35,713 bases of DNA from Acidobacteriota bacterium (GTDB taxonomy: Bacteria > Acidobacteriota > Thermoanaerobaculia > Multivoradales > JAHEKO01), in the NCBI GenBank assembly GCA_030597375.1, contig JAUVRX010000006.1, forward strand, positions 1 to 35,713. Direction: 5' to 3'. Below the pieces are notes generated by a model. The model searched no databases and was not told the origin of the DNA. It saw nothing but the letters and a program-made list of their open reading frames with translations. Both the position numbers and the translations under genes were made by a program. Below, one piece after another: positions 1 through 35,713 of this stretch (position 1 is its first letter; each line of letters opens with the position of its first letter).

Positions 1-1865
1 AGGGTGGACGTTCTCTCCTTCTGCCACTGAGTCGGTTGGATCAGATTCAGCGCTACAGCGGCATCGAAAGCGCGCCACCCCGTCTCGACCGACTGGGTGG
101 CACCTCGTGGACTCGCACCAAGGAGCGTGTCAGGCGAGGGATGAAGCGTCTGGCAGGCGATCTGGTGAAGCTCTACGCGGAACGCCAGCTCGCCAAGGCG
201 CCGGCCCTGCCCAGGGACGGCGATCTGATGGCACAGTTCGAGGCGGCGTTCGAATTCGAGGAGACCGAGGATCAGCAGGAGGCCATCGTCGCGATCCGGG
301 AGGATCTAGAACGCGAGCGTCCCATGGACCGCCTACTGTGTGGTGATGTGGGCTTCGGCAAGACCGAAGTGGCCATGCGTGCCGCCTTCAAGGCGGTAGA
401 GGGAGGGTACCAGGTAGCCGTCCTGGCACCCACGACCATCCTCGCCGATCAGCACCTGGAGACCTTTCGAAGTCGATTCGACGGCTATCCGGTCCGCGTG
501 GAGATGCTCTCTCGCCGACGCACTACGGCGGAGGTCAAAGAGATTCGGCAGGGACTGACGAGCGGCGCCGTCGACATCCTCATCGGTACCCACCGCCTTC
601 TGGGTCGCGACGTGGAGCTGCCCAAGCTGGGCCTGCTTATCGTGGATGAGGAGCAGCGCTTCGGGGTGGCTCAGAAGGAACGCCTGCGGGAGCTCAAGAA
701 GAACGTTCACGTGCTGGCCATGTCCGCTACCCCGGTGCCCCGCACCCTGCAGTTGTCGCTGGCCGGAGTGCGCGATCTGTCGGTGATCGAGACCCCCCCG
801 CGCGATCGCATGGCGGTCGAGGCCGCCATCGTGCCCTTCTCGCCCGAGTTGGTGCGCGAAGCCGTGGAGTTCGAAGTCGACCGCGGTGGGCAGGTCTACT
901 ATGTGTTCAATCGCGTCGAAGGGATCGAGCAGTTCGCGGCCTACCTGCGAGAGATCCTACCCACAGTGCGTCTGACCATCGGCCACGGACAGATGGAGGA
1001 GAACGAACTGGCGCGAAGGATGCACGCCTTCAAGCAGGGAGAGTACGACCTGCTGCTGGCGACGACCATCATCGAGAACGGCATCGACATCGCCAACGTC
1101 AATACGATTCTCGTCCACCAGGCCGAGCGGTTCGGACTGGCGCAGCTCTATCAGCTCCGTGGCCGGGTGGGCCGCAGCGATCAGCTGGCATACTGCTATC
1201 TGCTGGTGCCGGATGATCGGGTACTGAAGGGCGAGGCCCGTAAGCGCCTGCACGCCATCCGTGAGTTCACTGAGCTGGGGGCCGGTTTTCGAGTCGCCGC
1301 TCGGGATCTCGAGATTCGGGGAGCTGGCAATCTCCTCGGCGCAGAGCAGAGTGGTCACATCGCCGCCGTCGGCATCGAGACCTATCTCAAGATGTTGGAG
1401 GAGACGGTTCGCGAGCTGCGCGGAGAGGACGTCAAGGCGGTGCCCTCGGTGGCCCTGGATCTGCCGCTCAGCGTCACCATCCCCAGCGACTACCTGTCGG
1501 ATGCCAATCTCAGAATGGAGATCTACCAGAGAATCGCCTCGGGCGAGGTGGATGAGACCGAGCTTCTGGCCGAGCTGAAGGATCGCTTCGGGCCTCCACC
1601 CCCCCCGGTCTACGGGCTGCTCGAAGCGACCTCTCTCAAACGGTTGGCGGAGTCCATGAGGGTCCAGTCGATCTCGCACCAGGGCCAGAAACTGCAGATT
1701 CGCTTGCGACGGGAGTCGAGCATCGACGTCGATCGCCTGGTACGGATGGTCTCCGAGAGGTCCGGCCTGAGCTTCAGCCCGAGTGGGATCCTCGTGCTCG
1801 AGCAGGTTGGGGGAGCTCAGGCTCTGCACCGAGCCAAGCAGCTGCTGGAGGAGATCCGCGAATGA
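1..1865 (+). CDS. mfd: Transcription-repair coupling factor Mfd, C-terminal part (5' truncated by window edge)
   Basis: Mfd is a DNA translocase that removes RNA polymerase stalled at lesions and recruits the UvrA nucleotide excision repair machinery. The frame is open from base 3 with no stop, so the gene starts outside the window; about 620 of the usual ~1150 residues are present. The first residues match the end of the CarD-like RNA polymerase interaction domain (LDQIQRY, then a KLGG-like segment). The RecG-like helicase motor follows: Walker A GDVGFGKTE near base 345, DEEQ box (VDEEQRFG) near 645, motif III SATPVPRT near 725, and helicase motifs IIENGIDI and QLRGRVGR near 1070-1170. The last ~150 residues are the Mfd C-terminal domain (TRCF). 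The stop overlaps the start of the next gene by 4 bases (ATGA), so it is co-transcribed with the two secreted foldases. Identification is very secure. Confidence 0.97.
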   Translation, partial: GGRSLLLPLSRLDQIQRYSGIESAPPRLDRLGGTSWTRTKERVRRGMKRLAGDLVKLYAERQLAKAPALPRDGDLMAQFEAAFEFEETEDQQEAIVAIREDLERERPMDRLLCGDVGFGKTEVAMRAAFKAVEGGYQVAVLAPTTILADQHLETFRSRFDGYPVRVEMLSRRRTTAEVKEIRQGLTSGAVDILIGTHRLLGRDVELPKLGLLIVDEEQRFGVAQKERLRELKKNVHVLAMSATPVPRTLQLSLAGVRDLSVIETPPRDRMAVEAAIVPFSPELVREAVEFEVDRGGQVYYVFNRVEGIEQFAAYLREILPTVRLTIGHGQMEENELARRMHAFKQGEYDLLLATTIIENGIDIANVNTILVHQAERFGLAQLYQLRGRVGRSDQLAYCYLLVPDDRVLKGEARKRLHAIREFTELGAGFRVAARDLEIRGAGNLLGAEQSGHIAAVGIETYLKMLEETVRELRGEDVKAVPSVALDLPLSVTIPSDYLSDANLRMEIYQRIASGEVDETELLAELKDRFGPPPPPVYGLLEATSLKRLAESMRVQSISHQGQKLQIRLRRESSIDVDRLVRMVSERSGLSFSPSGILVLEQVGGAQALHRAKQLLEEIRE

Positions 1866-2683
1866 AGCGGCTGCAGCATTTCTTGTGGCTCGGAATAGGG
1901 GCGACGCTGCTGACAGGGGGCTGCCGGGAAGCTCCTCCGGCGCCGGATGTAGTGGCTGAGATCGGCGACCAGGAGCTGCATTTCACGGACTTTCAGCGCT
2001 ATCTGGAGGCGAATGCGGGCGAGCCGGGAGGGGGTCTGGAGGACAAGGTCTCGAGCGCTCTGTTCGATGGTTTTCTGGAGGAGTGCCTGATTTCGCGGTG
2101 GGCCTTGGACGAGGGAATCGTAACGGCGAGCGCCAGCAGGCAGGCCGGGGTCGACGCGGTCCTCTCCGGGCTGGCGGCATCCGAGGTGTCCGCCAGGGCG
2201 GTGGCGTCCTACTATGACGAGCACCGCGACCAGCTTCATCGACCGGAGAGAGTCCATCTCCAGCAGATCCTGCTCGGTGATCGCGTGGTGGCGGCGGAGG
2301 CGCGCGCCGCATGGGACGCCGGGATGCCGTTCAGGGAAGTCGTCGCCCTCTATGAGCAGCAGAGCTTGCTGCTCGGCAGCGACGAAGGTGATCTGGCCAG
2401 AGAGGAGTTGCCGTTGATCTTCGCGGACGCCATCTTCGACCTGCAGCCGGGCGAAGTGAGTGAGGTTTTCGGCGCCGACTACGGATTTCACCTCTTCAGG
2501 GTCACTGAGCGCCTTCCAGCAGGCGTACCTTCGTTGGAACAGGTAGAAGAGGCGGTACGCCGAGAATTGCTGAGGCTGGAAGCGGCCAGCGGTCTGGGAA
2601 AGCTGGTGGAGAGGGCTCGACGGCGCTACAATGTTCGGGTTTTCGAGAGGAACCTGCCTTTCGAGTACACGGGTGAGAACTGA
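1862..2683 (+). CDS. Parvulin-like (PpiC/SurA-type) peptidyl-prolyl isomerase lipoprotein
   Basis: A 273-residue secreted lipoprotein. Residues 1-21 form a lipoprotein signal peptide with lipobox LTGGC; Cys21 would be lipidated, anchoring the protein to a membrane facing the periplasm. Residues ~25-125 are helical, like the N-terminal chaperone part of SurA/PrsA. Residues ~130-225 resemble a rotamase (parvulin) domain, with the late conserved pattern GEVSEVFGADYGFHLFRV. The usual parvulin start (R-H-I-L) reads VHLQQILL, so the catalytic histidine seems to be glutamine and the domain may act only as a chaperone. The ATG overlaps the mfd stop. The next gene is a second, related protein, suggesting a paired outer-membrane or periplasmic folding function. 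The family call is good; catalytic activity is doubtful. Confidence 0.85.
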   Translation: MKRLQHFLWLGIGATLLTGGCREAPPAPDVVAEIGDQELHFTDFQRYLEANAGEPGGGLEDKVSSALFDGFLEECLISRWALDEGIVTASASRQAGVDAVLSGLAASEVSARAVASYYDEHRDQLHRPERVHLQQILLGDRVVAAEARAAWDAGMPFREVVALYEQQSLLLGSDEGDLAREELPLIFADAIFDLQPGEVSEVFGADYGFHLFRVTERLPAGVPSLEQVEEAVRRELLRLEAASGLGKLVERARRRYNVRVFERNLPFEYTGEN

Positions 2684-2687
2684 TCCC

Positions 2688-3839
2688 ATGCGAAGTTGGC
2701 TCAATCCTTTCTTGGTGCTCTGTCTTCTGCTGTCGATAGTCTCCGTCGGCGTCGCCGAGGTCAATGAGATCGTCTTGCGTGTCAACGAACGGATCGCGAC
2801 GACCTACGACTACAACAGCGAGCGTATGGAGCGATTCGAGGCAATCCAGCAGGCCGACAGTTTGACGGAAGAACGGAAGCAGGAGCTCCTTGCCGTTCTG
2901 GGTGAGACGGTGATGGAGGACATCTTCGAGCAACTGTTGATGCTGTCGCGGGCCGATCAGCTCAAGCTCCAGGTCTCGCCGAGCGAGATCGACGAAGCTC
3001 TTGAACGCACGAAGGAGGGCTTCGGCATCAAGACCGCGGCCGAATTTCGGACCGCCCTCGCGGCGGCCGGCCTGACGGAAGAGAGACTCCGTGTCAGGTT
3101 GGAGAAGTCGCGGCTGGTTCAAAAGGTCATGGGACAGGAGGTCTACCCCCGGGTTTCCCTTGATGAAGAGGATCTGCGGCGCTTCTACCAGTCCCATGCC
3201 GAGGACTTTCAGGTGCCGCTGCGCCTGAATCTGCGCGAAGTGGTCCTTCTGGAGTCCAGTGGCCTGAATGTGGACGATCTGGCACTGCTGGCCGAAGAGA
3301 TCCGCCAACAGCTGAGCACAGGGCGGGACCTGGACGAGGTCGTAGCGCCCTACCGGGAGGAAGGCGTTTCAACGGGTGTCGTCGATCTCGGCTGGGTTGA
3401 AGTGGGAGACCTGGACAGAGAGCTCGAAGAGGCCGTTTGGGGGCTGGGGACCGGGGAGGTAAGTCCTGCCATCCATGGGCGTGGTGGCCTGCATATTCTC
3501 GTCGTCGCAGAGCGGCAGGAGGCGAGGCTGCTCGATTTCGTCGAGGTCCAGGATCGGATCCACTCCATCGAACAGGGTCGCCTGATGCAAGACGAGATGG
3601 AGAAGTACATCGAAGAGCTGAAGAACAATTCCTACATCGTCGCTAATCCGCCACCCGAGGCCGCAGGCTTCAGGTCCTCCCTGGTGTCTTCCCTACCCAG
3701 CGAGTTGGATGCCTTCCGGGATCTCGAACCGGGGCTCGGCGACGCTTTGCCGCTGGAGATTCTCTCGGAAGAGCCGGCCGGAGCTCCGGAGGAGCCATCC
3801 TCTGAGTCCTCGGCTGACCCACCCCCAGAGGGAAGCTGA
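2688..3839 (+). CDS. SurA-like periplasmic chaperone / parvulin-domain protein
   Basis: A 383-residue exported protein. The ATG at 2688 was chosen because it gives a clean signal peptide (basic MRSW, then a hydrophobic core to about residue 23) and lies 5 bases after the preceding stop; an upstream in-frame start at 2631 would put 19 extra residues before the signal. Residues ~25-165 match the SurA N-terminal domain: the order VNEIVLRVNERIATTYDY, then a long helical region, is typical. Residues ~168-300 are a parvulin fold (GVVDLGWVEVGDLD, then GEVSPAIHGRGGLHILVV). The position of the catalytic histidine is glutamate (NLREVVLL), so isomerase activity is uncertain. The last ~35 residues are rich in Pro, Ser and Glu and probably disordered. 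SurA proteins deliver outer-membrane proteins to the BAM complex; that role is inferred here. Confidence 0.85.
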   Translation: MRSWLNPFLVLCLLLSIVSVGVAEVNEIVLRVNERIATTYDYNSERMERFEAIQQADSLTEERKQELLAVLGETVMEDIFEQLLMLSRADQLKLQVSPSEIDEALERTKEGFGIKTAAEFRTALAAAGLTEERLRVRLEKSRLVQKVMGQEVYPRVSLDEEDLRRFYQSHAEDFQVPLRLNLREVVLLESSGLNVDDLALLAEEIRQQLSTGRDLDEVVAPYREEGVSTGVVDLGWVEVGDLDRELEEAVWGLGTGEVSPAIHGRGGLHILVVAERQEARLLDFVEVQDRIHSIEQGRLMQDEMEKYIEELKNNSYIVANPPPEAAGFRSSLVSSLPSELDAFRDLEPGLGDALPLEILSEEPAGAPEEPSSESSADPPPEGS

Positions 3840-3950
3840 CCCCACTGAACCCGGTGGGCTTGGCCACGCCTGACTCGAGATCACCTTTCACTCTCCGAAC
3901 AGCCTGATTTTCCATCGTTTTTCGACCGTTGGATGGATGGATTTGGGTGG

Positions 3951-3975
3951 TGGAGAAAAATGGACAAAAGTGGAC
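3951..3975 (+). promoter_or_regulatory. Probable MraZ operator: three TGGAN repeats at 10-bp spacing
   Basis: TGGAG, TGGAC and TGGAC begin at 3951, 3961 and 3971, each followed by a 5-base A-rich spacer, so the units repeat at exactly one helical turn. MraZ proteins of other bacteria bind 5-base TGGGN direct repeats with 5-base spacers in front of their own operon. The geometry here is the same with A in place of the third G. The middle repeat contains the -35 box, so binding would block RNA polymerase. Binding itself is inferred. Confidence 0.75.
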
Positions 3976-3989
3976 TGCGGTGCTACACT
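3961..3989 (+). promoter_or_regulatory. Promoter of the dcw cluster (mraZ promoter)
   Basis: The -35 box TGGACA (3961-3966, 5 of 6 matches to TTGACA) and the -10 box TACACT (3984-3989, 4 of 6) are separated by 17 bp. Transcription should start near 3996, giving a leader of about 28 bases before mraZ. The promoter overlaps the TGGAN repeats. No other clear promoter is visible until ftsZ, so this one may drive the whole cluster. Confidence 0.7.
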
Positions 3990-4023
3990 GCGCAGCGATC
4001 TATTGCTTTAGGTGGACGGGTCA

Positions 4024-4464
4024 ATGTTTCGTGGAAGCGCGCCCACAAGAATCGATGACAAAGGCCGGCTCAAGGTGCCAACCGGCTTCCGTCGTCACAT
4101 GGAGGAGAGGTACGGCAAGGACGTTTTCATGACCTCCGTCCTGGGGGACTCCGTTCTGCTCTATCCGCTACAGGTGTGGGAAGAGATCGAGGCTCGCTTG
4201 GCGGCCCTTCCGTCGACCGACAGGGCGAAGCAACGCTACCTGGAGAGGGTCAGCTATTACGGTCAGCAGGGGAAGCTCGACGGTCAGGGAAGAGTCGTGA
4301 TTCCCCCGCTTTTGAGACAAAGCGCTGCGATGAGCGGTGAAGTGGTGGTCAGTGCCCGATTGGATCACCTCGAAGTCTGGAACCGTCAGCGGCTCCAGAC
4401 CCGCTTTGCCGAGCAGCCCTTCGACGAAGAAGACTTCAACTACTTGAGCGACAAGGGAATCTAG
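4024..4464 (+). CDS. mraZ: Transcriptional regulator MraZ
   Basis: First gene of the dcw cluster; a DNA-binding protein of the AbrB/SpoVT fold that in other bacteria represses its own operon. At 146 residues it has the usual length. The two family repeats are visible, each with a D-x-x-G-R motif: DDKGRLKVP near residue 12 and DGQGRVVIP near residue 87. The ATG at 4024 has AGGTGG upstream (4011-4016) with 7 bases of spacing; an in-frame GTG at 4012 would bury that site, so 4024 is preferred. The gene ends in TAG, showing that TAG acts as a normal stop here. The upstream TGGAN repeats support autoregulation. Confidence 0.96.
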   Translation: MFRGSAPTRIDDKGRLKVPTGFRRHMEERYGKDVFMTSVLGDSVLLYPLQVWEEIEARLAALPSTDRAKQRYLERVSYYGQQGKLDGQGRVVIPPLLRQSAAMSGEVVVSARLDHLEVWNRQRLQTRFAEQPFDEEDFNYLSDKGI

Positions 4465-4513
4465 GTGTTCGGATTGTCTCATCGCTCGATGGCAGTTCAT
4501 TGAATCGGCGAAC

Positions 4514-5437
4514 GTGCGGCACATACCCGTTCTGCTAGAGGAGGCAATTGCTCTCCTGGCGCCTGAGCGGGGTGGCCTGTTCGTGGACTGCACGCTGGGC
4601 CTGGGTGGCCATACCGCAGCTTTGCTGGCGGCCAGCCCGACGGCCCGCGTCATCGGGATCGATCGAGACCCGGAAGCTCTACGGCTGGCTGCATCGCGGC
4701 TGCAACCGTTCGCCGAGAGGGTGCGCCTGTTGCCTGGGGAGTTTTCTCGCTTGGAGGAGTTGCTCGAGGCGGCGCAGGTCGACAGGGTCGACGGCATTCT
4801 CGCGGACCTCGGTGTCTCCTCGCTGCAGCTTGAAACGGCTGAGCGGGGATTCAGCTTCCGCTTGGAGGGACCGTTGGATATGCGGATGGGACCAGGTGAA
4901 CTGACCGCCAGCGAGGTGGTCAATCAGTACAGGGAGGACGACTTGCAGAGGATATTCAGAGACTACGGTGAAGAGAGACAGGCACGTCGGATCGCGCGAG
5001 CCATCGTCTCTCGGCGCGAGGAACGAGCCATCCACAACACCTCCGACCTTCGCCAGGTGGTTCACAAGGTCCTGGGCCGCCAACCGAGCCACAGAAGGAG
5101 GAGGATCGACCCCGCGACCCGAGTCTTTCAGGCCATTCGCATCGAGGTCAACGAGGAGCTCGCCGGCCTCGAGATTCTCCTCGATCAGGCGGTTCGCCTG
5201 TTGCACCGAGACGGGCGGTTGGTGGTGATCTCCTACCACAGTCTCGAGGATCGCATCGTCAAGAACAAGCTGCGAGACCTGGCCAGGGGCGAGGTGGATC
5301 AAATCACCGGCCGGCCCAGGTCGGAGACTCAGGTCATCGAGGTGCTCACCAAGCGGCCGATCCGCCCAGGCGAGGCCGAGCTTGCCGCCAATCCCAGGTC
5401 GAGGTCGGCACGGCTGCGGGCCGCCAGGAGGCTATGA
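4514..5437 (+). CDS. rsmH: 16S rRNA (cytosine1402-N4)-methyltransferase RsmH
   Basis: A 307-residue SAM-dependent enzyme that methylates N4 of C1402 in the decoding centre of 16S rRNA; also known as MraW. The N-terminus HIPVLLEEAI, the SAM motif DCTLGLGGHT near residue 24, the acidic IGIDRDPEAL motif, ADLGVSSLQLE, and the C-terminal ISYHSLEDRIVKN and RSRSARLRAA are all typical. The start is GTG at 4514, 49 bases after mraZ, with no strong Shine-Dalgarno sequence. It sits in its usual place directly after mraZ. Confidence 0.96.
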   Translation: MRHIPVLLEEAIALLAPERGGLFVDCTLGLGGHTAALLAASPTARVIGIDRDPEALRLAASRLQPFAERVRLLPGEFSRLEELLEAAQVDRVDGILADLGVSSLQLETAERGFSFRLEGPLDMRMGPGELTASEVVNQYREDDLQRIFRDYGEERQARRIARAIVSRREERAIHNTSDLRQVVHKVLGRQPSHRRRRIDPATRVFQAIRIEVNEELAGLEILLDQAVRLLHRDGRLVVISYHSLEDRIVKNKLRDLARGEVDQITGRPRSETQVIEVLTKRPIRPGEAELAANPRSRSARLRAARRL

Positions 5438-5441
5438 CCCT

Positions 5442-5786
5442 TTGAGCAGCACCTACGTCGTCCGCCGACCGGTCCTCAATAGCTATCTGGTTCGCCAGCG
5501 GGACCGAAAACGTCGAAAAGAGCTTGGCCTCGTCCTGGTCGTCATTCTGCCCCTGGCGATCGGGCTTCTGGGATACGTGTGGCTGAATCTGGAGCTCATC
5601 GATAGCGGCTACGAGGTGCATGATCTCGAAAGGACCCTCAAGCAGGAAGGGCAACTCCAGCGCGAGTTGTCCGTGGAAGCGGCCTATCTGTCCAGCCCAG
5701 CACAGGTTCAGTCGCGAGCCTCGACGGAGTTGGGAATGGTCCCGACGACCCTCGACAGGCTCATCTTTCTCGAGGAGATCCCGTGA
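5442..5786 (+). CDS. ftsL: Cell division protein FtsL
   Basis: A small bitopic division protein of 114 residues. It has a basic cytoplasmic N-terminus (RQRDRKRRKE), one membrane segment at about residues 32-52 (LVLVVILPLAIGLLGYVW), and a short periplasmic coiled-coil-like segment ending in a motif like those in which FtsL meets FtsI (RASTELGMVP). Sequence conservation in FtsL is low, so the call rests on architecture and position between rsmH and ftsI. I chose TTG at 5442: AGGAGG at 5426-5431 lies 10 bases upstream, and the earlier in-frame start (5382) is inside rsmH. FtsL with FtsB and FtsQ activates septal peptidoglycan synthesis by FtsW-FtsI. The last bases overlap the GTG start of ftsI. 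Confidence 0.85.
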   Translation: MSSTYVVRRPVLNSYLVRQRDRKRRKELGLVLVVILPLAIGLLGYVWLNLELIDSGYEVHDLERTLKQEGQLQRELSVEAAYLSSPAQVQSRASTELGMVPTTLDRLIFLEEIP

Positions 5787-7774
5787 AGAGTCGCCTGCTC
5801 TTGAGCCTGGTGATCCTGGCGCTGTGGACCGGTGGCATCGTCTACCGCCTGACGCAGCTACAGATATGGGATCACGAGCACTATAGCCTCAGGGCCCAGG
5901 GGCAGCATCACCGAAAGGTCTAGCTGCAGGCCCCCCGGGGGACGATCTTCGATGCCCGCGGTCGCGAGCTGGCCGTCTCGGTCGAGGTGGATTCCGTGTG
6001 GGTGGATCCGTCGAGGGTCGAGAATCCTGAAGCCATGGCCAACCAGCTCTCCAAGGTGCTGGAGATCGATCCCAAGGCTCTGGTCCGCAGCATGGACAGC
6101 GCCCGAGAGTTCGTCTGGGTGGCCCGTCTTCTGGACCCACCCCAGGCAGCGGCTGTACGCGAGCTGAACCTGAGCGGCGTCGGCTACCTCAAGGAGAGCA
6201 AGCGGTACTACCCGATGCGACAGCTGGCCTCCCAGGTGGTCGGCTTCGCCGGCGTGGACAGCCGTGGACTCGAGGGTCTCGAGGGGATCTACAACGAACT
6301 GGTGGCGGGTCAGGCAGCGCGACGCGATGTTCTCCGTGACGCCCGACGCGGCACGGTGCTGCTGCCGGCCCTGTCATTTCGGGACCCAGAGCCCGGCAGC
6401 GACCTCTATCTCACCATCGATGTCTGGATTCAGTACCTGCTGGAAAAGGAGCTGGCAGCAGCCGTGGAGAGGACCGAGGCCAAGAGTGGAACGGCCCTGA
6501 TCCTGGACCCCAACAGTGGGGCCATCCTGGCCATGGCCTCCGTGCCGACCTTCGATCCGAATCACTTTGGTGACTATGGCCGAGAGCAATGGAGAAACCG
6601 GGCGGTAACGGATTCTCTCGAGCCCGGGTCGACGTTCAAGATGGTCACCGCTGCCGCTGCCCTCGAGGCCAATCTCGTCGATCCCAGCGACATCTTCGAC
6701 TGCGAGAGGGGCAGCGTGGTGGTCATGGGGAAGCGAATCCGCGACCACCATTCGTTTGATCGACTCACCTTCCGAGAGATCATCGCGAAGTCCAGCAACG
6801 TCGGGGCGATCAAGCTCGGGCTACTGGTGGGAGAGTCCGCCCTCTACGAACAGATCCGCAGGTTCGGTTTCGGTAGGCTGACGGGAGTCGACCTGCCCGG
6901 CGAGAGCGCCGGCCTCTTGCAGCCCGTCGAGCGTTGGCACAAACGGGCAGTGGCCTACATGTCCTTCGGGCAGGGCCTGTCGGTGACATCTCTGCAGCTG
7001 GCCTCGGCCTTTGCGGCCGTTGCCAATGGCGGCCTGTTGTATCGGCCATACGTGGTGGAAGCGGTGGCAAAGGAAGGCGTCCGCGTCCCGGTGGAAGGCA
7101 AGCCGGAGGTGATGGGACGAGCAGTGAGCAAGGCCACGGCTCGGACGCTGGAGAGGCTGCTCGAGGCGGTCGTCGAGGAGGGAACAGGCAAGAAAGCTGC
7201 TATCGACGGTTACCGGGTGGCCGGCAAGACCGGCACCGCCCAGAAGGCTGCTGCCAGCGGTGGATACGCGCAGGGACGGTATGTTGCCAGCTTCGTTGGT
7301 TTTGCGCCGGCTCGGCGACCGAGGTTGGTGGGATTGGTGGCCCTCGACGAGCCGAACCCGAGAATCGGCTATCACGGCGGCGGTGTGGCGGCTCCCGTCT
7401 TCTCGGCCGTGGTCGGTCCCGCGCTGCTCTATCTCGGCGTTCCTCCAGAGCGCCAGCCCATGGAGGTCTGGCCCGGAGAGAAGAGCCCGGTCGAGCCGCC
7501 TGCCTTGATTGCCTCGATTCCGTCCGCAGGGGAGTCCTCCAACACCCTACCTTCCCAGGAGTTGCTGGTCTCGGACCCCAGCGGTGAAGAATCTCTGCCC
7601 GACTTCACGGGCCTGACTGCCCGGCAAGCGGTGGTGCAGACCGCGACGTTCGGTCTGAGGGTGAATCTCCACGGACGTGGGCTCGTGAGTCGCCAGGCGC
7701 CATCCCCAGGGTCACCGGTCGAGACGGCACAAGGCAGGATCGAACTGTGGTTGGCAGCGGGCTCGAGTCGATGA
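5783..7774 (+). CDS. ftsI: Division transpeptidase FtsI (PBP3/SpoVD-type, with PASTA domain), interrupted by an in-frame TAG
   Basis: A class B penicillin-binding protein that cross-links septal peptidoglycan together with FtsW. Full reading from GTG 5783 (GTGA overlap with ftsL) gives 663 codons: membrane anchor at residues 4-22, pedestal domain, and transpeptidase with GSTFK (Ser283), SSN (337-339) and KTG (482-484), then a C-terminal PASTA domain from about residue 605 (LPDFTGLTARQA). Codon 47 (5921-5923) is TAG, lying between HHRKV and LQAPRGTIFD, exactly where homologues have one ordinary residue. The frame is perfect on both sides. Taken literally, only a 46-residue stub is made, or translation restarts inside without the membrane anchor. 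Since ftsI is essential and the rest is intact, a sequencing error or very recent mutation (for example GAG to TAG) is the likeliest cause. Family call certain. Confidence 0.9.
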
Positions 7775-9237
7775 GAGTCACGGAGATCATCGAAGGGTTG
7801 GCCGTCGAACGGTTGTCGGAGACCGACCCACAGGTAACCGGGATCACCTTCGACTCCAGGCAGGTCCAGCCCGGCGATCTTTTTGTCGCCCTGACGGGCC
7901 AGTTGTTTGATGGGCGGGCCTTCATACCCGACGCCGTCGAGCGTGGGGCTGTCGCCGTGTTGGCCTCGGGGGCTCCGCCGGCGGGCTTTCAAGGGTTATG
8001 GCTGACGGCAGCCGACCCGCGACGGTTGATGGGCCCATTGGCTGCCAGGATCTACGACCATCCAGAGCGCCAGCTGCTGATCGCCGGCGTGACCGGCACC
8101 AACGGCAAAACCACTCTGGTCCATCTGCTGGCCTCCATTCTGGATGCCGCTGACATTCCCAGTGGTTGCATGGGGACGCTGGGTTATCGATTCCAGGACC
8201 AGGTCTACGAAGGGGTTCGAACGACCCCCGAGTCAGCAGACCTTTACCGGATCTTTCGGCAGATGCGGGATGCGGGTGCCGAAGCGGTCTGCATGGAGGT
8301 CTCCTCGCATGGCCTGGAGCAGGGAAGGGTAGAGGGGCTGGGCTTCGACCTGGCGGTCTTCACCAACCTGTCGCGGGATCACTTCGACTTCCATGATGGC
8401 TTCGAAGACTACTTCTCCGCCAAGCGCAAGCTGTTTGAAAAGCTCGAGCCGGATGGCTGGGCGGTGGTCAACCTCGACGACCCCTATGGCAGTCGCATGG
8501 CTGCCGGGCTGCCGCAGGTCATCACCTTCGGCAAGGATGGCGACGTCCGCGTTCTCCAATCGGAGCTGGATTCGAAGGGCATACGGGCGGAGCTCGCGAC
8601 TCCTCGTGGTTCCTTGAGCATCCGGTCGCCACTGCTGGGTAGCTACAACCTCGACAACCTCCTGGCGGCAGTGGCCGGGGGCGAAGCCTTGGGTCTTGCC
8701 GTCGAGGCGCTGGTCGAAGGGATTGCAAATCGCCCGCCGCTGTCGGGCCGAATGGAGCCCATCGATTGTGGTCAGCCCTTCCCGGCACTCATCGACTACG
8801 CCCATACCGACGCCGCCCTCGAGGCCGCGCTTCGATCCCTCAAGGAATTCTCGGGACGAAAGGTCCTCCTGGTTTTCGGCTGCGGCGGCGACCGTGATAC
8901 CGGCAAGCGAATCCTGATGGGGAGGGTGGCGGGCGAATTGGCCGATTTCTCCATCATCACTTCAGACAACCCGCGTCGGGAGGACCCACTGGCGATCATC
9001 GCCGCCGTTGAAGAAGGCATCAAACAGAGCGGTGGCAGCAACTACCGTATCCTTCCGGACCGTCGTGAGGCCATCCGCAAAGCGGTGGCCCAGGTCGGGG
9101 CGGACTGGGCGATCCTGCTCGCCGGCAAGGGACACGAGGAATGGCAGATCGTCGGCGATCAGCAGTTGCCTTTTTCCGATCGTCAAGAGATGCGGCGAGC
9201 TTTGGAGGAGCGAGTTGGTTCAAGGGCGACTGGGTGA
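7771..9237 (+). CDS. murE: UDP-MurNAc-L-Ala-D-Glu:meso-diaminopimelate ligase MurE
   Basis: Cytoplasmic Mur ligase adding the third amino acid to the peptidoglycan precursor. It has 488 residues from ATG 7771, which overlaps the ftsI stop by 4 bases; an upstream start at 7747 is possible but less likely. The N-terminal UDP-binding domain has TGITFDSRQVQPGDLFVAL, the central ATPase domain has GVTGTNGKTTL near residue 112, and the C-terminal domain contains SDNPRREDP. DNPR is the motif of enzymes that add meso-diaminopimelate instead of lysine, so this organism probably has DAP-type peptidoglycan. Its last 23 bases overlap murF. Confidence 0.96.
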   Translation: MRVTEIIEGLAVERLSETDPQVTGITFDSRQVQPGDLFVALTGQLFDGRAFIPDAVERGAVAVLASGAPPAGFQGLWLTAADPRRLMGPLAARIYDHPERQLLIAGVTGTNGKTTLVHLLASILDAADIPSGCMGTLGYRFQDQVYEGVRTTPESADLYRIFRQMRDAGAEAVCMEVSSHGLEQGRVEGLGFDLAVFTNLSRDHFDFHDGFEDYFSAKRKLFEKLEPDGWAVVNLDDPYGSRMAAGLPQVITFGKDGDVRVLQSELDSKGIRAELATPRGSLSIRSPLLGSYNLDNLLAAVAGGEALGLAVEALVEGIANRPPLSGRMEPIDCGQPFPALIDYAHTDAALEAALRSLKEFSGRKVLLVFGCGGDRDTGKRILMGRVAGELADFSIITSDNPRREDPLAIIAAVEEGIKQSGGSNYRILPDRREAIRKAVAQVGADWAILLAGKGHEEWQIVGDQQLPFSDRQEMRRALEERVGSRATG

Positions 9238-10603
9238 GGCAGCCACCATCATGGGAGGAGAGATGATCTCCGGCTCGACGGCGGCCCTGTGGCGAGGTGC
9301 CACCCTCGATTCACGCAAGGTGAGCGGAGGGGAGCTGTTCTTCGCCCTTGCCGGTGAGCGCACGGATGGGCATCGATTCGTCGGGCAGGCTCTCGAGAGA
9401 GGCGCATCCGCCGTGATCATTCGACGCCAGATGGAGATTCCCGCTGGCAGTGGAGCCATCCAGGTCCCCGACACCCTCGAAGCCCTCCACGGTTTGACCA
9501 GAGAGGTTCGGACCCGCGAACCGCGCCAGCTGGTAGCGATTACCGGATCGGTGGGCAAGACCACCACCAAGGAGATTCTGGCCGCCATGCTGGCACGGCG
9601 ATTCCGGGTCGCTTGCAACCCCGGCAGCCTGAACAACCTCCTGGGATTCCCGGTCGCCCTGCTGGGAATTCCCGAGGGAACCGAGTGGATGGTGGCCGAG
9701 ATGGGGATGTCCACCCCGGGAGAGCTCAGGCAGGTGAGCCGATTGGGCAGGCCCGATGTGGCCGTCTTCACCAATGTGCGCCCGGTACACCTTGAATCCT
9801 TCGGTTCATTGGAGGCCATCCGGGAGGCCAAGGCGGAGCTGCTCGACGGGCTCGTCGAGGGCGGTCTGATAGTGGCCAATCAGGACGATCCCGAGGTTGT
9901 GGAGATCGCTCGTCGGCGCCCTGGCAGTGTCATCTGGTATGGCCGACACGCGACCGCAGACTTTCGGGTCGAAGAGGTGGAAAGCCTCACGGATGGCAAG
10001 GTCGGGAGTCGGTTCAAGCTGGTGACCAGCGGCGAGATCCTGGAGGTCGAGCTACCGATGCACGGCCTCTACAACGTCGACAACTTCCTCGCTGCTGCGG
10101 CCTGCGCAAGCACCCTCGGCGTTCCCCTGGCTGACATCGTCGAAGCCGTGCAGACCGTAGGCCTACCGCCCATGCGCGGTGTGGTTCATCGACTCGTCAG
10201 CGGCTCGACCGTGGTGGACGACTGCTACAACTCCAATCCGGCAGCCCTGACCGGGGCCCTGCAAAGCGCGCTGGAGATTCCGGGAGAGCGCCACTGGGCG
10301 ATTCTGGGTGACATGTTGGAGCTCGGCGAGGCGGCCACAGAGTTTCACCTGCAGGCCGGAAAAGAGGCGGCGGAGCTGGGATTCTCACCGGTGGTGGGAG
10401 TCGGTTCATTGGCGCAGAAGATCGTCGAGGGAGCCCGTCAGGCTGGAGCCGAGAGCCTCTGGTACGAGGACGCCAAGGCAGCGGCTGCTGTCCTGTCCGA
10501 TCAGCTTCGCGCAGGCGACACGTTGTTGGTCAAGGGCTCGCGCGGGGTTGGCCTGGAGGTCGTGGTGAAGGCAATGCTGGCTGCGGCCGAGGAGGTCAGC
10601 TGA
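9215..10603 (+). CDS. murF: UDP-MurNAc-tripeptide:D-alanyl-D-alanine ligase MurF
   Basis: Adds D-Ala-D-Ala to the precursor, completing UDP-MurNAc-pentapeptide. It has 462 residues, with ATP loop TGSVGKTTTKE, N-terminal TLDSRKVSGGELFFAL, and VDDCYNSNPAALTGAL in the domain that positions the ligands. I chose TTG at 9215: GGAGGAG (9204-9210) lies 4 bases upstream, and the resulting N-terminus aligns with the family (a short helix before LGE-A-IMGGE). An ATG at 9251 would cut off that segment. The start lies inside murE, giving a 23-base overlap and probable translational coupling. No ddl gene, which would make the D-Ala-D-Ala substrate, is present in the window. Confidence 0.95.
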   Translation: MVQGRLGEAATIMGGEMISGSTAALWRGATLDSRKVSGGELFFALAGERTDGHRFVGQALERGASAVIIRRQMEIPAGSGAIQVPDTLEALHGLTREVRTREPRQLVAITGSVGKTTTKEILAAMLARRFRVACNPGSLNNLLGFPVALLGIPEGTEWMVAEMGMSTPGELRQVSRLGRPDVAVFTNVRPVHLESFGSLEAIREAKAELLDGLVEGGLIVANQDDPEVVEIARRRPGSVIWYGRHATADFRVEEVESLTDGKVGSRFKLVTSGEILEVELPMHGLYNVDNFLAAAACASTLGVPLADIVEAVQTVGLPPMRGVVHRLVSGSTVVDDCYNSNPAALTGALQSALEIPGERHWAILGDMLELGEAATEFHLQAGKEAAELGFSPVVGVGSLAQKIVEGARQAGAESLWYEDAKAAAAVLSDQLRAGDTLLVKGSRGVGLEVVVKAMLAAAEEVS

Positions 10604-11691
10604 TGCTGTTCCATCTTCTCTATCCCCTGGCCGAGCAGTACCCGGTGTTCAATGTCTTTCGGTACATCACCTTCCGCACGGCAGGCGCAGTCGTGACCGC
10701 CATCCTGTTGTCGCTCTGGTTGGGCCCTTGGTTCATTCGGGTGCTGCGCAGGCTGTCGATCGGTCAGAACATTCGCGACGTCGGTCCCGAGCGACATCAG
10801 GTCAAGGCGGGCACACCGACCATGGGCGGGCTCCTGATTCTTGTTGCGGTGCTGGTTCCGACGCTCCTGTGGGCGAATCTGGCCAACCCCTTCGTCTGGT
10901 TGGCCGTCGGGGTCATGACCGGCTTCGGTGCCATCGGTTTTCTGGATGACTATCTGAAGCTCCACCGGAGACAGAACGAGGGCCTTTCGGTGCGGCTGAA
11001 GCTCATGTTGCAGGTTACGGTAGCCGTGGTGGCGGGAATCGCCGTGTTGTCGCTGCCCGAAACCTTCGCATTCGAAGGCACGATCGCCTTCCCTTTCTTC
11101 AAGCGGGCCGTCTACAACCTGGGTCTGCTCTACGTGCCGTTCGTGGCGGTTGTCCTGGTGGGCTCGTCCAATGCGGTCAACCTCACCGACGGCCTCGATG
11201 GCCTGGCCATTGGCGCCACGCTCGTTGCCGCTGCGACCTACGTGATCTTCACCTACGTGGCCGGCAACTCGGTGCTCGCCGGCTACCTACAGGTGCCCTA
11301 CGTCAGAGGTGTGGGCGAGGTGGCGGTGTTCTGTGGTGCCCTGGTGGGCGCCAGCCTGGGGTTTCTGTGGTTCAACTCCCACCCGGCGGAGGTCTTCATG
11401 GGAGATGTGGGCTCGCTGGCCATCGGTGGTGCCATCGGCATGGTGGCTGTGCTCTCGAAGCAGGAAGTGGTTCTGCTGCTCGTCGGAGGGTTGTTCGTCA
11501 TCGAGGCTCTGTCGGTGATCATCCAGGTCGGATTCTTCAAAGCGAGTGGGGGGCGGCGAGTGTTTCGCATGGCCCCGCTGCATCACCATTTCGAATTGAG
11601 CGGTTGGGCAGAGCCCAAGATCATCGTGCGCTTCTGGATTCTGTCGATCATGTTCGCGCTGATGGGCCTGGCGACATTGAAGTTGAGATAG
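10603..11691 (+). CDS. mraY: Phospho-N-acetylmuramoyl-pentapeptide transferase MraY
   Basis: Integral membrane enzyme transferring phospho-MurNAc-pentapeptide to undecaprenyl phosphate, forming lipid I. At 362 residues with about ten membrane segments it has the standard length. Conserved active-site elements are visible: GTPTMGG near residue 70, FLDDYLK near 112 (catalytic Asp pair), NAVNLTDGLDGLA near 192, and EVFMGDVGSLAIGG near 265, with the basic HHHFE loop near 327. The ATG shares its first base with the last base of the murF stop. It ends in TAG. Confidence 0.97.
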   Translation: MLFHLLYPLAEQYPVFNVFRYITFRTAGAVVTAILLSLWLGPWFIRVLRRLSIGQNIRDVGPERHQVKAGTPTMGGLLILVAVLVPTLLWANLANPFVWLAVGVMTGFGAIGFLDDYLKLHRRQNEGLSVRLKLMLQVTVAVVAGIAVLSLPETFAFEGTIAFPFFKRAVYNLGLLYVPFVAVVLVGSSNAVNLTDGLDGLAIGATLVAAATYVIFTYVAGNSVLAGYLQVPYVRGVGEVAVFCGALVGASLGFLWFNSHPAEVFMGDVGSLAIGGAIGMVAVLSKQEVVLLLVGGLFVIEALSVIIQVGFFKASGGRRVFRMAPLHHHFELSGWAEPKIIVRFWILSIMFALMGLATLKLR

Positions 11692-11693
11692 AG

Positions 11694-13049
11694 GTGAGCT
11701 TGGAAGCAGAAAAGTGGAATCGTGCCCTGGTCTATGGCCTCGGAATCTCCGGCAAGGCCGCGGCCCGCCTGCTACGGACCAGGGCAGTTGCGGTGGTCGG
11801 CGTGGATCGCAGGGCGGCCGAGGATCTGGATCTCGGCGACCTGGCAGATGACCCAGGGGTCGAGCTCCATCTGGGCCGAGAGCCGGACGTGCTTCCAGCT
11901 GGCATCGATGCAATTGTGATCAGCCCCGGTGTTCCACCTGGCCAGCCGTTGCTGCAGGCGGCGCGGCGAGCGCATCTTCCGGTGGTGGCCGAAGTGGAGT
12001 TGGCCTCCTGGTATCTCAATGGGCCTGTCGTCGGTATCACGGGCAGCAATGGGAAGAGCACCACGACGGCTCTGACCGGCGAGCTCCTTCGAGCCTCGGG
12101 GTTCGACGTCGAGGTGTGCGGCAATATCGGCGTCCCACTGAGTGCCTGTGTGGATGGAAAGGCAGGCCGGGTCTTTGTGACCGAGCTCTCCAGCTTCCAG
12201 TTGGAGGGCATCGACCAGTTGCGGCCGCGGGCCGCAGGTCTTTTGAACCTGGCTGCTGACCACCTCGACTGGCATGCTGGAAGAGAAGCGTATTTTGCCG
12301 CCAAGAAGGCACTTTTCCGGAATCAGACAGCGGACGATTCTGCAGTGCTCAATGCTGACGATCCCCGGGTAGCAGCGCTGACTGTCGAGGCGCATCGGCG
12401 GGTTTTCTCTCGTAAGGCCGCGGTCGAGGATGGTTGCTATGTGGAAGGAGATACCGTAGTCGAGGTGGCGCCGGATGAGGCTCCAAGAGCGCTCTTCAGT
12501 CGCGACGACCTGGCGCTCGAAGGCGAGCACAATCTGGAGAACGCCATGGCAGCTGCACTGCTATCCAGGGCCATGGGAGCCGACGGCTCGGCATTCCCAG
12601 CGGCACTGACCCGGTTCCGAGGCCTTCCACACCGGGTGGAGCAGGTGGGAGATCGACGGGGCGTGAAGTGGATCGACGATTCCAAGGCGACCAACTTCGC
12701 GGCGACGCTGCGGTCGTTGGAAGGTCTTCCCGATAACCGTGTGCATCTGATCCTCGGAGGCCGGAACAAGGGTGGTGACCCTGCCGCGCTGGCACAGGTC
12801 GCGGGTCGCAAGGTGAAACGGGTGTATCTGGTGGGCGAAGCCGCAGAGGGTTTCGGCCGAGTGCTGTCCGACATCGTGCCGTGTGAAAGGGCCGGGGGCC
12901 TGTCGCAAGCTGTGGATTCGGCGGGCCGAAGAGCCGTCGAGGGGGATGTGGTTCTGCTGTCGCCGGCATGCGCCAGCTTCGATCAGTACGGCAGCTTCAG
13001 CGAGCGTGGAGACCACTTCCAGCAACTGGTGGGGGCCCTGAATGGCTAA
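11694..13049 (+). CDS. murD: UDP-MurNAc-L-alanine:D-glutamate ligase MurD
   Basis: Cytoplasmic Mur ligase adding D-glutamate to UDP-MurNAc-L-Ala. It has 451 residues from GTG 11694, two bases after mraY. TTG at 11700, with GAGG five bases before it, is an equally reasonable start. The Rossmann-like N-terminus (ALVYGLGISGKAAA) binds UDP; the ATP loop is ITGSNGKSTTTAL near residue 115; LNLAADHLDWH and WIDDSKATNFAATL are characteristic of MurD. The reading frame stays open some 330 bases upstream inside mraY, but that part is a shadow. The end overlaps ftsW by 8 bases. Confidence 0.95.
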   Translation: MSLEAEKWNRALVYGLGISGKAAARLLRTRAVAVVGVDRRAAEDLDLGDLADDPGVELHLGREPDVLPAGIDAIVISPGVPPGQPLLQAARRAHLPVVAEVELASWYLNGPVVGITGSNGKSTTTALTGELLRASGFDVEVCGNIGVPLSACVDGKAGRVFVTELSSFQLEGIDQLRPRAAGLLNLAADHLDWHAGREAYFAAKKALFRNQTADDSAVLNADDPRVAALTVEAHRRVFSRKAAVEDGCYVEGDTVVEVAPDEAPRALFSRDDLALEGEHNLENAMAAALLSRAMGADGSAFPAALTRFRGLPHRVEQVGDRRGVKWIDDSKATNFAATLRSLEGLPDNRVHLILGGRNKGGDPAALAQVAGRKVKRVYLVGEAAEGFGRVLSDIVPCERAGGLSQAVDSAGRRAVEGDVVLLSPACASFDQYGSFSERGDHFQQLVGALNG

Positions 13050-14124
13050 GAAGCTCGCCTTCGACAAGGTGCTCTTCACCACGGTCATTCTGCTCGTGGG
13101 ACTGGGGTTGATCTCCGTCTTCTCGGCCAGTGCGGCTTTTGCCCGGGATCAGGATCGCGATCTGAATATGTTCCTTGCAAAGCAGAGCGTGGCCGCCGTG
13201 ATCGGCCTTGTCACCATGTGGATCCTGATGCACACCGACTATCGCCACTTCCGTCGGCCGAAGGTTCTGTACCCCATCATTGCCGGCGTGCTGCTGCTTC
13301 TCGTGGCTAGCCTTTTCGGCCCGGAGGTCAACAATACCCGTCGCTGGCTCTTTGTCGGGGGGCTCTCGATCCAACCCTCGGAGCTGGCCAAGCTGGCGAT
13401 CATCGCCTTCGTCGCCTTTCAGATCGAGCGCAATGAGGACCGCGAGAGCCGAGACCTGGTCCTGCCGGTATGCCTCCTGCTGGGTCTGATGGCCAGTCTG
13501 ATCCTGATGCAGCCCGATCTCGGGACGGCAGTTCTGCTGTGCGGAGCCACGGTCTTCATGTTGTTTCTGGCGGGAGTGCGCTGGAGCTACTTCCTCGGCG
13601 GGGCGCTGGCCCTGCTGCCGGCACTCTGGCTGGCGGTCTACTCGGTGCCGTATCGACGGCAGAGGTTCATGGCCTTCCTGAATCCCGACCTCGAGCCCCT
13701 GCGCTCCGGATATCAGGCGCGTCAATCTCTCATCGCCGTCGGTTCGGGAGGCCTGCTGGGGCGTGGTCTGGGCGAGAGTCTTCAGAAGCTCTACTTTCTG
13801 CCCTATCCGCATTCGGACTTCATCTACTCGATCATCTCCGAGGAGCTCGGGCTGGTGGGTGCGGTAGGCGTTCTGCTGTTGTTCGCCATCCTGTTCTGGA
13901 GAGGTGTTCGCGCCGGCGTCAAGGCGCCGGACACCTTCGGGCGCTATCTGGCCTGGGGAATTGCGGGCCTCATCACCCTGCAGGCGTTGATCCATATCAG
14001 CGTGGCACTGGCCCTGATGCCGACCAAGGGCATCCCGCTGCCGTTCATCTCCTATGGCGGCTCTTCCTTGGTGGTCTGTCTGGCCGGTTCTGGGGTGGTG
14101 CTGAATGTGTCGCAGCATGCGTGA
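13042..14124 (+). CDS. ftsW: Septal peptidoglycan glycosyltransferase FtsW (SEDS family)
   Basis: Polytopic membrane protein of 360 residues with about ten hydrophobic segments. SEDS proteins polymerise lipid II and work with a class B PBP, here FtsI. Diagnostic motifs are GLGLISVFSAS near residue 18, the RRWLFVGGLSIQPSELAKLA segment in loop 1 (within residues 110-130), YQARQSLIAVGSGGLLGRGLG near 225, PHSDFIYSIISEELGL near 255, and GIPLPFISYGGSS near 330. Placement between murD and murG favours FtsW over RodA. It starts inside the end of murD. Confidence 0.95.
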   Translation: MAKKLAFDKVLFTTVILLVGLGLISVFSASAAFARDQDRDLNMFLAKQSVAAVIGLVTMWILMHTDYRHFRRPKVLYPIIAGVLLLLVASLFGPEVNNTRRWLFVGGLSIQPSELAKLAIIAFVAFQIERNEDRESRDLVLPVCLLLGLMASLILMQPDLGTAVLLCGATVFMLFLAGVRWSYFLGGALALLPALWLAVYSVPYRRQRFMAFLNPDLEPLRSGYQARQSLIAVGSGGLLGRGLGESLQKLYFLPYPHSDFIYSIISEELGLVGAVGVLLLFAILFWRGVRAGVKAPDTFGRYLAWGIAGLITLQALIHISVALALMPTKGIPLPFISYGGSSLVVCLAGSGVVLNVSQHA

Positions 14125-14184
14125 TGAGCAAGGACCTGGGAGAGCTGTGAATGGTGATGCTGGTCAACGAAGGGCGCGGCAACG

Positions 14185-15270
14185 ATGGCGAGTGAGCATG
14201 CGCTCCTGGCTGGGGGCGGTAGTGGTGGGCATGTGTTCCCTGCCCTGGCGGTCGCCGATGAGCTGCGCCAGCGAGGCTGGCAGGTGAGCTGGATGGGTCG
14301 GATGTCGGGTATGGAAAGAGAGCTTGTAGAGGCCCGTGGACTGCCGTACCACGGCTTGCCGGCGAAAGCTGTCGTCGGCCGTGGACCCTTCCAGAAGGCC
14401 GCTGCACTCGGAACCCTGGGGGTCTCGTCCTGGCGTGCGAGGCAGATGATCCGCGATCTCGAAGCCAACGTGATCCTGGGAACCGGCGGATATGTCTCAG
14501 TGCCGGCGGTTCTCGGCGCCGCGCTGAACAAGCGCCCTGTCGTTCTTCTCGAGCCCAACGCTGAAGCCGGGTCGGCCAATCGATGGCTGTCCCGTTGGGC
14601 GTCGTCGGCAGCCGTCGCCTTCGCAGGGGTCGAGCGGCAGCGCAATGGTCCCGCTAGAGGGACTGGAGTGCCGGTTCGCCGGGAGTTTTTCGAGGCCCAC
14701 GACCGCAGGCCTGCGAACGGAGCCCTCCGCCTGCTGGTCCTTGGCGGAAGTCAGGGGGCCCGCCAGCTGAACCAACTGGTACCGGCTGCCCTGGGGCGGC
14801 TCGAGGGTAGGCTCTCGGGTCTTGAAGTCGTGCATCAGGTGGGTGAAGAGCTGTTCGAGGAGGCGGAGAGCACCTACCGGGAAAACGAACTGAGGGGTCT
14901 CAGAGTTCGGGTCGTTCCCTTCTTGCTCGATGTTGCCGGGGAAATGGCTGCGGCCGATCTGGTGATCTCGCGAGCCGGAGCCATCACCGTAGCGGAAATT
15001 TGCGCCGCGGGGCGAGCCGCTCTGCTCGTTCCACTGGCTCTGGCAGGTGGGCACCAACTGGCCAATGCCCATCGCCTGGAGTCCAGCGGTGGAGCGGTCG
15101 TCCTGACGCCAGAGATCGCCGATGCAGAGACTCTGGGGCGGTTGCTCGAGAAGTTGCTCGACGACCGCGAGCGATTGCAGACCATGGGCCAGACGCTCCG
15201 CGGCCTGGCCTGGCCGGGAGCTGCCGAAGCCGTCGCCGACCTCCTGTACGATGCAGTGGAGACAACTTGA
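14185..15270 (+). CDS. murG: UDP-GlcNAc:lipid I N-acetylglucosaminyltransferase MurG
   Basis: Peripheral membrane GT28 glycosyltransferase converting lipid I to lipid II. It has 361 residues, with the glycine-rich loop LLAGGGSGGHVFPAL at residues 7-21, GTGGYVSVPAVLGA near 100, the second loop LVLGGSQGARQLN near 185, and the donor-site segment ISRAGAITVAEICAAG near 258 followed by GGHQLANA. The ATG at 14185 is 60 bases after ftsW; the upstream Shine-Dalgarno sequence is weak. A 14-codon reading frame (14151-14195) overlaps the start, but I do not call it a gene. The stop shares one base with the murC start. Confidence 0.95.
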   Translation: MASEHALLAGGGSGGHVFPALAVADELRQRGWQVSWMGRMSGMERELVEARGLPYHGLPAKAVVGRGPFQKAAALGTLGVSSWRARQMIRDLEANVILGTGGYVSVPAVLGAALNKRPVVLLEPNAEAGSANRWLSRWASSAAVAFAGVERQRNGPARGTGVPVRREFFEAHDRRPANGALRLLVLGGSQGARQLNQLVPAALGRLEGRLSGLEVVHQVGEELFEEAESTYRENELRGLRVRVVPFLLDVAGEMAAADLVISRAGAITVAEICAAGRAALLVPLALAGGHQLANAHRLESSGGAVVLTPEIADAETLGRLLEKLLDDRERLQTMGQTLRGLAWPGAAEAVADLLYDAVETT

Positions 15271-16657
15271 TGTTCCGGCGTTTCACCAATCTGGCTGCAG
15301 TCCACTTCATCGGCATAGGTGGTGCCGGCATGAGTGGCATAGCCGAAGTGCTCCTGGATTACGACCTCGAGGTGAGCGGTTGTGATCAGGCCTCGAGCGA
15401 GACGACAGAGCGGCTGTCGAGGCTCGGAGCGAAGGTGTATCAGGGACATTCACCCGAACATCTCGACAAGGTCGATCTGGTCGTGATCTCTTCGGCGGTG
15501 TCGAGAGACCACCCGGAAGTGGTGGCTGCCAGGCAGAACAACATCACCGTGGTGCGGAGAGCCGAGATGCTGGGTGAGCTCATGCGGCTGAAATACGGCA
15601 TCGCGGTGGCGGGAACGCATGGCAAGACCACGACGACCTCGCTGATCGGGACCGTGTTGACGGAAGGCGGGCTGGATCCGACGGTCATTGTGGGCGGCCG
15701 CCTGAGGGTCTCCGGCACCGGCGCTCGACTGGGCAAGAGCGAGTACCTGGTCGCCGAGGCCGATGAGTACGACCGCAGCTTTCTCAGGTTGCAGCCCATC
15801 GTTGCGGTCGTCACGTCGGTCGATGAGGACCATTTGGACACCTATGCAGGCTTGGACGAGATCCGCAGCGCCTTCATGACCTTTGCCAGCAAGGTGCCAT
15901 TCTTCGGTCAGGCCATTCTTTGCCTGGATGACACCAACATCCAGGGGCTCTTGCCGCAGCTGAAGAAAGAGCACCGGGTCGTGACCTACGGTGTTTCGCC
16001 ACAGGCCGATCTGAGAGCGACGGAGTTCGAGAGCACGGCCTCCGGCTCCCGTTTCAAGGTCCTCGACTCGCGACAGGGCGAACTGGGCACGGTGGAGTTG
16101 CCGATGCCGGGTCTGCACAACGTACGCAACTCCCTGGCGGCGATAGCGGTGGGCCAGGCAATGGACATACCTTTCGCCAGTATCGCTCAGGCACTGGCGG
16201 GTTTCTCGGGTGTGCATCGACGGTTCGAGACCAGAGGTGTGTGGCGGGGGGCCAAGGTCATCGATGACTACGCCCATCACCCGACCGAGGTGTCGGCCAC
16301 GCTCGAGGCTGCTCGACAGGCCTTCCCGGGCGCCGTGATTCACGTCGTCTTCCAGCCGCATTTGTTCTCGCGGACTCGCCATCTGGCCCTCGAATTTGGC
16401 CGCTCCTGCTGGGAGCCGACACGGCCGTGGTGACCGATATCTACGCTTCGAGGGAGCAGCCGGAGCCGGGGGTGACCTCCGATCTCGTCGTCGAGGCCGC
16501 CAGAAGGAGCGGTCATCGCCACGTCCGTCTCTGCGCCGACTGGCGGCAGGTTCCAGAACTGCTGGCGGCCGAGGTCCAGGAGGGTGATGTGATCCTGACC
16601 CTCGGTGCGGGCGATATCTATCGCCTGGCAGAGCTGCTTGTCGAGGAGGCGGCATGA
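15270..16657 (+). CDS. murC: UDP-N-acetylmuramate:L-alanine ligase MurC, disrupted by a frameshift near 16400
   Basis: First ligase of the peptidoglycan stem-peptide pathway. From ATG 15270 the protein shows the UDP-binding loop FIGIGGAGMSGIAE near residue 11, ATP loop GTHGKTTTTS near 113, ADEYDRSFL near 167, and VIDDYAHHPTE near 331. After QPHLFSRTRHLALEFG (up to 16400) the frame runs into unrelated residues and stops at 16431-16433. The missing C-terminus is in the next frame from about 16403 (LLLGADTAVVTDIY, then REQPEPGV and TLGAGDIY) to 16657. One lost base in GGCCGCTCC restores a normal protein of about 462 residues. No slippery heptamer is visible, so an indel or assembly error is likelier than programmed shifting. 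The restored end overlaps ftsQ by 4 bases (ATGA), as expected for an originally intact gene. Confidence 0.9.
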
Positions 16658-17460
16658 AACCGCCGAAGATCCAGGTGAACAGCCCGAGCCCGTTCCGGCG
16701 TCGGCGGTTTGTCGCGCCGCACCGGCGCGGCAATCTGCTGCTGATGCTGGCGCGGCCGTTCCTCACGGCGCTGCTGCTCGTCGGCCTGCCGGTGGCTGCA
16801 GGAGTGTGGGTCGTCACATCGCCTCGATTCCTGCTCAGCAACGTCGTGGTCAGTGGAACGAGTCGGGTCCAGCCTGCCGAGGTCGTCGAGGCCCTGAGGC
16901 CGTTGCAGGGGAAACACCTTCTGTTGGTGTCACTGGCCGACGTCGAGAGTCGGCTTTCCGAGAACCGATGGATCGAGGGGGCCAACCTGCGCAAGAGGCT
17001 GCCCGACAGCCTCGTGGTGGAGGTCGAGGAGAGGCAACCCGTGGCGCTGTTGCGCAGAGACGAGGGACTCTTCTATGTCGACCGTAGCGGCACCGTGATC
17101 GATCTCTATGATCCAGTGCGAGAGGTCGATCTGCTGCTGCTGAGTGTGGCTCCGAGCGCCAGATTGGAAGTAGAGCCGGCCCTTGCCGTCGCTGCAGAGT
17201 TGGAACTGGTGGCCCCGGAGTGGGCGGTGGGGCTGTCGGAGGTGGAAGTTCTGGGAGGAAACGACTTTCGACTCTTCACGGCGGCCCTGCCATTCCCGGT
17301 TCTGGTGAGCCTCGGCGGAGTAGGAAGACAGGTCAGGAAGTTCAGGGATGTGATGCCCGAAATCATTAGGCGGTATGATCGAGTGTCGGCGGTCGACCTT
17401 CGATTCTCACGTCAGATCGTTGTTCAACCCGCGGTGGAACCGCGCAGCCAGGAGGGGTGA
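16654..17460 (+). CDS. ftsQ: Cell division protein FtsQ
   Basis: Bitopic inner-membrane protein of 268 residues that links FtsL and the septal synthase to the rest of the divisome. It has a basic cytoplasmic N-terminus (RRRRFVAPHRRG), one membrane segment at about residues 33-54, a POTRA domain from about residue 56 (FLLSNVVVSGTSRV to LPDSLVVEVEERQPVAL), and a beta-rich FtsQ-type domain. The ATG overlaps the murC stop by 4 bases. In many dcw clusters murB lies between murC and ftsQ; here the overlap leaves no room for it. The call rests on architecture, POTRA motif and position. Confidence 0.92.
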   Translation: MKPPKIQVNSPSPFRRRRFVAPHRRGNLLLMLARPFLTALLLVGLPVAAGVWVVTSPRFLLSNVVVSGTSRVQPAEVVEALRPLQGKHLLLVSLADVESRLSENRWIEGANLRKRLPDSLVVEVEERQPVALLRRDEGLFYVDRSGTVIDLYDPVREVDLLLLSVAPSARLEVEPALAVAAELELVAPEWAVGLSEVEVLGGNDFRLFTAALPFPVLVSLGGVGRQVRKFRDVMPEIIRRYDRVSAVDLRFSRQIVVQPAVEPRSQEG

Positions 17461-17465
17461 GGCTT

Positions 17466-18707
17466 ATGCCCAAGGCGGACTCATACATCGTTGCCATCGA
17501 CATCGGATCTTCCAAGGTCGGAGTATTGATCGGGCAACGTGACGATCGTGGAACTCTCGAAGTGGTGGGCAAAGGCATCGCCCCGAACCGAGGGACCCGA
17601 AGAGGGAACATCGTCAACGTCGAGGCGACGGTCGATGCGCTGAAGCAGGCCACCGAGGAGGCGGAGGTCATGGCCGGCATCGAAGTGTCGAGGGCCTATG
17701 TCGGCGTGGCTGGAACCGACATGCGGAGTATCAACTCCCGTGGCATGGTGACGGTGGCGAAGAAGGATCAAGACCGGGAGATTACCCGGCAGGATATCGG
17801 GCGGGTTCTCGAGGCGGCACAGTCGGCGGCCCTGCCCTCGGATCGCGAGATCCTCCACGCCATTCCTCAGGACTTCACCGTCGACGAGCAGAGCGGAATC
17901 TCGGAGCCCCTGGGGATGCTGGGTAGTCGTCTCGAGGTCGCGGTGCACCTTGTGACCGGCAATATCACGCGCCGCAAGACCCTTCTGACGTGTATCAATC
18001 GGGCTGGCATCGAGGTCATCGAGTTGGTCTTCGAACCCCTTGCCACCGCTGAAGCGGTTCTTACCCATGACGAGAGAGAGCTTGGAGCCCTGGTTCTGGA
18101 TATCGGTTGCGGTACCACGGAATACGCGGTCTTCGTCGATGGTGAAGTGCAGTACAGCGCGGTCCTACCGGTGGGTGCGGGGCATTTCACCAATGACCTC
18201 GCCATGGTCCTGCGCACCCCCTTCGCCGAAGCCGAGAAGCTCAAGATCAAGCACGGCTGTTGCCTCGGCGGCATGGTCGGCGAGGAAGAAGGGATCTCGG
18301 TGCCGACGGTGGCAGGCGGTCCGCCCAGGGTCGTGCCCAAGCGGGAGCTGTGCAGCATCCTGCAGCCGCGGGCCGAAGAGATGCTGACCCTGGTGCGGGA
18401 CGATCTTGCCAAATACGGGTTCGACGAAGCCCTGCGAGGCGGGCTCGTGCTGACCGGTGGCGGGGCGCAACTCGACGGCTACCTGGAGCTGGCGGAGCAG
18501 GTCTTCAATTGCACGGTCCGCTACGGTCTGCCTCAGGGGCTCGGAGGCCTGGTAGACGTGATCAGCTCGCCGACCTGGACGGCTGCCTCCGGCCTCCTGC
18601 TCTACGGTCGGAGCTCGGAAGACAGACAGCGCAGGACAGTTCACACAGGTTTCAGCGTGCGTGCAGTGATGACCAGTCTCCGCGGCATGTTTTCGGATTT
18701 GCTGTAG
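17466..18707 (+). CDS. ftsA: Cell division protein FtsA
   Basis: Actin-like ATPase of 413 residues that tethers FtsZ to the membrane. The nucleotide-binding motifs are present: phosphate 1 AIDIGSSKVGVLIG near residue 11, phosphate 2 LVLDIGCGTTEYAVF near 210, and adenosine motif LVLTGGGAQLDGYLE near 328. The 1C region between them carries VAGTDMRSINSRGMV. The last ~17 residues (from VRAVMTSLRGMF) form an amphipathic helix typical of the membrane-targeting sequence. ATG 17466 is preferred over GTG 17457 because AGGAGG (17450-17455) lies 10 bases upstream of it. It ends in TAG. Confidence 0.96.
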   Translation: MPKADSYIVAIDIGSSKVGVLIGQRDDRGTLEVVGKGIAPNRGTRRGNIVNVEATVDALKQATEEAEVMAGIEVSRAYVGVAGTDMRSINSRGMVTVAKKDQDREITRQDIGRVLEAAQSAALPSDREILHAIPQDFTVDEQSGISEPLGMLGSRLEVAVHLVTGNITRRKTLLTCINRAGIEVIELVFEPLATAEAVLTHDERELGALVLDIGCGTTEYAVFVDGEVQYSAVLPVGAGHFTNDLAMVLRTPFAEAEKLKIKHGCCLGGMVGEEEGISVPTVAGGPPRVVPKRELCSILQPRAEEMLTLVRDDLAKYGFDEALRGGLVLTGGGAQLDGYLELAEQVFNCTVRYGLPQGLGGLVDVISSPTWTAASGLLLYGRSSEDRQRRTVHTGFSVRAVMTSLRGMFSDLL

Positions 18708-18739
18708 AAAGTAGGACCACCCGGAAGGAGAGTTGAAAA

Positions 18740-19987
18740 ATGATTCTATTTGACGATCAAGGAATGGAAGGCAGTCTTTCCATTACCCTGGATGAGGCAG
18801 AGGGCGCGACGGCCAAGATCACGGTTGTCGGCGTCGGTGGTGGTGGGGGAAACGCCGTCAATCGGATGATCGACTGTCAGATGCGAGGCATCGAGTTCAT
18901 CGCCGGCAACACCGACATGCAGGCCCTGCGGAAATGCAGTGCGCCGGTGAAGCTCCAACTGGGTCCGACCCTGACCAGGGGCCTGGGCGCTGGAGGCGAC
19001 CCCGAGGTGGGCCGCAAGGCGGCCCTCGAGGACACCGAGCGGATCCTGGAGCTGTTGGACGATTCCGACATGGTGTTTCTCACTGCCGGGATGGGTGGGG
19101 GGACTGGCACCGGCGCCATCCCGATCTTCGCTTCGCTGGCCTCTGAGCTGGGGGCTCTGACGGTTGCCGTGGTAACCAAGCCCTTCACCTTCGAAGGTCG
19201 CCGAAGGATGGAGCTGGCGGAGCGGGGCATCGACGAGCTACGGGGTGCGGTCGACACCCTGATCACGATCCCCAATGAGAGACTGCTCAATTTCGTCGAG
19301 CGCGGAACTCCCCTCAACGAGGCCTTTCGCATTGCCGACGATGTCCTCCGCCAAGCGGTGCAAGGCATCTCCGACCTCATCACCGTGCCTGGCGAAGTCA
19401 ATGTGGATTTCGCCGACGTCAAGACCATCATGACCGGTATGGGCATGGCCCTGATGGGCACGGGAGTGGCCAAGGGCGAAAGCCGGGCCATCGAGGCAGC
19501 GCAGCGCGCCATCTCCTCGCCCCTGCTGGAGGAGACCTCGGTCGAGGGTGCCAAGGGAGTGCTCATCAACATCTCTGGCGGTCCCGATCTGACTCTTCAC
19601 GAGGTGGACGAGGCGGCCAAGGTCATCGCAGAAGCCGTGGATTCGGCGGCCAACATCATCTCGGGTCTCGTCATCGATGAGTCGATGGAGGAGGAGATGA
19701 AGGTCACCGTGATCGCCACGGGCTTCCAGGGCACCCACGCGCCTGCCTACAGCCAGCCGTCCCTGCCCTCCGCCGAGCAACGCGAGGAGCCGGCCCAAGC
19801 AGCGGAGCCGGCAGTGTCCGAGGTCTCAGATCCGGCCGCGGTTGCCGAGGAGAAGCAGGAGGATATTCCGTTCTACCGCAAGGTCATCGCGCAGACCCAA
19901 CCGGATGACCCCAATGGGTACGGGCCGAACTGGTCCAACGTCGACGACTTCGACATTCCAACGGTGCTGCGAAAGCAGATGGACTAG
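18740..19987 (+). CDS. ftsZ: Cell division GTPase FtsZ
   Basis: Tubulin-like GTPase of 415 residues forming the Z ring. It has [14 protein letters not shown] near residue 33, the tubulin signature [12 protein letters not shown] near 118, the T7 synergy loop [11 protein letters not shown] near 220, a variable Glu/Pro/Ala-rich linker (about 335-395), and the C-terminal peptide DIPTVLRKQ that binds FtsA. The N-terminal extension of ~25 residues before the core is normal. A strong Shine-Dalgarno sequence (AAGGAG) lies before ATG 18740, 32 bases after ftsA. It ends in TAG. It closes the dcw cluster. Confidence 0.98.
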
Positions 19988-20099
19988 AGGGGAAAGACAG
20001 GGAGCATCAGGCGTACCGAGAGCAGCAGGCAGCAAGGCCGCGCAGTCAGTTGTCACTCTCGACGACTCCAGACTTCCGGGTGGATCGTCTTCAGGTGAA

Positions 20100-20687
20100 A
20101 TGGGCTTCACCTCCGCACGTGAACGGCGACTGTGGATCATGGCTGGCAGCTGCCTGCTGCTCGTTTATTCTTCACTCTACATCGCCCGTCCGATCACCGA
20201 CTGGCTGCGGGATGCCAACCTGCTGCGTTTGGCGGTAGGCGGGTCGTTCTTTCTGGCAGCAGTCTGGGTAGGCCTCAGGTTCTTTCGCAGTCGCTCTGGA
20301 TGGCGGGTCTGGGTGGCCATGGCTGGCATCGCCAGCGGCTATGTTCTTCTGATTTCCCGATTCGAGCTTCCCGAGGAGCGACTGCATTTCCTCGAGTACG
20401 GGGTCGTCGGAGGTCTGGTTTTCGCGGCACTCCTGGAGCGGCAAGGGCAGACGAGAAGAGAATCGGGGGAAGTCCCCGGTGGGCATCGTCACTTCTGGCC
20501 AGCGGTCGGAGCCGTGGTTCTTACAGGCATCGCCGGCTGGCTCGACGAGGGGATCCAGGAGCTCCTTCCCAACCGTTTCTACGATCTCAGGGACGTCGCC
20601 ATGAATGTGGCGGCCGGTGCTTTGGCCGTCCTCTCGATCTGGATTCTCGACCTTGCCCGCCAGGCGGGTGAAGAACCGAGGGCGTGA
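20100..20687 (+). CDS. VanZ-like family membrane protein
   Basis: A 195-residue protein with about five hydrophobic segments: residues ~14-30, 41-58, 68-84, ~100-115 and 140-160/170-185. The segment DEGIQELLPNRFYDLRDVAMN near residues 150-170 is the hallmark of the VanZ-like family (D-E-x-x-Q, R-x-x-x-x-x-D, N). VanZ confers low-level teicoplanin resistance in enterococci, but most family members have no known function. ATG 20100 was chosen because the hydrophobic regions begin just after it; AGGTGA is nearly adjacent to it, so the start is not certain. It begins 112 bases after ftsZ, with no clear terminator in between. Confidence 0.75.
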   Translation: MGFTSARERRLWIMAGSCLLLVYSSLYIARPITDWLRDANLLRLAVGGSFFLAAVWVGLRFFRSRSGWRVWVAMAGIASGYVLLISRFELPEERLHFLEYGVVGGLVFAALLERQGQTRRESGEVPGGHRHFWPAVGAVVLTGIAGWLDEGIQELLPNRFYDLRDVAMNVAAGALAVLSIWILDLARQAGEEPRA

Positions 20688-20828
20688 GAGTGTGAAGGTG
20701 TTACAGCCCACTCGATGCCGTGGGGTCATGAATAATGCGGGTTGACGGCCGGAGGATTCAGGGATCTGTGTCCAGCCGACCCTCTGGTACACTGCGATCG
20801 AATTTCCACCCTGTTTGGAGGGTACTTC

Positions 20829-21359
20829 ATGGAACGAGGATTCGAGGAGGGGAAAGCCCAACGCAATTGGCTGGAGAGCCTGGGTGAGAAGATTCCCGGT
20901 TTTCGGGGCTTCCAGGACCGAGAGCTTCGCCGAGAGGTCGACAAGCTGCAGCGAGAGTATCTCGCCAGTGAGGTGACGCGACTCAAATCCACCCTTCGCG
21001 CCCGTGCCGAGCGCTACACCGACGCAGGCAGGATTGGAGTCCTGCACCTGTTCGACCGGCTCGACCGACGAATGGATGGCGTCGCCAGGGCAGTCCGCTT
21101 CAGCGACTATGGTGCCACGGGCTTTTTCGATGTGGTCAAAGTCGATGAGGCGGCTCTCGAAGAGCTCTATCGATACGATCTGACTCTGTTAGAGGATCTC
21201 TCGGGGCTGGCAGACGATCTGGCAGCCATCCCCCTGCCTGACGACGGCGATCCAGAGGAAGCTCTGGAGGCGGCTCTGGAGCGTCTCCAGCGACTGGAGG
21301 CCAAGTGGGCCGCTCGCGAAGGAGCCGTCAACAAAGTGGTGCAGACCGCCGGTGGATAG
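20829..21359 (+). CDS. Uncharacterised helical protein, first gene of the SPFH/zinc-ribbon cluster
   Basis: A 176-residue, highly charged, soluble protein that I do not recognise. It has no signal peptide or membrane segment. Its sequence looks almost wholly helical: residues ~10-75 are rich in Arg/Glu heptads (DRELRREVDKLQREYL), a central glycine-containing segment (RFSDYGATGFFDVVKVDE) is followed by two more helices, and the last 40 residues (EEALEAALERLQRLEAKW) look like a coiled coil. GGAGGG at 20817-20822 is 6 bases before ATG. The gene precedes the SPFH gene by 27 bases and is probably in the same transcript. By position it could play the helical, membrane-scaffold role that PspA plays near YdjI in Bacillus, but I see no PspA signature. 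It ends in TAG. Confidence 0.8.
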   Translation: MERGFEEGKAQRNWLESLGEKIPGFRGFQDRELRREVDKLQREYLASEVTRLKSTLRARAERYTDAGRIGVLHLFDRLDRRMDGVARAVRFSDYGATGFFDVVKVDEAALEELYRYDLTLLEDLSGLADDLAAIPLPDDGDPEEALEAALERLQRLEAKWAAREGAVNKVVQTAGG

Positions 21360-21386
21360 GACCCAGCGTTGCCAGGAGGACTGTCG

Positions 21387-22430
21387 ATGAAGGTCATTCA
21401 ATATGTAGATGCCACAGGTCAGACGATGGTGGCCAGGGTCCCCCGGCAGGGTACCGAGGCCATCAAGCTGGGCAGCCAATTGATCGTCGAAGAGAGCCAG
21501 GAGGTGGTCTTCTTCCGTGACGGTAAGGCTCTCGACACCTTCGGTCCGGGGCGCCACACGCTGGCCACACAGAACCTGCCCTTGCTGACCACGATGCTGG
21601 GGCTGCCCTTTGAGGGTAAATCTCCATTCCAGGCGGCGGCCGTCTTCGTCTCGACCAAGACTTTCCTGGATCTCAAGTGGGGCACGAAAGAGGCGGTCGT
21701 CTATCGCGATAGCGAGTTGGCGATGGTACGGCTGCGGGCGTTCGGCAAGTTCGCCGTCCGCATCACCAACTCCCAGGTCTTCGTCAATGGGGTCGTTGGG
21801 ACGATGGGGGTCTACACGACCGATGGTGTGGAGTCCTACTTCAAAGATGTCATTGTCGCCCGCCTGACCGATGTGCTGGGCGAGAACCTGCAGTCGATTT
21901 TCGATCTGCCGAAGGTTTACGACGAGCTCTCGATGGCGCTCAAGTCCCGTGTCGCAGACGACTTCTCGAAGTACGGCATCGAACTGGTGGACCTCTACCT
22001 CGGTGCGATCACTCCGCCGCCCGACGTCCAGAAGCTCATCGACGACCGTGCTGGCATGGCCGCTGTGGGCGACATGAATGCCTATCTGAAGTTCAAGGCC
22101 CCCCAGGCCATGGGAGACGCGGCCCGACAGTCTGGGGGTGAGACGAGCAGCGGTGTCGGGGCCGGTCTCGGAGTCGGCATGGGAGCTGGAATGGGGATGA
22201 TGTTGCCTCAGATGATGAAGGAGGCCATGACCGATTCCGCAGCCGGAGGAGGCAAGGGTGCCCCCAGCGAGGCAGCGACCGAGAGCAAGCCGGAGGCCAC
22301 CGGCAACGCCGCAGCTCCGGCAGCGGCTGGGACGGCTCCCGCGGCTGGTGCTTTCTGTCACTCCTGCGGCGCCAAGCTTCCAGAGGGCGCCCGATTCTGT
22401 CCCGGCTGTGGTACCAAGGTCGCCGAGTGA
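21387..22430 (+). CDS. SPFH-domain protein with C-terminal zinc ribbon (YdjI-like)
   Basis: A 347-residue protein. Residues ~1-230 are the SPFH (band 7) fold of the YdjI/'virion core protein' type: VIVEESQEVVFFRDGK-like start, GPGRHTLATQNLP near residue 53, VVYRDSELAMVRLRAFGKFAVRI near 105-127, and FSKYGIELVDLYLGAITPP near 190. A low-complexity Gly/Met stretch (about 250-275) and an Ala/Pro linker follow, then a zinc ribbon CxxC-x10-CxxC (Cys324, 327, 338, 341). There is no clear membrane helix. YdjI in Bacillus subtilis acts with YdjG and YdjH to place PspA at the membrane. AGGAGG (21374-21379) is 7 bases before ATG 21387. The stop overlaps the next gene's GTG start. Domain call secure; function inferred. 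Confidence 0.9.
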   Translation: MKVIQYVDATGQTMVARVPRQGTEAIKLGSQLIVEESQEVVFFRDGKALDTFGPGRHTLATQNLPLLTTMLGLPFEGKSPFQAAAVFVSTKTFLDLKWGTKEAVVYRDSELAMVRLRAFGKFAVRITNSQVFVNGVVGTMGVYTTDGVESYFKDVIVARLTDVLGENLQSIFDLPKVYDELSMALKSRVADDFSKYGIELVDLYLGAITPPPDVQKLIDDRAGMAAVGDMNAYLKFKAPQAMGDAARQSGGETSSGVGAGLGVGMGAGMGMMLPQMMKEAMTDSAAGGGKGAPSEAATESKPEATGNAAAPAAAGTAPAAGAFCHSCGAKLPEGARFCPGCGTKVAE

Positions 22431-23203
22431 CAGGCAGATTGCCGCCGGAAGTGAAGGACGCTCGTTTCGTCTGCTCACAGTGCGGTGGCGAAGGCGCCCT
22501 GGAGTCCGGCCAGCGCTTCCTGACATGCCGTTTCTGCAACACCACCCTGTTTGTCGATCGGTCGGGCGTTGTGGGCCACTACCGTCTGCCCCGTCTGTTG
22601 GTGGCCGATGAAGCCACAGCGGCGGTTCGGCGGTGGATGGCTGGCAACGATACGGTCAAGGATCTCGACAGCAGAAGCGCCAACGAAGCCATGGAGGCGG
22701 TGTCGTTTCCGGTATGGCTCTTTCGGGTGCAGTTGGGGGGTGGAGAAGAGGTGTACATCGAGCCTGCTGCGGCCACGATGGTCCCTCAGTTGGCCGACCT
22801 CAAGCTACCGGCTGGCCGGCTCGAACCCTACACGGCTGAAGAGGAAGGGGTCGAAGCGATTCCAGAGACGATTCCTCTGGAGACGGCGCGTAGTTGGCTG
22901 GAGCAGCGTGGCCATGGCCGACCGACCGAGACGGCGCTGGTGCAATTGCCACTCTGGAGATGTCGATACAGCTACGAGGGCCAGACCTACCAGGCCCTGG
23001 TGGATGCCTCTACCGGGGCGGTCATGGCGGCCGTGTTCCCGGAGAAGGCGGAGAGTCCCTATTTCCTGGTCGCCGGTCTTGGGATCCTTCTATTCACGAT
23101 CGAGGGGTTGGCGATCACTCATCCGGCCATCAAATTCTTGGCCTATCTGATCACTGCAATACCCCTGCTGTTGTTGGCCTACTGGGTGGCCCGCAGGATA
23201 TGA
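22427..23203 (+). CDS. Zinc-ribbon membrane protein 1 (TFIIB-type ribbon, two C-terminal membrane segments)
   Basis: A 258-residue protein with an N-terminal zinc ribbon CxxC-x14-CxxC (Cys16, 19, 34, 37), a soluble middle region of about 170 residues, and a C-terminal membrane hairpin (about residues 210-226 and 236-253) ending in WVARRI. The ribbon would face the cytoplasm. The middle contains an LW-x-x-RY-x(6)-YQ-x-L-x-DA pattern that recurs in the next gene, so the two are paralogues. This layout resembles YdjG of the Bacillus ydjGHI group. It starts with GTG overlapping the SPFH stop by 4 bases, so the two proteins are probably made in proportion and may form one complex. Confidence 0.85.
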   Translation: MTGRLPPEVKDARFVCSQCGGEGALESGQRFLTCRFCNTTLFVDRSGVVGHYRLPRLLVADEATAAVRRWMAGNDTVKDLDSRSANEAMEAVSFPVWLFRVQLGGGEEVYIEPAAATMVPQLADLKLPAGRLEPYTAEEEGVEAIPETIPLETARSWLEQRGHGRPTETALVQLPLWRCRYSYEGQTYQALVDASTGAVMAAVFPEKAESPYFLVAGLGILLFTIEGLAITHPAIKFLAYLITAIPLLLLAYWVARRI

Positions 23204-24324
23204 GCGAGCCTGTCGATTCTTCGGGCATGACACGGGCATCCGAGAAGGAGGTCGAGGTCAGCCTCTCGGGCCGGGTCGAGGGCCTGAGCTGCCCGAGTTG
23301 TGGTGGTGCCCTCGACGTCGTGACAGGCCTGCGGGTAGTCACCTGTCCGTACTGTGATAAATCGCTTCTCGCCATCCCCGAAGTGGGCGTGCGGCGCTGG
23401 GTCGTCAAACCCACCGTCGATGTCGAAAGGGCTCGCGAGCTCGGAAGACAGTGGCTATCGAGGGGATGGAACAAGGACTCGCGACTGCGGCGTGAGGCCG
23501 AGATGGGTGAAGCCATTCTCTGCTTCTTACCGTTCTATCGAGTGGAGGCCGACTGCATCGGCTTCGCACTCGGCACGGAGGAGCGCCGACGAACGCGGGG
23601 CTCGGGAAGCCATCGACGGGTCGTGGTCGAGGAGGTCGACGTGGAACGGTCGGTGGCGAAGAGCTTCGATCGCACATTTCCGGCCCTCAACGTCGCCGAG
23701 TGGGGGATCCAGCAGGTCAATCTGCAGGGAGACCGAGTCGTACCCTACGATCAAGTGGCCCTCGAGCGACACGGGATGGTCTTCCCAGCGACGGGTTCGG
23801 AGGTGGTCGTCAAGAAGGCAGCAATCGAGCAATTCAAGCTGCAGTCGGATCCGGCGAGCGGCCTCAAGAGGATTCGTTTCCGCTACTTCGAGACCCTCCG
23901 GGAGCGCCTCAGTATCATTTACTACCCGCTCTGGGTCGTGCGGTATCGCTTCAGGAATCGCTCCTATCAGCTCCTCATGGACGCCGAGGACGGCACGCTG
24001 GCCTACGGCAAATCACCCGGCAACGACCTGTTCCGGGCCATGATGCTGGTTGGGTCTCAGGCCCTGGCGCTCTTCATCGGGACAACGGCTCTGCAGTTTA
24101 CCGGCGGCAGCCCGGCAGCGCTCCTCATCATCGGTACCGCCATGATCCTGGCCCTGGCCTGGGGCTGGCGGCGCTTCCGCCACGGCGGGGTCGTGATCGA
24201 GGGCACGGGAGTCGACCCGGAGTTGGATCTGGGCGAGGCCTGGAGCAGCTTGGCGGATCCAGACGCCCAGGAGAGGATTCTGCGCGACCTCTTGCAGGGG
24301 CGCATACCGGAGATCGGCAGATGA
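23200..24324 (+). CDS. Zinc-ribbon membrane protein 2
   Basis: A 374-residue protein of the same plan as its upstream neighbour: ribbon CxxC-x14-CxxC (Cys31, 34, 49, 52), a long soluble region, and a two-helix membrane segment at about residues 283-327 (LVGSQALALFIGTTALQF, then LLIIGTAMILALAWGW). It continues with a ~48-residue cytoplasmic tail. It shares the LW-V-V-RY-RF...YQLLMDAEDG pattern with protein 1. The soluble part holds a basic, Gly/Ser-rich loop (TEERRRTRGSGSHRR) near residue 125. ATG 23200 overlaps the previous stop (ATGA). The frame is open upstream of this ATG, but that region codes for the neighbour in another frame. Confidence 0.85.
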   Translation: MSEPVDSSGMTRASEKEVEVSLSGRVEGLSCPSCGGALDVVTGLRVVTCPYCDKSLLAIPEVGVRRWVVKPTVDVERARELGRQWLSRGWNKDSRLRREAEMGEAILCFLPFYRVEADCIGFALGTEERRRTRGSGSHRRVVVEEVDVERSVAKSFDRTFPALNVAEWGIQQVNLQGDRVVPYDQVALERHGMVFPATGSEVVVKKAAIEQFKLQSDPASGLKRIRFRYFETLRERLSIIYYPLWVVRYRFRNRSYQLLMDAEDGTLAYGKSPGNDLFRAMMLVGSQALALFIGTTALQFTGGSPAALLIIGTAMILALAWGWRRFRHGGVVIEGTGVDPELDLGEAWSSLADPDAQERILRDLLQGRIPEIGR

Positions 24325-24947
24325 GCGATGGTTTCGAGTTCAGGCTGGTGCCGCTGGACTGCCCGACCTGTGGAGCGGGGATTCAGGCTCTGGGCGAGGA
24401 CGTCGTCTACTACTGTACAGCCTGCCGCAACGGCTATCTCCTGGATCAGTCCGACTGGAGTCTTCGACGCATCGAGACGGCGTTTGTGGCGACGGCCCAC
24501 ATCCAGGTGCAGGAATACAGACCATTCTGGCTCCTTCCGGCGAAGGTCGACATCCATCAGCACCAGGCTGGCAACGGTGGGTTTACCGGCATTCTCAGCG
24601 CCTTCTTCGGAGAGGAGGGGGCCTTCTACGACGGTGGTCAGGGGATCTTTGCGGTGCCGGCATTCCAGACATCACTCGAATCGGTGACCCGCCTCGTGCG
24701 CAGCTACACTGAAGCGCTTCCGGAGTTGAAGGAGAAGCTGGGAGAGCGTCTCCTTGGAGGATGCTACGGTAGGCAAGACGCGGAGAAGCTGGCTCACTAT
24801 GCCCTGATCGCCACCGAGGTCGATAAGCCCAAGGTCCTATTGGATCTGAAGTATGAGATCGAGTTCGGTGAGCCGCGCCTGCTTGGAGTGCCGTTCACCA
24901 AGAAGGCCGACGCCACCATGGACGCAGTGTTCGGTATCGAGGTCTGA
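24321..24947 (+). CDS. Zinc-ribbon protein 3 (soluble)
   Basis: A 208-residue protein with the same ribbon spacing as the two before it, CxxC-x14-CxxC (Cys14, 17, 32, 35), but no membrane segment. After the ribbon it has EYRPFWLLPAKVDIHQHQ, which resembles the FLPFYRVEAD segment of protein 2 at the equivalent distance, then a glycine-rich loop (FFGEEGAFYDGGQG) and a mixed alpha/beta remainder. It appears to be a diverged paralogue that lost its membrane hairpin. ATG 24321 overlaps the previous stop (ATGA). Function unknown; by context it is a partner of the SPFH protein. Confidence 0.82.
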   Translation: MSDGFEFRLVPLDCPTCGAGIQALGEDVVYYCTACRNGYLLDQSDWSLRRIETAFVATAHIQVQEYRPFWLLPAKVDIHQHQAGNGGFTGILSAFFGEEGAFYDGGQGIFAVPAFQTSLESVTRLVRSYTEALPELKEKLGERLLGGCYGRQDAEKLAHYALIATEVDKPKVLLDLKYEIEFGEPRLLGVPFTKKADATMDAVFGIEV

Positions 24948-25032
24948 TCTCCGAGCTCCTGGCGACTTGAAATCGGCTTCGATTGAGAGTGACGATCGAG
25001 AAAACGGTATTCTCTGAAAGGTGGCTCGAGCA

Positions 25033-25869
25033 GTGAGTGAATCCAAAAGCACCACCATCCACGGCGTCGAGCTCTTCTTGGGCTCTCCGGTGGAGCAGGT
25101 GCCGCCCTGGATCGGACAGCGCGAGGTCCTGATGCAGTTGCTCGCAGCCTGGTCCCGGGTCGAGGCTGCGGACCTGCCCCTGAACCCACGCCTTCTGGGT
25201 AAGCCCGGAGTCGGGAAGACCACTCTTGCATGCGCTGCGGCTCGAGAGCTGGGCCTCGATATCTACATCGCCCAGGCCACCATGGACACCCGACCCGAGG
25301 ACCTCATCGTCTCCCCGGTCCTGGCGTCCGGAGGCGGAGTGCGATACATGGCGTCGCCGTTGGTCAGTGCCATGGTTCGTGGCGGAGCTTTGATCCTCGA
25401 TGAGGGAAACCGCATGAGCGAAAAGTCATGGGCGTCTCTGGCCCCGCTTCTCGACCATCGCCGTTATGTGGAGAGTCTGGTGGCCGGAATCCGGATTCCC
25501 GCGCATGACGACTTCCGCTTCGTGACCACCATGAACGACGATGCCTCGACCTACGAGCTGCCCGAGTACATCCACTCCCGGCTGATGCCGCAGATCTACG
25601 TGGACTTTCCCGAGGAGGACGAAGAACGGGAGATTCTGCGGGCCCAGGTGCCATTCGCTGACGAGGAGGTCGTGGAGTACGTCCTGTCGTTCCTTCGAGC
25701 CGCACACGATCGCGACCTCCGCTACACGGTTCGCGATGGTATCAACCTGGTGCGCTACGCCATGAAGGTCCTCAAGCGAGGCGAGGTCGATAGTCCTCCT
25801 GAAGCTGTCGATGCGGCCATGCGGCTCTCCCTGGCCGGCGACGAACTGGAGGAGTTCGAGATCTCGTGA
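25033..25869 (+). CDS. MoxR-family AAA+ ATPase
   Basis: A 278-residue single AAA+ module of the MoxR/CobS type. Walker A is GKPGVGKTT (residues 56-64), Walker B LILDEGN with Asp123-Glu124, sensor 1 TTMNDD with Asn168, and an arginine-bearing segment EYIHSRLMPQIYVDFP follows. MoxR ATPases are chaperone-like remodellers that usually act with a von Willebrand factor A protein; no such gene is nearby. I chose GTG 25033 because AAGGTGG lies 8 bases upstream; GTG 25021 would overlap that site. The 85-base gap before it holds a weak promoter candidate (TTGAGA 24983, TATTCT 25008, 19-bp spacer). The end overlaps the next gene by 4 bases (GTGA), so its true partner is probably that protein. Confidence 0.88.
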   Translation: MSESKSTTIHGVELFLGSPVEQVPPWIGQREVLMQLLAAWSRVEAADLPLNPRLLGKPGVGKTTLACAAARELGLDIYIAQATMDTRPEDLIVSPVLASGGGVRYMASPLVSAMVRGGALILDEGNRMSEKSWASLAPLLDHRRYVESLVAGIRIPAHDDFRFVTTMNDDASTYELPEYIHSRLMPQIYVDFPEEDEEREILRAQVPFADEEVVEYVLSFLRAAHDRDLRYTVRDGINLVRYAMKVLKRGEVDSPPEAVDAAMRLSLAGDELEEFEIS

Positions 25870-27872
25870 GCCAGCCGAGCGCTGCCAGCTTCGAAGTCGA
25901 CAGGCTGGCCCCCGAAGTTGACGACGGCATTCACCTTCTGCCGGTGGTTCACGAGCGCGTCGAGCTGGCCAGCGTCGCCCGAGCGGTGCTCGATGCCTTG
26001 GATCCGGTAGCGGTGGCAGTCGAGCTACCGACGACAGTCCGGGCTGCGGCAGCCCTGGCTGTCGGACGCTTGCCGCGGGTCTCGTTGGTGATCTCCGAAG
26101 AGCCAGGGGAAGACGCCCTCGTGTGGGTCGTGGCACCAGGAGACCCTCTGGTCGAAGCCATCCGCTGGGCGGAGGAACGGCACAAGCCCTTCTTCTGCAT
26201 CGACCCCGACCTGCCCTATGAGGAGCGCCACTCCGACCACGTTCCCGATCCCTACGCCCTCTGGCAGATGGGCGCGGATGCTTATCTCGAGAGCCTACAA
26301 CGCGGCCTGGAGGAGGGGCCAGTGTCCGAAGTCGATGAGCGTCGAGAGGCCGGGATGGCGTTCCATCTCCGGCAAGCGCGAAGTGAGATCTCCGGACCGA
26401 TTGTGGCTGTCGTCGGAGCAGCGCACGTCAGGGGTGTGAGCTCTCGGCTGAAGGGTCCGCTGGCGCATCCATTCGCCCGGATGCGCCGCAGTCGAGTCGT
26501 GGTGCGACATCTGGCTCCCAGAAGTCTCACGGCGCTGTTGCCTGACGCGCCGCTGGCACATTCCGTCTGGGAGCGAGTGCGGACCGGGGAGGCACCGGTG
26601 GACACGAATCTGGATTCGACGTTCTCATGTCGCGTCTCCGTAATCCGCTTCGGCCTCAGGGTGATCCAAGGGGAGCAGGGGGACAACGAGACCGAACGCA
26701 GGCAGAGGCTGGTGGATTATGCCAGCCTCGAGGGAACCCGAAAGGCCCTCGGTGGCTGGCTGGCGCCCGACCGGGCGCGCCTCGGTGGCGTCGTCTGGCG
26801 GGTCGCAGCAGGCTCCTACAGCGTTCAGACTGGCGAGACGGTGGCCGGCTGGCAGCGCAGGATGTTCTTCGATTTCGCGCGGCGATGCGCCAGGGTGCAG
26901 GGCAACTTGATACCGGGTCTGTATGAATGGGTGGTCGCCGCTCGCGGTGTCGGTGACGACAACTTGGCCTGGGAGGTCTTCGAGGCATCTCGGACCTACC
27001 CCTGGCAGGAGGACCACGCAGAGATCGAAACCGCTTCGATCGACGGCGACGAGCTCGACCTGGGGACCCGGAAGATTCGCTTTCGCCGCCGCTTCTTCAG
27101 GGTCAAGCAGCGGCCGATCGCCATCCCGGTGCGGCAGCACCCCCATCCCGAAAGTCCGGAAGATTGGCTTCGGGCGTTCGATGCGTCAGGCATTTGCTCC
27201 TTCCCTCCGGAAGACCTGGTGGTCGAGGATTACGGGCGATTCCTGCAGAGGAAGGCCCTCTCGGTGTTGTCGGCTGAGCGGCAGAGGACGGAGCCGTTCA
27301 CGTGCAGCTTGCTCGATGGCATCGACATTCGGGAGACGCTCCGCAACGTCCACGAAGACCGGGTCTATGTTCAAGAGAAAGGGAAAGTGCCGGGAGATGC
27401 AGGCTCGGTGGTCGTCGTTTTTGATCGCGACCAGGAGGACGAGCGATTTCCCTTCGCCATGACGTGGTTGGGCGAGCACGATCAGGAGTCGGATATGGCG
27501 TTCTATTCCACCAATCCGGCGGACCAGGTTGTCGGCCCCGGAGTCATGCGGGCCACCTACGGTGGATTCGTCTTGACCCAGCCGCGGGGTAGGCTATCGG
27601 ATGTCTGGTCGGATCCCGACTATCGATGGGCCCGCGGCAAGGCGGAGGTCCTGTTGATGGCCGCCATCGCCTCCAGCCTCGAGAAGATCGTTGTGCATCT
27701 GGCCCCCGCGCCGCCTGCCGAGCCCATGCACCGCTACGCCACTTCTCAGGGCAAGCAGATCCTCCACCTCCCTCTCTCCTCGCTCTCTCCCGTGACGCTG
27801 AAGAAGATCCGGGTCATGCACATCCTGGCCGGCCACGACAAGCTCGAAATCGCCAAAGACTACATATGGTGA
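25866..27872 (+). CDS. Large protein with TraB/PrgY-like N-terminal domain; C-terminal two thirds unknown
   Basis: A 668-residue protein, no signal peptide, no clear membrane segment. The N-terminal ~210 residues show the TraB/PrgY family pattern: HLLPVVHERVEL near 23, DPVAVAVELP near 45, an E-R-x-E-x-G-M-A motif near 157, and VAVVGAAHVRGV near 181. TraB-like proteins are suspected membrane-linked peptidases or pheromone-binding factors; the conserved His and Glu are retained. Residues ~230-668 match nothing I recognise: a basic mixed region followed by a beta-rich segment with VVVVFDRDQED near 515 and LSPVTLKKIRVMHILAG near the end. GTG 25866 overlaps the MoxR stop, so the two are translated together and this is probably the ATPase's client or adaptor. 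N-terminal family call moderate. Confidence 0.75.
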   Translation: MSQPSAASFEVDRLAPEVDDGIHLLPVVHERVELASVARAVLDALDPVAVAVELPTTVRAAAALAVGRLPRVSLVISEEPGEDALVWVVAPGDPLVEAIRWAEERHKPFFCIDPDLPYEERHSDHVPDPYALWQMGADAYLESLQRGLEEGPVSEVDERREAGMAFHLRQARSEISGPIVAVVGAAHVRGVSSRLKGPLAHPFARMRRSRVVVRHLAPRSLTALLPDAPLAHSVWERVRTGEAPVDTNLDSTFSCRVSVIRFGLRVIQGEQGDNETERRQRLVDYASLEGTRKALGGWLAPDRARLGGVVWRVAAGSYSVQTGETVAGWQRRMFFDFARRCARVQGNLIPGLYEWVVAARGVGDDNLAWEVFEASRTYPWQEDHAEIETASIDGDELDLGTRKIRFRRRFFRVKQRPIAIPVRQHPHPESPEDWLRAFDASGICSFPPEDLVVEDYGRFLQRKALSVLSAERQRTEPFTCSLLDGIDIRETLRNVHEDRVYVQEKGKVPGDAGSVVVVFDRDQEDERFPFAMTWLGEHDQESDMAFYSTNPADQVVGPGVMRATYGGFVLTQPRGRLSDVWSDPDYRWARGKAEVLLMAAIASSLEKIVVHLAPAPPAEPMHRYATSQGKQILHLPLSSLSPVTLKKIRVMHILAGHDKLEIAKDYIW

Positions 27873-27875
27873 AAA

Positions 27876-27915
27876 GGCCTTGAGGATTGAGGCGTCCGGG
27901 CGTGCCTTCCGGCCG
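27876..27915 (+). repeat. Interspersed repeat, copy 1
   Basis: This ~40-base segment aligns with 35676-35713 at the window end: both contain TTGAGGCGTCCG followed by GT-x-CCT and CCGGCCG, with a few substitutions and small gaps. It begins 3 bases after the stop of the upstream gene. Both copies lie just downstream of a + strand gene end. Confidence 0.65.
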
Positions 27916-27919
27916 GTCT

Positions 27920-27951
27920 TTGAGGGCTTGAGGGCATAAGGGCTTGAGAAC
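27920..27951 (+). repeat. Four tandem 8-base units (TTGAGGGC-like)
   Basis: TTGAGGGC, TTGAGGGC, ATAAGGGC and TTGAGAAC stand end to end. The array follows directly after the interspersed repeat and lies in the non-coding gap between two convergent genes. Confidence 0.7.
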
Positions 27952-27975
27952 TGCACGGACATCAAGGCATTGAAG

Positions 27976-27996
27976 CGGCCGGACCTGTGCCGGCCG
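27976..27996 (+). terminator. GC-rich hairpin in convergent intergenic region
   Basis: A 7-bp perfect stem (CGGCCGG with CCGGCCG) around the loop ACCTGTG. No T-tract follows on either strand, so it is not a classical intrinsic terminator. It may still shield the 3' end of the upstream transcript. Confidence 0.4.
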
Positions 27997-28034
27997 GGGT
28001 GTGAGGGGGGCCATGAGGCAAAGAGGCAATGTAA

Positions 28035-28055
28035 GGGAGGGCCTTGCGCCCTCCC
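28035..28055 (+). terminator. Perfect 8-bp hairpin between convergent genes
   Basis: GGGAGGGC pairs with GCCCTCCC around a five-base loop CTTGC. It lies between the + strand TraB-like gene and the - strand methyltransferase gene, where both transcripts must end. It lacks a T-tract on either side, so it is only a candidate bidirectional terminator. The rest of the 273-base gap (27873-28145) holds the repeats above and a G-rich stretch, with no supportable gene. Confidence 0.45.
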
Positions 28056-28145
28056 GTCCTGGGGCTTGGGTCCTGGGTGGACGACCACGATCTTACGGAG
28101 GTTCGTTCGGGTGGTTCGCAGGGAGACGGCGGCCGCTTCAACCCC

Positions 28146-28907
28146 TCAATCCAGTTGCCCGTAGTACACCTTCGTGTCGTATTCGATACGGATGTGGTCG
28201 TCGACTTCGTGGAGCTCGAAGATCTCACGCAGGGTCCGCAGCATGTCGGTGTGGCGGGGATGGTTCGGACCGGGGGTGTAGGAGGACGACAACAGGCGCG
28301 CCTTCAACCCCTCGAAGCCGAAGCTCTGGTGATTCTCGAAGGAGGCAGTACCGATGGGCTTGCTACCGAAGAAGGACTGGATGTCCTTTTGCCCGATCCG
28401 GGTGTGGTCCACCTCCTGGTAATCGGTGCCATAGGCGAGCAGGAGCTCCTCGAAGGCCTCGAGAAAGGGACTGCCCTGCTTCCTGCGGTCGTTCCAGATC
28501 AGAACCACCCATCCCTGGGGCTGGAGGATCCTGATGAATTCGCGTCGTGCAGCCCTGGCATCGAACCAGTGATAGGCCTGACCGGCCGCCACCAGGTCGA
28601 CGGCAGCATCCGGCAAGCCGGTGTCCTCAGCGGTGCCGTCTGTGCTGGTGAAGAGTCGGTAGGTGGCCAACAACGCTTCGCCTGCCCTTCGCATATCGAC
28701 ATTGGGCTCGATGCCATAGACCCGACAGCCTCTGTCCAGGAATAGACGGCTTAGAATTCCGGTGCCAGAGCCGACGTCGGCCACCACCCAGCCCGGCGCG
28801 ATGCCACACCTCTCCTCCAGGAGCTCCACGACCTCCGTTGGATACGAAGGCCGGGAGCGGACGTAGCTCTCGACACGGCGCCCGAATCGTTCTGTGGGTT
28901 TTCTCAT
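28146..28907 (-). CDS. Class I SAM-dependent methyltransferase
   Basis: A 253-residue enzyme of the Methyltransf_11/UbiE-like type. Motif I is VADVGSGTG near residue 42, followed by the acidic ribose-binding end YGIEPN near 65, GTAEDTGLPDAAVDLVAAGQAYHWF near 90-115 (motif II and a conserved HWF), and LQPQGWVVLIWND near 130 (motif III). The substrate cannot be read from the sequence; similar proteins are often annotated as small-molecule methyltransferases. ATG at 28907 has no strong Shine-Dalgarno sequence. It is the last of three - strand genes after argS and the PilZ gene, with ~80-base gaps. Confidence 0.88.
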   Translation of the reverse strand: MRKPTERFGRRVESYVRSRPSYPTEVVELLEERCGIAPGWVVADVGSGTGILSRLFLDRGCRVYGIEPNVDMRRAGEALLATYRLFTSTDGTAEDTGLPDAAVDLVAAGQAYHWFDARAARREFIRILQPQGWVVLIWNDRRKQGSPFLEAFEELLLAYGTDYQEVDHTRIGQKDIQSFFGSKPIGTASFENHQSFGFEGLKARLLSSSYTPGPNHPRHTDMLRTLREIFELHEVDDHIRIEYDTKVYYGQLD

Positions 28908-28986
28908 GGTATTCGCTCTGGATGAGCTTCCAGCGACACCCGGTGACTCACCGGGGCGCCTCGACGGGCCTGCGCTTGGCTCGACT

Positions 28987-29334
28987 CTACGACTCCGACC
29001 TGGCCATTACCGCCTCCAGGGCCTCGACATCTTCGGGCGTCAGGTCGAGAAACTGGAGCCCGACGTCGTAGGACGCCGGTGCATCTTCCGGTAACGCCTG
29101 GAGCCAGACGACCTCGGTGAGGAAGGTCAGGGTCGAATCATCCGGGAGCCTCAGCTCGACCTCGAGTCTGTGTCCGGGCTCCATCGGATCATCGCTGTAG
29201 ACCCGAACGCCTCCCAGGCCCAGATCGACGAGAAGATCTCCCCTCGCGGCCAAAGGACCTACGGGCCGCCAGTAGACTGGCGCCCGCAATCGAGGATAGC
29301 GCCTTTTCTCTTCGTGATCCCTGTTATCAGTCAA
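28987..29334 (-). CDS. PilZ-domain protein
   Basis: A 115-residue single-domain protein that would bind cyclic di-GMP and pass the signal to a partner. The N-terminal RxxxR motif is present (Arg11 to Arg15 in RRYPR). The second motif, normally D/N-x-S-x-x-G, reads DLGLGG (residues 37-42): the serine is glycine, so binding may be weaker. The rest has the alternating beta pattern of PilZ, ending in a helix. The frame opens with TTG (29334) preceded closely by AAGGAGAG. It lies 82 bases downstream of argS. Confidence 0.82.
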   Translation of the reverse strand: MTDNRDHEEKRRYPRLRAPVYWRPVGPLAARGDLLVDLGLGGVRVYSDDPMEPGHRLEVELRLPDDSTLTFLTEVVWLQALPEDAPASYDVGLQFLDLTPEDVEALEAVMARSES

Positions 29335-29416
29335 GCTCTCCTTCCCTTTCGAGTCAGGGCAAGCTTACCATCAGCACTCGAACGTGCAGCGCACCGCTCC
29401 AGGCAGGCCGGAGCGG

Positions 29417-31342
29417 CTACATTCTGTCCGGGAGGGGTAGGCCGAGAAGATCGCTGAGCACTGTCAGGCCGCGGACAAACACCTGCATCGTGGCGAGTCT
29501 GGCACTGCGTATCGCGACGTCCTGTTCCTGCAGGATGGGGTGGCGATGGTAGATAGCGTGAAACTTCTGCGCCAGCTCCAGGGCATGTCGGGCCAAGGTC
29601 GAGAGTTCGAGAGAGCCCCCGGCCGCCTCTGTCTTCTGCGGGATCAGAGCCACTGCCAGAACCAGGTCCCAGAGGTCGTCGGCCCAGACCTCCGGTGGCA
29701 GTCCGGCGACATCCTCGGGTGACACCTGGGTGGGCAGCCCGGCCTCGCCGAGGCGGCGGCCAATATTGAGCGCCCTGACAGCCGAATACTGCAGGTAGGG
29801 TCCAGAATCACCCTCGAAGCTCAGCGCTTCGTCGAGGTCGAAGGCGATGACCCGATTGGTGGTGGCCTTGATCATGAAGAAGCGTAGAGCGGCGACCGCG
29901 ATCTGGTGCGCCAGGATGTCCAGGTCTCCGGGGCTCAGATCGCGATTTCGTGCACTGATCTCCTCCCGACTCTTGGCTTCCAACTGGTCGATCAGGTCGT
30001 CCGCCTTGACCCCGATTCCCTTGCGGCCCGACATCTCGAGGTTGCGAGCCTCCTCTTCGGTGTCGTCATCGAGAAAGCCGAACTGGCGGGCCGTCGCTGG
30101 TGAAAGGGTTACCATCTCATAGGCGAAGTGGATCGACTGGTTGGCCTGCTCGAGGTACCCGAGTGCTTCGAGCCCGGCACGAACGATCTTTTGGAGATAG
30201 CTCTGACGGGCGTCGATGACGTTGATGACGCGGTCTGCTTTGCCGAAGATCGGGTGCTCAGGCTCACCATCCACGGTGGTCTCCCAGACCTCCTCCGCCT
30301 GCCAGAAGCGGTACTGGAAGTCCTTGTCGAGCAGGCCGAACTTCCACAGTTGGTAGGCGATGTCCTTGCCGACGTAGGTCACGGTGCCGTCGGAGCGCAC
30401 GATCACCTTGTCGGGATCCTCGAGCCCGGCGAATTCCTCACTTGCCGCCAACGGCATGATCCAGCAACCGGCGTTCTTGCCCTCCGCCTCGAAATGGACG
30501 GCACCGGTCGATTTGAGCTGCTCGGAGGCCTCGGAAAAAAAGTCGAGGCCCAGCACCGCCGACTCATGGGTCAACAAATCGTAGGAGATGCCCAGCCGTC
30601 GCATCGTTGCCAGGTGTCGGCTGACGACCCGGCGCGAAACGAGCCGCCCCATCTCGGCGCGCGGCCCGCCGCCGTGCCCGAGCGCCTGCAGGGCCAGGCG
30701 CCGAAGCTCCGGACGCTCGGGGTTGCCCTCGTACCACCGTCCGACTTCACTGTAGAGGTCCCAGCAGTAGTAGTCGAAGGGCTCGGGCAGGGCAGCGACC
30801 TGTTCCTGGGCCATCTTCCGGAGATCCGTGAAGCCGACGACGACATCGGCTAGCTGCACGCCGGTGTCGTCGATGTAGTTCTCCACCTCCACCGCGTAGC
30901 CCAGAGCTCGCAGCACATTGCTCAGCACATCTCCGAGGATGGCATTGCGAAGATGGCCGACGTGGGCCGCCTTGTTGGGATTGATGTTGGTGTGCTCGAC
31001 GACGATCCGCTCTCCGGCGGTGGAGTCGGGCTGGATGAGGGGCTCGGAGAGAAGCTGACTGGCCACCAGGCTGCGGTCGAGGAAGAAGTTCAGATAGCCA
31101 GCTCCCTCGACCCGGAGGTCCCGAACGAAGGCGGGAGATGGAAAGTCAGCTGCCAGCTCTTCGGCAATGCCTCTCGGGTTGCGCTTCAGGGTGCGAGCCA
31201 GATGGAGTGCGGCAGGAAATGCCAGATCCCCCAGTTCCCTGCGAGGCGGCACTTCGACCCCCGGCTCGTACTCGACACCGAAAAGGGCCTGGATTCTCTC
31301 TGCCAGGAGTCGCGAAAGTTCGCCCTTGAAGCTGCTCAGCAT
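29417..31342 (-). CDS. argS: Arginyl-tRNA synthetase
   Basis: Class I aminoacyl-tRNA synthetase of 641 residues that charges tRNA-Arg. It has an N-terminal Add-1 domain (ELGDLAFPAALHLA near 37), the HIGH box as HVGH (127-130) preceded by TNINPNKAA, the catalytic-domain segment DDTGVQLADVV, MSGRKG at 437-442 in the KMSKS position, and a DALR anticodon-binding domain in the last ~120 residues. The length is a little above the usual 550-600 because of insertions in the catalytic domain. ATG at 31342 has no Shine-Dalgarno sequence; a TAGACT box ends 9 bases upstream, so the mRNA may be leaderless. Divergent from the macro-domain gene. Confidence 0.96.
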   Translation of the reverse strand: MLSSFKGELSRLLAERIQALFGVEYEPGVEVPPRRELGDLAFPAALHLARTLKRNPRGIAEELAADFPSPAFVRDLRVEGAGYLNFFLDRSLVASQLLSEPLIQPDSTAGERIVVEHTNINPNKAAHVGHLRNAILGDVLSNVLRALGYAVEVENYIDDTGVQLADVVVGFTDLRKMAQEQVAALPEPFDYYCWDLYSEVGRWYEGNPERPELRRLALQALGHGGGPRAEMGRLVSRRVVSRHLATMRRLGISYDLLTHESAVLGLDFFSEASEQLKSTGAVHFEAEGKNAGCWIMPLAASEEFAGLEDPDKVIVRSDGTVTYVGKDIAYQLWKFGLLDKDFQYRFWQAEEVWETTVDGEPEHPIFGKADRVINVIDARQSYLQKIVRAGLEALGYLEQANQSIHFAYEMVTLSPATARQFGFLDDDTEEEARNLEMSGRKGIGVKADDLIDQLEAKSREEISARNRDLSPGDLDILAHQIAVAALRFFMIKATTNRVIAFDLDEALSFEGDSGPYLQYSAVRALNIGRRLGEAGLPTQVSPEDVAGLPPEVWADDLWDLVLAVALIPQKTEAAGGSLELSTLARHALELAQKFHAIYHRHPILQEQDVAIRSARLATMQVFVRGLTVLSDLLGLPLPDRM

Positions 31343-31351
31343 GGCCAGCGG

Positions 31352-31392
31352 AGTCTATATCAAGTGGCTCCGGCGGTCCGGCTTGATATGAT
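31352..31392. promoter_or_regulatory. Divergent promoter region between argS and macro-domain gene
   Basis: An 8-bp inverted repeat, ATATCAAG (31357-31364) and CTTGATAT (31382-31389), is separated by 17 bases. Each arm contributes to an outward-facing extended -10 element: TGATATGAT on the + strand (31384-31392, hexamer TATGAT) and TTGATATAGACT on the - strand (31363-31352). No good -35 boxes are seen. Starts would be near 31399 (+) and 31345 (-). Confidence 0.55.
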
Positions 31393-31427
31393 TGGGTGTC
31401 CTCTGAACAGTGAGGGGAGAACTGCGA

Positions 31428-31982
31428 ATGGCCAAGGAGACCAAGAAGAATCTCGTGACTATCAGACTGAACGGGACTCGTCTCGAGCTGACGGAAGGAG
31501 ATATCACCGAGTTCGTCGTCGACGCGATCGTCAATCCGGCCAACGAGAAGCTCGAACTAGGGACCGGAGTTGCCGGAGCGATTCGAGAAAAGGGCGGCCC
31601 TTCGATCCAGAAGGAGTGCGATCGCATAGGTGGAACAGCGGTGGGTACCGCCGTCATCACGGGTGCCGGAGACTTGCAGATCAAGCACGTCATCCATGCC
31701 GTCGGTCCCCGCCTGGGTGAGGGAGACGAGGATCGCAAGCTCGCCTCCGCGGTACGCGCTTCGCTGGCGCTGGCGGATCGGCATGGGCTCAAGTCGATAG
31801 CGATCCCCGCCATCTCGACGGGGAACTTCGGATTCCCGGTGAACCGCTGCGCGCGGGTCACCCTGACTGAGATCCATCGATATCTTCAGGGGGGTACGAA
31901 GCTCGAGAGGGTCGTGGTCTGCGTCTTCGACAAGGAGGCCTTCAGTACATTTCGGAACGAGCTCCGTAGAGGCTTCCGCTAG
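31428..31982 (+). CDS. Macro-domain protein (ADP-ribose / O-acetyl-ADP-ribose binding)
   Basis: A 184-residue single macro domain. Such proteins bind ADP-ribose derivatives and often remove them from proteins, nucleic acids or O-acetyl-ADP-ribose. Diagnostic motifs are EGDITEFVVDAIVNPAN near residue 23, the glycine loop ELGTGVAGAIREKGG near 45, HVIHAVGP near 90, and the second phosphate-binding loop IPAISTGNFGFP near 128. The first ~12 residues are basic (KETKKN). ATG 31428 is supported by GGGGAG with 7 bases of spacing; an upstream GTG at 31410 would cover that site. It is divergent from argS and convergent with apgM. It ends in TAG. Confidence 0.92.
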   Translation: MAKETKKNLVTIRLNGTRLELTEGDITEFVVDAIVNPANEKLELGTGVAGAIREKGGPSIQKECDRIGGTAVGTAVITGAGDLQIKHVIHAVGPRLGEGDEDRKLASAVRASLALADRHGLKSIAIPAISTGNFGFPVNRCARVTLTEIHRYLQGGTKLERVVVCVFDKEAFSTFRNELRRGFR

Positions 31983-32016
31983 TCCGACCTTCTCACCGAT
32001 TCCGTAGCGAAGGGTC

Positions 32017-33234
32017 TCAGGCACCGTACTTCGCCAGCCGACCGGCGTTGGCCAGTAGCAGCCCCATCAACTCACTTGCTGGAAACGTTCCCAGGTGGCC
32101 TTGGGTGGCGCAGGTCTCGGTAAACTCCTGGCTGCCGTCCACGAAGCAGACGGGAGAATGCACCAGAAGGGGCACCGGATGCCAGCTGTGGGCCGCCATC
32201 GGCGCCGGCGTGGAGTGGTCTCCCGTGATGGCCAGCACCGACGGTTCCAGGGCTAGTAACTCCGGGAGGGCCGCGTCCACCTGCTCCAGCACCTCGATCT
32301 TGGCCTTCAGATTGCCATCTTCACCGGCCTTGTCGGCCTGCTTGACATGCAGGAAGAAGAAATCGAACCGCATCCAGTTGTCCCTGACAGCCGGCACGAT
32401 CTCGTGGAAGTACTTGCCGCATGGAACCACTTCCATGCCGCAGGCCGCGGCCACTCCCCGATAGAGCGGGTAGCCGGCAAAGGCGCCAGCCCGGAGGTGG
32501 TAGAGGTCGGGGATCTGGGGAAGATGGGGCAACCGGGACACTCCCCGCAGTAGCACGGTATTGGCCTTCGGCTCGTCTGCGATCACCTCGTTCATCCGAG
32601 CGATGATCTCTGCCAGGAGTCGAGCTGTTGCCTCGGCCTCGCGCGTCTGGGGCTGAGGGGCAAGCGGAGGCACCCCGGTCTTCTGGGGATCGGTGTCGGC
32701 CACCTCTGCCGAGTACCCGCTGCCGCGGAGAATCAGCACGAAGCGGTGCTCTTCACCGGCGACGATCTCGATTTCCGCCCCGTCGAACGCGCTCAAGGCT
32801 GCCTGCATCGAGCCGACGAGGCGCTGGCACACGGAGGTGGGAATACGACCGGCACGGCGATCGGTCAGATTGCCATCGCCGTCGAGCGTGGCGAAATTGC
32901 CGCGCGCCGCCAGGTCTCCCTGGCCGATCTTCAGACCGAGCCCGAGGGCTTCCAGGACTCCGCGGCCGATGTCGGCGTCCGGACTCGTCGGGTCGTAGCC
33001 GAAGAGCGACAGATGGCCCGGGCCGCTGCCGGGTGTGATTCCCATGGCCACCGGGACGGTTCGCCCGAGAGCGGAGCGCCTTGCGAGGGCATCCATGTTG
33101 GGCAATTCGGCCCGATCGAGGGCGGTCATGGGTTGATCCGCGGCGCGAATGTCGCCGACGCCATCCAGAACCAGCAGAACGATTCGATGGTCGTTTTCGA
33201 TCGCTAGACGGGCCAGAAGATCGATGTGATTCAT
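32017..33234 (-). CDS. apgM: 2,3-bisphosphoglycerate-independent phosphoglycerate mutase, archaeal type
   Basis: A 405-residue enzyme of the alkaline-phosphatase superfamily interconverting 3- and 2-phosphoglycerate in glycolysis. LLVLDGVGD (Asp24, metal ligand) and GSGPGHLSLFGYD (Ser76, the phosphorylated nucleophile) are present, with DFFFLHVKQADKAGEDG and ITGDHSTPAPMAAHSWHPVP supplying further metal ligands near the C-terminus. The length and these motifs match the ApgM branch and not the ~510-residue GpmI type. ATG 33234 has GGAG 6 bases before it; the frame stays open far upstream, but that part overlaps other genes and is not coding. Confidence 0.93.
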   Translation of the reverse strand: MNHIDLLARLAIENDHRIVLLVLDGVGDIRAADQPMTALDRAELPNMDALARRSALGRTVPVAMGITPGSGPGHLSLFGYDPTSPDADIGRGVLEALGLGLKIGQGDLAARGNFATLDGDGNLTDRRAGRIPTSVCQRLVGSMQAALSAFDGAEIEIVAGEEHRFVLILRGSGYSAEVADTDPQKTGVPPLAPQPQTREAEATARLLAEIIARMNEVIADEPKANTVLLRGVSRLPHLPQIPDLYHLRAGAFAGYPLYRGVAAACGMEVVPCGKYFHEIVPAVRDNWMRFDFFFLHVKQADKAGEDGNLKAKIEVLEQVDAALPELLALEPSVLAITGDHSTPAPMAAHSWHPVPLLVHSPVCFVDGSQEFTETCATQGHLGTFPASELMGLLLANAGRLAKYGA

Positions 33235-33290
33235 GGCAGGCTCCGAGTCGTGTTCTCCTTCGGTGTTGCGTTTGTGATCAGGGCGGGCCG

Positions 33291-33710
33291 TCAGGCGACG
33301 AAATAGGCGGTGGCGCGAATCTGCAGACGGGCCCGAGGATGGAAGCCGCCTCCGACCAGGGCGAAGGCGCTTTTGGTGGCAAAGACGGGCAGGACCAGCC
33401 AGCCGTCGAACGAATTTCCCGGTTCGTAGGGTGGTACGACCGGCTCGATCTCCGCCAGTTTGTACCAGTGCTCGTTCTTGGCATCGAACCATCCTCGAAC
33501 CTCGACATAGGCTCGGTCGAGGTCGATGGTGCGGCGATTCGAGGGGTACCAGAGCGACATCAGCAGTCGTGTCTCGTCGTAGGCGCCGGTCTGCACATGG
33601 CTCTGGCCATCGACCTGCAGCGGGAACCAGAAGTTCCCACTGCTGTCGGTGGCGAAAATCTCCGGTGTGGGGTCGAAGTCGATCTGCTTCGGTTGAGCCG
33701 GTGTGCTCAT
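33291..33710 (-). CDS. Uncharacterised protein coupled to the aldolase gene
   Basis: A 139-residue soluble protein that I do not recognise. It is rich in aromatic residues and has an alternating beta pattern (GNFWFPLQVDG, RAYVEVRGWFD, GWLVLPVFATKSAFALV, RLQIRATAYFVA), suggesting a beta-sandwich or barrel. There is no signal peptide or metal motif. Its ATG shares one base with the stop of the upstream aldolase gene (TGATG) and has AGGAG 5 bases before it, so the two are probably expressed together. It is followed 56 bases later by apgM on the same strand. Confidence 0.75.
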   Translation of the reverse strand: MSTPAQPKQIDFDPTPEIFATDSSGNFWFPLQVDGQSHVQTGAYDETRLLMSLWYPSNRRTIDLDRAYVEVRGWFDAKNEHWYKLAEIEPVVPPYEPGNSFDGWLVLPVFATKSAFALVGGGFHPRARLQIRATAYFVA

Positions 33711-34360
33711 CAGAACTCCTGTCCCCTCGCCAGCTGAACAGCACGGGCGATTCGTTGGCGGCTCTTTTCGTCGTCTTCGCAGAGCAGAGGCGCGCCTATC
33801 CCGAAGGCCGATGCGCCGGCGGCCCGATAGTCGGGAATCTCCTCGACGGCAAAGCCACCGGCAGCCAGCATCGGTATGTCGTTCAGCGGCCCGCGGATCA
33901 CGGCCAGATAGCCTGCTCCTCCGACTGGTGGCAGGGGATAAACCTTGACGATATCGGCTCCCAGGTCGCGTGCCTCGACAATCTCGGTACAAGTAAGAGC
34001 ACCGAGGATCAGGTAGAGGCCCATTCGACGGCAGACTGCGGCGACGACCGAGCTGACATTGGGTGACACCAGGAATTCGGCACCTGCATCGACCGCCGCT
34101 TCGGCCCGTGACAGGTCGGTCACGGTCCCCATGCCGATCCAGGGCGGACCGGTCGCCTGGCGTCTGGCTAGCAGCTCAGCCACCAGGTCCAGGGCACCTG
34201 GGACCGTAAAGGTGACCTCGATCAACTCGATCCCATTGGCCATGAAGAGCTCTGCCTGGTGTCGGGCGTGGTCTCTGTTGAAGGTACGAACGACCCCGAC
34301 AACTGGAGACTCTGCTAGCGAAGTCGCTACCAGACCGCGGATGTCTCTTGTCTCAGTCAT
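33710..34360 (-). CDS. KDPG/KHG aldolase family protein (2-keto-3-deoxy-6-phosphogluconate aldolase-like)
   Basis: A 216-residue class I aldolase with a TIM barrel. ELIEVTFTVPGAL near residue 45 holds the catalytic Glu48, GMGTVTDLSRAEAAVDAGAEFLVSP near 75-100 is typical, and Lys139 in GADIVKVYP is the Schiff-base lysine. Two positions differ from Entner-Doudoroff enzymes: the usual EVTLRT reads EVTFTV and KxFPA reads KVYPL, so the natural substrate may be another 2-keto-3-deoxy sugar or hydroxy-oxoglutarate. I therefore leave out the symbol eda. ATG 34360 has no Shine-Dalgarno sequence; TGATAGACT ends 10 bases before it. Confidence 0.85.
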   Translation of the reverse strand: MTETRDIRGLVATSLAESPVVGVVRTFNRDHARHQAELFMANGIELIEVTFTVPGALDLVAELLARRQATGPPWIGMGTVTDLSRAEAAVDAGAEFLVSPNVSSVVAAVCRRMGLYLILGALTCTEIVEARDLGADIVKVYPLPPVGGAGYLAVIRGPLNDIPMLAAGGFAVEEIPDYRAAGASAFGIGAPLLCEDDEKSRQRIARAVQLARGQEF

Positions 34361-34370
34361 GGGGCGGTGC

Positions 34371-34379
34371 AGTCTATCA
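34371..34379 (-). promoter_or_regulatory. Extended -10 element of the aldolase gene, possible leaderless promoter
   Basis: On the - strand the bases read TGATAGACT, an extended -10 (TGn plus TAGACT). It ends 10 bases before the ATG at 34360. Transcription would start about 3-4 bases before the ATG. The same TAGACT box stands 9 bases before argS. Confidence 0.45.
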
Positions 34380-34426
34380 CCGTGGATATGGATGATGGCC
34401 TCGGCTGTTGCACCTCGACCGGGTTC

Positions 34427-35182
34427 TCATGGCTCGCGGGCGTTTCGCTCGAGGCTGTCCTCCAGGCTGTGGAGGGCGCGCCGGCAGATACCTCTGAGGA
34501 GCTTCACCTCTCGCGCGGTGAGGCCGGCTCTCGCGGCCAGCTGGCGGAGCTCTTTCGAGACGCCTCCGAACGTGTCGTCACGGACAAAGCCGATGGCCGT
34601 CATGACCTCGGTAGCCTGGGCCATGAGTCCTTCCAGCTGTTCCGCAGGGGCAGCCAGCGGACGGCCCGAAGGGGGACCCGCAGCCAGCTTCCGGGTCTGA
34701 AACAGCTCCCAGGCGAGGATCAACACGGCTTGACCGAGGTTCAGAGTCGGTTGATCCGGCGAGCAGGGTATCCGTACCACTAGGCCGCAATGCGCCAGCT
34801 CCTCGTTCGTCAGGCCAGACGGCTCGGATCCGAAGACGAGGGCGCTGCGTGTGGATCTGTCCTCCGTGCTCAGAGTCTCGGCCAGCCCCCGAGGCGACAA
34901 AATCTGGGCCGTTGGCTCTCGGCTGCGAACCGAGCTGGTCCCGATGATCCTCTGGAAGGGCTCGAGGGCTTCGCTCAGGGAGTCGGTCGTAACGGCCTTG
35001 TCCAAGATTTCGCGGGCGCCCACCGCGAAAGCGTAGGCGGTACGTCCTGGCTTCATGGCAGGCTTTACGAGACGGAGATGCTCGAGTCCCATGTTTGCCA
35101 TGGCGCGGGCGGTGGCGCCGATGTTGCCCTCCTCCTGAGGGCGCACCAGCACGATGGTGGGAGACAATGGGCCGGAGGTCAT
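34427..35182 (-). CDS. TrmJ-like SpoU/TrmH-family tRNA 2'-O-methyltransferase
   Basis: A 251-residue SPOUT-class enzyme with the three family motifs: EGNIGATARAMANMG near residue 18 (motif 1), ALVFGSEPSGLTNEEL near 114 (motif 2), and IPCSPDQPTLNLGQAVLILAWEL near 138 (motif 3, forming the SAM-binding knot). The motif 1 spacing and the C-terminal helical extension (about 170-251) match TrmJ, which methylates position 32 of the tRNA anticodon loop; other family members cannot be excluded. ATG 35182 has no Shine-Dalgarno sequence; TAGATT ends 6 bases upstream, which would start the mRNA at the ATG. Confidence 0.88.
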   Translation of the reverse strand: MTSGPLSPTIVLVRPQEEGNIGATARAMANMGLEHLRLVKPAMKPGRTAYAFAVGAREILDKAVTTDSLSEALEPFQRIIGTSSVRSREPTAQILSPRGLAETLSTEDRSTRSALVFGSEPSGLTNEELAHCGLVVRIPCSPDQPTLNLGQAVLILAWELFQTRKLAAGPPSGRPLAAPAEQLEGLMAQATEVMTAIGFVRDDTFGGVSKELRQLAARAGLTAREVKLLRGICRRALHSLEDSLERNAREP

Positions 35183-35188
35183 GGTCTG

Positions 35189-35194
35189 AATCTA
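35189..35194 (-). promoter_or_regulatory. TAGATT -10-like box just upstream of trmJ-like gene
   Basis: TAGATT on the - strand (4 of 6 matches to TATAAT) ends 6 bases before the start codon. A start site 6-7 bases downstream would coincide with the ATG, giving a leaderless mRNA. No -35 box is evident. Confidence 0.35.
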
Positions 35195-35230
35195 CCGCGG
35201 AGACCGGGTCGAGAGCGAATCCGTCGGTGC

Positions 35231-35259
35231 TTGACAGTCCCGCCGGCCGAAGTTACCTT
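35231..35259 (+). promoter_or_regulatory. Promoter of the small gene at 35338
   Basis: A perfect TTGACA -35 box (35231-35236), 17-bp spacer, and TACCTT (35254-35259) as a weak -10 (3 of 6). Transcription would begin near 35266, leaving a leader of about 72 bases. Confidence 0.55.
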
Positions 35260-35337
35260 GATCGGCAGAGGGCCGACCCCAGTCGCCTCGGCGTCGGGTG
35301 GAACATCTCATCGGCGCAGCTCATCGAGAGGAGAGCC

Positions 35338-35649
35338 ATGACAGAAGGCAAGACTCCACAGACCTACCTCATCTTCACGGGCACCGGCCCGATTCTGGTG
35401 TTGTCGACCTATCCGGAGCTGACCGACGAGCGGCTCCTGAAGAAGCTCCGCTACAAGGGCATCGTCAAGTTCATCGCGTACCGTGTCGACACGGAGGCGG
35501 TGCAGGAGCGATATCAGGACTCCTTCGAGGGCATCGCCGAAGATCTGCTGAGCGTCGAGGACATCCGGGTGCTGGACTTCAACGGCCACCAGATCATGGC
35601 CAACTTCTCGCTCGATGAGCTCGGAGAGCCCATCAAGTACAGCGGCTGA
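35338..35649 (+). CDS. Small uncharacterised protein
   Basis: A 103-residue soluble protein, not recognised. It begins with a likely beta strand (TYLIFTGTGPILVLSTY), then an acidic helix and KLRYKGIVKFIAYRV, and ends with strands IRVLDFNGHQIMANFSL. There is no cysteine, signal peptide or membrane segment. The GAGAGGAGAG ribosome-binding region is 2 bases before ATG, unusually close at its 3' edge, but its AGGAG core is at normal distance. It has its own promoter (35231-35259) and is followed at once by a hairpin overlapping its stop codon, so it appears to be a single-gene transcript. Confidence 0.8.
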   Translation: MTEGKTPQTYLIFTGTGPILVLSTYPELTDERLLKKLRYKGIVKFIAYRVDTEAVQERYQDSFEGIAEDLLSVEDIRVLDFNGHQIMANFSLDELGEPIKYSG

Positions 35650-35666
35650 GCTGCGCTCAGCCGCTG
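35640..35666 (+). terminator. Perfect 11-bp hairpin overlapping the stop codon at 35647
   Basis: CAGCGGCTGAG pairs with CTCAGCCGCTG around the loop CTGCG. The stop codon TGA (35647-35649) is inside the left arm. A second short hairpin follows (GGGCC 35667-35671 with GGCCC 35676-35680). There is no T-tract, so it is a probable 3'-end structure but not a canonical terminator. Confidence 0.55.
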
Positions 35667-35675
35667 GGGCCTGAC

Positions 35676-35713
35676 GGCCCTGGGGGTTGAGGCGTCCGTC
35701 GTACCTCCGGCCG
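35676..35713 (+). repeat. Interspersed repeat, copy 2 (cut by window end)
   Basis: This matches 27876-27915 through TTGAGGCGTCCG, GT-x-CCT and CCGGCCG. It lies 26 bases after a stop codon, as copy 1 lies 3 bases after one. The element may extend past the window. Confidence 0.65.

Follow-up and report, generated by a model that had tools for sequence, protein, structure and literature searches.

The block of genes at 20829-27872 of the window (the whole stretch of 35,713 nucleotides of Acidobacteriota DNA that was analyzed) raises the question of whether its products form one membrane-surveillance machine or whether two systems lie side by side. A sequence-only reading had joined all of the genes into a single combined machine. 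Following comparison with related genomes, it appears probable that the window carries two separately inherited modules, A (g1-SPFH-ZR1-ZR2-ZR3) and B (MoxR-TraB-like), which are neighbors only within one Thermoanaerobaculia family, with module A being a PspA-independent YdjG/YdjI-type SPFH platform and module B a NorQ/CbbQ-type MoxR pair.

Gene Organization of the Block

Checking of open reading frames and start sites identified seven genes at 20829-27872, all on the + strand, as first read. Module A begins with g1 (20829-21359), encoding a helical protein of 176 aa, followed by the SPFH gene (starting at 21384 or 21387 and ending at 22430), which encodes a Band_7_1 domain with a C-terminal zinc ribbon. 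Three zinc-ribbon genes follow, each encoding an N-terminal ribbon. ZR1 (22427-23203) has two C-terminal hydrophobic helices and resembles ZR2 (23200-24324), which has a beta-rich middle domain ahead of its own two C-terminal hydrophobic helices, while ZR3 (24321-24947) has no predicted transmembrane helix. Module B consists of a gene for a MoxR-type AAA+ ATPase (starting at 25021 or 25033 and ending at 25869) and the TraB-like gene (25866-27872), encoding 668 aa with a TraB/ChaN-like N-terminal domain and a conserved C-terminal domain. The four-base overlaps reported earlier are present, reading GTGA at SPFH/ZR1 and MoxR/TraB-like and ATGA at ZR1/ZR2 and ZR2/ZR3. The modules are separated by 73 bp (24948-25020, not assigned to a strand) that are conserved only in parts within the window's genus, and a search of this ZR3-MoxR gap found no terminator-like site on the + strand. 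All seven genes have conserved homologues and so none is a chance ORF, the nearest named relatives being from Acidobacteriota, mostly Thermoanaerobaculia MAGs.

Upstream of g1 lies an apparent dcw cluster whose last genes are ftsA and ftsZ, followed by a VanZ-like gene. This dcw-like cell-wall and division cluster falls within 141-19987, with a Mfd/TRCF-type helicase and two PPIC/SurA-type foldases before it, and module A stands directly behind ftsZ in the window and in several family members. Downstream, a Macro-domain protein (Pfam Macro 3e-37) is encoded on the opposite strand at 31428-31982, adjoining an argS-like gene. An anti-phage role for the block was considered and set aside, only a generic AAA having matched in PADLOC.

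Distribution and Separability of the Two Modules

Two 149-genome searches were performed, one of a phylum sample and one class-wide across the Thermoanaerobaculia with neighborhood annotation. The TraB-like protein was present in 8 genomes of the phylum sample and, in the loci fetched, MoxR usually came directly before the TraB-like gene with SPFH/ribbon genes never near, the window excepted. The class-wide search found A and B directly adjacent only in the window's genome (G000) and two congeners (G194 and G195). In three further genomes of the window's family (G191, G193, and G189) the modules are 3-5 kb apart with an E1-dehydrogenase-like gene in the interval (its identity checked with Pfam in G191 and G193), and in G191 and G193 opposite-strand genes also separate A from B. 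Both modules are present and unlinked in G203, G204, G240, G241, G245, and G278, lying on different large contigs in G203 and G204, and many genomes of the class carry one module alone. The recurrence and the separability of the modules are directly observed. The MAG assemblies are fragmented, absence calls are bounded by genome completeness, and contig ends bar any decision on linkage in G185, G190, and G196.

B was detected in 9 of the 18 genomes of the window's family and in every judgeable case (six genomes) lies no more than 5 kb from A, such that some selection for proximity is possible. The simplest history would be that B arrived once near A in the window's family, with the intervening genes then lost in the window's genus.

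These data bear on the proposal that the seven genes together encode a single machine for membrane surveillance, with MoxR and the TraB-like protein working on a platform of SPFH and ribbon proteins. The shared strand, the 73-bp gap in which no terminator was found and the family-wide linkage within 5 kb are in keeping with such a machine; against it, A without B and B without A occur in many genomes, the modules are unlinked in the six genomes listed above, opposite-strand genes intervene in G191 and G193, and neither g1 nor SPFH lies near any of 41 other B loci (see below). As such the proposal is very unlikely to be correct. The terminator check proposed with the sequence-only reading found no such site on the + strand; the accompanying neighborhood check went against the single machine, since outside the family MoxR/TraB-like and SPFH/ribbon genes were not found together and direct adjacency was confined to one genus. 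The two-module reading is followed below, each module being taken in turn.

The SPFH and Zinc-Ribbon Proteins of Module A

The SPFH protein matches Pfam Band_7_1 (4e-56) and carries a C-terminal zinc ribbon at residues 324-346 (1e-8), with no transmembrane helix predicted, an architecture like that of YdjI. ZR1, ZR2, and ZR3 each contain CxxC pairs. The middle domain of ZR2 contains a YpeB/PepSY-like motif, the PepSY match being weak and detected in 3 of 17 ZR2 proteins. In the ZR2 model (pLDDT 79.3), the ribbon is joined by long beta strands and by a pair of helices at the C terminus; the model had no match in the PDB.

The order g1-SPFH-ZR1-ZR2-ZR3 recurs across the Thermoanaerobaculia, mostly without MoxR/TraB-like genes nearby, bearing out the earlier likening of a conserved SPFH/ribbon block to Bacillus YdjG/YdjI. 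The ribbon trio follows g1-SPFH in Thermoanaerobaculia-type loci and at two loci from other phyla (L271 and L300). A ZR1-ZR2-ZR3-like trio was also seen without g1 or SPFH (L127:7755-10220, genome G010).

The g1-SPFH Pair

A profile scan for g1 using one genome per species identified 80 loci, assigned by their record titles to Acidobacteriota, Planctomycetota, Armatimonadota, WOR-3, and Bacillota, with one archaeal MAG in addition. SPFH was the next same-strand gene after g1 in 76 of these (76 of 78 once loci cut by a contig end are set aside), two of the four g1 loci lacking an adjacent SPFH gene ending at a contig edge soon after g1, and the median g1-SPFH gap across the scan was 28.5 bp. 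No other gene accompanies SPFH as faithfully as g1 does, a point missing from the sequence-only reading. Only one of the 80 loci (L227, on the contig of G194) has MoxR-TraB-like beside module A. In an SPFH tree, all but two of the members that accompany g1 cluster together, the node support being 0. An apparent g1-SPFH fusion in L239 was distrusted given a run of Ns nearby in the locus, and plasmid searches for g1 and for ZR2 returned no matches.

All 78 g1 proteins match NCBIfam NF047596 (LIMLP_15305, Leptospira), with the window's g1 scoring 34.4 bits against a curated cut-off of 210, making it a distant relative of that family rather than an equivalog. The g1 model (pLDDT 82.7) is a helical bundle with long helices, for which Foldseek found no PDB match at E<=0.001. 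A BAR-like assignment was rejected, with the Pfam Snx8 BAR hit (E 0.05) and the Foldseek BAR hits (E 0.1-1) being typical coiled-helix noise.

The neighbors of module A also prompt the suggestion that it has a link with cell division or protein export, given ftsZ ahead of it in the family and secA or guaB beside it elsewhere. An ftsZ-like ORF lies upstream of module A in the window, G194, G196, G183, and G184, and SecA-sized, SecA-like ORFs, judged by eye, adjoin g1-SPFH in several phylum loci; the neighbor differs between lineages, however, with only g1-SPFH constant, and this reading is very unlikely. Among loci from other Acidobacteriota families, L115, L121, L125, and L134 have g1-SPFH beside such SecA-sized, SecA-like ORFs, with guaB-like ORFs in several, again by eye.

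Module A and PspA

Bacillus YdjI has so far been read mainly as a recruiter of PspA. A search with Pfam PF04012 found no PspA in the window's genome (92% complete) or in the two congeners, G194 and G195, and the match of the block proteins to Pfam revealed no PspA encoded with the SPFH gene, in agreement with the first impression that no PspA is visible here. The failure to find PspA in these three genomes indicates that module A does not depend on it. The same Pfam family was found in 22 of 40 relatives, and in 19 of 40 g1-bearing genomes it scored over the cut-off, which rules out mutual exclusion between PspA and g1.

The coexistence of both proteins in those 19 genomes likewise speaks against module A being a Psp system still, in which the SPFH protein would recruit g1 as a polymer of the PspA/ESCRT-III kind that has diverged strongly. 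The position of g1 adjoining the SPFH gene, the long-helix fold of its model and the failure to find PspA in the window's genus would suit such a polymer, while no Pfam PspA match was obtained for the window's g1 or among the 25 families listed for 78 members, and no ESCRT-III fold appeared among the 50 PDB matches listed. On balance we regard a diverged PspA as unlikely.

In the PspA-independent reading of module A, the topology, physical contacts and functions are given here as we infer them. ZR1 and ZR2, with two hydrophobic helices each, would anchor the platform in the membrane, with the soluble SPFH protein assembling on them through zinc-ribbon contacts and ZR3 possibly serving as a soluble adaptor. 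The helical bundle of g1 may be the dedicated partner of the SPFH assembly, proposed as such as it is encoded beside the SPFH gene in the way that PspA shares an operon in Bacillus; this role is a guess, since neither the g1 nor the ZR2 model has a significant match in the PDB. The likely task of module A would be to maintain or monitor the cytoplasmic membrane.

More broadly, we tentatively suggest, at somewhat less than even confidence, that one YdjI-like SPFH clade, present in several phyla, has g1 as its defining partner and that g1-SPFH constitutes a second, PspA-independent SPFH membrane scaffold, in which g1 takes the place that PspA has in Bacillus. If true, a widespread unit of SPFH and a helical protein, occurring whether or not PspA is encoded in the genome, would provide this SPFH clade with its own function and a testable partner. 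The terms tried in the open-access literature retrieved no account of the g1-SPFH pair, the ZR1-ZR2-ZR3 set or the MoxR-TraB-like pair.

The MoxR-TraB-Like Pair of Module B

The MoxR protein matches Pfam AAA_5 (5.4e-16) and AAA_3 (3e-7) with a Walker A motif of GKPGVGKTT, and the solved structures nearest to it in sequence are those of midasin, NorQ, and CbbQ. No vWA match was found among the block proteins scanned.

The TraB label for the 668-aa protein is weakly supported, the match to TraB_PrgY_gumN having E 0.11 and 12.8 bits (gathering 26.8). The match to Pfam DUF5682 scores 24.1 bits (cut-off 26), with its best stretch spanning about 47 of 727 positions, and with the window protein below both cut-offs it was filed under neither DUF5682 nor TraB. 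The N-terminal part has invariant H29, E53, R160, and H187, the last within a GAAH motif, and these conserved positions would fit a TraB fold. The C-terminal domain (about 440-668) is highly conserved with an ESDMAFY motif and had no match in Pfam.

Module B recurs without g1 or SPFH in Acidobacteriota (the phylum-sample loci examined and, within the class, L183, L190, and L198 among others), at 20 Planctomycetota loci, on a Neochlamydia plasmid, and on a contig from a viral collection. Among 41 TraB-like neighborhoods outside the family, MoxR was adjacent in 24 by script count; beyond the ORF-gap limits of the script, it lies just upstream in L017, L209, and L210 and somewhat further upstream in L183 and L354, with several Planctomycetota loci having no MoxR beside the TraB-like gene. 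None of the 41 has g1 or SPFH nearby, although in two an ORF weakly resembling ZR1 lies at the distant edge of the neighborhood. In L200:6632-9442 (G173, same order), MoxR and the TraB-like protein are fused in frame as a protein of 936 aa. The partnership of MoxR with the TraB-like protein that had been proposed for the window is therefore upheld by a conserved pair and one natural fusion. On the IMG/VR contig (L306:368-4583), the pair was seen beside an integrase-like ORF, possibly in the host flank of a prophage.

Comparison With Known Systems

In Bacillus subtilis, the membrane proteins encoded with pspA and ydjI in pspA-ydjGHI have been proposed as the SPFH anchor (PMC8581546, PMC9239133, PMC11237479). 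YdjI reaches the membrane only with the membrane proteins YdjG and YdjH, and PspA foci require YdjI (PMC8581546). YdjG is described as having zinc ribbons together with a TM segment and a domain related to YpeB (PMC11237479). Module A resembles this system in that its SPFH protein lacks a TM helix and carries a zinc ribbon at the C terminus, and in that genes for ribbon proteins with C-terminal TM helices adjoin the SPFH gene. Compared with the description of YdjG only, ZR1 and ZR2 have a similar architecture of a ribbon and two hydrophobic helices, ZR2 adding the weak PepSY/YpeB hint. In contrast to pspA-ydjGHI, module A lacks PspA and a YdjH/TPM gene (no TPM match in the block). It has g1 as a conserved helical partner instead, and of its three ribbon proteins two are YdjG-like and similar to each other, the remaining one being soluble.

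By analogy with E. coli YehL-YehM, the MoxR ATPase of module B may remodel or activate the TraB-like protein encoded by the overlapping gene. In both cases the MoxR gene is followed at once by the gene for a large protein, and the window's TraB-like protein shares with YehM, which scores 330.8 bits against DUF5682, a short stretch of DUF5682 that runs up to the conserved histidine of G-x-x-H. BLASTP of the window's MoxR against YehL and of the TraB-like protein against YehM gave no significant match. The block differs in having no YehP/YehQ (vWA, SWIM) genes, and the C-terminal domain of its TraB-like protein is unrelated in sequence to YehM. Likewise, the window's MoxR, being nearest to midasin, NorQ, and CbbQ, recalls the NorQ/NorD and CbbQ/CbbO MoxR-vWA pairs, whereas its partner is the TraB-like protein and not a vWA protein. 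As such MoxR-TraB-like would offer a clean ATPase-client pair, natural fusion included, in which to study MoxR without a vWA protein.
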